DNA of 64,000 nt from Isoetes taiwanensis (taxonomy: Eukaryota > Streptophyta > Lycopodiopsida > Isoetales > Isoetaceae), in assembly GCA_021234155.1 (NCBI GenBank), contig JAJEKV010000036.1:9377426-9441425 (forward strand). Direction: 5' to 3'. The translations under genes were made by a program, and so were the position numbers. Below are positions 1 through 64,000 of the stretch, in pieces (position 1 is the stretch's first letter; every line of letters starts with the position of its first letter). The notes under the pieces are model-generated. The model saw only the letters and a list, made by a program, of their open reading frames with translations, had not been told where the DNA came from and did not search any database.

Positions 1-527
1 TTGCATTGGGAACCAAAGTCCTCTTTTGGACTGGCATTGTTCTTAGCACATTTGCAGTAACTGTTCTGGGTTATGCAGTTGCCAAGTAAGCTGTTTTCTG
101 TAGTTTAATATCTTGCAAATTAAAACAATCAAGTAGTACTTTCTTGCAAGACTTAAGGAATTATCAATTATCCATGCTTTTTTGGGCTTGATGCTTGGCA
201 TGGAATATTAACAGGTGTTTGATATGCTTATATCTCTTTAGGAATTGGCGGAGATGGAAAGAATGGAGGCAGCAGCAACTAAGACAGGAAGCAGCAGCCA
301 GGCAAGAGCAGCTGTTGGCAGAAGAAATACAAGAAGAGACTGGAGATGTTCCTGATGGAGAATTATGTGTTGTTTGCCTGTTACGTAGAAGGCGGGCAGC
401 CTTTGTTTCTTGTGGCCATCGGGTCTGCTGTCTACGTTGTGCTCATAGGGTGGAACAAGATGCAAACCCTAGATGTCCAGTGTGTAGACAGACTGTCGCA
501 GGTGTTATCCGTATATTTGATGCTTAA
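1..527 (+). CDS. SP1/MUL1-type RING E3 ubiquitin ligase, last two exons (5' truncated by window edge)
   Basis: Two exons are visible. The first (3-85 in frame, continuing from before the window) encodes a hydrophobic segment (VLFWTGIVLSTFAVTVLGYAV) ending in a GTAAG donor. The intron is 86-241. The second exon (242-527) starts after CTCTTTAG and restores the frame as Lys-Asn-Trp-Arg-Arg-Trp-Lys. A Gln/Glu/Arg-rich helix follows, then a C-terminal RING of the CVVC...CGH..C..C...CPVC type, ending VIRIFDA and TAA at 525-527. A transmembrane helix, basic linker and RING at the extreme C-terminus are the layout of SP1/SPL (plant) and MUL1 (animal) ligases, which sit in the chloroplast, peroxisome or mitochondrial outer membrane and ubiquitinate membrane proteins. 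Assignment to SP1 itself rather than a paralogue cannot be settled from this fragment. An internal ATG at 195 lies in the intron and is not the start. Confidence 0.9.
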
Positions 528-1180
528 CCCAATATCTCTTGATGGATGGGATCTTTATGTGCATTTCATATGGTGTGCCCTACTGCTTCATCAGAATTTC
601 AAAGTAATGCAAGCCCGGACTGATTTACACTTGAAATATATGGTAAGTGGCTATGACTATATCTGCATTTAGTTTTTATTCTTTACTTGATAATTGGCAT
701 AAGCTTTTCATGTCAATAGCCTTCAATAGCCTCAATAGTGCATTGTATTATGTATGCCATGATACACTTGAAAACTAGATGCACACATGGGGCGTATCAT
801 GTACATTATCCCGAAAGCATTTGCATAGCATGCTTTTCAACCTATACAACGAGCGTGGAATACTCCTACAACTGTAGGGCAGGAGCAGGAGCAGGAGCTA
901 AGAAAGTTCAAATCATCAGACCAAAGATTCACTGACAATGTCTAATGCTCCAATGTCATGACCATGCATCAATGCGCCTGTCACACTAACTTTTGAGCGT
1001 TCTCTTCTCTACACATGGCTAGCTTTGTCAGTCATGGCACCATGGTTTCATTCGTAGACGCTAGGAGAGAGAATCTCTATGGAAGTAGACATATGTTCAA
1101 TTTTTTCAAATCACATGTTCGATATTATGTTAGAAAAAAGAAAGTGTGTTGGTATTGCAAGCAATTGTGAAAATCTTTAG
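528..1180. other. 3' flank of the RING gene, no further gene recognised
   Basis: AT-rich sequence after the stop codon, presumably 3' UTR followed by intergenic DNA. A short (AGGAGC)n microsatellite lies near 880-897. The open frames here are short and unrelated to known families. I see no RNA gene. Confidence 0.5.
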
Positions 1181-1195
1181 CGCCCTCATAGCCAT

Positions 1196-1278
1196 AGCCA
1201 TTCTCGAAGCTTAGCCATAGCCGGATCTGTCAAAGCCGGATCTGTCAAAGCCATAAGCCATAGTCGGATCTGTCAAAG
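1196..1278. repeat. Short tandem repeat built on GCCGGATCTGTCAAA
   Basis: GCCATAGCC and GCCGGATCTGTCAAA are repeated back to back about four times with slight variation. A similar AGCCATAGCCGGA-rich stretch lies far to the right at about 59250-59400, so this is probably a dispersed low-complexity family. Confidence 0.6.
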
Positions 1279-1336
1279 ATTACTCTAGAACAGAACCAAA
1301 AGCAGAAGCAACGGAATAATGAAAGTATATGTGAAG

Positions 1337-1822
1337 CACACAGCCGGATATGAAGAAACCAAGTGGAAAAAGGGCTAAAAGCCTCTGCTATAAGCTCTAC
1401 ATAAGCGCTTTCGGCAAATCTACGCCGAACTAATGAAGAAACCACTGATCTTAGAACAGAGAAGAACAGAGAAGGGGGAACAGAGAAGCAGGAACGAAAT
1501 TTAGCCCTACTGTGGTCCACGTGCAGTAACCCACGGGCAAGAGAGGGTTTCCGGCGGGAAACCGGCAGCGGCGCCAAGCACACAACCGGATATGAAGAAA
1601 CCAAGTGGAAAAAGGGCTAAAAGCCTATGCTATAAGCTCTACAGAAGCGCTTTCGGCAAATGTACGAAGAACTAATGAAGAAACCAATGATCTTAGAACA
1701 GAGAAGAACAGAGAAGGGGGAACAGAGAAGCAGGAACGAAATTTAGCCCTACTGTGGTCCACGTGCGGTAACCCACAGGCAGGAGAGGGTTTCCGGGGGG
1801 AAACCGGCAGCCGGTTTCCCGC
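1337..1822. repeat. 242-bp tandem duplication (two copies)
   Basis: Copy 1 runs from about 1337 to 1578 and copy 2 from about 1579 to 1822. CCGGATATGAAGAAACC starts at 1344 and again at 1586, giving a 242-bp period, and the copies differ at scattered positions. Open frames on both strands here are by-products of the repeat. Copy 2 ends in a GC-rich palindrome (GGTTTCC...GGAAACC and its complement, near 1787-1826) that could form a hairpin. No coding similarity is recognised. Confidence 0.75.
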
Positions 1823-1829
1823 CGAAAAC

Positions 1830-3440
1830 CCTCTCATGCCCCTGGGTTCCCTAGCATGTAACCTATAGGACTCTAAAATTTCTTAAGATTTCAGGGCCTT
1901 TTGTTTCCAGGTAATTTTAGGGCCTAGGTTTCTGGTGGTGCCGCCAGGGTATTTCTTAGGGACAAATTTTTGGGTCCCTCTACTTCGTCTCTTTCTGGCT
2001 ATGCTATGGTGGCAAAGATCGTTTCGGCTCTGTTGTGGCTATGTTTTCGGCTCTAACATGCTATGGCGACGAAGATCTGTTCTGGCTCTATTTCCGGCTA
2101 TGCTATGGCAACTAAGATCGTACCTGGCCATGCGGATTTCTAACTGTTGCCGAGTCCAGCTCTGTTTCTATCTATTCCGAAAGCTATGCTCCATGCCGCA
2201 GAAGATTATTTTTCTTGAATGCTCTACAAGAGAGCAACTCATATTTTCTTGCCTTTTCTGGGCTTGATCCTGTAAGGTTTTTAGTTTGGGTTCACAGAGA
2301 TGTTAAATTTTATGCTGACTATGTTGAATATCAGATGTAGTTTTGGATCAATCGCTTTTCCCATCTCTTTATCCTTCCTTCCTTCCCATCTTTGCTTCTC
2401 TCTATTCCTGCAAAGCAACATCGGAAGGAATTTTTCGCAGTGCTATAGAGGTTCACGGGTTAGTGAAATTTTGGGTCTAGTAGGTTACGGAGGGAAACTC
2501 CAGTCGTAGGGGGTTTCTGGGGAAGACTGGCTTTGCAGCTGCCGCCGTTGTCGGCGGCGCTGCCAAGGCTAGTTCACCCCAAAAACCCCTTGCTCTTGGA
2601 AGTTTTCCCTTCCAGATATGTTTCGGGAATAATTTTCCAATCGCAAATATTAGCTGTGCCACTGTAACCAATATATCTAAGAATAGAAGTTTCAATTTCA
2701 CAATATATCGCCGCTATATCAATCTTTACTTAATTCGTAATGGTTTTCAAAATTTGAAGACCAATGAACTCACTTATATATTGTGGTGATTGTTCAAATT
2801 TTAAAGAATTTGACAGTTTCTGTAACAGTCTAGAACTGCATTCTTGGGTTTCCCTAACATAAACAGACCTAAACCTTGCAAAAATTTGGAAGTATTTGCC
2901 TGTCTACGATAGAACACATTGATTTCTATGTTTCCAGCTTGGTTCCTATCATTTAATATCCGTGGAAGCCGCCAAACCCTATTTTGTTCAAAAACGCTGC
3001 TTGCAGTTTAAAAATTATTTCTCTCTTATTATTATAAATTTTGGCGTAATTCTTGTGGTCATGAGTTGTTAACTATATGAAGTACAATCTCATGTTTTTT
3101 TAGAGCATTCATAAGTTATATCAACTTCAAAATCCAATAGAGAATTTCTTATACAGAATATTGAAAAAATAACATGCTAAAATGCTCACGTGAGTAATAA
3201 GTGACGCATTCTACTTATATCTACATAGAAGATTACTTTATCAACTTGAATATAGTGTAATTATGATTTAGCCATGCAATTAACTAGATTTAAAGATGAT
3301 GTACAACCACAACATTAACACATTAGAGGTTAAAAATTTGAGTTATTTTCAAAATTATAGGTTGAAAACTCAGCATTTACATAGCTAGTGATGTTTATTG
3401 ATGAATGAAAGTGAAGATCTTGAAGTTTAACTATGAGAAT
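1830..3440. other. Intergenic DNA without recognisable gene
   Basis: Between 1980 and 2130 a degenerate motif (GGCTATGCTATGG..AAGATC) recurs about four times. Around 2500-2590 there is a GC-rich block with GCCGCCGTTGTCGGCGGCG, a small hairpin. From 2700 to 3440 the DNA is AT-rich and unremarkable. The short open frames match nothing I recognise. Confidence 0.5.
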
Positions 3441-3442
3441 TA

Positions 3443-4110
3443 AAAGCTATATGACATTATGTACGAATTGGCAAGGCAACAATTGCTTCAGCAAGAGCTG
3501 TCCTCTTGGCTTTAGAGGGGCAAGATCCCACCACATGATGCAGCTGTCACTCATAGTGTGTGTCGCCAATCTAGACATGCCACAGCTGGTCCACCACGGC
3601 GACATATGTCGTCGCACCCCTAACACAGATTACAACCCATACCCCGAAGACAACAGCCAACATCTGTAGGGGCTGTCAATATTACCCCGATGGTTAAAGA
3701 ACATCAAGAACTGAGATGAAGGCGCCCCAATGTCGTGGTTCAAGGCCTATTGGAGGAAGTAGGGGAGAACCTCATGAGACGGGTCCAGAGCCTAGTCCTC
3801 TCGCATATGACATCCAATACACCCGTGCACATTATTAGGACAAGCAGACATAGTGTTCAATGCCCGGCCCCTCCACGTATTGTCACATTCACAATCGTGG
3901 ATGCATTAATACGCGGAGCTATATTTTGAAAAGGCAAACAGTTGAAGGGGACCTCATTGTATGTTGACCAGGTTTTCGCTCTAAGATAACAGGAATCCCA
4001 CAGGCAGAAGTTGGCCCACGTTAGAAACATTCGCTGCCAAGGGGGCACAACAGTTTTGATCCGAGGCAAGATGCGAATCTTTTGACCAGCGAACACTGAG
4101 GTCATAGATG
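3443..4110 (+). pseudogene. LINE ORF1 remnant (RNA-binding gag-like protein), frameshifted
   Basis: In mixed frames the sequence reads MYELARQQLLQQ, then RPNVVVQGLLEEVGENL (about 3732-3785), then RIVTFTIVDALIRGAI, WKGKQLKGTSLYVDQVF and VLIRGKMRIF (about 3870-4085). This succession, an 'R.NVV..G.pE..GE' block and then an 'R..VTF....r......rk...y...D' block, is the C-terminal half of plant and animal L1-like ORF1 proteins, which coat the LINE RNA. Stops and frameshifts break it. An Ala/Pro-rich tail follows before ORF2. The 5' limit is uncertain. Similarity is judged by pattern only. Confidence 0.6.
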
Positions 4111-4315
4111 CGTTGCATCACGTTGCTGCAACCCCTTGGGGTCCCACTGCCAAAGCTGCTGCAAATGCTACAGGCATTGCTATTGCTGCAACTCCAGCTT
4201 CTCAGCCAGCTCCCATCGCTCCTTCTGCTCCTGCTGCTTCACCTGCTTCAGTTCATGCATCACATATTGCCCCTTGCAGCCACTACGACTCCAGGCGCAT
4301 TTGCATCTACATGTA

Positions 4316-4499
4316 CCACTCACAAATAGGAATTGTGCCTACGCATTGTCTCCTGGAATTGCCGAGCTTCCCCTGGCAAAAAGGAGATAATTTCAACCCT
4401 ATTGCTACTGATATGGATTTTATCTTCCTTGTGGAGACATGAGAATGTGCAGGACACATGTTATCAGATTTTCAAGGCTATCAGCATTACTCAATATTC
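4316..4499 (+). pseudogene. LINE ORF2 APE endonuclease, N-terminal piece
   Basis: RIVSWNCR followed (after a +1 shift) by FPWQKGDNFNPIATDMDFIFLVET is the start of an AP-endonuclease-like domain of an L1-type ORF2, which nicks target DNA for target-primed reverse transcription. The reading is interrupted at 4499 by the Copia element and resumes at 53427/53432 with the matching downstream endonuclease. The pentamer TATTC at 4495-4499 is the target duplication of that insertion. Confidence 0.72.
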
Positions 4500-4951
4500 T
4501 GTTAGGATTTGAAGATGATGTATTCAATAAACTGATACACAATACACTGACAACAAGATCAATCAGGCGCTCAAATAATCTCCTGCTTCTATATCTCGAC
4601 CTGCAAGTCTCTCCCCTCTTTGCATCACCCCACATTTATGTCCATATTTCCTTTCCAATCTGGGTGCATCCACTTGTCATATTGTGCATCTCCCTTCATA
4701 TGGAAAGTTCTCCAACTTGCCTAAAAATCCGGAGTAGATAGACTTGCTCTCCTAAAATTTCGGCCCTAGTTGACTTTGACTTTGACTGGTCAACGCAAAC
4801 CCTAAGTGGCGGGCAGGGGGTGTCTGTGTGTTTCTAGCGAGCCCAGCAACACCTGGGTAGGGGGTGCCCGCCACTTTTGACTTTGACTTTGACTTTGACC
4901 TACTGCCACTGCTTCTCATAGGTCTCCCAAATAACATGACACCATTTAACA
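4500..4951 (-). repeat. Copia 3' LTR (left)
   Basis: TG...CA ends with TGTTA/TAACA terminal inversion; the partner is at 52975-53426. It contains a 69-bp fold-back block (4806-4874) and (TTTGAC)n at 4877-4900. The purine-rich tract GAAGGGAAAG (minus strand, 4952-4961) next to it is the plus-strand primer site. Confidence 0.95.
4806..4874. repeat. 69-bp fold-back block inside the Copia LTR
   Basis: Starts GTGGCGGGCAGGGGGT and ends GGGGGTGCCCGCCAC, so the two ends pair into a GC-rich stem. The same 69-bp block, also preceded by AAACCCTAA, occurs in the gypsy leader (48662-48730, opposite strand) and in the other Copia LTR (53281-53349). Confidence 0.8.
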
Positions 4952-4964
4952 CTTTCCCTTCATG

Positions 4965-6732
4965 TTATTTTTCCTTGCAACTGATCATATGTCTCAGTCT
5001 ACTAAATTTTAACTCTGTCAAAGCCTTTGTCAAAATATCTGCCAACTGCATTTCAGTTTGAACATATTGCAGTTCAATGATTCTTTTCTTCACTAGATCC
5101 CTTATGAAATGCATCTCCAGCTCGATATGCTTGGTCCTTTCATGTTGTATTGGATTTTTCGTCATTCCTATGCAACTGAGACTGTCAGAAAACAATTTCA
5201 AAGGTTTTCTTTGCTCTATACCTATTTCTTGTAGCAACCTTTCACTCCATACTATTTCCTTAGCAGCAAGGGTTGCAGCTGCATATTCTGCTTCTGCAGA
5301 CGACAGTGCTATTGCCTTTTGCTTCCTGCATTTCCATGAAATGGGCCCTCCTCCTAGCATGCAAATAATTCCTGAAGTTGACTTTCTTTCATCAGGGTCT
5401 CCACCCCAATCTGAATCACAGTATGATAGCAACTCCATGTTATCAGAATTAAATTGTATCCCATAATCTACAGTTCCTTTCAAATATCTTAGAACCCTCT
5501 TAGCTGCCTGCCAGTGCTCTTTTCCAAAGTTATGACAGTATCTACTTAGAATATTGACTGCAAATGAAATATCGGGTCTTGTGCAGCTAGATAAATATAG
5601 TAAGCAGCCAACTAACTCTTGATATGGAATGTTTTCCATTTCTGACCTGTCATCATTCAAATTCAAGGTTAGTTTGTTACCTGGAACCATGGGAGTTTTT
5701 ACCACCTTACAATCTTCCATATTGAATCTTTTGAGCATGCCTGCAATATTTTCACCTTGTGTCAAAGTAAGAACCTGTTTGTCTCTATCTCTGAAGACTT
5801 CAATTCCTAAAAACTTTTTAACTTCGCCCAAGTCTGTCATTTTAAACCGATTCTTGAGAATGTCTTTGCATTTTTGTAGCACATCAAGATTGCTACTAAC
5901 CATCACATTGTCATCCACATATAATGCAATATAGCATACTTCATTCCCATCCTTAAATAAATAAATATTTCCATCATCCTTTAGTTTTATAAAACCTTGT
6001 TCCCTTAAATATGAGTCCATGCAAATATACCATTGTCTTGGTGACTGTCTCAGCCCATATACAGCCTTTTTAAGTTTCCACACTTTATCTTTCCCTTGCT
6101 CAAAGCCAGGAGGTTGCATCATAAAGATATCCTCTTCCAAGTCAGCATTCAAGAAAGCAGTAGAGACATCCATATGATGTACCTCAAAATTCTTTGCATT
6201 TGCTACTGCTAACAACATCCTGATACTTGTCATTTTTACTATAGGGGAAAAAGTTTCCTCATAGTCAATTCCCTTCTTCTGTGTATATCCCTGTGCTACT
6301 AATCGAGCTTTATACTTAATTGAGTGAGGTTGTACTCCTAAACTTGATTTTAAATATCCATTTACACCCCACTGCATGTCTACCTTCAGGTAAGTTTACA
6401 AGCTCATACGTCCCTGTTCTCTTAAATGCATCCAGCTCATCATTCATGGCAATTTTCCATTCTTTTGCATCACCCACACTTATAGCTTCTCTATAAGATT
6501 TTGGTACTTCAGTATCCAGCAAGGCAAGGATTTCAATAAGGTTTACACCTGCTGCTTCACTTTGTATTCTCCTACTTCTACCTGTGTTATCTCTTCCAAA
6601 CCTTTCATGATCAACATTAGCCTCTTGTTGCAAGATCTGAGCTGCAGTTCTTCTACCAGCCTTTGGCTGTGTTACCTCCTTTTCTATGGCATCCGCCACA
6701 CTATCTGAAGTGTCTTCAGCACCAACTTGTTG
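4965..6732 (-). pseudogene. Copia reverse transcriptase and RNase H (3' half of pol)
   Basis: On the minus strand, the piece starting at the gypsy insertion (6732) encodes the linker before RT, then WKIAMNDELDAFKRTGTYELV and GCKWIFK. A frameshift near 6350-6377 leads into KARLVAQGYTQKKGIDYEETFSP, the classic Copia RT entry. The catalytic YVDDNVMV box follows, then RNase H with DSDWGGD, RKSTSG, ALSSAEAEY and HIELEMHFIRD; the stop is at 4965. RT and RNase H together make the cDNA from the element RNA. All catalytic motifs are present, and the only evident lesion is the one frameshift near the start. The 5' half of pol lies beyond the nested gypsy DNA at 50540-51533. Confidence 0.93.
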
Positions 6733-6737
6733 AGAGG

Positions 6738-8304
6738 TGTGACGCTCCCTGAACATATACGACCCTCGGACGTATACATACGGGGACTTTCCCCTCCCAT
6801 GGCGACCAACTCGCCATGAGCAGGGCCCTCCGTCTATTTCGGGCCATCTATAATACGATGCCCGAAAGAGGGACACGAAGGGGTCATTCGGCCCACGCCT
6901 TCAATGGGGCTCCTACGTCGCGGAAGCGTGAATACAAGGGTTAGCACACAGCATAAATCACATATAAATAACCACCACGAAGGGTGGCATATCCATCCAA
7001 ATACCAACGGCAAAGAATATGCATCTGAACCTAAGAAAACACCCCAAACCCATGGTTCTACCCCGGTTCAGACTCCAGTGAGGATCGACTGACGGCTAGG
7101 CCTCAAGAGATCAGCAGACAGAATCTTGACGTGGCGTTGGCTGGCATAGAACATTGGCTAGGGTTGTCCACTCCATCCGCCCCTCCTGTGCACACTTTGC
7201 AGATGGGTCAATTCACGCTATGGCGTCGCTATAGCCTTCCGGAGACGCAGGCTCGAGGCATCACCCTGCTGAGCCTACTCCAGGGTTCATGAAGCCCCGG
7301 TCCGATGAGGCAGGTCAGGGAAGCGTCCCCTTCCAGAATCCGCAAGGCTCCATGGGCGAAGCTAGAGAATACGTGCGCATCGGCGACCCCCGCATCCGTG
7401 CCGACTTACTCACCCCTAAATCTACTCAAAGTGCAAGGTGCCCCATACGGGTCACACCTTCCCACCTGAGTGTCGGACCCATACCCGCCCTCTCTGACCG
7501 GCTATCGGGTCTAGCTTCATCTGAGGAGTCCCAGGAGCCTTTTATGTTAGTGCAAGACCCCACCTCCACTTCACCAGCGTGTTCCTTGTGCGGTGCTAAG
7601 CCCGTTACCATAGCATCTATGACCCGGTGGGCTCTTGTGCACAGGCCGCATTTAACGGGATAATACAGGGCTCTATCTAGGAGCATACCACAATAAATAG
7701 CCTCAGAGGTCTCTACCCCCCTTAATCCCCCATTTCCAGAGTAACCCTAGGCTAACAACCACCAATCCATCCATTACAAGCAGAACCAGAATCGAAATAT
7801 ATATAGAGAGAACCTACCTTTACAATCAAGGGTTAGTTCCTACGAGTAAACACAAAGAGAATAGATCAACAACCCAAACAGGTGCCCAACAGGGGCGCTT
7901 ATCCTAGAATTCACAACTACACTAGCCACCCACCTGTGTTTCGGCTCGACCCATTGTCATTGGGGATCCCCATCTTCTTGATCTTGGTGTTCAACTTGTG
8001 TAAGAAGGGTGGCGTCCAATTGCTCAAGGTGGCGCTCAGCTCTGGTCACAAGGGTGGCGCTCCACTGCTCCAGGTGAGTTGTGGCTGATATGGGGGTGGT
8101 GATCCACCCTATTGACCCCAATTAGCATTATCATGCTAGCCAATCGAGGGTGGCCACGTGGCGCCTTCCCAAACCATAATTAGCTTAATTATGGTTTTTA
8201 AAATATTAGTTCCTTAATTATAGGTTATTATTGTCAATTTAATTCCTTTTAAGTGAACCACCTAGGTTCCCATACCCCATGTGGCGTATGTATCCTTGGT
8301 GACG
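6738..8304 (-). repeat. Gypsy LTR copy 1 (outer left), end-truncated
   Basis: Begins TGTGACGCTCCCTGAAC like the copies at 27994 and 48927. At 8304 it lacks the last ~46 bp, the PPT and the PPT-side hairpin seen at 13305-13390, and jumps straight to TTAGATAGAAAT. It has no reading frame of note; the open frames in the LTRs are not conserved as genes. Confidence 0.9.
7796..7806 (-). promoter_or_regulatory. Possible TATA box in gypsy LTR
   Basis: CTATATATATTTCG on the minus strand, the strand from which the element is expressed. The same string is present at the matching place in the other LTR copies. Position and motif fit an LTR promoter; there is no direct evidence for the start site. Confidence 0.4.
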
Positions 8305-9734
8305 TTAGATAGAAATATAATAAATGACAAGAAGGAAATTCCTTATTTCAGAAGATAATGTATTAAAACTTCAAAGTTTAAAACAGTTCAAGCACCGTGG
8401 TGCAGTTCACATGATTATCATAAGCAACAAGTTCAAGGACCGAAGTCCAATATCGAAAAGCAGCGTAACACTAAAGAACTATGTGTAAACACCATGAAAA
8501 CGGAGAAAGTCGGGTCATCAGCAACCCCCTATACATGGGCAGGTCACGTACTGCTCACTGGCCTGCACATGTCAATATATCAGTTTTCATAGATAAAAAT
8601 AATTAGGTTGTGGTTGAAGGGTCCACCCCCTAGAAGAAATGAAAGAAAATTTATCTACAAGGAACCTATTATGCCTATGGTTCGCAATTCATTGCGGCGT
8701 AAGGAAGTTCATGCTTTACGAGCAGTTCGTGGTCGTGCCCACATTGACAGTACACCACGTCCTAAGGAACACGAAGGTGATCCCATCATCGGTAACTGTT
8801 GTTAACTACGATGCATCTACCCCTCTACTGATTCTCGGCGAATCAAGTCTTCAAGCTTACCGCCGGGAGCGGGGTTGATAGCATCGTTGATAGTGCGGCC
8901 TTGAGATTCGCGCATGAAATCCGGGTAGTGCTTCTCAAGATCTGTTTGCATCACCCACGTAGCATCCTCCACTGGCAAGTGTTTCCACTTGACCAAGTAT
9001 TGTAGCATTTGAGTCCTCCTGGTCTGTTTATAAGCTCGATCAAGAAGAGCTTCAGGTACTATCTCTAGCTGCTCCTCTGTCATTTCCAGGAGGGTTGGGG
9101 TTTCCAAAACCTCCTCTGGATCAGGGGTGTGCTGCTTTAGAAGACTCACATGAAAAACCTTGTGGATCTTTAAGCGGGGTGGCAAGTCCAGACGATATGC
9201 TTGCTCCCCAATACGTTCAGTGATTTTGAACGGCCCAGCCCATCTGGGTGCCAACTTCTTGCAATTACCAATCTTAAGCTTGGCTTGTTTTACCTTAATC
9301 TTAAGCCAAACCGATTAAGCCCACACGGAAGACTTCGTGAGGTCCATGTGGCTTATCTCGCTACACTCTTTTGACGCATTGCGTGCAGTAGCAAGTAACC
9401 ACCACGTGCCGTCGACCAAAGCTTGCATCTCCAAGAGGAGTTGTTGAGAAACCTCCACTTTCGACCGCGGGGGTTGTGCCATGTGTCGGGGAGTAAAACA
9501 TTGATAACCATAATTTATCATGAAAGGAGACGATACGGAAGACTCTGTTTCATCTTTGTTATAGGCAAACTCTACTAGATAAATATAGTCACCCATTGGG
9601 ATTGCTTACTCCACACATAACCCGTAGCATATCCTCTATGATACGGTTGATACGCTTCTGTCGACCATCAATACGAGGGGATGATATGCGGTACTCATAG
9701 CAAGCTTGGTCTGGATGGTGGTGAAGAAATCCTT
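8305..9734 (-). pseudogene. Gypsy 3' UTR plus decayed integrase/chromodomain fragment
   Basis: 8305-8816 matches the 3' UTR at 13391-13908. From 8817 to about 9254 the minus strand encodes the integrase C-terminus (APRWAGPFKITERIG) and the chromodomain. Further 5', frames are broken (about 9300-9730) although YLVEFAYN and SPFMINYGYQC remain. At 9731-9735 the sequence flips into an inverted copy of the 3' UTR through a short shared CCTT(G). Confidence 0.85.
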
Positions 9735-10136
9735 GTAGATAAATTTTCTTTCATTTCTTCTAGGGGGTGGACCCTTCAACCACAACCTAATTATTTTTAT
9801 CTATGAAAACTGATATATTGACATGTATGCGGGCCAGGATGAAGCGATGCGTGACCTGCCCATGTATAGGGGGTTGCTGATGACCCGACTTTCTCCGTTT
9901 TCATGGTGTTTACACATAGTTCTTTAGTGTTACGCTGCTTTTCGATATTAGACTTCGGTCCTTGAACTTGTTGCTTATGATAATCATGTGAACTGCACCA
10001 CGGTGCTTGAACTGTTTTAAACTTTGAAGTTTTAATACATTATCTTCTGAAATAAGGAATTTCCTTCTTGTCATTTATTATATTTCTATCTAACCTCAAT
10101 CTTTGAGGGGGCGACATTGTTTCTAGGAGGGGAGAA
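9735..10136 (+). repeat. Inverted copy of gypsy 3' UTR and PPT
   Basis: Reverse complement of about 8330-8680 and 13351-13755. It ends with the purine tract CTAGGAGGGGAGAA (10123-10136) directly before an LTR in plus orientation. It is one arm of a palindrome. Confidence 0.85.
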
Positions 10137-11734
10137 TGTGGCGTTCCAAGTATTTATACGGTATAAGTATAAATATGTCGACACGTCACCAAGGATATCG
10201 CCACATGGGGTATGGGAACCTAGGTGGTTCACTTAAAAGGAATTAAATTAGCTATGCTAATTTAATTATTGACAATAATAACCTATAATTAAGGAACTAA
10301 TATTTTAAAAAACCATAATTAAGCTAATTATGGTTTGGGGAAAAGCCAACCGTGGCCACCCTCGATTGGCTAGCATGATAATGCTAATTGGGGTCAATAG
10401 GGTGGATCACCACCCCCATATCAGCCACAACTCACACAGGCGTGGAGCACCACCCTTGTGACGGTGGCGCCACCTTGAGCAATTGGGCGCCACCCTTCTT
10501 ACACAAGTTGAACACCAAGATCAAGAAGATGGAGATCCCCAATGACAATGGGTGAGGCGAAACACTGGTGGGTGGCTAGTGTAGTTGTGAATTCTAGGAT
10601 AAAGCCCCTGTTGGGCTGTTTTTTTGGGTTGTTGATCTATTCTCTTTGTGTTTACTCGTAGGAACTAACCCTTGATTGTAAAGGTAGGTTCTCTCTATAT
10701 ATATTTAGATTACGGTTGCTTGTAATGGATGGATTGGTGGTTGTTAGCCTAGGGTTACTCTGGGAAATGGGGGATTAAGGGGGTAGAGACCTCTGAGGCT
10801 ATTTATTGTGGTATGCTCCTAGATAGAGCCCTGTATTATCCGTTAAATGCGGCTGTGCACAAAGCCCACGGTCATAGATGCTATGGTACTGGCTTAGCAC
10901 CAGACAAAGGAACACAGGTGGTGAAGTGGAGGTGGGGTCTTGCACGAACATAAAAGGCTCACAGGACTCTGTAGCGAGCTAGGCGATGGCCGGTCCGTAG
11001 GGGCGGGTATGGGTCTGACACTCCACAGGTGGGAAGGTGTGACCGTATGGGGCACCTTGCACTTTGGTAGATTTAGGGTGAGTAAGTCGAGATGCGGATC
11101 GCGGGGGAATTGTGATGCGGCCGTATTCTCTAGCTCGCCCATGGAGCCCATGATTACGGAAGGGGCGCTTCCGACCTGCCTCATCGGACCCGGGCTTCAT
11201 GAACCACAGGTAGGCTCAGCAAGGTGATGCCTCGAGCTGCGTCTCCGGGAAGGCTATAAAACGCCATAAGCGTGAATTGACCCATCTGCAAAAAGTGCCT
11301 GCAAAGGAGCGGGCGGATGGAGTGGACAACCCTAGCCAATGTTCTATACCCGATAGCGCCATGTCAAGATTAAATCTGCGATCTCTTGAGGCCTAGCCGT
11401 CGGTCGATCCTCCTAATCAAAGTCAGGCAGGGGTAGAACCATGGGTTTGGGGTGTTTTCTTAGGTTGAATCGTATTCTTTGCGTTGGTATTTGGATGGAT
11501 ATGCCACCCTTCGTGGTGGTTATTTATATGTGATTTATCTTTGTGTGCTAACCCTTGTATTCACGCTTCAGCGGCGTAGGAGCCCATTGGCGTGGGCGAA
11601 TGACCCCTTGGTGTCCTTCTTTGGAGGGCATCGTATTATAGATGGCCGAAATAGGCGGAGGCCCCACTCATGGCGAGTTGAGTGCGCCATGGGAGGAAAG
11701 AGTATATGTATCGTCCCAGGGGTGGTATATGTTC
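10137..11734 (+). repeat. Gypsy LTR copy 2, inverted
   Basis: Starts TGTGGCGTTCCAAG (G for A in the usual TGTGACG) and runs to GTATATGTTC, missing the last few bases. It faces copy 3 head to head across about 9 bp (11735-11743), so 9735-13755 forms a palindrome with arms of about 2 kb. Confidence 0.88.
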
Positions 11735-11743
11735 TTCACCGGC

Positions 11744-13350
11744 GCCTCCCGAACATATACGACCACTGACGATATACATGCGGACTTTCCTCCCAATGGC
11801 GACCAACTCGCCATGAGCGGAACCCTCCGTCTATTTCGGCCATCTATAATACGATGATGCCCTAAAGAAGGACACTTAGGGGTCATTCGCCCACGCCAAT
11901 GGGGCTCCTACGTCACCGAAGCGTGAATACAAGGGTTAGCACACAAAGCATAAATCACATATAAATAACCACCAATGCGAAGGGTGGCATATCTATCCAA
12001 ATACCAACGCAAAGAATATGCATCTAAACCTAATCAAACACCCCAAACCCATGGTTCTACCCCGTTCGGACTCCAAAGGAGGATCGACCACGGCTAGGCC
12101 TCAAGAGATCAGCGCATGAATCTTGACATGGCGCTGGCTGGCATAGAACATTGGCTAGGGTTGTCCACTCCATCCGCCCCTCCCCGTGCACACTTTGCGC
12201 GATGGGTCAATTCACGCCATGGCGCCGCTATAGCCTTCCTGGAGACGCGGTTCGAGGCATCACCTGGCCAGCCTACTCGGGGGTTCATGAAGCCCCCGAT
12301 GAGGCCTTTTAAGTCGTCGTCCCCTTCCGAATCACAAAGGCTCCATGGGCGAGCTAGAGAATACGTGCGCATCAGCGACCCCGCATCCGCATCCGACTTA
12401 CTCACCCTAAATCTACTCAAAGTGCAAGGTGCCCCATACGGGTCACACCTTCCCACCTGTGGAGTGTCGGACCCATACCCGCCCTCGTGACCCGACTATC
12501 ATCGTCTAGCTCGCTCTGAGAGAGTCCCGTGAGCCTTTTATGTTCGGTGCAAGACCCCACCTCCACTTCACCACTTGTGTTCCTTGTCCGGTGCTAAGCC
12601 AAGCACCATAGCATCTATGACCCGTGGGCTCTTGTGCACAGGCGCATTTAATCCGATATAATGAGGGCTCTATCTAGGAGCATACCACAATAAATAGCCT
12701 TAGAGGTCTCTACCCCCTTAATCCCCATTTCCAGAGTAACCCTAGGCTAACAACCACCAATCCATCCATTACAAGCAGAACCAGAATCGAAATATATATA
12801 GAGAGAACCTACCTTTACAATCAAGGGTTAGTTCCTACGAGTAAACACAAAGAGAATAGATCAACAACCCAAACAGGTGCCCAACAGGGGCGCTTATCCT
12901 AGAATTCACAACTACACTAGCCACCCACCTGTGTTTCGGCTCGACCCATTGTCATTGGGGATCTCCATCTTCTTGATCTTGGTGTTCAACTTGTGTAAGA
13001 AGGGTGGCGTCCAATTGCTCAAGGTGGCGCTCAGCTCTGGTCACAAGGGTGGCGCTCCACTGCCCCAGGTGAGTTGTGGCTGATATGGGGGTGGTGATCC
13101 ACCCTATTGACCCCAATTAGCATTATCATGCTAGCCAATCGAGGGTGGCCACGTGGCGCCTTCCCAAACCATAATTAGCTTAATTATGGTTTTTAAAATA
13201 TTAGTTCCTTAATTATAGGTTATTATTGTCAATTAATTTAATTCCTTTTAAGTGAACCACCTAGGTTCCCATACCCCATGTGGCGTATGTATCCTTGGTG
13301 ACGTGTCGACATATTTATACTTATACCGTATAAATACTTGGAACGTCACA
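11744..13350 (-). repeat. Gypsy LTR copy 3 (3' LTR of the fuller element)
   Basis: Complete at the PPT side (GGAACGTCACA at 13340-13350). Its outer end is joined to inverted copy 2. In minus-strand terms it is the 3' LTR of the element reaching right to 27993. Confidence 0.9.
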
Positions 13351-13364
13351 TTCTCCCCTCCTTA
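13351..13364 (-). promoter_or_regulatory. Polypurine tract of the gypsy element
   Basis: Minus strand TAAGGAGGGGAGAA directly abuts the LTR terminus TGTGACG, the expected place for plus-strand priming. Next to it, 13369-13388 forms a perfect hairpin (CAATGCTG, TCCT loop, CAGCATTG). Both recur at 29622-29660 and, inverted, at 30400-30436. Confidence 0.8.
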
Positions 13365-13908
13365 GAAACAATGCTGTCCTCAGCATTGAGGTTAGATAGA
13401 AATATAATAAATGACAAGAAGGAAATTCCTTATTTCAGAAGATAATGTATTAAAACTTCAAAGTTTAAAACAGTTCAAGCACCGTGGTGCAGTTCACATG
13501 ATTATCATAAGCAACAAGTTCAAGGACCGAAGTCCAATATCGAAAAGCAGCGTAACACTAAAGAACTATGTGTAAACACCATGAAAACGGAGAAAGTTGG
13601 GTCATCAGCAACCCCCTATACATGGGCAGGTCACGTACTGCTCACTGGCCTGCACATGTCAATATATCAGTTTTCATAGATAAAAATAATTAGGTTGTGG
13701 TTGAAGGGTCCACCCCCTAGAAGAAATGAAAGAAAATTTATCTACAAGGAACCTATTATGCCTATGGTTCGCAATTCATTGCGGCGTAAAGGAAGTTCAT
13801 GCTTTTACGAAAGCGGTTCGTGGTCGTGTCCACATTGACAAGTACACCACGTCCTAAGGAACACGAAGGTGATCCCATCATCGGTAACTGTTGTTAACTA
13901 CGATGCAT
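13365..13908 (-). other. Gypsy 3' untranslated region
   Basis: Lies between the integrase stop and the PPT. It is repeated at 8305-8816, 29636-29826 and, inverted, at 9735-10122 and 29886-30422. It carries no open frame that is kept in all copies. Confidence 0.7.
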
Positions 13909-15471
13909 CTACCCCTCTACTGATTCTCGGCGAATCAAGTCTTCAAGCTTACCGCCGGGAGCGGGGTTGATAGCATCGTTGATAGTGCGGCCTTGAGATT
14001 CGCGCATGAAATCCGGGTAGTGCTTCTCAAGATCTGTTTGCATCACCCACGTAGCATCCTCCACTGGCAAGTGTTTCCACTTGACCAAGTATTGTAGCAT
14101 TTGAGTCCTCCTGGTCTGTTTATAAGCTCGATCAAGAAGAGCTTCAGGTACTATCTCTAGCTGCTCCTCTGTCATTTCCAGGAGGGTTGGGGTTTCCAAA
14201 ACCTCCTCTGGATCAGGGGTGTGCTGCTTTAGAAGACTCACATGAAAAACCTTGTGGATCTTTAAGCGGGGTGGCAAGTCCAGGCGATATGCTTGCTCCC
14301 CAATACGTTCAGTGATTTTGAACGGCCCAGCCCATCTGGGTGCCAACTTCTTGCAATTACCAATCTTAAGCTTGGCTTGTTTTACCTTAATCTTAAGCCA
14401 AACCGATTCACCCACCTGGAAGACTCGTGAGGTCCTGTGCTTATCTGCTACACTCTTTTGACGACTGCGTGCAGCTAGCAAGTAACCACGTACTTCGTCG
14501 ACCAAAGCTTGCATCTCCAGGAGGAGTTGTTGAGAAACCTCCACTTTCGACACGGGGTTGTGCCATGTGTCAGGAGTAAGGCATTGATAACCATAATTTA
14601 TCATGAAAGGAGACATTCTGGAAGACTCCTGTTTCATACTGTTATAGGCAAACTCTACTAGATAAATATAGTCAGCCCATTGGGATTGCTTACTCCACAC
14701 ATAACTTCGTAGCATATCCTCTATGATACGGTTGGTACGCTCTGTCTGACCATCTGTCTGAGGATGATATGCGGTACTCATAGCAAGCTTGGTCTGGATG
14801 GTGGTGAAGAAATCCTTCCAGAATGCACTTACAAATTTGGGATCTCTGTCAGATACAATAACCCGTGGCATTCCGTGCAACCTGAAGATCTCCTTTGCGA
14901 AAAGCAAGGCGGTGTCGAAGGCAGTGTCGGTGGTACGACATGGCAAGAAGTGAGCCATTTTTGACAATTTGTCGACGACCACCATTAGTGCATCATAGCC
15001 ACGGAGAGTTCGTGGAAGGCCCACAATGAAATCCATGGTTATTACTTCCCATTTTGCGTGGGGCACATCCAAAGGCTGCAGCTCTCCTGGAACTCTTAGT
15101 TGCTCCGCCTTGGTTTGCTGACACACTTGACACTGCTTAATGTATCTAGCAATATCCTTCTTCATGGAAGGCCAAAAGTAACTAGAGCGGATTTTAAAAT
15201 AGGTCTTCATAAAACCCGCATGTCCAGCTATAGGGCTGTTGTGCGTGTCATGGAGGATTAACTTACGCACCCCGGAAGTCAGAGGTACACACAACTTATC
15301 CTTGTGATACAACAAATTGCCCTCTTTCTTATATGAACGGAAAGCTTCGCGTTCTTTATCTGTGCGTGCCTCCTTACTCAAACTAGCCCAGATTTCACAG
15401 AACTCGGGATCCGTGGCCAAGGTCTGTTCTATCTGTTTCCCAAACTCACTTGTGAGTGTAGAAATTGCATT
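13909..15471 (-). CDS. Gypsy integrase with chromodomain, tandem copy 1 (native C-terminus)
   Basis: Minus-strand frame of about 525 residues. N-terminal H-H-C-C zinc region: HDTHNSPIAGHAGF ... QCQVCQQTKAEQ. Catalytic D-D-E core: DFIVGLPRTLRGYDAL, SDRDPKFVSAFW, HPQTDGQTERTNRIIE. A GPF/Y module (RWAGPFKI) follows, then a C-terminal chromodomain (LQYLVKWKHLPVEDATW) ending RRESVEG and stop at 13909. Integrase joins element cDNA to the genome; chromodomains of this family read methylated H3 tails and bias the site. This copy alone keeps the native stop and leads into the 3' UTR. It lacks the RNase H part upstream because the next tandem copy begins there, so it cannot be translated as part of a normal Gag-Pol. 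Confidence 0.93.
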   Translation of the reverse strand, partial: NAISTLTSEFGKQIEQTLATDPEFCEIWASLSKEARTDKEREAFRSYKKEGNLLYHKDKLCVPLTSGVRKLILHDTHNSPIAGHAGFMKTYFKIRSSYFWPSMKKDIARYIKQCQVCQQTKAEQLRVPGELQPLDVPHAKWEVITMDFIVGLPRTLRGYDALMVVVDKLSKMAHFLPCRTTDTAFDTALLFAKEIFRLHGMPRVIVSDRDPKFVSAFWKDFFTTIQTKLAMSTAYHPQTDGQTERTNRIIEDMLRSYVWSKQSQWADYIYLVEFAYNSMKQESSRMSPFMINYGYQCLTPDTWHNPVSKVEVSQQLLLEMQALVDEVRGYLLAARSRQKSVADKHRTSRVFQVGESVWLKIKVKQAKLKIGNCKKLAPRWAGPFKITERIGEQAYRLDLPPRLKIHKVFHVSLLKQHTPDPEEVLETPTLLEMTEEQLEIVPEALLDRAYKQTRRTQMLQYLVKWKHLPVEDATWVMQTDLEKHYPDFMRESQGRTINDAINPAPGGKLEDLIRRESVEG

Positions 15472-15505
15472 ACAATGTGGTTGCGGATGCATTGTCACGC
15501 CACCC
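15472..15505. repeat. 34-bp inverted segment at tandem junction 1
   Basis: ACAATGTGGTTGCGG...GCCACCC is the exact reverse complement of 20213-20246, the native sequence just inside the RNase H/integrase boundary. It joins the integrase N-terminus of copy 1 to AATCAAGTC of copy 2. The six bases ACAATG are shared with the native sequence on entry. Confidence 0.9.
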
Positions 15506-17044
15506 AATCAAGTCTTCAAGCTTACCGCCGGGAGCGGGGTTGATAGCATCGTTGATAGTGCGGCCTTGAGATTCGCGCATGAAATCCGGGTAGTGCTTCT
15601 CAAGATCTGTTTGCATCACCCACGTAGCATCCTCCACTGGCAAGTGTTTCCACTTGACCAAGTATTGTAGCATTTGAGTCCTCCTGGTCTGTTTATAAGC
15701 TCGATCAAGAAGAGCTTCAGGTACTATCTCTAGCTGCTCCTCTGTCATTTCCAGGAGGGTTGGGGTTTCCAAAACCTCCTCTGGATCAGGGGTGTGCTGT
15801 TTTAGAAGACTCACATGAAAAACCTTGTGGATCTTTAAGCGGGGTGGCAAGTCCAGGCGATATGCTTGCTCCCCAATACGTTCAGTGATTTTGAACGGCC
15901 CAGCCCATCTGGGTGCCAACTTCTTGCAATTACCAATCTTAAGCTTGGCTTGTTTTACCTTAATCTTAAGCCAAACCGATTCACCCACCTGGAAGACTCG
16001 TGAGGTCCTGTGCTTATCTGCTACACTCTTTTGACGACTGCGTGCAGCTAGCAAGTAACCACGTACTTCGTCGACCAAAGCTTGCATCTCCAGGAGGAGT
16101 TGTTGAGAAACCTCCACTTTCGACACGGGGTTGTGCCATGTGTCAGGAGTAAGGCATTGATAACCATAATTTATCATGAAAGGAGACATTCTGGAAGACT
16201 CCTGTTTCATACTGTTATAGGCAAACTCTACTAGATAAATATAGTCAGCCCATTGGGATTGCTTACTCCACACATAACTTCGTAGCATATCCTCTATGAT
16301 ACGGTTAGTACGCTCTGTCTGACCATCTGTCTGAGGATGATATGCGGTACTCATAGCAAGCTTGGTCTGGATGGTGGTGAAGAAATCCTTCCAGAATGCA
16401 CTTACAAATTTGGGATCTCTGTCAGATACAATAACCCGTGGCATTCCGTGCAACCTGAAGATCTCCTTTGCGAAAAGCAAGGCGGTGTCGAAGGCAGTGT
16501 CGGTGGTACGACATGGCAAGAAGTGAGCCATTTTTGACAATTTGTCGACGACCACCATTAGTGCATCATAGCCACGGAGAGTTCGTGGAAGGCCCACAAT
16601 GAAATCCATGGTTATTACTTCCCATTTTGCGTGGGGCACATCCAAAGGCTGCAGCTCTCCTGGAACTCTTAGTTGCTCCGCCTTGGTTTGCTGACACACT
16701 TGACACTGCTTAATGTATCTAGCAATATCCTTCTTCATGGAAGGCCAAAAGTAACTAGAGCGGATTTTAAAATAGGTCTTCATAAAACCCGCATGTCCAG
16801 CTATAGGGCTGTTGTGCGTGTCATGGAGGATTAACTTACGCACCCCGGAAGTCAGAGGTACACATAACTTATCCTTGTGATACAACAAATTGCCCTCTTT
16901 CTTATATGAACGGAAAGCTTCGCGTTCTTTATCTGTGCGTGCCTCCTTACTCAAACTAGCCCAGATTTGACAGAACTCGGGATCCGTGGCCAAGGTCTGT
17001 TCTATCTGTTTCCCAAACTCACTGGTGAGTGTAGAAATTGCATT
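15506..17044 (-). CDS. Gypsy integrase with chromodomain, tandem copy 2
   Basis: Nearly identical to copy 1 in domains and catalytic residues. The C-terminus is replaced: after GGKLEDLI it reads GWRDNASATTL and stops inside the junction at about 15470. The unit length of 1573 bp is not a multiple of three, so the copies cannot be read through as one polyprotein. Reading would have to start inside the junction (MGGVTMHPQPHCN), which is an accident of the inversion. Confidence 0.88.
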
Positions 17045-17078
17045 ACAATGTGGTTGCGGATGCATTGTCACGCCACCC
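17045..17078. repeat. 34-bp inverted segment at tandem junction 2
   Basis: Identical to the segment at 15472-15505, exactly 1573 bp later. Confidence 0.9.
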
Positions 17079-18617
17079 AATCAAGTCTTCAAGCTTACCG
17101 CCGGGAGCGGGGTTGATAGCATCGTTGATAGTGCGGCCTTGAGATTCGCGCATGAAATCCGGGTAGTGCTTCTCAAGATCTGTTTGCATCACCCACGTAG
17201 CATCCTCCACTGGCAAGTGTTTCCACTTGACCAAGTATTGTAGCATTTGAGTCCTCCTGGTCTGTTTATAAGCTCGATCAAGAAGAGCTTCAGGTACTAT
17301 CTCTAGCTGCTCCTCTGTCATTTCCAGGAGGGTTGGGGTTTCCAAAACCTCCTCTGGATCAGGGGTGTGCTGTTTTAGAAGACTCACATGAAAAACCTTG
17401 TGGATCTTTAAGCGGGGTGGCAAGTCCAGGCGATATGATTGCTCCCCAATACGTTCAGTGATTTTGAACAGCCCAGCCCATCTGGGTGCCAACTTCTTGC
17501 AATTACCAATCTTAAGCTTGGCTTGTTTTACCTTAATCTTAAGCCAAACCGATTCACCCACCTGGAAGACTCGTGAGGTCCTGTGCTTATCTGCTACACT
17601 CTTTTGACGACTGCGTGCAGCTAGCAAGTAACCACGTACTTCGTCGACCAAAGCTTGCATCTCCAGGAGGAGTTGTTGAGAAACCTCCACTTTCGACACG
17701 GGGTTGTGCCATGTGTCAAGAGTAAGGCATTGATAACCATAATTTATCATGAAAGGAGACATTCTGGAAGACTCCTGTTTCATACTGTTATAGGCAAACT
17801 CTACTAGATAAATATAGTCAGCCCATTGGGATTGCTTACTCCACACATAACTTCGTAGCATATCCTCTATGATACGGTTGGTACGCTCTGTCTGACCATC
17901 TGTCTGAGGATGATATGCGGTACTCATAGCAAGCTTGGTCTGGATGGTGGTGAAGAAATCCTTCCAGAATGCACTTACAAATTTGGGATCTCTGTCAGAT
18001 ACAATAACCCGGGGCATTCCGTGCAACCTGAAGATCTCCTTTGCGAAAAGCAAGGCGGTGTCGAAGGCAGTGTCGGTGGTACGACATGGCAAGAAGTGAG
18101 CCATTTTTGACAATTTGTCGACGACCACCATTAGTGCATCATAGCCACGGAGAGTTCGTGGAAGGCCCACAATGAAATCCATGGTTATTACTTCCCATTT
18201 TGCGTGGGGCACATCCAAAGGCTGCAGCTCTCCTGGAACTCTTAGTTGCTCCGCCTTGGTTTGCTGACACACTTGACACTGCTTAATGTATCTAGCAATA
18301 TCCTTCTTCATGGAAGGCCAAAAGTAACTAGAGCGGATTTTAAAATAGGTCTTCATAAAACCCGCATGTCCAGCTATAGGGCTGTTGTGCGTGTCATGGA
18401 GGATTAACTTACGCACCCCGGAAGTCAGAGGTACACATAACTTATCCTTGTGATACAACAAATTGCCCTCTTTCTTATATGAACGGAAAGCTTCGCGTTC
18501 TTTATCTGTGCGTGCCTCCTTACTCAAACTAGCCCAGATTTGACAGAACTCGGGATCCGTGGCCAAGGTCTGTTCTATCTGTTTCCCAAACTCACTGGTG
18601 AGTGTAGAAATTGCATT
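17079..18617 (-). CDS. Gypsy integrase with chromodomain, tandem copy 3
   Basis: Same architecture as copy 2. A few private changes are visible (RWAGLFKI for RWAGPFKI, GEQSYRL for GEQAYRL, CLTLDTW for CLTPDTW), so the copies are not bit-identical. The catalytic D, D and E and the zinc residues are retained. Confidence 0.88.
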
Positions 18618-18651
18618 ACAATGTGGTTGCGGATGCATTGTCACGCCACCC
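18618..18651. repeat. 34-bp inverted segment at tandem junction 3
   Basis: Same 34 bp as at 15472 and 17045, again spaced 1573 bp. Confidence 0.9.
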
Positions 18652-20433
18652 AATCAAGTCTTCAAGCTTACCGCCGGGAGCGGGGTTGATAGCATCGTTG
18701 ATAGTGCGGCCTTGAGATTCGCGCATGAAATCCGGGTAGTGCTTCTCAAGATCTGTTTGCATCACCCACGTAGCATCCTCCACTGGCAAGTGTTTCCACT
18801 TGACCAAGTATTGTAGCATTTGAGTCCTCCTGGTCTGTTTATAAGCTCGATCAAGAAGAGCTTCAGGTACTATCTCTAGCTGCTCCTCTGTCATTTCCAG
18901 GAGGGTTGGGGTTTCCAAAACCTCCTCTGGATCAGGGGTGTGCTGTTTTAGAAGACTCACATGAAAAACCTTGTGGATCTTTAAGCGGGGTGGCAAGTCC
19001 AGGCGATATGCTTGCTCCCCAATACGTTCAGTGATTTTGAACGGCCCAGCCCATCTGGGTGCCAACTTCTTGCAATTACCAATCTTAAGCTTGGCTTGTT
19101 TTACCTTAATCTTAAGCCAAACCGATTCACCCACCTGGAAGACTCGTGAGGTCCTGTGCTTATCTGCTACACTCTTTTGACGACTGCGTGCAGCTAGCAA
19201 GTAACCACGTACTTCATCGACCAAAGCTTGCATCTCCAGGAGGAGTTGTTGAGAAACCTCCACTTTCGACACGGGGTTGTGCCATGTGTCAGGAGTAAGG
19301 CATTGATAACCATAATTTATCATGAAAGGAGACATTCTGGAAGACTCCTGTTTCATACTGTTATAGGCAAACTCTACTAGATAAATATAGTCAGCCCATT
19401 GGGATTGCTTACTCCACACATAACTTCGTAGCATATCCTCTATGATACGGTTAGTACGCTCTGTCTGACCATCTGTCTGAGGATGATATGCGGTACTCAT
19501 AGCAAGCTTGGTCTGGATGGTGGTGAAGAAATCCTTCCAGAATGCACTTACAAATTTGGGATCTCTGTCAGATACAATAACCCGGGGCATTCCGTGCAAC
19601 CTGAAGATCTCCTTTGCGAAAAGCAAGGCGGTGTCGAAGGCAGTGTCGGTGGTACGACATGGCAAGAAGTGAGCCATTTTTGACAATTTGTCGACGACCA
19701 CCATTAGTGCATCATAGCCACGGAGAGTTCGTGGAAGGCCCACAATGAAATCCATGGTTATTACTTCCCATTTTGCGTGGGGCACATCCAAAGGCTGCAG
19801 CTCTCCTGGAACTCTTAGTTGCTCCGCCTTGGTTTGCTGACACACTTGACACTGCTTAATGTATCTAGCAATATCCTTCTTCATGGAAGGCCAAAAGTAA
19901 CTAGAGCGGATTTTAAAATAGGTCTTCATAAAACCCGCATGTCCAGCTATAGGGCTGTTGTGCGTGTCATGGAGGATTAACTTACGCACCCCGGAAGTCA
20001 GAGGTACACATAACTTATCCTTGTGATACAACAAATTGCCCTCTTTCTTATATGAATGGAAAGCTTCGCGTTCTTTATCTGTGCGTGCCTCCTTACTCAA
20101 ACTAGCCCAGATTTGACAGAACTCGGGATCCGTGGCCAAGGTCTGTTCTATCTGTTTCCCAAACTCACTGGTGAGTGTAGAAATTGCATTACAATGGGTT
20201 CGGGTTACCGAGGGGTGGCGTGACAATGCATCCGCAACCACATTGTGCTTTCCAGGCTTATACATGATGTCAAAATCATATTCTTCAAGAAATTCCATCC
20301 ATCTCCTCTGACGGAGGTTGAGGTTCGGTTGGGTGGATAAATAACGGAGACTTTGGTGATCCGTGTCCAACTGGAATCTTCTACCAAGGAGGTAGTGTCT
20401 CCATATTCGCAAGGCGCGAACAACAGCTAACAA
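18652..20433 (-). CDS. Gypsy RNase H end plus integrase/chromodomain, tandem copy 4
   Basis: This copy keeps the native upstream join. From 20433 the minus strand encodes the end of RNase H (LAVVRALRIWRHYL, LDTDHQSLRYL, RQRRWMEFLEEYDFDI, KHNVVADALSRHPS). The H-H-C-C zinc region, D-D-E core and chromodomain follow, ending in the aberrant GWRDNASATTL at the junction with copy 3. It is the only one of the four units placed to be made as part of pol, but it carries the altered C-terminus rather than RRESVEG. Confidence 0.9.
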
Positions 20434-21490
20434 CTCCTGATCATGGGTAGGATATCGCCGTTCGCCTCGCTCATCTTCTTTGAATCATAGGCAATAACCC
20501 TCCCTTCTTGCATCGGGGACTCCACCAAAGGGCAATTTGACTGGCATCTGTGGCCACTAGTTTATCCTTGTCAGGATCGGGCAACGTGAGAACGGGTGCT
20601 GACGTTAAGGCATCTTTAAGCTGCTGGAAATTTCCCTGAACCTTAGTCTTCCAGTGCTCCATCCAATCCTTCACCTTCTCATGCTTCGTAAGGTTTGTAA
20701 GAGGTGCTGCAATCCTTGCAAAATCCTTTACAAACTTTCGATAGTATCCTGCTAATCCCAAGAAACTTCGGACCTCGGAGACATTTTCTGGAATAGGCCA
20801 TTCCCTTACGGCCTCTATTTTTGCTGGATCTGTAGCAATTCCCTCTGCAGAAATGATATGGCCCAAATAGTCAACCTTTGGAGTGGCAAACTTGCACTTA
20901 GAGAACTTGGCAAAAAGCTGATGACGTCTTAACTTTTGTAGGGCCAATTTAAGATGTTTCTCATGCTCTTCTAGAGTCTTATCAGATGAGAATGTCGCCA
21001 AAGAAAATGACAACAAAATCATCCAAGTATTGTTGGAAAACATCGCTCATTAACCGCATAAACGCTTTGGGGGCATTAGTTAATCCAAAAGGCATAACGG
21101 TAAACTCATAATGGCCATATCTAGTGCGAAAAGCAGATTTATGGATGTCCTCCTCTTTAATCCTTATCCGATGATATCCCGAGAAGGTCAATCTTTGAAA
21201 AATATTTGGCCCCTTGCAACCGATCCATTAGATCATCTCGCTTCTCAAAGCAAAGCATAGCGATTTTTGATGGTATGCTTGTTGAGTTGCCGATAATCAA
21301 TACACATTCTCAAGGAGCCGCCCTTTTCTTTTACAAAAGAATAGGGGCACCAAAGGGCTAAACGCTAGGTCGAATAAAACCTAGGTTTAGTAGCTCTTGA
21401 AGTTGCTTCTTAAGCTCGCCAACTCGGGGACTCATACGGTGCACGGGCCTTGCTGGTAGGCTTAGTGCCCGGCTCTAAAGCTATCTCACA
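20434..21490 (-). pseudogene. Gypsy reverse transcriptase and RNase H start, frameshifted
   Basis: Minus-strand pieces: [18 protein letters not shown] (about 21250-21310), [21 protein letters not shown] with [16 protein letters not shown] (21060-21190), the catalytic box, then HLKLALQKLRRHQLFAKFSKC and VDYLGHIIS, ending in the RNase H start LVATDAS (about 20550). This is the Ty3/gypsy RT order. The catalytic box reads VVIFFGDIL where related elements have a DD pair, so one of the two metal-binding aspartates is Gly in this reading. Several frameshifts separate the pieces. This copy appears inactive unless the changes are sequence errors. Confidence 0.88.
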
Positions 21491-22040
21491 TTCTACCCCT
21501 CTAAAAGGAGGAAGCTTCGATCTCGTCCTGGGAAAAGATCGCTAAATTCATGGAGAATACCGGGCAATCCCCGTGGCAAGGTGTTGATTACTTGGTTTTG
21601 CTTAGCATCCGACTCAATGGAAGCAAGTCTAATAACGCAGAGGAGCTTTTGCTTATGTATAGCTTTATCTAACTGTCGAATGGACATAGACTGCATGATA
21701 GGGTTGAATGGTTCACCTTTTATAGTTACATCGGCTCCATTAGCTGCGTTGAAGGTAACTTCTCTCTTCTCGCAGCTATGTTGGCTTTTGCGGATGCCAA
21801 GAATTCCATTCCAACAATGAGGTCGATTTGCCAATATCCATTAACTCCGGCACCCATAGCAACCGGTGCGCCGGGTAACCGCATCTTAAGGTTGATGCGA
21901 CGACCATGAGTATGTCTAACCTTACCATCGGCTAAAGTGACGGTGTCTCTCGTCGTGACCTTAGGGTTTCCGGTTGTAGGACCCGGCCATTCTAGGAGAA
22001 GCAAAATTATGTGTACTCCCCAGATCCATAAGAATTACAA
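21491..22040 (-). pseudogene. Gypsy aspartic protease region
   Basis: Minus strand reads FVILMDLGSTHNFASP (about 22000-22045), then TVTLADGKVRHTHGRRI and LIVGMEFLASAKANI, the layout of a retroviral-type protease domain between Gag and RT. It cuts the polyprotein. The active-site triplet is D-L-G where D-S/T-G is expected. GAT CTG GGG would become D-S-G with TCG, a swap of the kind seen between paralogous copies in this window. Frame breaks occur at about 21740-21840. Confidence 0.75.
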
Positions 22041-23424
22041 AAGGCTTACTTGCCTATTTGGCCTATGGTGGAAATGACAAAGCCGACTTTCAGCATTGCC
22101 GTTTCTATAGCTGCAAGGATATGAGACGACCGTGAATGTACTCGGGAGCCGCCCTCGCCGCCAGTAATGTTGACTCAATATCGCCCGATCAAGGTCGGCC
22201 ATGGCCACCGTGGGCGATCTCGGGTAACATATGGGCAATTACGCATGAAGTGTCCAGCCTCATACACCTGTAACATGCCTAATCCCGGGCGCAAATGTTC
22301 TCCCTCGCCTCTTTAGGAATGGATATGTAAGAGGTTTTGAACTTCCTTACCAAAGATTGTTCTTACTTTATCCGGGCGTGCTAAAAGCGACTTTCTTCTC
22401 CTGGCGACCGTAAGAGTTCTGCTGAGAGGGCCCCGGACTTGGAGAGCGGGGTTTGTAAGGTGTGGACGGCCGTGGCTGCGAGTAAGGAGCAGGACGCGGA
22501 TACTGATTCCTTGGTATGTCCTCCTCGAGGCTCAATGCTTTAGCCTCGGCTTCTGCAACTGATTCCGGGTCGATGGCCTTAACCATCCGTTTGATCGATG
22601 GTGCCAAACCCTCAATATAGCCCTCCACTGCCCTTTTCTCATTCATACCAGGTACATACAGTCTCGGTAGCATAAACTCATCCGTAAGCTCAGACGGGAC
22701 ATACTCTTCTGCTCCAACCTGTAGAAAGTCTGGATCTGTTGGCATTTATGTGCACGAGGCACATAATGCGATTTGAAGGCCTTGGCAAACTTTCTGAAGT
22801 TGCATCTACTCCTGTCCAGATGTTTGGCTCTGGCATAGCCCTTCCACCAAATACGGGCAGCTCCGGTAAGGTTTGTGGTGGCAACCTTTCCTGTATCCTT
22901 CTCTGTCATGCCATAGGACCTGCCGAACTCCTTCATTTCGTCCAGCCAGGATTCGGCATTCAAGCCGCCTCTAGATTTCCCATCAAACTGGGCCAATTTC
23001 CTATTCTTCCATATACTAGTTATGGCTGTATCAACTGCCTCGGCGGTACTCCTTATCTCGGCTTTTGCATGGCCACCGATGATCACGGATGATTCGGATG
23101 ACACCGGGTGGCGGACTTTGAGGAGGTGGCACTTGTCTCTAGAGGAGCTCCGGCCGGGCGTTTAGAGTGGGACCTCTTTCGCGACGTGCACGGGACCGGT
23201 TCGTGGGTGGGGACGACCGCTTTGTCGCGTGGTGGACTAGGCGGCAAAGGTGGTAACTCCGGTGCATCCTGTTGTACATGCTGTGGTGGGTTAGCATGCA
23301 AGACGTAGGCCTGTAATTCGCCTAACTGTCTTTTCATCAGCATCAATTCTTGTTCGGGTGTTAACCGACTGGCGTTTGAGGGTGTCTGCCAGGCGGCATT
23401 GCGTGCACCGTCTATATTAAACAT
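22041..23424 (-). pseudogene. Gypsy Gag (capsid and zinc knuckle), frameshifted
   Basis: From 23424 the minus strand encodes MFNIDGARNAAWQTP and a LTPEQELMLMKRQLGELQ helix, a Pro-rich linker, then WLDEMKEFGRSYGMTEKDT and ARIWWKGYARAKHLD (23104-22800), the usual retrotransposon capsid block. Next come EYVPSELTDEFMLPRLYVPGM and a Pro/Ser/Arg-rich tail (22745-22368). Near 22220-22290 a CYRC half and a YEAGHFMRNC half together make a CCHC zinc knuckle, but in two frames. Gag packages the RNA. At least three frameshifts are present. Confidence 0.85.
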
Positions 23425-23630
23425 ACGATGATATAAGAAAGAGTACGATAACAGTAAGTGTTATAACAAAGTCATTTTGGGTAGTATCGAGAAACACAAA
23501 GTGAACACGAAAAAGGACGGAAGATTCAAATTACAAGCGAAATGACGGTTACATCAAAGAAGTTCATACGGAACACAGTTATAAACTTATAGTTATATAA
23601 TACATAAAGAGGCCTGATACAGGCCATTTC

Positions 23631-24139
23631 CTAGCCATAGTGAAGCATAGGAACACACAAAACTGGAAATTGCGGCTTAAGGGTTTGCGTAGGGATACAT
23701 GACGGCATAGCGCACACGACCTCACGCACAGCTCTGACGAGCTTGTAACGTGCCCAAGCCTGGATAATAACGGGTTGATAATCCCAAGTGGGGCTAATAA
23801 TCAGAAGGTTGAAGAGCCTTCGCAGTGCGTAGAAGATTTGCCAGAGATGATCATTAGCATCCTCAAAAGCTTGATGTGGGGTCATATTCCAATAATCCCA
23901 AGTACGGGAAAGAGTCCATTTCAGATCATCGTAAGCACGTTCTCGAAGAAGAGTAACTACTTCCATGCCCTTGTCAGGATCATAAGGTTGTTCCGGCACC
24001 CTAAGCTCCGCTATCTCATCGTCAACTTCCCGTTCAGGATACTCGTTGTATCGTTCCCCATAGTCCTGTTCAGGAGGTCCCTGTTCATCTCTCCTTATCT
24101 GGGATATTATCCTATCTTCGTACTCCGCGAGTGTTTCTT
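23631..24139 (-). CDS. ORF C, unknown protein upstream of gag
   Basis: Open on the minus strand from an apparent splice acceptor (CGTCTTGCAG, ending at 24140) through EETLAEYEDRIISQIRRDEQ, an acidic stretch, then PYDPDKGMEVVTLLRERAYDD and a tryptophan-rich helical segment (LKWTLSRTWDYWN, LWQIFYALRRLF), to the stop at 23631; about 169 residues. I do not recognise it. It lies between ORF B and gag in the sense direction of the element. The second element copy has it at 34932-35475 with similar sequence, so it belongs to the element rather than to one insertion. An ATG within it (about 23999) could also be the start. Confidence 0.55.
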
Positions 24140-24384
24140 CTGCAAGACGACAGGAATAATTATATATACATTGAACAATTTCCTTCTACTCCAACTTTAA
24201 GGAAGATAATTAATCATTAAAAGGAGAAGACAATTCAATGGTTTTCAACAGTGCAAGGAACATAAGAAGTTATCCTGAATATATATAAAATTGAAACAGT
24301 ACATAGATTTTAGTGTTGGCCCACTAGAGGTAATGCCAATCAAGATTAATAAAATTTCATACGATGACCCAATGAAACCTAAAA
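24140..24384 (-). other. Intron-like stretch between ORF B and ORF C
   Basis: On the minus strand it is T-rich, contains TATATATA, and ends TTCCTGTCGTCTTGCAG next to an open frame, as plant introns do. I see no clear GT donor in ORF B before its stop; GTATGA shortly after the stop is one candidate. The second copy (about 35477-35720) is nearly the same. Confidence 0.4.
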
Positions 24385-25800
24385 CTAAGAGGTCGATCCT
24401 TCAACATCTTGTGCTTGAGTATTAAACTGGGGCTCTGGTCGATGCTGTAGGAGTAGCACGCTAGGATTAACTGATGAGGCAGCTGATGAAGCTATCTCTG
24501 GAGGAACATTTGTAGCCAATGGCGCCGCAACCAGCAGACTCATGTTCATCCAAGAACCAATCTCATGGTCAAACACTGCAATGGCAAGATCACGGTTCAC
24601 TAGGATGATCTGCTCAAGGTTAGGAGCTAACTTCTTGTGGCCGGCTGTGGTGGAAAGTGCCCTTAATGCCCATACAGCCGCCTCTGCTTCAGGGGCAATT
24701 GCCTTAGCAAAGAAGAGAACCTGTCTGCTTGTAAAAGCCGACAGGAAGAATCGAGTAATATGGCATTTCAACCCCTGAACCATCGGATGGGTTGAAGAGG
24801 CCAACTCGGACTCCAAGTTCCGGGGCAGCTCCTCCTCCATGGCAAAATCCTTCTCCTCCTGAGCATACTGACTCTCATCACATAAATCCTCCATGGTCGG
24901 GTCGTCCTCCAGCTTGACGACGACGTCGTTGATGTTGGGCACATGTGGCCCCGTAGCCTGGAAAGCCGATTCAGGAACTGAAGATGGGGTACCCTGAATC
25001 ATTAACTGGCGCAAAGACAAGAGTGTGCTGATAGGCTCAACATCAAGAGGTTGATAGTTGAGCAGTTGATGTATCTCTGGCGCATAATTGGGGCGAGAGT
25101 AATCAATGAAATCATGCTGACCCTGACAATATTCGGCCAGCTCATAGAGAAGGTGAGCGGTTCTCTGCTTACCCTTATTGGCGATATCTTGTCGATACGC
25201 CCATTGAATGTCGCCGGCAGCAAGTAATCCCCGATCCCCAACCTTGATGGTAGCAAGCGAACTCAATCCCACAAGTGCTTGGCCCTTACTACGAGGTAAA
25301 GGCCTCTCTTTAGCTAACTCCTTCCATCGTACAAAATCAGCAAAGTTTATCTGCTCGTCCTCCTCTGGATCTGGAGGAAGTGGGGCCTTAGCTTGCTCTA
25401 AAGCGGTGTCAGTACCATCAACATACCTGTCCATAATAAGAGCAAGGGCAAACTGGGCTTCAAAGTATAGCCCATTAGAGCCACAATCGATAATGGGAGC
25501 GTGCTTAGCACGTCTGATGATGCCCTTGAGGATGTCATAGCTGTGGCGATCATCTCCCAACATATGCTCCACAATATCTCTGTGAAGATAAGGTTGGGGC
25601 GGTTCCCCAAAGAATTCCGCCTCAGGCAATATTTCCTCATCATAGAACTCTACAAAGGTCGCATAGTCAGGGTGGGCGCGCATATTGTCGATGAGGTCGA
25701 CTGAACTCTGCAACATATAATCCAAGAGAGGGTAAGGAACCTGGGGGTCCCATTGCTCGCCTCCCATATACCATGCTAGTCGGCCAGCGTAGTCCATCAC
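24385..25800 (-). CDS. ORF B, 471-residue protein of unknown function in the gypsy element
   Basis: One uninterrupted minus-strand frame from ATG 25800 (MMDYAGRLAWYMGGEQ) to stop 24385, the longest non-pol frame of the element. It is predicted to be mainly helical and soluble, without signal peptide or membrane segment. The middle has a hydrophobic patch followed by acids (VVVKLEDDPTMEDL), which resembles a SUMO-interaction motif, then an acidic run. The C-terminal third is Ala/Leu-rich (AVWALRALSTTAGHKKL), like an armadillo-type helix hairpin. None of this is diagnostic and I recognise no family. A plant-like 5' leader (AGGGTTTCATCATTTC) precedes it. The second copy (35735-36660 plus 46265-46741) is split by the CACTA-like insert. 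It may be captured host coding sequence. Confidence 0.7.
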   Translation of the reverse strand: MMDYAGRLAWYMGGEQWDPQVPYPLLDYMLQSSVDLIDNMRAHPDYATFVEFYDEEILPEAEFFGEPPQPYLHRDIVEHMLGDDRHSYDILKGIIRRAKHAPIIDCGSNGLYFEAQFALALIMDRYVDGTDTALEQAKAPLPPDPEEDEQINFADFVRWKELAKERPLPRSKGQALVGLSSLATIKVGDRGLLAAGDIQWAYRQDIANKGKQRTAHLLYELAEYCQGQHDFIDYSRPNYAPEIHQLLNYQPLDVEPISTLLSLRQLMIQGTPSSVPESAFQATGPHVPNINDVVVKLEDDPTMEDLCDESQYAQEEKDFAMEEELPRNLESELASSTHPMVQGLKCHITRFFLSAFTSRQVLFFAKAIAPEAEAAVWALRALSTTAGHKKLAPNLEQIILVNRDLAIAVFDHEIGSWMNMSLLVAAPLATNVPPEIASSAASSVNPSVLLLQHRPEPQFNTQAQDVEGSTS

Positions 25801-25915
25801 TGCAGGCGGAAGATGGGAGGAAGAAGGAAACAGGAGTAAGAAATGATGAAACCCTAAAATGAATCTGAGTCTTTAACTTGCTGGGCACGGCGTTCGAGGC
25901 GCCAGCTCATCATCA

Positions 25916-25936
25916 TTTTTTTTTTTTTTTTTTTTT
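25916..25936 (-). other. Poly(A) tract (A21 on minus strand) after the H3 frame
   Basis: Lies about 110 bp downstream of the H3 stop and 115 bp upstream of ORF B. In the second copy it is 30 bases (46853-46882). A poly(A) directly after a coding frame is what a reverse-transcribed mRNA would leave; homopolymer drift is an alternative. Confidence 0.6.
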
Positions 25937-26044
25937 CATTTTTTTTAATTGTAGGAAAATTCACAATTTAAAATAAGAAGTCAAAACAGTTCTGTATTAA
26001 TATATATACTGATTTACATAGATACAAAATTGTTATGTACATAA

Positions 26045-26379
26045 TTATGACCGTTCCCCACGGATCCGGCGTGCCAACTGTAGGTCTTTTGTCATGATGG
26101 TTACTCGCTTGGCATGGATGGCACATAGGTTTGCATCGCCAAAGAGGGCCACCAAGTAAGCCTCGGCCGCCTCCTGAAGTGCTAGAATGGCATGAGTTTG
26201 AAAACGAAGGTCCGTCTTAAATTCTTGGGCAATCTCTCGGACCAGACGCTGGAAAGGAAGTTTTCGTAACAGAAACTCAGTGGATTTCTGGTACTTCCTT
26301 ATCTCTCGAAGTGCCACGGTACCAGGCTTGTAACGATGCCTCCTCCTAGGTTGGGGTGCAGCTCCGGGTAGAGTCTTCC
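26045..26379 (-). CDS. Histone H3.3-like domain inside the gypsy element
   Basis: The minus-strand frame gives a full H3 fold from [20 protein letters not shown] through [34 protein letters not shown] and [13 protein letters not shown] to ARRIRGERS and TAA at 26045, matching H3 residues 39-135 without gaps. By H3 numbering, Tyr41, His87 and Leu90 are the residues that mark land-plant H3.3 against H3.1. About 12 of 97 core positions differ from plant H3.3 (for example R42K, L60F, I62L, D77E, S86T, V89I, G102A, E105G, T107A, P121T, I124L, A135S). K56, K64, K79, K115 and K122 remain. The tail before residue 39 is not H3: no ARTKQTARKS or KAPRKQL, only a short basic linker (PQPRRR). The frame continues 5' towards a coiled coil and ORF A. 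Histone H3 packages DNA as (H3-H4)2; as retroelement cargo its role is unknown. Confidence 0.93.
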
Positions 26380-26433
26380 CTGCTGTTCCGGGATGCCGGG
26401 CTTTACGGATGATGTTGTCCCGCCGGTTATCCC

Positions 26434-26724
26434 CTATGAGACCTTAGCGATTCCTCCTCGAGCCCTAAAAGCGATCCTTATCTTTTTGAGCACCGGATCT
26501 TTGGGGTGTCTTCTTTTGTCTTGGCGAAACACGGACTTCTGCGGTGGTTGCTCTTGCCGATGCCTTTCTTCCTCTTCCTTCCTCAGCCGCTCCTTCACGG
26601 CTTCGGTTGCCTCTCTTGCTCTCTGCTCTGCTTCGTCCTGCATTCTCTTCAGATTTTGCTCTTGTTCTACCTGCTGCTGATGGATAGTATCCTCACGAAG
26701 CTTGGCAGCCCTCCTCCCGATCAA
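26434..26724 (-). CDS. Coiled-coil segment between ORF A and the H3 domain
   Basis: Minus strand: [20 protein letters not shown], then a continuous Gln/Glu/Lys/Arg-rich stretch ([20 protein letters not shown]) with heptad-like spacing, then a basic part ([11 protein letters not shown]). It is in a different frame from ORF A in this copy, but both copies of the element show the same order, so one original frame through ORF A, coiled coil, linker and H3 is likely. Stops near 26434 and 26420-26430 break the link to H3 here. Confidence 0.65.
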
Positions 26725-26734
26725 CTGTGTTGCC

Positions 26735-27400
26735 TTACGTTTTGGCGGTGTGGCTTGCTCCTTTGCTTGCTTCTCTTTGGCTATTCTGATCTCCGTTCTT
26801 CTTGTAAGCTCTATGAAGTAACGTGGGGATTAGCTTGCATATCTCGCTCAACGATCCATTTGAAAGTGATGCGTGAAAATCTGAGGGTGATCCAGCTTCC
26901 CGCAGGATACGGTTGGTCTCCTCTTCATATGAAAACGATGGGAGAGTGTAGGCTCCCCCATCAAAGAGGCACATGCCGTTTCCCAGGTAGCGGTATCCCG
27001 AAGCCGGATCATCCGATGCTAGCCACTGTAGGTCCGCCTCTTGGGCCATTTGCAAACTGTTTTGGGCCTGCGTTTGTAGGGCCTCCTCCTCAACTTGTTC
27101 ATCCCCTGCTGGCGGGAAGAATCGAGCATACTTCTGGACGCCATCTTCCTGTTCAACTACCATGCAGGTCTCCCGAATGGCGTTGAGCTTAAATAAAAAA
27201 ACGCCATTATAGCAAAAGAGCGGTATGGTATTCCTGACCCCTTCAGAGAAGCGCTTCCTAAATATTCCAAAGATTTCTTCAGTTTTTGCTTGTGCGTCTG
27301 GCGCGGGGTTTTGTTGTGGCAGCAGCTCAGCCATTAAGAACTCTATAGGGGTTTGAGAATGACGAGGTTTGCGCTTATACACTTGCTTGGGTGTCTCCAT
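26735..27400 (-). CDS. ORF A, N-terminal part of a putative H3-fusion protein
   Basis: Starts METPKQVYKRKPRHSQTPIE at 27400 and runs 221 residues. Compared with the second copy (47670-48338), a short block after TEEI and the C-terminus after ETNRILREAGSPS are read in other frames, so this copy has small indels. The shared core includes KLNAIRETCMVVEQEDGVQK, YARFFPPAGDEQ and GYRYLGNGMCLFDGGAY. I recognise no domain. The basic start could be a nuclear-targeting signal (inference). It is the first frame after the leader and so the one most easily translated from the element RNA. Confidence 0.65.
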   Translation of the reverse strand: METPKQVYKRKPRHSQTPIEFLMAELLPQQNPAPDAQAKTEEIFGIFRKRFSEGVRNTIPLFCYNGVFLFKLNAIRETCMVVEQEDGVQKYARFFPPAGDEQVEEEALQTQAQNSLQMAQEADLQWLASDDPASGYRYLGNGMCLFDGGAYTLPSFSYEEETNRILREAGSPSDFHASLSNGSLSEICKLIPTLLHRAYKKNGDQNSQREASKGASHTAKT

Positions 27401-27980
27401 CCTTGAAAGGTAGGCGCTAGGCGGGCGCTGGGCAGGCGCTTGGGGGAGGAAGGTGAAGGCCGAGGTTTGGCTATGGCGAGAGGCCTCCTTCTAGTTCCCG
27501 GCTATGGCGGCTAGGGCGGAGCTCAAAAGGGCACTAGGTATTCCAGAAAAGTGAAAGAAAAAGTCACTCTTAAAATTTTAACCCTAAAAAAAAAACTTTT
27601 ATGAAAAAGTGGCGAGCTGCTGAGGTGAGGTGGCGGCACCCCCACCTCGACATCGCCCACGGGCGCCACCGGGCGTCCCCGGGTACCCCGCCCCCTTAGG
27701 GTTTTTTTTTTTTTTTTTTTTTTAGGTGGCGGGCACCCCTACCCCGAGGTTTCTACTTGGCCGCCACAATGACACCCTGGGTACCCCCGCCCGCCACTTA
27801 GGGTTAGGGTTTGGCACCGGGTACTCACCTCTTATTTACTCTTAAACCACGTTAAAGCAATCATGACGACATCTACTACACCACCCCAAATCTCATACTA
27901 CCCAAAAATCCTCACACACTAGCTAACGATCTAACGAGTTAGTATGTGGGCAGTGCAATAGTTTGGCTTCCCAGAACCAT
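27401..27980 (-). other. Gypsy 5' leader with fold-back blocks and a poly(T) tract
   Basis: Between PBS and ORF A. It contains a 72-bp variant of the fold-back block (27726-27797), a more degraded one (about 27625-27695), and a run of about 23 T between them (27700-27723). TTAGGGTTAGGGTTT (telomere-like) flanks the block. No gene. Confidence 0.7.
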
Positions 27981-27992
27981 GCTCTGATACCA
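27981..27992 (-). promoter_or_regulatory. Primer-binding site (initiator Met tRNA) of gypsy copy 1
   Basis: TGGTATCAGAGC on the minus strand, one base after the LTR end (27994). It is complementary to the 3' end of plant initiator tRNA-Met, the standard primer for these elements. Confidence 0.92.
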
Positions 27993-27993
27993 C

Positions 27994-29621
27994 TGTGACG
28001 CTCCCTGAACATATACGACCCTCGGACGTATACATACGGGACTTTCCCTCCCATGGCGACCAACTTCGCCATGAGCGGGGCCCCTCCGTCTATTTCGGGC
28101 CATCTATAATCGATGCCCGAAAGAAGGACACGAAGGGGTCATTCGGCCCACGCCTTCAATGGGGCTCCTACGTCGCGGAAGCGTGAATACAAGGGTTAGC
28201 ACACAACATAAATCACATATAAATAACCACCACGAAGGGTGGCATATCCATCCAAATACCAACGGCAAAGAATATGCATCTGAACCTAAGAAAACACCCC
28301 AAACCCATGGTTCTACCCCCTGTTCGACTCCGGTGAGGATCGACCGACGGCTAGGCCTCAAGAGATCAGCGCATTGAAATCTTGACATGGCGTTGGCTGG
28401 CATAGAACATTGGCTAGGGTTGTCCACTCCATCCGCCCCTCCTGTGCACACTTTGCAGATGGGTCAATTCACGCTATGGCGTCGCTATAGCCTTCCGGAG
28501 ACGCAGGCTCGAGGCATCACCCTGCTGAGCCTACTCCAGGGTTCATGAAGCCCCGGTCCGATGAGGCAGGTCGTGGCGTCCCCTTCCGAATCACAGTGGC
28601 TCCATGGGCGAGCTAGAGAATACGTGCCGCATCAGCGACCCCCGCATCCGTACCCGACTTACTCACCCTAAATCTACTCAAAGTGCAAGGTGCCCCATAC
28701 GGGTCACACCTTCCCACCCAGGGAGTGTCAGACCCATACCCGGCCCTCTACGTGGACCTATCGGGGTCCTCATCGCTCACAGGAGTCCCAGGAGCCTTTT
28801 ATGTTCGTGCAAGACCCCACCTCCACTTCACCACTTGTGTTCCTTGTGCGGTGCTAAGCCCGGTACCATAGCATCTATGACCCGGTGGGCTCTTGTGCAC
28901 GTCGCGCATTTAACGGGATAATCTGAGGGCTCTATCTAGGAGCATACCACAATAAATAGCCTCAGAGGTCTCTACCCCCCTTAATCCCCCATTTCCAGAG
29001 TAACCCTAGGCTAACAACCACCAATCCATCCATTACAAGCAGAACCAGAATCGAAATATATATAGAGAGAACCTACCTTTACAATCAAGGGTTAGTTCCT
29101 ACGAGTAAACACAAAGAGAATAGATCAACAACTCCAAACAAAGCCCAACAGGGCTTATCCTAGAATTCACAACTACACTAGCCACCCACCTGTGTTTCGG
29201 CTCGACCCATTGTCATTGGGGATCTCCATCTTCTTGATCTTGGTGTTCAACTTGTGTAAGAAGGGTGGCGTCCAATTGCTCAAGGTGGCGCCACATTTCA
29301 CAAGGGTGGCTCCCAACGCCCCGTGTGAGTTGTGGCTGATATGGGGGTGGTGATCCACCCTATTGACCCCAATTAGCATTATCATGCTAGCCAATCGAGG
29401 GTGGCCACGTGGCGCCTTCCCAAACCATAATTAGCTTAATTATGGTTTTTAAAATATTAGTTCCTTAATTAGGTTATTATTGTCAATAATTAAATTAGCA
29501 TAGCTAATTTAATTCCTTTTAAGTGAACCACCTAGGTTCCCATACCCCATGTGGCGTATGTATCCTTGGTGACGTGTCGACATATTTATACTTATACCGT
29601 ATAAATACTTGGAACGTCACA
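27994..29621 (-). repeat. Gypsy LTR copy 4, shared between the two internal regions
   Basis: Complete, 1628 bp, TGTGACGCTCC to GGAACGTCACA. It is the 5' LTR of the 13351-27993 element and is followed on its other side by a PPT and 3' UTR, so it also serves as the 3' end of a second unit. Confidence 0.93.
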
Positions 29622-30436
29622 TTCTCCCCTCCTTAGAAACAATGCTGTCCTCAGCATTGAGGTTAGATAGAAATATAATAAATGACAAGAAGGAAATTCC
29701 TTATTTCAGAAGATAATGTATTAAAACTTCAAAGTTTAAAACAGTTCAAGCACCGTGGTGCAGTTCACATGATTATCATAAGCAACAAGTTCAAGGACCG
29801 AAGTCCAATATCGAAAAGCAGCGTAACCCCGCTCCCGGCGGTAAGCTTGAAGACTTGATTCGCCGAGAATCAGTAGAGGGGTAGATGCATCGTAGTTAAC
29901 AACAGTTACCGATGATGGGATCACCTTCGTGTTCCTTAGGACGTGGTGTACTGTCAATGTGGACACGACCACGAACTGCTCGTAAAGCATGAACTTCCTT
30001 ACGCCGCAATGAATTGCGAACCATAGGCATAATAGGTTCCTTGTAGATAAATTTTCTTTCATTTCTTCTAGGGGGTGGACCCTTCAACCACAACCTAATT
30101 ATTTTTATCTATGAAAACTGATATATTGACATGTGCAGGCCAGTGAGCAGTACGTGACCTGCCCATGTATAGGGGGTTGCTGATGACCCGACTTTCTCCG
30201 TTTTCATGGTGTTTACACATAGTTCTTTAGTGTTACTGCTTTTTTCGATATTGGACTTGGGTCCTTGAACTTGTTGCTTATGATAATCATGTGAACTCGC
30301 ACCACTTGCTTGAAATGTTTTAAACTTTGAAGTTTTAATACATTATCTTACAAATAAGGAATTTCCTTCTTGTCATTTATTATATTTCTATCTAACCTCA
30401 ATGCTGAGGACAGCATTGTTTCTAAGGAGGGGAGAA
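29622..30436. repeat. Palindromic 3' UTR junction between LTR copies 4 and 5
   Basis: PPT and 3' UTR in minus orientation (29622-29826) switch at 29827 to the plus-strand integrase end (GGKLEDLIRRESVEG, 29834-29884), 3' UTR and PPT (30423-30436). It is a snap-back like that at 9731-9735 but with a different breakpoint. Confidence 0.85.
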
Positions 30437-32013
30437 TGTGACGTTCCAAGTATTTATACGGTATAAGTATAAATATGTCGACACGTCACCAAGGATACAT
30501 ACGCCACATGGGGTATGGCAACCTAGGTGGTTCACTTAAAAGGAATTAAATTAGCTATTATTGACAATAATAACCTATAATTAAGGAACTAATATTTTAA
30601 AAACCATAATTAAGCTAATTATGGTTTGGGAAGGCGCCACGTGGCCACCCTCGATTGGCTAGCATGATAATGCTAATTGGGGTCAATAGGGTGGATCACC
30701 ACCCCCATATCAGCCACAACTCACTGAGCAGGGAGCCACCCTTGTGACCGTGAGTGAGCGCCACCTTGAGCAATTGGACGCCACCCTTCTTACACAAGTT
30801 GAACACCAAGATCAAGAAGATGGAGATCCCCAATGACAAATGAGTCGTGGCTCACACGTGGATGGCTAGTGTAGTTGTGAATTCTAGGATAAGCGCCCCT
30901 GTTGGGCACCCTGCTTGGGTTGTTGATCTATTCTCTTTGTGTTTACTGAGGAACTAACCCTTGATTGTAAAGGTAGGTTCTCTCTATATATTTTAGATTC
31001 CGGTTACGCTTGTAATGGATGGATTGGTGGTTGTTAGCCTAGGGTTACTCGAAATGGGGATTAAGGGGGTAGAGACCTCTGGAGCTATTTATTGTGGTAT
31101 GCTCCTAGATAGAGCCCCGATTATCCCGCGAAATGCGACGGTGTACAAAGCCCACCGGGTCATAGATGCTATGGTAATCGCTTAGCACCGCATAAGGAAC
31201 ACAAATGGTGAAGTGGAGGTGGGGTCTTGCACTAACATAAAAGGCTCTGACTCCCTCAGGCGCAGCTAGACCTTGATAGCCGGTCACGTAGAGGGCCGTA
31301 TGGGTCCGACACTCCTGGGTGGGAAGGTGTGACCCGTATGGGGCACCTTTGCACTATGAGTAGATTTAGGGTGAGTAAGTCGGGTCACGATTCGGGGTCA
31401 TCTGGCCGCGCATTCTCTCTTCGCCCATGGAGCCACCGCGATTCCGGGAAGGGGACGCTTCCCCTGCCTCATGTCTGACGGGGCTTCATGAACCCCGAGT
31501 AGGCTCAGCAGGGTGATGCCTCGAGCACAGGCCATCTCCCGAAGGCTATAGCGACGCCATAGCGTGAATTGACCCATCCGCAAAAGTGTGCACAGGGGGG
31601 GATGGAGTGGACAACCCTAGCCAATGTTCTATGCCAGCCAACGCCATGTCAAGATACCCTGCGCTGCTGATCTCTTGAGGCCTAGCCGCTGCCGATCCTC
31701 ACTGGAGTCTGAACCGGGTAGAACCATGGGTTTGGGGTGTTTTCTTGGGTTCAGATGCATATTCTTTGCCGCTGGTATTTGATGGATATGCCACCCTTCG
31801 TGGTGGTTATTTATATGTGATTTATGCCGTGGTGCTAACCCCTTGTATTCACGCCCAGCGACGTAGGAGCCCCATTGAAGGCGTGGGCGAATGACCTCAG
31901 TGTCCTTCTTTCGGCATCGTATTATAGATGGCCCGGGCCAGACGGAGGGTTCTGCCGCATGGCGCAGTTGGTCGCCATGGGAGGGAAAAGTCCCCATGTA
32001 TACGCCCCGAGGG
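30437..32013 (+). repeat. Gypsy LTR copy 5, inverted
   Basis: TGTGACGTTCCAAG start after a PPT; it lacks the last ~24 bp. It is more divergent than other copies, with many changes at CAG/CTG/CCG sites. Confidence 0.88.
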
Positions 32014-32060
32014 TTGTAGCATTTGAGTCCTCCCCGGTCCGCTTATAAGCTCGATACCAC
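32014..32060. other. Junction scrap: integrase fragment fused to PBS remnant
   Basis: TGTAGCATTTGAGTCCTCC...TTATAAGCTCGAT matches the chromodomain-coding stretch (14094-14134), then GATACCAC as in the PBS, then LTR copy 6. It marks a breakpoint. Confidence 0.7.
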
Positions 32061-33691
32061 CGTGGACGCTCCCGAACATATACGACCCTCTGGACGATAC
32101 ATACGGGGACTTTCCCTCCCATGGCGACCAACTCGCCATGAGCAGGGCTCCCTCCGCCTATTTCGGCCATCTATAATACGATGCCCGAAAGAAGGACACG
32201 GGGGTCATTCGCCCACGCCTTCAATGGGGCTCCTACGCCGCGAAGCGCGAATACAAGGGTTAGCACACAAAGATAAATCACATATAAATAACCACCAATG
32301 AAGGGTGGCATATCCATCCAAATACCAACGGCAAAGAATATGCATCTGAACCTAAGAAAACACCCCAAACCCATGGTTCTATCCCGGTTCAGACTCCAGT
32401 GAGGATCGACTGACGGCTAGGCCTCAAGAGATCAGCAGACAGAATCTTGACATGGCGTTGGCTGGCATAGAACATTGGCTAGGGTTGTCCACTCCATCCG
32501 CCCCTCCCGCACACTTTGCGGATGGGTCAATTCACGCTATGGCGCCGCTATAGCCTTCCTGAGACGCAGGGCTCGAGGCATCACCGCCGGAGCCTACTCC
32601 AGGGTTCATGAAGCCCCGGTCCGATGAGGCAGGTCAGGGAAGCGTCCCCTTCCAGAATCACAGTGGCTCCATGGGCGAGCTAGAGAATACGTGCCGCATC
32701 AGCGACCCCCGCATCCGTACCCGACTTACTCACCCTAAATCTACTCAAAGTGCAAGGTGCCCCATACGGGTCACACCTTCCCACCCAGGGAGTGTCAGAC
32801 CCATACCCGCCCCCACGTGACCGGGCTATCGTGGTCCTAGCTTCGCTCTGAGAGTCCTGTGAGCCTTTTATGTTCGTGCAAGACCCCACCTCCACTTCAC
32901 CACTGTGTTCCTTGTCTGGTGCTAAGCCAGTACCATAGCATCTATGACCCGGTGGGCTCTTGTGCACAGGCCGCATTTAACGGGATAATACAGGGCTCTA
33001 TCTAGGAGCATACCACAATAAATAGCCTCAGAGGTCTCTACCCCCCTTAATCCCCCATTTCCAGAGTAACCCTAGGCTAACAACCACCAATCCATCCATT
33101 ACAAGCAGAACCAGAATCGAAATATATATAGAGAGAACCTACCTTTACAATCAAGGGTTAGTTCCTACGAGTAAACACAAAGAGAATAGATCAACAACCC
33201 AAACAGTGCCCAACAGGGCTTATCCTAGAATTCACAACTACACTAGCCACCCACGTGTTTTCGCCGACCCATTGTCATTGGGGATCTCCATCTTCTTGAT
33301 CTTGGTGTTCAACTTGTGTAAGAAGGGTGGCGTCCAATTGCTCAAGGTGGCGCTTCGACTCTAGTCACAAGGGTGGCTCCCACTTTGCCCCTGTGAGTTG
33401 TGGCTGATATGGGGGTGGTGATCCACCCTATTGACCCCAATTAGCATTATCATGCTAGCCAATCGAGGGTGGCCACGTGGCGCCTTCCCAAACCATAATT
33501 AGCTTAATTATGGTTTTTAAAATATTAGTTCCTTAATTATAGGTTATTATTGTCAATAATTAAATTAGCATAGCTAATTTAATTCCTTTTAAGTGAACCA
33601 CCTAGGTTCCCATACCCCATGTGGCGTATGTATCCTTGGTGACGTGTCGACATATTTATACTTATACCGTATAAATACTTGGAACGTCACA
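32061..33691 (-). repeat. Gypsy LTR copy 6
   Basis: About 1.63 kb, complete at the GGAACGTCACA end, but joined directly to gag (TTCACCAGCATTG...GCGTGCTAAAAGC). PPT, 3' UTR and all of pol are missing, so the second element is internally deleted. Confidence 0.9.
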
Positions 33692-34770
33692 TTCACCAGC
33701 ATTGTTCTGCTTATCTGGCGTGCTAAAAGCGACTTTCTTCTCCTGGCGACCGTAAGAGTTCTGCTGAGAGGGCCCCGGACTTGGAGAGCGGGGTTTGTAA
33801 GGTGTGGACGGCCGTGGCTGCGAGTAAGGAGCAGGACGCGGATACTGATTCCTTGGTATGTCCTCCTCGAGGCTCAATGCTTTAGCCTCGGCTTCTGCAA
33901 CTGATTTCGGGTCGATGGCCTTAACCATCCGTTTGATCGATGGTGCCAAACCCTCAATATAGCCCTCCACCGCCCTTTTCTCATTCATACCGGTACATAC
34001 GGTCCTCGGTAGCATAAACTCATCCGTGTAAGCTCATGCGGACATACTCTTACTGCTCCAACTTTGTAGAAAGTGCGGATCTGTTGGCATTTATGTGCCC
34101 GCGAGGCACATAATGCGATTTGAAGGCCTTGGCAAACTTTCTGAAGTTGCATCTACTCCTGTCCGGATGTTTGGCTCGGCATAGCCCTTCCACCAAATAC
34201 GGGCAGCTCGGTAAGGTTTGTGGTGGCAACCTTTCTGTATCCTTCTCTGTCATGCCATAGGACCCCGAACTCCTTCATTTAGTCCGGCCGGGGATTCGGC
34301 ATTCAAGCGCCTCTAGATTTCCCATCAAAGCGGGCCAATTTCCTATTCTTCCATATACTAGTTATGGTCAGTATCAAGCGTCTTGCGGTACTCCTTATCT
34401 CGGCTTTGCATGGCCACGGATGATCGCGGATGATTCGGATGACACCTGAAGTGGCGGACTTTGAGGAGGTGGCCTTTGTCTCTAGAGGAGCTCCGTCGGC
34501 GTTTAGAGTGGGACCTCTTTCGCCGCGCATGCAGGACTGGTTCGTGGTGGGGGCGGCCGTGCCGGTGGACTAAGCGACAGGGAGGTAACTCCGGTGCATC
34601 TGTTGTACATCTTTGTGGTGGGTTAGCATGCAAGGCGTAGGCACGTAATTAAGCCTAACTGTCTTTTCATCGGCATCAATTCTTGTTGGTGTTAACCGAC
34701 CCGGCGTTTGAGGGTGTCTGCGCCAGGCGGCATTGCGTGCACGTCTATATTAACCATCACGATGATATAA
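33692..34770 (-). pseudogene. Gag of gypsy copy 2, heavily frameshifted
   Basis: Parallels 22375-23440: the Pro/Ser/Arg tail with EEDIPRNQYPRPAPYSQ is well kept, and the capsid block is recognisable (TSIWKNRKLARFDGKSRG) but broken by many small indels. Everything 3' of gag is deleted. Confidence 0.85.
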
Positions 34771-34931
34771 GAAAAAGAATGCGATAACATTAAGTGTTAT
34801 AACAAAGTCATTTTGGGTAGTATCGAGAAACACAAAGTGAACCACGAAAAAGGGCGGAAGATTCAAATTACAAAGCGAAATGATCGGTTACATCAAAGAA
34901 GTTCATACGAACCACGGTTATAAACTTATAG

Positions 34932-35475
34932 TTATATAATACATAAAGAGGCTGATCTGGGCCATTTCCTAGCCATAGTGAAGCATAGGAACACACAAAA
35001 CTGAAAATTGCGGCTTAAGGGTTTGCGTGGGGATACATGACGGCATAAGCGCACACTCTCACGCCGCGACTCGGCGAGCTTGTAACGTGCCCAAGCACGG
35101 ATAATAACGGGTTGATAATCCCAAGTGGGGCTAATAATCAGAAGGTTGAAGAGCCTTCGCAGTGCGTAGAAGATTTGCCAGAGATGATCATTAGCATCCT
35201 CAAAAGCTTGATGTGGGGTCATATTCCAATAATCCCAAGTACGGGAAAGAGTCCATTTCAGATCATCGTAAGCACGTTCTCGAAGAAGAGTAACTACTTC
35301 CATGCCCTTGTCAGGATCATAAGGTTGTTCCGGCACCCTAAGCTCCGCTATCTCATCGTCAACTTCCCGTTCAGGATACTCGTTGCATCGTTCCCCATAG
35401 TCCTGTTCAGGAGGTCCCTGTTCATCTCTCCTTATCTGGGATATTATCCTATCTTCGTACTCCGCGAGTGTTTCT
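34932..35475 (-). CDS. ORF C, copy 2
   Basis: Same as 23631-24139 from the splice-acceptor-like TCTTGCAG through LKWTLSRTWDYWN to LIISPTWDYQPVII. The C-terminal end differs after WARYKL through indels. Conservation in both copies argues that it is a stable part of the element. Confidence 0.5.
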
Positions 35476-35734
35476 TCTGCAAGACGACAGGAATAATTAT
35501 ATATACATTGAACAATTTCCTTCTACTCCAACTTTAAGGAAGATAATTAATCATTAAAAGGAGAAGACAATTCAATGGTTTTCAACAGTGCAAGGAACGT
35601 AAGAAGTTATCCTGAATATATATAAAATTGAAACAGTACATAGATTTTAGTGTTGGCCCACTAGAGGTAATGCCAATCAAGATTAATAAAATTTCATACG
35701 ATGACCCAATGAAACCTAAAACTAAGAGGTCGAT

Positions 35735-36660
35735 CCTTCAACATCTTGTGCTTGAGTATTAAATCGGGGCTCACAGTCGATCTTTGTAGGAGTAGCACGC
35801 TAGGATTAACCCGATGAGGCAGGTGATGAAGCTATCTCTGAGGAACATTTGTAGCCAATGGCGCCCGAACCAGCGGACTCATGTTCATCCAAGAACCAAT
35901 CTCATGGTCAAACACTGCAATGGCAAGATCACGGTTCACTAGGATGATCTGCTCAAGGTTAGGAGCTAACTTCTTGTGGCCGGCTGTGGTGGAAAGTGCC
36001 CTTAATGCCCATACAGCCGCCTCTGCTTCAGGGGCAATTGCCTTAGCAAAGAAGAGAACACATGCGCTTGTAAAAGCCGGCCGGGGAAGAATCGAGTAAT
36101 ATGGCATTTCAACCCCTGAACCATGGGATGGGTTGAAGAGGCCAACTTCGGACTCAAGTTCCGGGCAGCTCCTCCTCCATGGCAAAATCCTTCTCCTCCT
36201 GAGCATACTGACTCTCATCACATAAATCCTCCATGGTCGGGTCGTCCTCCAGCTTGACGACGACGTCGTTGATGTTGGGCACATGTGGCCCCGTAGCCTG
36301 GAAAGCCGATTCAGGAACTGAAGATGGGGTACCCTGAATCATTAACTGGCGCAAAGACAAGAGTGTGCTGATAGGCTCAACATCAAGAGGTTGATAGTTG
36401 AGCAGTTGATGTATCTCTGGCGCATAATTGGGGCGAGAGTAATCAATGAAATCATGCTGACCCTGACAATATTCGGCCAGCTCATAGAGAAGGTGAGCGG
36501 TTCTCTGCTTACCCTTATTGGCGATATGCTGATACGCCCATTGAATGTCGCTCAGCAGCAAGTAATCCTGATCCCTAACCTTGATGGTAGCAAGCGAACT
36601 CAATCCCACAAGTGCTTGGCCCTTACTACGAGGTAAAGGCCTCTCTTTAGCTAACTCCTT
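35735..36660 (-). pseudogene. ORF B, copy 2, C-terminal portion
   Basis: Minus strand equivalent of 24385-25320, from ELAKERPLPRSKGQALVGLS through HVPNINDVVVKLEDD to the C-terminus, with several frameshifts in the last third. At 36660 it is cut by the CACTA-like element; the N-terminal portion continues at 46262. Confidence 0.88.
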
Positions 36661-36829
36661 CACACTCACCCCGGTTTTTGGTCCACTGTTGAAAACATCA
36701 GTTTTGGTAGGTCTACATGTCCTGTTTTCAAAGAATCCTACATGTGGATTTGTGAAGGTATGGTTTTGTTCGATAATGGTGTTCTTTTTTCAGTGGACTA
36801 AAACATCCACTGTTGTTTTGTAGTTTCTT

Positions 36830-37330
36830 CTATTGTGACATGTCATTTTATAATACAATCCACTGTAGGAAAGAGTACTTGAATTTCTACATGTCTAATA
36901 ATTCTATTGTCACATGTCTTTATAGATGTAGGAAAGAATATTTGATTCTCTACATGTCCTATACTTCCATTCACATGTCTTTATAGTAGTAGGGCCAGTA
37001 CTTTATTTGCTAAGGCATTGTAGGAAAGAATACATGAATTACGACATGTGTAATACTTCTATTGTCACATGTCTTTATAGAAGTCGGGAAAAGAATACTT
37101 GATTCTCTACATGTCATATGCTTCCATGTCACATGTCTTTATAGTAGTAGACAGTAGTACTTTATTTGCTAAGGCATTGTAGGAAAGAATACATGAATTA
37201 CGACATGTGTAATACTTCTATTCTCACATGTCTTTATAGAAGTAGGAAAAGAGTACTTGATTCTCTACATGTCCTATCCTTCCATATCACGGGTCTTTAT
37301 AGTGGTAGGACAGAGTAGTTGATTTGCTAC
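36830..37330. repeat. Left subterminal repeats of the CACTA-like element
   Basis: CACATGTCTTTATAG and TACATGTCC recur every 60-80 bp; a larger unit (TAAGGCATTGTAGGAAAGAATACATG) repeats at 37011 and 37170 (159-bp period). ACATGTC also appears near the right end (about 45720-45810). Subterminal arrays are transposase-binding regions in CACTA elements. Confidence 0.7.
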
Positions 37331-37436
37331 ATGTGATGCGTGCGATCACATGTTCTTATACTAGTATTCCATGTAACACAAGTTACTTCAACTACTTCAA
37401 TTACTTAACACCTATTTTTTTTGCATAACGTGGGCA

Positions 37437-39030
37437 CCAACATGCCAAGGTGGCTCTAACATGCCACCTAGGCTCAAACATGCCAAGGTGGCTCCAACAT
37501 GCCACCTAGGCTCCAACATGACAAAATGGCTCAAACATGCCACCCTAGGCTCCAACGTGCTCAAACATGCCATGCAGGGCTCCAACATGCCACCTATGCT
37601 CCAACTTGCCAAGGTGGCTCAAATATGCCACGTGGGCTCCAACATGCCACCCAGGCTCCAACATTCCTAGGTGGCTCAAACATGCCACATAGGCTCAAAC
37701 ATGCCATCTGCCGGGCTCACTTAGGCTCCAACATGCCAAGGTGGCTCCAACATGCCACCTAGGCTCAAACATGCCAAGGTGGCTCAAACATGCCACCTAG
37801 GCTCCCAACATGCCACCTAGGCTCAAACATGCCAGTGGCTCAAACATGCCAAGGTGGGCTCAAACATGCCACCTAGGCTCCAACATGCCACCTAGGCTCA
37901 AACATGCCAAGGTGGCTCAAACATGCCACGTGGGCTCCACCATGCCACCTAGCCTCCAACATGCCAAGGTGGCTCACAACATGCCACCTAGGCTTAAATA
38001 TGCCAAGTTGGCTCAAACATGCCACCTAGGCTCCAACATGCCACCGTGGCTCTAACATGCCACCTAGGCTCAAACATGCCACGTGGGCTCCAACATGCCA
38101 CGTGCCAAGGTGGCTCCAACATGCCACCTAGGCTCCAACATGCTCAAACATGCCACGCCGGGGCTCTAACATGCCACCTATGCTCCAACTTGCCAAGGTG
38201 GCTCAAATATGCCACGTGGGCTCCAACATGCCAAGGTGGCTCAATCATGCCACACAGGCTCCAACATGCCACCTAGGCTCTAACATGGCAAGGTGGCTCA
38301 AACATGCCACGTGGTCTCCAACATGCCACCTAGGCTCCAACATGCCAAGGTGGCTCCAACATGCCAAGGTGGCTCAAACATGCCACCTAGGCTCCAACGT
38401 GCTCAAACATGCCAAGGTGGCTCAAACATGCCACGTGGGCTCCAACATGCCAAGGTGGCTCAAACATGCCACCTAGGCTCAAACATGCCAAGGTGGTTCC
38501 AACATGCCAAGGTGGCTCCAACATGCCACCTAGGCTCAAACATGCCAAGGTGGCTCAAACATGCCACCTAAGGCCTGCAATATGACAAAATGGCTCAAAC
38601 ATGCCACCTAGGCTCCAACGCGTGCTCAAACATGCCACGGGCTCCAACATACCACCTATGCTCCAACTTGCCAAGGTGGCTCAAATATGCCACGTGGGCT
38701 CCAATATGCCACCTAGGCTCCAACATTCCTAGGTGGCTCAAACATGCCATCTAGGCTCCAACATGCCACCCAGGCTCAAACATGCCAGGTGGCTCAAACA
38801 TGCCAAGGTGGGCTCAAACATGCCACCTAGGCTCCAACATGCCAAGGTGGCTCAAACATGCCACGTGGACTCCATAATGCCACGTGGGCTCCAACATGCC
38901 AAGGTGGCTCAAACATGCCACCTAGGCTCAAACATGCCAAGGTGGCTCCAACATGCCATCAGGGGCTCCAACATGCCAAGGTGGCTCGGGCATGCCACCT
39001 AGTCTCAAGCATGCCACCTAGGCACCCCAA
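37437..39030. repeat. 19-bp minisatellite array, left block
   Basis: About 84 monomers of the form CATGCCAxxxxGGCTCmAA. Three main cores alternate: CCACCTAGG, CCAAGGTGG and CCACGTGGG. The open frames here (MPPRLQHAKVAQTCHLG and similar) are repeat artefacts, since 19 bp shifts the frame at every unit. Confidence 0.95.
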
Positions 39031-39165
39031 GTGGTGACATGGCATGCCAAGTAAGCAAGGTCAAGTTTTGACTAGGCCAAAAACCAAAGATGTCCATCTT
39101 TGGTCTTTTCGATGGGTGATGTTGGCAAATTTTAGGTGACATGGCTAGATGATGGTGACATGGAC
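39020..39165 (-). repeat. Inverted module flanking the minisatellite, copy 1
   Basis: Reverse complement of 41070-41215: GTGACATGGCATGCCAAG...CAAGGTCAAGTTTTGACTAGGCCA...GATGTCCATCTTTGG. A third, plus-strand, copy lies at 43005-43145. The module sits where the array meets non-repeat DNA. Confidence 0.8.
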
Positions 39166-39251
39166 CTTGGATGTCTTTGCAAACACCGGGGCGAGGCACC
39201 TCGGCCCCCCTTTCTTGTGAAGGGGAGTCTCCGAAGGTATATATCTTTGGC

Positions 39252-39615
39252 GCATTTTCTCTCTTGCGTATCTTGGCGTCATCTTGCACATCCCGCCAAG
39301 ATTTCACCTTTTTTCGACCCCGGATTTTTATCCGTGTTTTTCTTTGTGTTTATGCTCCAGAAATTCATAATTAATGCATGGGGAGGGAAAAATCCTGGTT
39401 TTCAGCCAGCTGGCTTGCCAAGTGGCAGCGGCGTCTGAGGAAAATCCCGGTATTTTTTCGGGCGAGCTTTAGACCCTCGATTTTTGATTGGGATGGCCCC
39501 CCCGCTGGCCACGGCGGGGTTTAGACCACGTTTTCGATTTTGGGGCATGGAGGAGGCCCCGGATTGGCGATCCGACCTCTCCACATCGTCTGAACGCCCG
39601 AAATTACCCTAGAGG
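39252..39615. repeat. About 360-bp direct repeat, copy 1 (second copy 40085-40445)
   Basis: Both copies run from CATTTTCTCTTGCGT through TTCAGCCAGCTGGCTTGCC, GACCCTCGATTTTTGATTGG and GGGGCATGGAGGAGGCCCCG to GAAATTACCCTAG. Period about 833 bp. Between them (39616-40084) is GC-rich DNA with no gene that I recognise. Confidence 0.8.
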
Positions 39616-40084
39616 ACAAGTTTCACTACCAGTTTTCCCAGGGGATCAATCACTTACCCCCCACTAGGAGGTATTCAGCATCCACCTCCATGCCAATTGA
39701 CTACAAGTGTGTAGTAAACGACCTACTTTGGCGTTTCTTGGAGAGGGGGTGGTCTTCGCCCACCTAAACTTGGTCTCCTAGGTAATGGGGATGTTCGGGT
39801 CCATTGGCGAGCCGGTTCCTCGATTCGGTGGGGGTCCAGCCCGTCCTCAGCCCCCAGCTTGGACTAGCCTGCGAGAACAAGATACTTGGGGTCACCCTGA
39901 GGCCCTGGTAGAAGATCGAAGTGAGAATAGCAGCACTAGGACTGCTAGGTGGTATACATGTGACCACGGAGAAGCAAGGCTAGCTCCAGCACCCGATGGG
40001 GCGTTACCGACCCGGTGGCCTCCGGAAGGGGGTTGGCTCGGAAGCTCGTCTCATGCCTCTGCTTGTGCTTCTATTGCCAGTGCA

Positions 40085-40445
40085 TTTTCTCTTGCGTGTG
40101 CAGCGTCATGCTGCACATCCTGCCAAGATTTCACCTTTTTTTTGAGACCCGATTTTTATCACATGCTTTTCTTTGTGTTTATGATCCGGGAAATTCATGA
40201 TTAATGCATGGGGGGAAAAATCATGGTTTTCAGCCAGCTGGCTTGCCAAGTGGCCCCGAGCGAGATAGGAAAATCCCGGTATTTCCGGGTGAGCTTTAGA
40301 CCCTCGATTTTTGATTGGGATGGCCACCGTTGGCCCCGGCGGGGGTTTAGACCACGTTTTTTGATTTTGGGGCATGGAGGAGGCCCCGGTTGGCGATCCG
40401 ACCTCTCCATGTCATCTGGAATGCCGAAATTACCCTAGGGGACAA
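40085..40445. repeat. About 360-bp direct repeat, copy 2
   Basis: Partner of 39252-39615, with indels mainly in GC-rich parts. Confidence 0.8.
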
Positions 40446-40483
40446 GTTCCACGGCCCTCTTGATCGAGAGGAGCATCCCGAAT

Positions 40484-40983
40484 GTAAATCCTACCAAACC
40501 CTAGGGTTTGGTAGGGTTACATCTCGGCGTCAAGGCGGAGACTAACACACATCCCAAAACTTTGCATGGAGTTCTCTGTGTATGCTCAGGGGACCATGCC
40601 CGATGGGGTCAAATCCCCTGCGCAACATGCTTTTCGAACTCCCCTTCACCGGAAAGGGGCTTGTGAAGGGGAGTCTCCGAAAGGTATCTTTGCCAGGAAA
40701 TTTGGCTGGCTCTGTCTCCCGTGCCATGAGGGTAATCCGCGGGTATTCCACGTCCGATCCTGGGCCCTCGGGTCATCCTGACATCCCGAATGTAAACCCT
40801 ATCAAACCCTAGGGTTTGCTAGGGTTTACATCTCGAGCGTCAAGGCGGAGACTCACACATCCAGAAACTTTGCATGGAGTTCTCGTGTATGCTCACGGGG
40901 ACCATGCCCTGAGATGGGGTCGAATCCCCCAAGCAAACATGCTTTTCCAGAACTCCCCTCACTTTGGAAAGGGGCTTGTGAGT
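40484..40983. repeat. Pair of about 200-bp direct repeats headed by a telomere-like palindrome
   Basis: Units at 40484-40676 and 40792-40983 (308-bp period). Each begins with a near-perfect palindrome around AAACCCTAGGGTTT (40484-40520 and 40792-40829), then CATCTCG.GCGTCAAGGCGGAGACT and a shared ~140-bp tail ending GGAAAGGGGCTTGTGA. Confidence 0.8.
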
Positions 40984-41069
40984 TCTCCAAGATCCTTCTA
41001 TTCTATCCCTTGCCAAACTCCTCTACAAAAATTTCAAAGGTTATCATATTTCTTGCATAAAGTCCTAGT

Positions 41070-41215
41070 CACGTCACCACCATCTAGCCATGTCACCCAA
41101 AATTTGCCAACATCACCCAATGAAAAGACCAAATATGGACATCTTTTCATTTTTGGCCTAGTCAAAACTTGGCCTTGCTTACTTGACATGCCATGTCACC
41201 ACTTGGAGTGCCTAG
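41070..41215 (+). repeat. Inverted module, copy 2
   Basis: Partner of 39020-39165 and near-identical in order to 43005-43145. It leads straight into the second minisatellite block. Confidence 0.8.
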
Positions 41216-42570
41216 GCTGCAACATGCCACCTAGGCTCTAACATGCCAAGGTGGCTCAAACATGCCACGTGGTCTCCAACATGCCACCTAGCTCCAACAT
41301 GCCAAGGCGGCTCCAACATGCCAAGGTGGCTTAAACATGCCACCTAGGCTCCAACGTGCTCAAAAATGCCAAGGTGGCTCAAACATGCCACGTGGGCTCC
41401 AACATGCCACATAGGCTCCAACATGCCATGTGCGCTCCAACATGCCATGTGCGTGGCATGTTAGAGCCACCTTGGCATGTTTGAGCCTAGGTGGCATGTT
41501 GGAGCCCACTTGGCATGTTTGAGCCCACCTTGGCATGTTTGAGCCTAGGTGGCATGTTAGAGCCACAGTGGCATGTTGGAGCCTAGGTGGCATGTTTAAG
41601 CCAACTTGGCATATTTAAGCCTAGGTGGCATGTTGGAGCCACCTTGGCATGCATGTTGGAACCTAAGTGAGCCTGCATGGCATGTTTGAGCCTAGGTGGC
41701 ATGTTTGAGCCACCTAGGAATGTTGGAGCCTAGGTGGCATGTTGGAGCCCACGTGGCATATTTGAGCCACCTTGGCAAGTTGGAGCATAGATGGCATGTT
41801 GGAGCCCGCGTGGCATGTTTGAGCACGTTGGAGCCTAGGTGGCATGTTTAAGCCATTTTGTCATGTTGGAGCCTAGGTGGCATGTTGGAGCCACCTTGGC
41901 ATGTTTGAGCCTAGGTGGCATGTTAGAGCCACCTTGGCATGTTGGAGCCCACGTGGCATGTTGGAGCCCACGTGCCATGTGTGCCAACATGCCAAGGTGC
42001 CTCAAATATGCCATGTGGGCCAACATGCCAAGGTGCCTCAAATATGCCAAGGTGCCAACATGCCAAGGTGCCTCAAATATGCCAAGCTGCCAACATGCCA
42101 AGGTGCCTCAAATATGCCATGTGGGCTCCAACATGCCAAGGTGGCTCAAACATTCATGCGGCTCCAACATGCCACCTAGGCTCAAACATGCCAAGGTGGC
42201 TCACAACATTCCACCTAGGCTACAACATGCCACCTAGGCTCAAACATGCCACCTAGGCTCAAACATGCCAAGGTGGCTCAAACATGCCATGTGGGCTCCA
42301 ACATGCCACCTAGGCTTCAACATGCCAAGATGGCTCAAACATGCCACCTAGACTCCAACATGCCAAGATGGCTCAAACATGCCACCTAGACTCCAACATG
42401 CCAAGATGGCTCAAACATGCCACCTAGGCTCCAACATGCCACCTAGATTCCAACATGCCATTTAGCCACCCTGGCATGTTTGAGCCACCTTGGCATGTTG
42501 GAGCCTAGGTGGCACGTTTGAGCCACCTTGGCATGTTTGAGCCACCCTGGCATGTTTGAGCCTAGGTGGA
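41216..42570. repeat. 19-bp minisatellite array, right block with orientation flips
   Basis: About 70 monomers. Orientation is plus to about 41453, minus to about 41975, plus to about 42455, then minus again to about 42570. Around 41985-42120 a shortened unit (GCCAACATGCCAAGGTGCCTCAAATAT) appears. Confidence 0.92.
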
Positions 42571-43004
42571 GCAACAACTCCTGGGCTCACATCCGCGAGA
42601 ATTTGGTATGCATTGACGTTGTACAATTTGGTAGTTGAAAACCACTGGATTGGTTTTTTGGTACCCATTGACATGATGGGGTCAAAACATGCCACAAGTC
42701 TTTTCCATACGAAGCAACTAGTCAAACCCTTGACATAATGCCTTGGGGGATTACTCCGTGACTAAGAAGGCAAGGGAAGACAATAACATACCACACAAAC
42801 ATAACTATACCCTATCGGGGGACTTATATCACCAACATACGAATACCTATTGAGAGTTACCACCACAAGTTGACATTAAGCACGAAGGCCCCTTTTGGTA
42901 ACAAAAAACTTATTTAAGTTCTTAAAGTTCCCTCTATCCCTTACCAAATTCCTCTACCGAGAACTCTGAAGGTAGTTGTATTTCTTGATTTATCAATTTC
43001 TTGC

Positions 43005-43145
43005 AAAAAAAATCCTAGTCATCATGTCTATGTCATCCAATGAAAAATCAAAGATGTACATCTTTTATCATTTTTGGCCTAGTCAGAACTTCACCTTGTT
43101 GACTTGGCATGCCATGTCACTAGTCACATGTGGCATGTTATGATA
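43005..43145 (+). repeat. Inverted module, copy 3 (diverged)
   Basis: CCTAGTCATCATGTC...TTTTTGGCCTAGTCAGAACTT...GACTTGGCATGCCATGTCAC matches 41070-41215 with several changes. The preceding 42935-43004 also matches 40990-41069 (CTATCCCTT.CCAAA.TCCTCTAC). Confidence 0.7.
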
Positions 43146-46100
43146 ACAAAGAATTTTATACACTTTTGGTAGTAAATGACTAGGTTAATCTTTGTACAAA
43201 GGGGTTTTCTAGGTCAAAAAATAGGAAATTGGACAATTTAGCCAAGCAGATCAAAAGGAGATGACAAAGTAATGGCAGAAATGGGAAAATGGAGTAAAAA
43301 ACCATCAATCATCAATGAATATAATCGAGAACTCAATTAAGGTTTGGTCACGCGTGAAAAAGAAAAAATGATAGTTTTATGCAACGCATGATAAAGCTGC
43401 ATTATATAGAACGGTCGAGAAGAACGACCCAAAATATGTTATGCAATCTTTCATTTCAGCCCTCCTTGGAACGATGTTCGCCTATACTCTAGTCAATCTT
43501 AGGGTATCAAGGTTCAGAAGCCACCAACTTAGATGGTTGGAGCCTTCATATCCCTTTGCCATAGGTTTAAGCCGAAATTTAAGATAAAAGTTGGCTTCAG
43601 ATAGATAATAATGTTACAGTAACAAGGCTTGAGTGCCTACATCAACTCAACTGGAAACCATTGACATGGGCATTGCCATGTCAAAGCTATTTTGATTGAA
43701 AGAGAGAAACAATTAAACCATATGCCGAGGAATAAAACATATGTCGAGGAAAAAAATAGTGGTCATTCTGGTGTGGGAAAACAATATAACATCCAACGGC
43801 TAGGATTAATAAGATGAATGGCCAAGATGGCGATCCTCGCCCTTTGTTCTTATTGGCTCTAGAATTGACGGCCGAGATTAACGGGCAGATCATGATCCCA
43901 TTCTTCCCGCCTTGCCGACTTGCCGCATTTGCCATGGCGCCCCTTGCCCTTCTTCCCGTTCTTCGCTCCTTGCTGACTTGCCGCCTTTGCCATGGCATGC
44001 TCAATCCCAGATGGGCGAGCACAAGGGTCTGTAACAGCCTTTGCTATGGCATGCTGAATCCCAGATGTCACATTGGTGGCTCTGTAACGACTCTCGATTT
44101 TTACCATCATGGACTAGATGTTTCTAGTTAGGACGAGGTCGCATTGGTGGCTCTGTAGCAGCTCTCAGATTTCCGCCATCAGGGACTTTAGAGGCAACGT
44201 TGAAGTAAACTATGGGATTTCTGGCGATGGCAAGACAAAAACAGCTTATGCTTACCATACATAAGGATATTTTGGAATCTGCGCAGTGCTTCTGTTGGAC
44301 AAAACTTCGGATTTTGCTCATTTCTCTGTGGCATCCAAGGACTGGTATGAATGAATCCATTCAAATGCCTTTTGGAAAAGGAAACCTGCATGCAATTATG
44401 AGATACTCTATTGTTTCAATAAATCCTTGGAAGTTTCGCAGTTCCCTATGACAAGGTAAAACGTTGGGTTTTTTTTTTCGCAGTTTCGCAGATGACAAGG
44501 TAAACATTGGGGTTTTTTTTAAGCATATGAGCTTTGGGTCTTTGATTATTGTGTCGTGTAGCAAGATCTGATCCATTTTGTGATGGATTTGCGAGCAATG
44601 GTCGCCTTTGCGACTTGTGCGCCTTTGCTATGAGGCTTAAATCATCGGGTAACCAACATTTACTCTCGCTGACTCTTTGGAATGATGCATCTCCAGCCTT
44701 GCATGGCCAAGAACAGCATACATCTCTTTTCCATTTTGGCTCTTTGCAATGATGGAGTTACAGATTAAAGGCTATCTAAAACAGATAAGGTATCTCTTTA
44801 CCCTTTTTTTTTTTCAGCCCTTCCCCGAACATGAATCATTCTTATCTTTTTCCTTTTTTCCTCGGATCTCTTAAGGACTATAGCGGTTGCTAGCATTTAA
44901 GCTACACTCGATCTACACATACTCTGTTTTAGCCCGGATCACCCGCCAACTAGGGTAAATGGGAATTTCATTGGCTTAATAGAACAGATTTAATAGAACA
45001 TTCTATTTTGATGCAAAATATTGAAAAGTCAGACAAGACTCCCATGTCTAGAGATCTTTGCATTATCATAATCTACCATAACATTCTCGCAAGGTAGTAA
45101 ATCCCGTTCAAGCTATTAAACATTGTGAAGTTGCACCATAAAAGAATGTTTCCGCTAGTTTCACAATGTAATCTCCAAGCTATTACGTAAATAATAGAAC
45201 ACATAAAAACAAATTGTACCTTTTAATGCACATTCATTTAGTTGTACAACCGAAAATACAATTATGAAATGTCTTAAGTAGTTTGCTTAAGATTAGAAAC
45301 TTAAAAATTAGATTTGGTTGCAAAAAAAAAAAAAACATTATGTCTAAAATGGAATTGTTTGGGTTCAATTCCCAAAAGGCTTTATTAGATATGCATATAA
45401 TTTGTGGTTATTTTTATTTTATTAAAATATTATTTTATTTAAAACTACGTGTTGTTTTGTAGACTGAAAGAGGCTATGGGTGATTTTTTATTTTCTTGGC
45501 AAAAACAACACGTGTTGTTTTGTAAACTATAAGAGGCCATGGGTGGTTTTTTATTTTCTTGGCAAAAACAACACGAACTAAAAAGAGGCCATGGGTGGCT
45601 TTTTATTTTCTTGGCAAAAACAACACTTGAATGTGTGCATTATTGAGAAAAACAACATTTGAAACATCACTTCTTTGCATCTCTATGTGTTGATATCTAT
45701 GTGTTTATTTAAAAAGTAGGACACATGTCCATATTTCATTAGCTACAAGGCATATTGGAAACAACACCTCGTTTTTCTATGTGTTATAATAATGCTTTTT
45801 TACATGTCCTTATTTTAAAAAATCAATATTTAATAGCATAAAAAACAATAGCAAGATTTTAATAACATATGTGGTATTTTGCTAAATAACATGTACCTAT
45901 TTATAAAAAACAATCTTACTTTCATGTTGTAATTTTGTTTTTCACGTGTAATAATATCGAAACCTACGCATGTAATTCTGAAGATAAACAAGGCATGGCT
46001 CCGCTAAAAACAACAGTGAAGGAAAAAAATACACGTTGACAAAAAATCACAAAAACTATGTCAATTTTTTCTATGCGTGGATTTTTCTGCCAAAAGACCA

Positions 46101-46230
46101 CCGTGGGATTTTTTTGCCAAAAAAAACCACTGTCCCTTTGTGCAAATCCGGATAAACAGGCCACGTGGTCTTTTGGGGCCATTTTGGTGTTGTTTTTGAC
46201 ATAAAACAACACTTCCGTACAACTAAAAAA
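43146..46230. other. Right interior and subterminal part of the CACTA-like element, no gene recognised
   Basis: AT-rich. Small duplications: about 70 bp at 44071/44140 (CATTGGTGGCTCTGTA), GCCATGGC-rich units at 43900-44050, and AAGAGGCCATGGGTGG...AAAACAACAC three times at 45465-45630. The last set and ACATGTC motifs are right subterminal repeats. Short open frames here resemble nothing known. Confidence 0.5.
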
Positions 46231-46264
46231 CAACTGTGGACCAAAAATCGGGGTCAGTGTGCTT

Positions 46265-46741
46265 CCATCGTACAAAATCAGCAAAGTTTATCTGCTCGTC
46301 CTCCTCTGGATCTGGAGGAAGTGGGGCCTTAGCTTGCTCTAAAGCGGTGTCAGTACCATCAACATACCTGTCCATAATAAGAGCAAGGGCAAACTGGGCT
46401 TCAAAGTATAGCCCATTAGAGCCACAATCGATAATGGGAGCGTGCTTAGCACGTCTGATGATGTCCTTGAGGATGTCATAGCTGTGGCGATCATCTCCCA
46501 ACATATGCTCCACAATATCTCTGTGAAGATAAGGTTGGGGCGGTTCCCCAAAGAATTCCGCCTCAGGCAATATTTCCTCATCATAGAACTCTACAAAGGT
46601 CGCATAGTCAGGGTGGGCGCGCATATTGTCGATGAGGTCGACTGAACTCTGCAACATATAATCCAAGAGAGGGTAAGGAACCTGGGGGTCCCATTGCTCG
46701 CCTCCCATATACCATGCTAGTCGGCCAGCGTAGTCCATCAC
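46265..46741 (-). pseudogene. ORF B, copy 2, N-terminal portion
   Basis: MMDYAGRLAWYMGGEQ through INFADFVRWK, nearly identical to 25322-25800, cut at its 3' end by the CACTA-like insertion. Confidence 0.9.
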
Positions 46742-46850
46742 TGCAGCTAAGATGGGAGGAAGAAGGAAACAGGGAGTAAGAAATGATGAAACCCTAAAAT
46801 GAATGCGAAGTCTTTAACTTGTCGGGCACGCGTTCGAGGCCCCTCATCAT

Positions 46851-46852
<2 letters not shown>

Positions 46853-46882
<30 letters not shown>
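46853..46882 (-). other. Poly(A) tract (A30 on minus strand), copy 2
   Basis: Same position relative to the H3 remnant and ORF B as 25916-25936, but longer. Confidence 0.6.
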
Positions 46883-46886
<4 letters not shown>

Positions 46887-46984
46887 GTAGGAAAATTCAC
46901 AATTTAAAATAAGAAGTCAAAACAGTTCTGTATTAATATATATACCGATTTACATAGATACAAAATTGTTATGTACATAATTAT

Positions 46985-47320
46985 GACCGTTCCCCACCGG
47001 ATCCGTGCCAACCGTAGGTCTTTTGTCATGATGGTTACTAAACTTGGCATGGATGGCACATAGGTTTGCATCGCCAAAGAGGGCCACCAAGTAAGCCTCG
47101 GCCAGCCTCTGAAGTGCTAGAATGGCATGAGTTTGAAAACGAAGGTCCGTCTTAAATTCTTGGGCAATCTCTGGACCGGACGGCCCGGAAAGGAAGTTTT
47201 AAATGAATGTAAAACTTCGGTGGATTTACGGTACTTCCTTATCTCTCGGTGCCACGCGGTACCGGGCTTGTAACGATGCCTCCTCCTAGGTTGGGGTGCG
47301 GCTCCGGGTAGAGTCTTCCC
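46985..47320 (-). pseudogene. Histone H3.3-like domain, copy 2, broken
   Basis: Minus strand shows the same H3 order ([11 protein letters not shown] near 47265-47300, [15 protein letters not shown] near 47120-47160, [16 protein letters not shown] near 47050-47090), but indels near 46997-47010, 47035, 47105 and 47170-47245 break the frame. The linker before it reads as one frame into the H3 start (about 47265-47400), supporting an original fusion with the coiled coil. Confidence 0.85.
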
Positions 47321-47382
47321 CTGTTGTTCGGGATCTTGGGGCTTTACGGATGATGTTGTCCCGCGGTTATCCCCTGCTGACC

Positions 47383-48338
47383 TTAGCGATTCCTCCTCCG
47401 AGCCCTAAAGCTGATCCTTATCTTTGAGCACGGATCTTTGGGGTGTCTTCTTTTGTCTTGGCGAGGAACCACGGACTTCTTGCGGTGGTTGCTCTTGCCG
47501 ATGCCTTTCTTCCTCTTCCTTCCTCGGTAGCTCCTTCCGGCTTGGTTGCCTCTCTTGCTCTCTGCTCTGCCGTCTGCATTCTCTTGATTTTGCTCTTGTT
47601 CTACTGCTGCTGCGATGGATAGTATCCTCCGCGAAGCTTGGCGGCCTCCTCCGATCAAGCTGTGTTGCCTTACGTGCTAGCTACCGGTGTGGCTTGCTCC
47701 TCTGCTTGCTTCTCTTTGGCTATTCTGATCTCCGTTCTTCTTGTAAGCTCTATGAAGTAACGTGGGGGATTAGCTTGCATATCTCGCTCAACAGTCCGCT
47801 GAAAGTGATCTGTGAAATACGAGGGTGATCCCGCTTCCCAGAGGATACGGTTGGTCTCCTCTTCATATGAAAACGATGGGAGAGTGTAGGCTCCCCCATC
47901 AAAGAGGCACATGCCGTTTCCCAGGTAGCGGTATCCCGAAGCCGGATCATCCGATGCTAGCCACTGTAGGTCCGCCTCTTGGGCCATTTGCAAACTGTTT
48001 TGGGCCTGCGTTTGTAGGGCCTCCTCCTCAACTTGTTCATCCCCTGCTGGCGGGAAGAACCGGGCATACTTCTGGACGCCATCTTCCTGTTCAACTACCA
48101 TGCAGGTCTCCCGAATGGCGTTGAGCTTAAATACAAAACGCTCATTATAGCAAAAGAGCGGGTATGGTATTCTGACCCCTTCGTAGAAGCGCTTCACGAA
48201 ATATTCCAGTATTTCTTCAGTTTTTGCTTGTGCGTCTGGCGCGGGGTTTTGTTGTGGCAGCAGCTCAGCCATTAAGAACTCTATAGGGGTTTGAGAATGA
48301 CGAGGTTTGCGCTTATACACTTGCTTGGGTGTCTCCAT
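47383..48338 (-). pseudogene. ORF A plus coiled coil, copy 2
   Basis: ATG at 48338. ORF A reads 222 residues and looks more natural than copy 1 (ILEYFVKRFYEGVRIPYPLF; then YFIELTRRTEIRIAKEKQAE), so it probably preserves the original frame better. The coiled-coil part (47383-47658) is frameshifted: QQVEQEQN-like codons are visible but mixed with Arg/Ser-rich off-frame reading. Confidence 0.75.
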
Positions 48339-48913
48339 CCTTGAAAGGTAGGCGCTAGGCGGGCGCTGGGCAGGCGCTTGGGGGAGGAAGGTGAAGGCCG
48401 AGGTTTGGCTATGGCGGAGGCCTCCTTCTAGTTCCGGCGGCTATGGCGGCTAGGCGGAGCTCAAAAGGGCGCTAGGTATTCCAGAAAAGTGAAAGAAAAA
48501 GTCACTCTTAAAATTTTAACCCTAAAAAAAAACTTTTTATGAAAAAGTGGCGGAGCGCGCTTTTCGAGGTGGCGGGCACCCCCTACCTCGACATCGCCAC
48601 GGGCGCCAGCGGCGTCCGGGTACCCCCGCCACTTTTTTTTTTTTTTTTTTTTTTTTACGAGGTGGCGGGCACCCCCTACCCCGAGGTTTCTACGGTCGCC
48701 AGCGACACCCGGGTACCCCCTGCCCGCCACTTAGGGTTAGGGTTTGGCACCGGGTACTCACCTCTTATTTACTCTTAAACCACGTTAAAGCAATCATGAC
48801 GACATCTACTACACCACCCCAAATCTCATACTACCCAAAAATCCTCACACACTAGCTAACGATCTAACGAGTTAGTATGTGGGCAGTGCAATAGTTTGGC
48901 TTCCCAGAACCAT
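48339..48913 (-). other. Gypsy 5' leader, copy 2
   Basis: Equivalent to 27401-27980, with a T24 tract near 48634-48657 and two fold-back blocks. No gene. Confidence 0.7.
48662..48730. repeat. 69-bp fold-back block in the gypsy leader
   Basis: GTGGCGGGCACCCCCTACCC at one end and ACCCCCTGCCCGCCAC at the other. Length, both ends and flanking AAACCCTAA (minus strand) match the Copia LTR block at 4806-4874. A degraded tandem partner is at about 48568-48634. Confidence 0.8.
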
Positions 48914-48925
48914 GCTCTGATACCA
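48914..48925 (-). promoter_or_regulatory. Primer-binding site (initiator Met tRNA), gypsy copy 2
   Basis: TGGTATCAGAGC on the minus strand, one base after the LTR end at 48927. Confidence 0.92.
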
Positions 48926-48926
48926 C

Positions 48927-50534
48927 TGTGACGCTCCCTGAACATATACGACCCTCGGACGTATACATACGGGGACTTTCCCCTCCCATGGCGACCAACT
49001 CGCCATGAGCAGGGCCCTCCGTCTATTTCGGGCCATCTATAATACGATGCCCGAAAGAAGGACACGAAGGGGTCATTCGGCCCACGCCTTCAATGGGGCT
49101 CCTACGTCGCGGAAGCGTGAATACAAGGGTTAGCACACAGCATAAATCACATATAAATAACCACCACGAAGGGTGGCATATCCATCCAAATACCAACGGC
49201 AAAGAATATGCATCCAACCTAAGAAAACACCCCAAACCCATGGTTCTACTCCTGTTCGGACTCCGGTGAGGATCGGCCCGGCGACTAGGCCTCAAGAGAT
49301 CGGCGGTGAATCTTGACATGGCGTTGGGCGGCATAGAACATTGGCTAGGGTTGTCCACTCCATCCCCCCTCTCCGTGCACACTTTGCGATGGGTCAATTC
49401 ACGTTATGGCGTCGCTATAGCCTTCCGGGAGGCGCGGGCTCGAGGCATCACCTGGCGAGCCTACTCGGGGTTCATGAAGCCCCGGTCCCGATGAGGCAGG
49501 TCGGGAAGCGTCCCTTCCGAGAATCACAGGTGGCTCCATGGGCGAAGCTAGAGAATACGTGCCGCGCATCGGCACCCCCGCATCCGTGCAGACTTACTCA
49601 CCCTAAATCTACTCAAAGTGCAAGGTGCCCCATCACGGGTCACACCTTCCCACCAGTGTCGGACCCATACCCGGCCCTCTACGTGGACCGGCTATCGAGG
49701 TCTAGCTCACTACAGAGTCCTGGAGCCTTTTATGTTAGTGCAAGACCCCACCTCCACTTCACCACTTTGTGTTCCTTGTCCGGTGCTAAGCCGCATTACC
49801 ATAGCATCTATGACCCGGTGGGCTCTTGTGCACAGGCCGCATTTAACGGGATAATACAGGGCTCTATCTAGGAGCATACCACAATAAATAGCCTCAGAGG
49901 TCTCTACCCCCCTTAATCCCCCATTTCCAGAGTAACCCTAGGCTAACAACCACCAATCCATCCATTACAAGCGTAACTGTAATCGAAATATATATAGAGA
50001 GAACCTACCTTTACAATCAAGGGTTAGTTCCTACGAGTAAACACAAAGAGAATAGATCAACAACCCAAACAGGTGCCCAACAGGGGCGCTTATCCTAGAA
50101 TTCACAACTACACTAGCCACCCACCTGTGTTTCGGCTCGACCCATTGTCATTGGGGATCTCCATCTTCTTGATCTTGGTGTTCAACTTGTGTAAGAAGGG
50201 TGGCGTCCAATTGCTCAAGGTGGCGCTCAGCTCTGGTCACAAGGGTGGCGCTCCACTGCTCCAGGTGAGTTGTGGCTGATATGGGGGTGGTGATCCACCC
50301 TATTGACCCCAATTAGCATTATCATGCTAGCCAATCGAGGGTGGCCACGTGGCGCCTTCCCAAACCATAATTAGCTTAATTATGGTTTTTAAAATATTAG
50401 TTCCTTAATTATAGGTTATTATTGTCAATAATTAAATTAACCACCTAGGTTCCCATACCCCATGTGGCGTATGTATCCTTGGTGACGTGTCGACATATTT
50501 ATACTTATACCGTATAAATACTTGGAACGTCACA
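48927..50534 (-). repeat. Gypsy LTR copy 7 (outer right, 5' LTR)
   Basis: 1608 bp, TGTGACGCTCC to AACGTCACA, with Copia integrase-side sequence (AGAGG...) beginning at 50535. The first ~200 bp are the same as in copy 1 (6738) apart from one or two bases. Confidence 0.93.
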
Positions 50535-50539
50535 AGAGG

Positions 50540-51533
50540 AGAGTTTGTTGGCATCCTGCTCATCATCATCATCAATAAAGTTCGTATTCAATTTCTGAAC
50601 TTCCTTTTCTTTAGGATTAACAGAGAAAAACTTTATGTTTTTATAAGATTGAGATTCGTCAAACGTCACATCTCTACTGATCAAAATCTTTTTCCTTTGT
50701 GGATCAAATAATCGGTATGCCTTGGATTCTTGATCATATCCTACAAGAAAGGCTATTCTTGCTCGATCATCCAACTTTAACCTTTGTTGCTTTGGTACAT
50801 GAACAAAGCTTAGACAACCAAAAACTCTCAGTGTCTCATAGTTTGGTTTAACTCCTGACCATAGCTCATCTGGGATCATTCCACTGACAGCTCTATTTGG
50901 TAACATATTCTGAACTTTCACTGCTGTTAAGACAGCTTCCTCCCACAAATAATTGGGTAGCCCTGTGTGTTTTATCATAGCTCTGACAGCATTTAAAATT
51001 GTCCTATTTTTCCTTTCAGCAATGCCATTAGTTTGTGGAGAAAAACTACATGTAAACTGTCTCTTTATTCCCCTTACCTTGCAAAACTTGATAAACTTGA
51101 TAAACTCAGATGACATGAACTCTCCACCACGGTCAGATCGGATACATTTCACTTTTTTTCCTGTTTCTAATTCCACTTCTGCAGCAAACATTTTATAAGC
51201 CTCAAAGGCTTGATCTTTAGTTCTAAGACACATGCATGTTGTCTTTCTACTAAAGTCATCAATAAAGGTAATGAAATACCTTTTTCCTGATATTCCTCTA
51301 ACATTAAGAGGGCCACAGAGATCTGTATGCACTAGCTCCAACACCCCTTTGGTTTTTCTCTTTGCCCTTTTAAAAGGCAATCTTGCATGTTTTCCTAGCA
51401 TGCAACCTAGGCAGATTCTTGGCTCATCAACTTCATTTTTTGCTTTGATTATTTTTTGTTTAATCATAGTATCTATGGTGCTATGATTAACATGACATAA
51501 CCTCAGATGCCAAGTGTCCATATCTGGAATCAT
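50540..51533 (-). CDS. Copia integrase (5' half of pol)
   Basis: Minus strand frame of about 330 residues: zinc region (WHLRLCHVNHSTIDTM ... CLGCMLGK), catalytic core with HTDLCGP, IRSDRGGEFMS and SFSPQTNGIAERKNR (D-D-E), then LWEEAVLTAVKVQNMLPNRA and a Copia-type C-terminal block (KAYRLFDPQRKKI). It runs into the gypsy LTR at 50539; the missing rest of pol is at 4965-6732. Its separation from RT by 43.8 kb makes normal expression impossible in this copy. Confidence 0.94.
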
Positions 51534-51536
51534 AAA

Positions 51537-52205
51537 TTAATTAACACAGGGCAAACAACCACTATCCAATGCAAACAAATTACCAAATCGTCTTCCAAGA
51601 AATTTGATCTCATTATTCAAAAGCACTTTACATTGATACTTGTCAAAAACAACAATTAAATCCATGTCTACTAAGCGTACCTTGAAATTAAATTCGACTA
51701 GTGAAGGTACACACAAAACATCCTTCAAGTTTACTGCTCTTCCTTGAAGGTCAAACAATTCTAACATTCCCGTGCATTGAACATCTTGTAACTTCCCATT
51801 TCCTAACTTGATATGCTTAATTCTTCCTTCTTTTTCCTCCTTGAATAATTTGGCTGAACTGGTCACGGATTTTTCTGCTCCACTATCTAATATTAACATT
51901 TCATCATCATTATTAGATTTTTCTTTTGAAACAACCAAAATGTCATAATTACTTACCTCAGCATCTTCATCCTCTTCACTTGATTCTTCTTCAATATCTT
52001 GCACCAAATTTACAGCAGACCTTTGGGTATCAGGATTTCTTCCTCGACCTCTAGAATAATTTCTTCCTCTACTTGGTCTGCCTCTATTCATTTTGCTGCT
52101 TGAGCACTTGTTTGCAAAGTGACCTCTGCCTCCACAGTTAAAGCACTCAACCTCTTTCAATTTAGGACAACTTATCTTTAAATGCCCTTTTGCTTTGCAG
52201 TGAAA
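51537..52205 (-). CDS. Copia Gag zinc knuckles and aspartic protease
   Basis: Two CCHC knuckles (CFHCKAKGHLKISC, about 52165-52205, and CFNCGGRGHFANKC, about 52105-52150), a Ser/Arg/Gly-rich linker, an acidic stretch, then the protease active site LILDSGAEKSVTS (about 51880-51910) and VLCVPSLVEFNFKV. Stop at 51537, directly before the integrase frame at 51533. An in-frame TAA at about 52218 separates it from the capsid part. Confidence 0.88.
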   Translation of the reverse strand, partial: FHCKAKGHLKISCPKLKEVECFNCGGRGHFANKCSSSKMNRGRPSRGRNYSRGRGRNPDTQRSAVNLVQDIEEESSEEDEDAEVSNYDILVVSKEKSNNDDEMLILDSGAEKSVTSSAKLFKEEKEGRIKHIKLGNGKLQDVQCTGMLELFDLQGRAVNLKDVLCVPSLVEFNFKVRLVDMDLIVVFDKYQCKVLLNNEIKFLGRRFGNLFALDSGCLPCVN

Positions 52206-52217
52206 ACAAGGACCTAT

Positions 52218-52960
52218 TTAACTCTTATCTTTAGCACTTTTTCCTGAAAACTTTGCTTTGCCCTTACCTGCATACAACACTTCAACATTATCTTCAATGT
52301 CATCATCATACAATACCTTATTTTGTTCAAATTCTGTTCGAATCATTTCTTCTGCTGCCTCTCTGGTTTTGGCCACATTCCTAATAAGAGTTGACAACTG
52401 CTTGTTCCCCTCAACTGCTCTTGCCACATGCAACAATTTTTCTTGCTCACAAGAACACCCGGCAAGACCTTCTAAGTCTGCCACAATGTTATCAAACTTA
52501 GAGAAAAACTTTGGTAAGTCATCACCTTCTTTTACCCTTAGCATCCTAAGTGCTTTATCAAGAACATCAATCTGAGATGATGTTTTTCCTCATAGTTTTT
52601 GAGCAGGAACTTCCAAATATCACTAGGTGACTTTCCCCTTATCTTCAGCAAAATTGAAGCCCCAACTTTGCTGGTCAAAATACCATATGCTTCACGAAGT
52701 TTAACAACTTCATCCTTACCACTTTTACTTGAGTCTACTTCACCAGACTCTTCAGAAGTTTCACCAGACTTTCCAGAGGTAGAACTTCTTCTTGCAGCCA
52801 CAGAGACTGCATCCCCACTTGAACTAGTTCCTTGAACTAATTCCCAGAGCCCTTCATTTTCAAGAACATTTTTGATTTGTTCCTTCCAAATCTGAAAACC
52901 TGGTCCCCCTTCATACACTGCAATAGAGTTCAACAACCCTGCTCCAAACCTGCTTGACAT
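52218..52960 (-). pseudogene. Copia Gag capsid, one frameshift
   Basis: ATG at 52960 directly follows the PBS: MSSRFGAGLLNSIAVYEGG, then FQIWKEQIKNVLENEGLW (the Copia gag start), and KSPSDIWKFLLKNYEEK. A one-base slip in an A-run near 52575 shifts the frame; the sense continues in 52544-52218 (MLRVKEGDDLPKFFSKFD ... EMIRTEFEQNKVL). Confidence 0.88.
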
Positions 52961-52973
52961 GGCTCTGATACCA
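52961..52973 (-). promoter_or_regulatory. Copia primer-binding site (initiator Met tRNA)
   Basis: TGGTATCAGAGCC on the minus strand, one base from the LTR (52975) and immediately followed by the gag ATG (52960-52958). The gag leader therefore consists of almost nothing but the PBS. Confidence 0.92.
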
Positions 52974-52974
52974 C

Positions 52975-53426
52975 TGTTAGGATTTGAAGATGATGTATTC
53001 AATAAACTGATACACAATACACTGACAACAAGATCAATCAGGCGCTCAAATAATCTCCTGCTTCTATATCTCGACCTGCAAGTCTCTCCCCTCTTTGCAT
53101 CACCCCACATTTATGTCCATATTTCCTTTCCAATCTGGGTGCATCCACTTGTCATATTGTGCATCTCCCTTCATATGGAAAGTTCTCCAACTTGCCTAAA
53201 AATCCGGAGTAGATAGACTTGCTCTCCTAAAATTTCGGCCCTAGTTGACTTTGACTTTGACTGGTCAATGCAAACCCTAAGTGGCGGGCAGGGGGTGTCT
53301 GTGTGTTTCTAGCGAGCCCAGCAACACCTGGGTAGGGGGTGCCCGCCACTTTTGACTTTGACTTTGACTTTGACCTACTGCCACTGCTTCTCATAGGTCT
53401 CCCAAATAACATGACACCATTTAACA
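52975..53426 (-). repeat. Copia 5' LTR (right)
   Basis: 452 bp, same length as 4500-4951 with one difference seen. It contains the fold-back block at 53281-53349. Followed by TATTC (53427-53431), the target duplication. Confidence 0.95.
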
Positions 53427-53431
53427 TATTC

Positions 53432-53985
53432 AATGCATGCACACGAAAGCGGGAACATGGGGTTATCGCCTGCTACTACCGAACAGCCTTGCCACCATCA
53501 GTCTCTTTGCACAAGACAATTGCTACATGTGTTTGCAGGTACAGCATTGCAGTGGAAACCCTCTTTTTGTGGTGGCATGCTACTTCCCACATGCAAACAG
53601 TAACTTCTATTACTCTCACTCAAATGTAGATAAGCTGGAACCCTATGTCGATCTATATGATGATATACAACATCACAAATGATTGGGCAGGGTCATGTTG
53701 CTTGGAGACTTCAGTGCATGCACGGGGACAAAACAACTCACGAAATTTAACTTCTTGTTGACGTGTAGAGGTGGCTTGGCCATGCGCATCAGATGACAGC
53801 CAGGTTATGCGCTATGGTAGATCATTGCTTCAGCTATGCAATATCTTTGATTTGATAATTTGCAATGGACTAGCGCAGTGGCTATCCTCTTGCATCTACA
53901 CTTGTAGGCAAGACAACTAGGGCGGCGGCTCCATTGTTGTTGACTATGTACTGCTGGCGGAGCAAGATCTGTACCTGCTTACCCA
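53432..53985 (+). pseudogene. LINE ORF2 endonuclease, continuation after Copia
   Basis: Frames mix, but GNPLFVVACYFPHANSNFY, LEPYVDLYDDIQHH, GRVMLLGDFSACTGTKQL (the GDFNA motif) and GRSLLQLCNIFDLIICNG, ending SIVVDYVLL, follow in the order expected of an APE endonuclease. It joins 4316-4499 when Copia is removed. Confidence 0.75.
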
Positions 53986-54545
53986 CCTTTGCGTTGGTAC
54001 TGCAAGACCTGTACTGCTGCTTTGTGGATTTTGCAAAAGCTTTGACATGGTGCCTTGAGATAAGTTCTGAGATAGATTGAGGTAGTTGGGGCCCCTATGG
54101 ATTTGTAAAATATGATATAGAGGTTGTATAAGGCATGCTCAAGCCGAGTGACACCGTCGGGATAGCATGTCGTCAGCAGCATTGGAGACCGCCATGGATG
54201 CCTACTCTCTCCAATGCTCTTTGGCCTGCATATGGATCAGTTGGAAGATTGCTTTACTAAGCACGAGGGAGCAGGAGTCTAGCTCCTACACCATATAATT
54301 AGGCATCTTATATATGCTGATGATGTGGATCTCTTAGCCCTACACTCAGCTGACATGCAACGCCATTTGGATGCTTTGAATAGCCTTTGCCAGTTCACTG
54401 GGATGCACGTCAACTTGGCCAAGACTAAGGTGTTGCTTGTCTCATCATCGCCCCAGCTAAAAGCTCCTTCTTTCAAGGGGAAAATATAGAGGTAGCTCCC
54501 ACTTACAAATATTTGAGAGTGGAGTTCCCTTCCACCCCACCCGGG
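53986..54545 (+). pseudogene. LINE reverse transcriptase remnant
   Basis: CCFVDFAKAFDMVP (RT motif A), SPMLFGLHMDQLE-like coding near 54205-54250, then HLIYADDVDLLALHSADMQ (54300-54360; the YADD catalytic box) and CQFTGMHVNLAKTKVLLVSS. Much of the N-terminal RT is missing and several frame breaks are present, so it is inactive. Confidence 0.82.
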
Positions 54546-55190
54546 AAAAAATTAAGGAACTATTATATCCAAAGTGGTGAAGAAGAAGAAGAAGAAGAGA
54601 TTTTAACGTCACGCCACAAGGCAGCGTCCTATCGGACATGTGACACTTTACAACACACCCAGATGGGTCCTGCCCCCACCACTTTACATTGCTGAAGTGG
54701 GTCCTTCCCCCACCAACTTTACATTGCATGGATAGACTTGGCTAAAGTATGCCAAAAGTTAAGGTGAAAGCTTCTAAGGTTTAGCTAAACTTTCTAAATT
54801 TTGCCACATGTACTTTCTTACATTTGGCTAAAATGTTATCTAAAAATTAAAAAATCTTCTAGCACTTAGTTATTTTGCACTAATTCAAGACCTAAATATA
54901 ACCAACCATAATATATATAAACGTTATAGAATAGGTTGGCTAAAGTACGCCAAAATTTGACATGAAAGCTTCTAAGTTTTGGCTAGACTTTCAAATTTTT
55001 ACCACTTATACCTTCTTGCGGTTAGCTAAATCGGACAAAATGGAGGTAGTGTATGAAATAGACTTGGCTAATATTTGCAATTTAGCCGATTTGTTTCAAA
55101 AGAAGACCAAAATTTCGCCATTTGGCTAAGATTAGCCACTATTTTTTTCCCTATACCTCATACTGAAACACTTCTATCCGACTACGCAAT
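54546..55190. mobile_element. About 640-bp insertion of unknown type in the LINE
   Basis: LINE coding breaks off after HPGKK and resumes at about 55200. The insert is AT-rich with a (GAA)n start, and holds two copies of a ~80-bp unit (GGCTAAAGTAtGCCAAAA...GAAAGCTTCTAAG) at 54733 and 54944 plus several TTGGCTAA motifs. I could not find clear TIRs or target duplications. Confidence 0.4.
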
Positions 55191-55199
55191 CACAGCATG

Positions 55200-56115
55200 C
55201 TGGAAAACACTGTATGCCATGCAGAACAAGTCATAAAGCAGAGATGTATGCCTGGGCCCATCAGTTACACTTGTTGAAAGCACTAGTAGAGCCTGTTCTC
55301 CTATATGGGGTCGAGGTTTGAGGCCTCGCAATATTCCTTACCACCAGGAATGACCTGGGGCAGGTGCAGAAAGCCTTCTTAGCTCGCACACTTGGGGTAA
55401 AGTCCATAGTTCCTTATCAGATCTTGCTGCAGGAACAAGTTTCTTGCCTCTCCACGGGGCAGCATTGGATCGCCACATCATCTACTTTCAGAAAGTGGTC
55501 GGTATGGGCGATGCCCGTTTCCCCAATCTTGCTTATGTCATGGCACTGGGGCCACAATGCCTCAAAGCCTGTTGGACGGAGAAACAAGTCCAGTGGTTCT
55601 CGCAATGGAACCTGCATGCGTAGAGGTGCATACAGGAGGTCCAAATTGAAGAGTCGCCACCATTCGTGGCAATACCTTAATGCCTGCTTAACTTTAGGAC
55701 GCAGGCACCCTGGAACATTTTAAAATGGCACACTACAAGTATTAGATCAATTCCACGCCAACACGAGGTCCACAACGCTACCTGCATACACATCTGCCCA
55801 TGAAGAAGCGCAGATTGATGGCCTCCATTTGAACAGGGGCACATCGCCTTCGCATTGTGACAGGCAGAGAGACTTGGAAGGCACGTGAGGACAGGATTTG
55901 CCAACGTTGTCAGCAAGGAGCCATTGAGAATGAATGCCATGCCCTTCAGAGTTGTCAAGCATATGACCATATCCGGGCACGCTATGTTCAGTTAGTCCTG
56001 CCCAATTGGCCACTATATGTGCTGCTAGACACGGCCCCTGTGGGCTCATTAAGATCATATCTTCAAGAGATCATGGATACACACACTCAGCTATGCATCT
56101 GGCACAACGCCTGAA
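55200..56115 (+). pseudogene. LINE ORF2 C-terminal region with CCHC-like motif
   Basis: LVEPVLLYGVEV, then QVQKAFLARTLGVKSIVPYQ (55345-55420), then, after frame changes, ICQRCQQGAIENECHALQSC with AYDHIRARY (about 55890-55990). This C..C....E.H...C..Y...R.RY pattern is the C-terminal zinc-like motif of plant L1-type ORF2. The stop is near 56112. Confidence 0.8.
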
Positions 56116-56331
56116 TTGTACCTTAATACATCATTATACAACTTTGTATAGTTTGTCAGCTGCCTAGTATAACTGCCAAGATTTATCCTTCAGAAAACAT
56201 TTCGAGGTGGAGGTTTTTTTAATCCTGACAGTAATACGTTTATTGTTTTCTTTGTTTAGGTCCCATAGACCAGTTAGTCTCTGGTGGATGATAAAAATAT
56301 ATTCAATTCAATTCCATTCAATTATTTATCA
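56116..56331 (+). other. LINE 3' UTR and TTCAA tail
   Basis: Ends GATAAAAATATATTCAATTCAATTCCATTCAATT. A short repeated tail (TTCAA)n instead of poly(A) closes the element. I saw no clear target-site duplication. Confidence 0.55.
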
Positions 56332-58980
56332 TAATCACATCATACTGGCTGCCCAGTACTATGCTCTTGTGTTGGCAAGTTAGAAGAGAGACTAAAATTT
56401 GCAAAGGTTTATGCAAGAAGAAGAAATCGAGATGAAAATTTGGCCAACAAGGAATACATTCATCTATCAATTGTGTGTTGCAAACACTATGCATAAGTCC
56501 TCTTGACCGAGAAGCTACAACAACTTAGAGATTAGCATAAAGCCTATGATTATCCTACATATGTATATATAACAATCTAACACTGGCAGAGCCCCCGCTC
56601 TATGCACCCGTGGCAGTCGTATTCAAATGCGACTCCGAGTAAAGGGCCATTTCAATATTGAATAAATATTTTGAAGGAGGCTCATGGGTTGGTCCTTGAC
56701 CTTGTGGAAGATGAACCAAGAAAATATCTTCTTTGAGATGTCAATATCGCAAGTTGGAAATTCTTATGTTTTTCAAATAACATTCTTTTGTTGGGTTTTG
56801 CACATGTAAAACAATCCTAAGAATAATATGCTACAATTGAATTATCATAAAAGACAGCCTCTCCAGGTCACAAGATAACGGAAGGGTCTTGCTTCCACCT
56901 TACTGCATTGCGAGCCTAGCCTAGCCTCCTCTCACATTATCATTATAAAGAAGGTTTTGAGACTCACTCTTCTAGCTATTCCTAAATTTTCTTTACACGT
57001 CTACACAAAGCACATGCACATTTTGTGCACATATTTGATACTGCGTCTGACTAAGGTGGTGTTTCTACCGGCAGTCAAACTACAAATGTGACTTGAAAAT
57101 TATGACCCGACTGAATTTGGCAAATTGACGTTACATCGTTAATCCATTCTTACCATATCATATTCATTCATCCACTTACCCACAAAGACTTCTTAAGTTT
57201 ACGAAATCGACGACAACATAGTTAGGCGCTAAAGCTACCCGCATATGTTGCAAGAAAAAAATTGGCAACAGACATGTAGATGCTTGTGCTAGAGATATGA
57301 GCAAGGTGGGATCATGCTGTGTCTCAAAGAAAATGTGAATAGTTCTCATAGACTATTGATGTGAATTTGCATGCTTGCTATGTTTGGGGTAACGATATGT
57401 TCTAATGGTTAAGAGTTGAAATATAAATGGGTCCCAAAGCATGATTGTTGCCCTAGGTTGTTTGTTGATTGTTGCCCCAGGTTGTTTGTTGCGCAACGCC
57501 TTGGGTTACCTAGGTGCACAAACCGTAGTAGCCAACGTGTTGCTTTATGGGTAACTTGAAATAATGTTATCCTTCGTATGTAAAGCAATATCAATTTTTT
57601 GTTCTCACTCATTTTCTTCCTTACAAATTAGCTAAGTACGACACGTGTACATTCTAATTTAATACGAAGTCTTTCGTGTACAGGGTCATTTATTACGTAG
57701 CATTTATTACAAGCTATTTGTGATACTTTTTGTGTGGTTACATATATATTCTATGATTGTGATACTTTGTGTGGTTACGCATGACTCATTTTCTTGCTTA
57801 CAAATTAGCTGGGTATGACACGTGTACAATCTCATTTAATACAGAGTATTTCGTGTACAAGGTCATTTATTACATTGCATTTATTACAAGCTATGATCGC
57901 TTGGATTTAAAATTATGAATAGACACATGGGCTATTTTGGTGTAAATCATGATCGATTTTATTTTAACATGCGCCTTATTGCATTTACTATGCCTTTATG
58001 GTAACTATTTGGAATGATTACGCCCATCATCATCAATGATATTATCCATTATATGTGAATTAGAATGCAAACATGTGGCATTAAATTAACCGTTGATTGG
58101 TGAATGTGTCGACTGTTTAAAGGCTCTTCCATACTATAAATAGAAGGCACTTCCATCACTTTAACACATTGAAAGCAATCGAGGTATTGGTGTGAGCGCA
58201 TTCCTTGCATTCAAGAAATGCATAAATTTTCCTAATAGGTAGTAACATTGTTGAATTTTGGGTTGTTTGCTATTGAAGCAACATTTTCCATTTGTTAATT
58301 CTAATTAGTGAATGTACATTGTTTGTGGTTTGAGTTATTAGGTGCAGTTAAGGTTATACGTTGTCATTATCTGATTTCAGATGGGCATTGAATTATCAAA
58401 GACTATTATCATGATGTCGTCACAAATAAAAAGGTTCCTATGCGTAGCAAGTGTTAAATAGAATAACGATGGATTCATGCACAATATGGATGGTCGTCGA
58501 GCTTAGCATCTAGGAACACATGGCAATATGGCGGGTTCAAATCCCGTATGTTCTGAAAACTGATGCAAAATTTAGTTACATTTTTAGCATGTAAGCGAGT
58601 AAAGACACGGATGTTGGGAAAGGGAAATGCTCGCAGCAGCGGCATGTCGAAGGAGACTTTTGCATAAGTTTGGTCTTGCAAGAGTAATTTGAGGAAGAGA
58701 AATGTTAGCGGCGGCCTTGGCATTGAGAATATTCCCCAAAAATTGTAATTTAGCTTTTAATGGTTCAAATACCATAAGAAAAAATATGAGCACCCGATAA
58801 GCCGGTGGGGAGCTGGAATGTTTTGTTGCCGATCTGGCAGACCTGATCATGTGGCAGGTGAATCCCTCCGCAGATCATCCGCCATTAATCCAGCCTCCAA
58901 TTCGAAATCTCTCTTCACCCAAAATGAAGCCAACCCAGAAGAAAAAATGTGACAAATCCGGCCTTTTCCTCATCTGAACG
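56332..58980. other. Intergenic DNA without recognisable gene
   Basis: AT-rich. It includes a 177-bp partial tandem duplication: ACTCATTTTCTTCCTTACAAATTAGCT at 57607 and again (one change) at 57784, both followed by ACACGTGTACA and TCGTGTACA...TCATTTATTAC. An A/T-box near 58130 (ACTATAAATAG) could be a promoter but has no frame behind it. Confidence 0.5.
58484..58555 (+). ncRNA. Possible tRNA-derived (SINE-like) remnant with B box
   Basis: GCGGGTTCAAATCCCGT (58531-58547) forms a T-arm with a perfect 5-bp stem and a consensus pol III B box (GGTTCAAATCC). GAGCTTAGCATCTAGG upstream resembles an A box, but the acceptor stem does not close, so it is not an intact tRNA. Confidence 0.3.
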
Positions 58981-59423
58981 CAGAGTCCATGCAGACTTTC
59001 CAAAGCCTTATAGGTCTGCTGGTTCCATTCCTAACAAAATTCAATGTTTGGTTAAAGAATACAGAAATTCGGTCAGTTTTCTCTCATTCATTAAAGCAAG
59101 AGGATGACCCTCTTTTCGAAATCGTAAACGTCCACAGGGAGGAAATTTCTTGTTTTTTATGCTTTTGTTCAAAACAAGAAACCAGCCCGGTTCGAAGCTC
59201 AGGCGGCGCCGCCAATGCTCTGCCAAGAAACCTCCAGCACGTTTTTTTTGAAAGCCATAGCCGGAAGCTCTCAAGCCCGTTGAAAGCCATAGCCAGAAGA
59301 CGTAGCCATAGCTCGGAAGCCCTGAAAGTTTTTGCCGGAAGCTCTAAAGCCGGATTTTCATCTGATCAGAAGCCCAAAACCTCTGAAAGCCGGATATTCA
59401 ATCTATTCACCTCTGGAATAGAT

Positions 59424-59591
59424 TAAGGAATGGATTTGGAGCAGAAAAGAATGGATTTCTGTTTGAGGTAACACAGCAACATTTCGGAAAAGAAATCTAG
59501 TGCACAGCGCAGGTATGCTTCATCCCCACTTACCTGCAATCCAAGATACATCCGAAATAGTTTAAGGAATGGATTTGGAGCAGAAAAGAAC
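59424..59591. repeat. 30-bp direct repeat pair
   Basis: TTAAGGAATGGATTTGGAGC...AAAAGAA at 59424-59452 and 59562-59590. The surrounding short frames (58989-59426 and others) match nothing known. Confidence 0.6.
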
Positions 59592-59691
59592 TTCCGGCAC
59601 CGTTGGTACTCTGCCGTAGAACAAATTTTTTTTTGCCTAGCAAAAATTTCCTCCCTGTGGACCATTTACGTGGCGCAACCGCGCATGGCTT

Positions 59692-59772
59692 CGGGTTTCT
59701 CGAAATAAACCCCACGGGCGGCGCTTCATGCCTGCGCCGCCGCGGCGCCGCCCGGGGGTTTATTTCAGAAAC
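59692..59772. repeat. GC-rich 81-bp hairpin
   Basis: GGGTTTCTCGAAATAAACCCC pairs with GGGGGTTTATTTCAGAAACCC; inside it GGGCGGCGC pairs with GCGCCGCCC around a GC-rich centre. It may be a terminator-like or fold-back repeat. Confidence 0.6.
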
Positions 59773-60060
59773 CCCCTCCCCATCGAAAAATATGCGGGGA
59801 GACTTCTAGTTTGGGGGCTTGTCGGGACGGCTGCTGCGGCAGTGAATACTGACGAGTACGAAACAGCCCAAATAAGACAAAAAAAACTCACGGAAAGCAA
59901 TATAGAAATAGGGTCGATTTTTTTATTGTTGGTGCATTTCTGGCTTGACACGTGTCACAGCCAATATCCCGGAATGGCAGTTGGGTGCCCTAATTCACAA
60001 GTGGATGTGTTGAACCGATCCATCACTTTTTTTTTCACTTCTAAATTTTTTTCAAACAGT

Positions 60061-60260
60061 TTTAAGTTGTAAACATCAAAGTTACATCAAAGTTCATATC
60101 AAAGTTACACATCAAAGTTCACATCAAAGTTACAAACATGAAAGTTACAAATCTCAGATTATCAAACTTAGATTTCAGTACAAAACTTAGATCATCAAAG
60201 TTAGATTTCAGTACAAACTTGGATTATCAAAGTTATCAAAAGTAGCAGATCAGCAACAGT
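60061..60260. repeat. Degenerate ATCAAAGTTAC tandem repeat
   Basis: ATCAAAGTTAC/ATCAAAGTTCA recurs at 8-12 bp spacing, then merges into TTAGATTTCAGTACAAA units. It lies downstream of the recombinase gene on its strand. Confidence 0.7.
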
Positions 60261-60537
60261 GAAAGCTATCCCAACAGAGTACTCAAACTTAAGACACTAA
60301 ACATCAAAAGTTAAAGATTTACAACACTGAAAGTTATCACAGCTCATTAGCGCAGTTCAAACCAGAATCAAGTCCCAATTGCCTCTTCCCCGTACTGCAA
60401 ATTCCAGACACTCCACTATCCACATTGCAGCTGCACCCTCATTTCCTGCAAAGCACAAACAATTAAAACCAAAGATTATAAAGAAACCAAGAAAATTATA
60501 AAGAAAATACTTACAAAGATTTTATAAGAGATCCAGC

Positions 60538-62303
60538 TTAAGTTAAACTTCCCACATGAATCACAATATTCTCAATTTTATTACCTGAAATACTCACGCT
60601 TCCAGATCCAGCAGCATTCTCTACAGGGTCAGAGAAATATTTCTTCAAATTAGGCTTCTGTTTTAGCACCAGATCCAAGTCATTCATGTATGAATCGTCT
60701 ATTTCAACCGGCACTTGACTACTAGAACCTGGAGTAACAGCCTGCATAGAACTTGAAGCACTCTTGCTGTTCGTGATATCACGCAAAGGATTTCCAAATG
60801 ACGAACATAAACTAGCCGCCTTCTCCGGATTCCCACACAATCCAGCATTCAAGTTTTTGACATTATTCTGAAAAGACTCTACATATGTCTTACCAGAATT
60901 CAGAACATCCATAGCAGAAGCTCGTGCGACAACCCCACTCTGATCATAACGCTGATATGATTCAGCATTCTTGTGACCCGTAATCTTCATGCCAACTTCA
61001 ATTGGCACACCTGACACTGACATCTGCGTAATTGCAGTACTCCTGCAGCTTTTGTTAGTAAAATTTCCATCTATCCCACACACCTCAACCATGTCTTTCA
61101 GCCAAGTTGACATGGTTTTCGATGAAACATGATTCGTATTATACCATATATCTTTTCTGGGACGATTAATAGCCTGCAAGAAGACGAACCTGCCACCATA
61201 CTTATCCTTCACCTCATACTTTGGTAAACGATATTCTAAATGTCTCCAGCACTCTATCACATCAGCTTCGTAGCATCTGACGGGCTCCCTGAAATCTTCA
61301 GGCTTGCACTTGTTAATTCCGCCACGCCAGTTCTTACTGGTCGTCTCACAGAATTCTAGATACTGATTCACAAAGTCTTTTCCAATATAAAACTGAAAAT
61401 CTCTGATCTTACATAATTCCTCGCCCCCACGAATTAAAAAACGCGACATACAATAGAAAGCAAACCTCTTCTGCAGTCCCAAATTATTGCTCACTTGATG
61501 TGCTGGATGTTGCAGAATTTTGGATTGGTCTTCCCGGCTCAATATATCTGATTTCTTCCTCTTCGGAGTAAACCCGGCAGCAACAGATTCCTCCATCGCA
61601 ACCTCCAAAGCTTTACGAGCTTTCATGAACTTGACATCCTTATAGATGTCAATTAGTTTCTCTTCCTGTCGAGTATTCATGATCCTAGCATCCTGTGCCC
61701 GACGTAAAATTCTATTGAAACCACGGAACAGATTCTGCAACCTGCACAGCAGAAAACATGTCAGAATAATAAACTAATAATAAACAATAATAAAGCAATA
61801 ATAAACAGCTTACGTGTCTGGTGGATATGGCTTCCCGTCGATTCGACGCACACAAAGCATGAAATCTTCCAAATACTCAGCAAGAATGTCCAATTCCATG
61901 TCTTCAATTTTAAGATCAACTGGTTTCCCAACATGCATCCGCCATGCGTCAAACCTGCCCCTGACCCATTCGTCCTTTGTTTCCAAAGGACTTGCAAAGG
62001 CATTAGTCACCCTAGTAACAAGCTCTGGATTCAGCTCAACAAAACCACCAAGCTTCAATGGCTTCTTTCCACGACGCCGATCAACCACTAAATCTGTCAT
62101 ATTCATACTCCCATCGTGCATTATTTCATCTGTACTTAAACTTGAACCACCTTCCTCTATTACCATACTGTCTGCAATCAAACTGTAATTCTGGCCACCG
62201 TCAAAACTAGCATCAACTGCCGCCTCACAAGTTGGGCCTACAATGCCATCTTTAGGAGTAGTCTCAAAAGGACTACCAAGACTAAATGATGGACAACCAA
62301 CAC
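60538..62303 (-). CDS. Crypton/DUF3504-type tyrosine recombinase gene (two clear exons, 5' end incomplete)
   Basis: Minus strand. Exon 62303-61814 (VGCPSFSLGSP ... RRIDGKPYPPD) joins across a 72-bp GT-AG intron (61742-61813) to exon 61741-60538, giving KPYPPDTLQNLFRGFNRILR, the usual N-terminal DNA-binding stretch before the catalytic domain. Tyrosine-recombinase residues: Arg in FLIRGGEEL (about 61430), K-x-x-R in NKSCRSTAITQM (about 61040), GH in KITGHKNAES and Tyr in YQRYDQ (about 60945). The first residue of the second motif is Lys rather than the more usual His, which occurs in the family. A Ser-rich tail follows, ending at 60538. Such enzymes cut and rejoin DNA through the tyrosine; in eukaryotes the domain belongs to Crypton elements or domesticated derivatives. 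Intact frames and clean introns argue for recent function. I see no element ends. Which of the two it is cannot be decided here. Confidence 0.8.
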
Positions 62304-62834
62304 CTACACATAAAGAATAATAATTAAAAACTATCAAAAGATAAACAATAGATAAGAAAATTACCTGACTCAGATCCATTCAAATGCTCCTCCTAAGACA
62401 CAATCATCAAGCAGGTGTATAACATCTCCCATCAAGCCGGGTATAACATCTCTCATCAGAGATGCATCTGCAAAAAAAAAAAGATATTTTTAAATGTAAT
62501 ATACTCCAACATTATTTTTAAATGTAATAAACACATGCAGACTACCCTACTACACATGCATACTCACCTAACACACATGCAGACCCCTGAACCTTCTCTG
62601 CTCCAAGATTTACAACTCCACAACTATCTGCAACAACATTCCGAAAAAATTAGATCCCACACTAACTTATACCTGCATCCATGAAAATTTACCTCCAAAA
62701 CCGAGCTGCTCTGAAGTATAACCTGCTTCTCCAACAAGCCTCGAGCATCCAGAAGAATCTGTGACAAAAGAAGAGCATATAATCAAGAAAAAACCTTGCA
62801 TGCACGAAAAACAGAAAAATCTACAGCCAAAACA
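62304..62834 (-). other. Upstream introns and possible small exons of the recombinase gene
   Basis: A 61-bp GT-AG intron (62304-62364) would join GSES|G to VGCPSF. A 28-bp exon (62365-62392) and one near 62694-62760 (SSGCSRLVGEAGYTSEQLGF), the latter flanked by TTTGTCACAG and GTAAAT, are candidates, but I could not link them into one frame, and no start codon is certain. Confidence 0.4.
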
Positions 62835-64000
62835 TGTGACGGGCCTGGCCAGTTAACCTTTATGGTAACTGGAGATCCCATCAATCTCGACCATTGGATC
62901 TACTTAAGCTTAAAAACTTAAGAAATTAACTCATGCATCTGCAACAATAACACTTAGGTAAAGAATTTAATCTTTGTACATATTCTAAGGTTCCAAACAT
63001 GTACTTGCCCATTACTCAGCAATATCCCCGCACACTATGAATGATCTTAATAATTGTAACTTCAAGCCCATATATAATAATAATAATAGTAATAATAATC
63101 AAGTTTATTGAATAGCAATCCACACACTTCCACTCTCGCCTTTCCAAAGCTTGGCTACTTTCCGGAGCATCTCACACCTCTGCTTACACCATCAACCACG
63201 GGGTTAGTCACATGGACTAAGTGGGGATCGGGGATCTAGGATATATCTTAAAACAATCACCACAAAGCCTTAACTTAGAACAATAACTTAGCCTTACCGT
63301 AGCCTCGCCCCTGCAACCTAGGTTACTTAGTCCAACAAGCATAATCACAATGCATAATTACACCAAGCATGACCATTGCAACTTAATTCCAACATTAAAA
63401 ACACATATACAATAACCAAGCAATCATAGCATCAACATTGCAACCAATATTCCTCCGGTCTCGAGCAAGGTCAACTCTACCGATCAAAGCCGGTGACATA
63501 GAGGCGGGGTAACCACGTGTGTACACACCCATCCACGCTGCGTCCAGCATTGGAGGACCACTTAACTGTGCATGACGTTGTACCATATGGTACCAACGCC
63601 CGATGTTCAAATAATACCATAGCACTGTGCAATAACCGCGAGTCTAGACCATCGCACCTAGACTCCGCCCCGTGAGGTCTATATCAAAGAATTATACTAC
63701 ACATAGATCACAATACTATGAATTCCACCCAATATCAATTAGGCACATTTCCATATCAAATTTACCTTAGAAATTCCATAATTTACACCTCATGCAACAA
63801 AGGAAATCCTCATATAAACATTACTATCTCTACCATGCAACATGCAATGCCCGGTGCTTAAGCAAAATATAACCTTCACTAATATCTTATTACTTTTAAC
63901 TAGATCAACTTCCTTCAAATTACTACTTATAACCTTAATGACGGTGGCTTCCATAACCCTGCTAACTAGTTTATTGAATTGGTTAATATGCTCGCTATCC
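62835..64000. repeat. Possible LTR or other dispersed repeat running out of the window
   Basis: TGTGACGGGCCTGGCCAG at 62835 has the look of a gypsy-type LTR start. What follows is non-coding, with an (ATA)n microsatellite at 63074-63099. The frame at 63395-63625 (minus) matches nothing known. The partner end lies outside, so this stays a guess. Confidence 0.25.

Follow-up and report, generated by a model that had tools for sequence, protein, structure and literature searches.

A chromodomain Ty3/gypsy retrotransposon family of Isoetes taiwanensis encodes a histone H3 core at the end of a larger protein upstream of gag

Histone H3 genes have been found in hAT DNA transposons of the fungi Pyrenophora tritici-repentis, Pseudocercospora fijiensis and their relatives, where, according to the available portions of the two reports, the element carries and multiplies the gene in tens to hundreds of copies (PMC3538342, PMC6710886). 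The same portions describe near-identical young copies in P. tritici-repentis, with ESTs for the histone (H3L), mention of a chimeric transcript and a second ORF of unknown function in the element; in P. fijiensis, a transcript of the captured H3 is reported and every copy of the element has been killed by RIP (PMC3538342, PMC6710886). Single H3s are also encoded by DNA viruses, such as Dishui Lake phycodnavirus and Manila clam xenomavirus. In the available part of the source, these are accompanied by no other histones, have a core 73-87% identical to that of the host, often retain host lysines in the tail and, in three cases out of six, show an N-terminal extension of 35-68 aa (PMC9145170). 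The bracovirus histone CvBV-H4, described in the same part, has an extended N-terminus, enters host nucleosomes and changes expression through the extension (PMC9145170). Among LTR retrotransposons, Ogre and other elements carry extra ORFs, as stated in the available part of a paper on giant transposons, in which the word histone has no occurrence (PMC6431247).

The element described here resembles the fungal ones in that an H3 gene is carried and multiplied by a mobile element. Unlike the hAT-borne genes, which reside in DNA transposons with inverted ends and hAT domains (PMC3538342, PMC6710886, available portions), it lies in an LTR retrotransposon, having LTRs, gag and pol in place of terminal inverted repeats and a hAT transposase; its H3 is fused to a conserved domain and has been under long-term purifying selection in a mobile lineage. 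With the viral single H3s it has Ile89 in common (SAIL or TAIL in the viruses, HAIL or FAIL here), and it differs from them in the tail and in the 314-362 aa, including a separate domain, that precede the core (PMC9145170, available part). Nor is it encoded by a DNA virus: its neighbours are gag, RT and integrase, and a search of viral_contigs gave 23 H3 pattern matches with no H3 relative among them, and none for ORF B. CvBV-H4 is an H4 and not an H3, a polydnavirus virulence gene with an extension of 38 aa (PMC9145170, available part); by analogy, it may nevertheless be the best guide to how the protein acts. The initial annotation knew of no LTR retrotransposon described with an H3 gene. 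This stands for retroelements, as no histone in an LTR retrotransposon was found in the open-licence literature searched, which does not prove absence elsewhere; for mobile elements and viruses at large, precedents exist in the fungal hAT elements and the viral single H3s (PMC6710886, PMC3538342 and PMC9145170, in their available parts). Relative to the mobile-element and virus histones already known, the novelty lies in the carrier, which is a retroelement, in the fusion of H3 to other protein parts, in the scale and in the selection.

The window, a stretch of 64,000 nucleotides of the I. taiwanensis genome, contains on its minus strand an H3 core (residues 39-135) at 26048-26338, made of 97 codons without a gap and followed by a stop codon at 26045-26047. 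A gap-free core open to its stop had been annotated initially, and was confirmed by a Pfam match (Histone, E 2e-43) and by a phmmer search of the PDB, where the best solved-structure chain is a histone H3.3 (E 3.4e-53); both matches are far beyond chance. Tyr41, His87 and Leu90 are all found in this core. No in-frame ATG precedes it and, in the ORF list, the reading frame leading to it, ORF A, is interrupted twice between its ATG and H3. Ahead of the core, on the same strand, lie the end portion of an element-specific basic tail (26339-26443), kept in genomic copies, a frame covering linker and tail (26434-26829, from the ORF list) and an N-terminal domain (26735-27400, ATG at 27400-27398), which begins with METPKQVYKRKPRHS (METPKQ..). 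The linker and tail frame is out of frame with H3 in the window copy, unlike the open genomic copies, in which the two form one continuous frame. Since in these copies H3 ends a protein of 411-459 aa, the unit is ORF A and not a short histone. Two readings were rejected: a window stretch that resembled H4 by eye, suggesting an H4-H3 doublet, reads as a conserved basic tail in open copies and is no longer taken for H4, and the long A-run behind the window H3, taken as a possible poly(A) trace of mRNA capture, is not fixed in other copies and thus gives no proof of capture from mRNA.

These frames belong to an element, E2, whose 5' LTR is located at 27994-29621 (minus strand), as defined from LTR copies in the window, with the ends TGTGACG..CGTCACA and a purine tract in front. 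One base to the inside of the LTR, direct inspection located the primer binding site TGGTATCAGAGC (27981-27992, minus strand), which we take to be of the iMet type; the 12-mer recurs in 8 of 11 other loci checked. Directly downstream of H3 is ORF B, of 470 aa (24385-25797), followed by a third pre-gag frame, pregag2 (23631-24185), by the gag capsid region (22643-23161; Pfam Retrotrans_gag, 7.1e-08) and, in broken frames, by RT, RNase H, integrase and chromodomain (18616-21227; Pfam RVT_1, RT_RNaseH, Integrase_H2C2, rve and Chromo, with rve just below the Pfam cut-off), all on the minus strand. LTRs, primer binding site, gag, the order RT-RNase H-integrase and a chromodomain placed after the integrase are the features of a Ty3/gypsy chromovirus. 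A Pfam search confined to three broken frames of the window copy (21496-22745) gave no aspartic protease match at E <= 0.01. The positions of LTR, primer binding site and gag bear out the initial placement of H3 on the coding strand of a gypsy element, between 5' LTR and gag. The presence of extra ORFs upstream of gag (ORF A, ORF B and pregag2) is a likeness to Ogre and Tat elements. Ogre belongs to the Tat group, which has no chromodomain, unlike the element in the window (Pfam Chromo, 5.8e-09).

Other copies were sought in an assembly of 1,658,258,908 bases in 1110 contigs. The available part of the genome paper describes an assembly of 1658.30 Mb that comprises 204 scaffolds together with 909 unplaced contigs and was obtained from Nanopore reads with polishing by racon and pilon, and the word 'histone' does not occur in its main text (PMC8566536). 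The Pfam Histone search yielded 8,705 first-look candidates, compared with 31 for a control of similar length, ribosomal S11, and 7,034 and 11,085 were obtained with ORF B and gag; these totals are loose counts, which on a plain reading place the number of H3-bearing stretches in the thousands. Scoring of 150 histone candidates separated 15 that looked canonical by profile cover from 135 that did not. All eight of the former that were read (8/15) are canonical host H3, and all 40 that were read of the latter (40/135) are element-type H3. These 40 H3-picked copies, which come from the best Pfam scores among the 8,705 candidates, fall into family I, similar to the window copy (8), family II (31) and family III (1).

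The neighbours of H3 are consistent among copies. In 20 long loci, the ORF A N-domain is present before H3 in 19, and H3 is followed by ORF B in 18, pregag2 in 15 and gag in 17; 19 of the loci contain an LTR-like match. When ORF B was used as bait instead of H3, H3 was found just upstream in 16 of 20 loci, the anchors being the first 20 rows starting at residue 1 with H3 not already in the H3-picked set; if the 10 rows passed over because their H3 belongs to that set are included, the count becomes 26 of the first 30 rows starting at residue 1. With gag as bait, 6 of 10 loci showed H3 at the distance expected, several of these H3 hits being cut by the slice or damaged; these anchors were taken from the upper part of 150 rows, leaving out loci with H3 in the H3-picked set. 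Both kinds of anchor are high matches to the window copy. The slices devoid of H3 are short and correspond to L053, L058, L060 and L061 for ORF B (4/20) and to L073, L075, L077 and L078 for gag (4/10), the L077 slice containing ORF B. Whether selected by H3, by ORF B or by gag, other members of the family do carry the H3 block. A high-copy chromodomain Ty3/gypsy family encodes, between 5' LTR and gag, the ORF A fusion of N-domain, linker, basic tail and complete H3 core.

Of the 41 element ORFs, 23 contain H3 within an uninterrupted frame of 425 aa or longer, a set thus selected on H3 score and on the openness of the frame. Measured from the probable ATG, 22 of them have the length given above and L046, which starts late, has 334 aa, and L044 extends beyond the usual stop. 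Along the protein, an N-domain of about 200 residues is followed by a charged or glutamine-rich linker, by a basic tail, which extends over some 58 residues and can be recognised in each of the three families, and by H3. An AF2 model of a family II ORF A (20 rows) predicts an alpha/beta domain plus a long helix at residues 10-225 (pLDDT about 56-89), with low values elsewhere, and low confidence for the H3 part (about 38-53). The model found no match at E <= 0.001 in fold searches of PDB and BFVD, neither Pfam nor PDB yielded a relative for the N-domain, and the whole of ORF A gave nothing over the cut-offs of NCBIfam. Similarly, ORF B has no relative in Pfam or PDB (mean pLDDT of its model, 36), pregag2 matches no Pfam family over the cut-off, and neither plasmids nor Rfam gave any match. 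The N-domain and ORF B, having no match among the families and structures searched, may be new chromatin factors.

Element and host H3 were compared by position in 40 of 41 cores, namely the H3-picked ones and that of the window, leaving out L014, which is cut short, and with no ORF B or gag picks. The core is complete and H3-specific in sequence, and in a tree it adjoins host and reference H3s, remaining separate from them. CenH3s are distinguished by a longer loop 1 and a strongly diverged core; here, in contrast, the 97 columns align to canonical H3 without a gap, and at 58 of them every one of the 40 full cores has the host residue. Changes shared by all 40 are T107 to Ala, E105 to Ser or Gly and S86 to Ala or Thr, with Phe or His at position 87; V89 is replaced by Ile in 35/40, and the patch 87-90 reads HAIL or FAIL in 35/40, versus SAVL or TAVL in the host. 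The surrounding part of alpha2 guides chaperone choice, according to the available part of the source (PMC9145170). The initial label 'H3.3-type' is weak, although the window copy has the three residues: Y41 and L90 are found also in ordinary host H3 (8/8 host genes read), and Y41 is present in 20/40 element cores and H87 in 9/40, the other two subfamilies having F87, so that the Y41, H87 and L90 set that distinguishes plant H3.3 from H3.1 is not a family trait.

In the element protein the ordinary 38-aa H3 tail is replaced rather than truncated. The ARKS motif, present in 8/8 host genes read, is absent from 41/41 element copies, and position 36 is Arg in 39/41, including the window copy, and Lys in 2/41. 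The initial statement that the tail with K4, K9 and K27 is absent is correct as to ARKS and needs amendment as to K27, since 41/41 copies retain, near that position, a lysine flanked as [AG]K[ST]. With reference to lists of contact residues, 9/10 H3-H3 contacts are invariant in the 40 cores, the other showing one private change, as are 15/22 DNA contacts. Eight contact residues are changed: 40, 49, 63 and 127 vary in one copy only, 41, 42 and 64 show Y/F, R/K and K/R swaps, and every core has Ala or Thr in place of S86. Because the H3-H3 contacts are all but invariant and the DNA contacts mostly kept, the protein is likely to be incorporated into nucleosomes together with host H4; Y41F, K64R and the changes at 101-107 could alter the pairing with H4.

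The element probably uses its H3 protein to act on plant chromatin. The explanation that accounts best for the whole, put at about an even chance, is that of a selfish histone variant which enters nucleosomes and makes the chromatin of the element harder to silence. ORF A would pair with host H4 and be built into nucleosomes, either at the element's own chromatin or at targets, where it would display the N-domain, for which any role is a guess. Host H3 would thereby be replaced by a form without the ARKS sites (K9/K27) and mostly without K36, and element chromatin would become harder to silence. The anti-silencing or targeting role proposed initially is plausible as a hypothesis, and the lysine kept near K27 does not fit a simple device for avoiding K27 modification. 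Host silencing of transposons acts largely via modifications of the H3 tail. If the selfish variant is real, an element-borne H3 in which the silenced tail is replaced would be a direct counter-move at the nucleosome level, and one protein would then suffice to study the arms race of transposons and chromatin by experiment. In addition, natural H3 variants shaped by selection for a foreign interest show which H3 residues the nucleosome can spare.

A different use of the same nucleosomes would be integration targeting, in which they mark or open sites and the chromodomain integrase, or the pre-integration complex, is drawn there by a putative attraction of the N-domain. The presence of a chromodomain integrase in the same element, the constraint on the N-domain and the nesting of insertions in other elements within the window all agree with it; nesting in repeats is, however, commonly seen without any histone, and this use is considered possible but unlikely. 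ORF A might also work off the nucleosome, as a decoy sequestering H4, H3 chaperones or silencing enzymes. The chaperone patch 86-90 is altered in the 40 full cores and the [AG]K[ST] lysine is a constant of the tail, as such a decoy might have it, but the DNA-contact residues, of which a pure decoy needs none, are largely invariant and otherwise mostly subject to conservative or private changes, which leaves this role quite improbable. Finally, ORF A and host histones could coat the element cDNA as a nucleoprotein, in the particle or en route to the nucleus. The location of ORF A ahead of gag, in the orientation of the element, and its basic tail are compatible with packing, and histones of giant viruses form nucleosome-like particles, according to the available part of the source (PMC11500106); however, only H3 is seen, and a lone H3 makes no nucleosome unless host H4 is in the particle; packing is judged about as improbable as the decoy.

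Selection was evaluated on the open copies and on loci found independently of H3. In the 23 open ORF A, the H3 core has a median dN/dS far below 1, with 0.020 for family I and 0.038 for family II; corresponding values are 0.134 and 0.098 for the N-domain, 0.123 and 0.228 for the linker and 0.120 and 0.166 for the tail, and ORF B, likewise constrained, gave 0.103 (15 pairs) and 0.074 (one pair). Within families pS is 0.33-0.45, and between families synonymous differences approach or exceed saturation, with pN only 0.08-0.13. A comparison of shared and private variants was carried out on 12 full, distinct H3 cores of ORF B-anchored loci, without building an ancestral sequence; it derives from 16 H3 blocks, four of which (L055, L056, L059 and L067) were dropped for frameshift, gap or partial cover. 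This set is the cleaner one, since the H3-picked copies were selected on H3 score. Variants present in at least two copies are 53 synonymous and 3 nonsynonymous, versus 22 and 15, with one stop, for those private to one copy (Fisher p 6.8e-5). Synonymous to nonsynonymous counts are 71:6 shared and 26:18 private for all family I, 37:3 and 30:4 for the family I top picks alone, and 98:19 and 38:18 for the family II top picks.

The contrast between 53:3 and 22:15 is the mark expected of a gene on which the spreading element depends, while copies, once inserted, decay: purifying selection acts on the spreading lineage. Many single copies are indeed broken (both window copies, and others with a private stop, arginine losses or frameshifts), as would be the case for a captured H3 fragment hitchhiking without function. 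Such a passenger is scarcely credible in view of dN/dS values of 0.02-0.04 reached despite the within-family pS, and of the shared variants; it is refuted for the family and true only of individual dead copies. The central initial claim, of an LTR retrotransposon with an H3 gene of its own, has strong support, as both refutation tests set with it failed to refute it: other copies have the block, and dN/dS is not near 1. An assembly artefact or contamination, to which the clustered indels of the window copies, typical of a polished long-read assembly, might have pointed, is refuted, with next to no probability left, because element-type H3 is spread over many contigs with consistent neighbours.

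In a protein tree of 37 cores, 30 element rows lie on one side of a branch with support 99/98; this branch recurs in 98% of the 200 bootstrap replicates, which had not settled, and the tree is unrooted. Element H3s from all three subfamilies cluster together, separately from host H3; this one group, along with the common tail and N-domain, argues for a single capture, old enough for saturation and followed by a split into families. In the window copy, the gag backbone has had a history of its own. Compared with the family II locus L009, the window copy has a pS of 0.12 in gag and of 0.79 in ORF B; L010 and L014 resemble L009 (gag pS 0.14 and 0.29), whereas the remaining family II loci give gag pS of 0.42-0.80, and the window copy and L012, both of family I, differ by 0.47 in ORF B and 0.57 in gag. 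The contrast between gag and ORF B shows that the 5' block of that copy does not share the history of its gag, the block having presumably been swapped between lineages. In its fullest form, the preferred reading would make this family the first among retroelements to bring a nucleosomal histone of its own, in the form of a selfish H3 variant joined to a new domain, long kept under selection, with synonymous sites saturated between subfamilies, which writes its own chromatin state and whose ORF A-ORF B block is swapped between backbones like a weapon cassette; the probability assigned to this is a little short of one half.

A second H3 copy in the window (about 46981-47278, minus strand; tblastn and alignment) is damaged by indels, which are many and clustered in comparison with the first. 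It belongs to an outer element, E1 (6738-50534, minus strand), which contains nested insertions and lacks most of pol. Comparison of its flanks revealed a 5-bp target-site duplication, AGAGG, at 6733-6737 and 50535-50539, and a copia-like element interrupted by E1 (4499-6395 and 50540-53426), whose frame is continuous once the flanks are joined over the empty site. The copia LTRs differ at 1/453 positions and E1, inserted later, should therefore be young. Its own LTRs are at odds with this, differing at 13/1015 columns away from gaps, compared with 22/751 for E2; because these differences cluster at indels, they are tentatively put down to uneven polishing. Around H3, E1 and E2 differ at 11/1487 columns away from gaps. 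E1 is in turn interrupted, within gag, by the region holding E2, and also by an approximately 9.6-kb DNA transposon (36661-46261), presumably CACTA-like, with inverted ends CACACTCACCCCGG and CACACTGACCCCGA and CTT(C) repeated at the site; this transposon contains 19-bp minisatellites.

Other features of the window were recorded. Four tandem units of 1573 bp, about 99.6% identical and derived from the integrase-chromodomain region, occupy 13933-20203, and reflect either a genuine tandem expansion within the element or an error of assembly. LTR palindromes, arranged head-to-head with 88-89% identity, are located at 9730-13750 and 30431-33697, with centres near 11740 and 32060. At 25797-25900, and upstream of ORF B in L049-L068, a TTTAAA-like box and an AGGGTTT telo-box lie at a near-fixed distance from ORF B, AGGGTTT being present in 18/20 ORF B-anchored loci; that the block is ORF B's own promoter is only suggestive, and in family I, where a pyrimidine tract and CAG precede the ORF B ATG, a splice acceptor would also fit. 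An ORF of tyrosine-recombinase type, in a plant genome, is found at 60541-61773 (minus strand; Pfam Phage_integrase, 6e-08) and is possibly part of a Crypton-like element, and a RING-finger ORF at 192-527 (plus strand; Pfam zf-C3HC4_3, 2.2e-13) is probably a host gene fragment.
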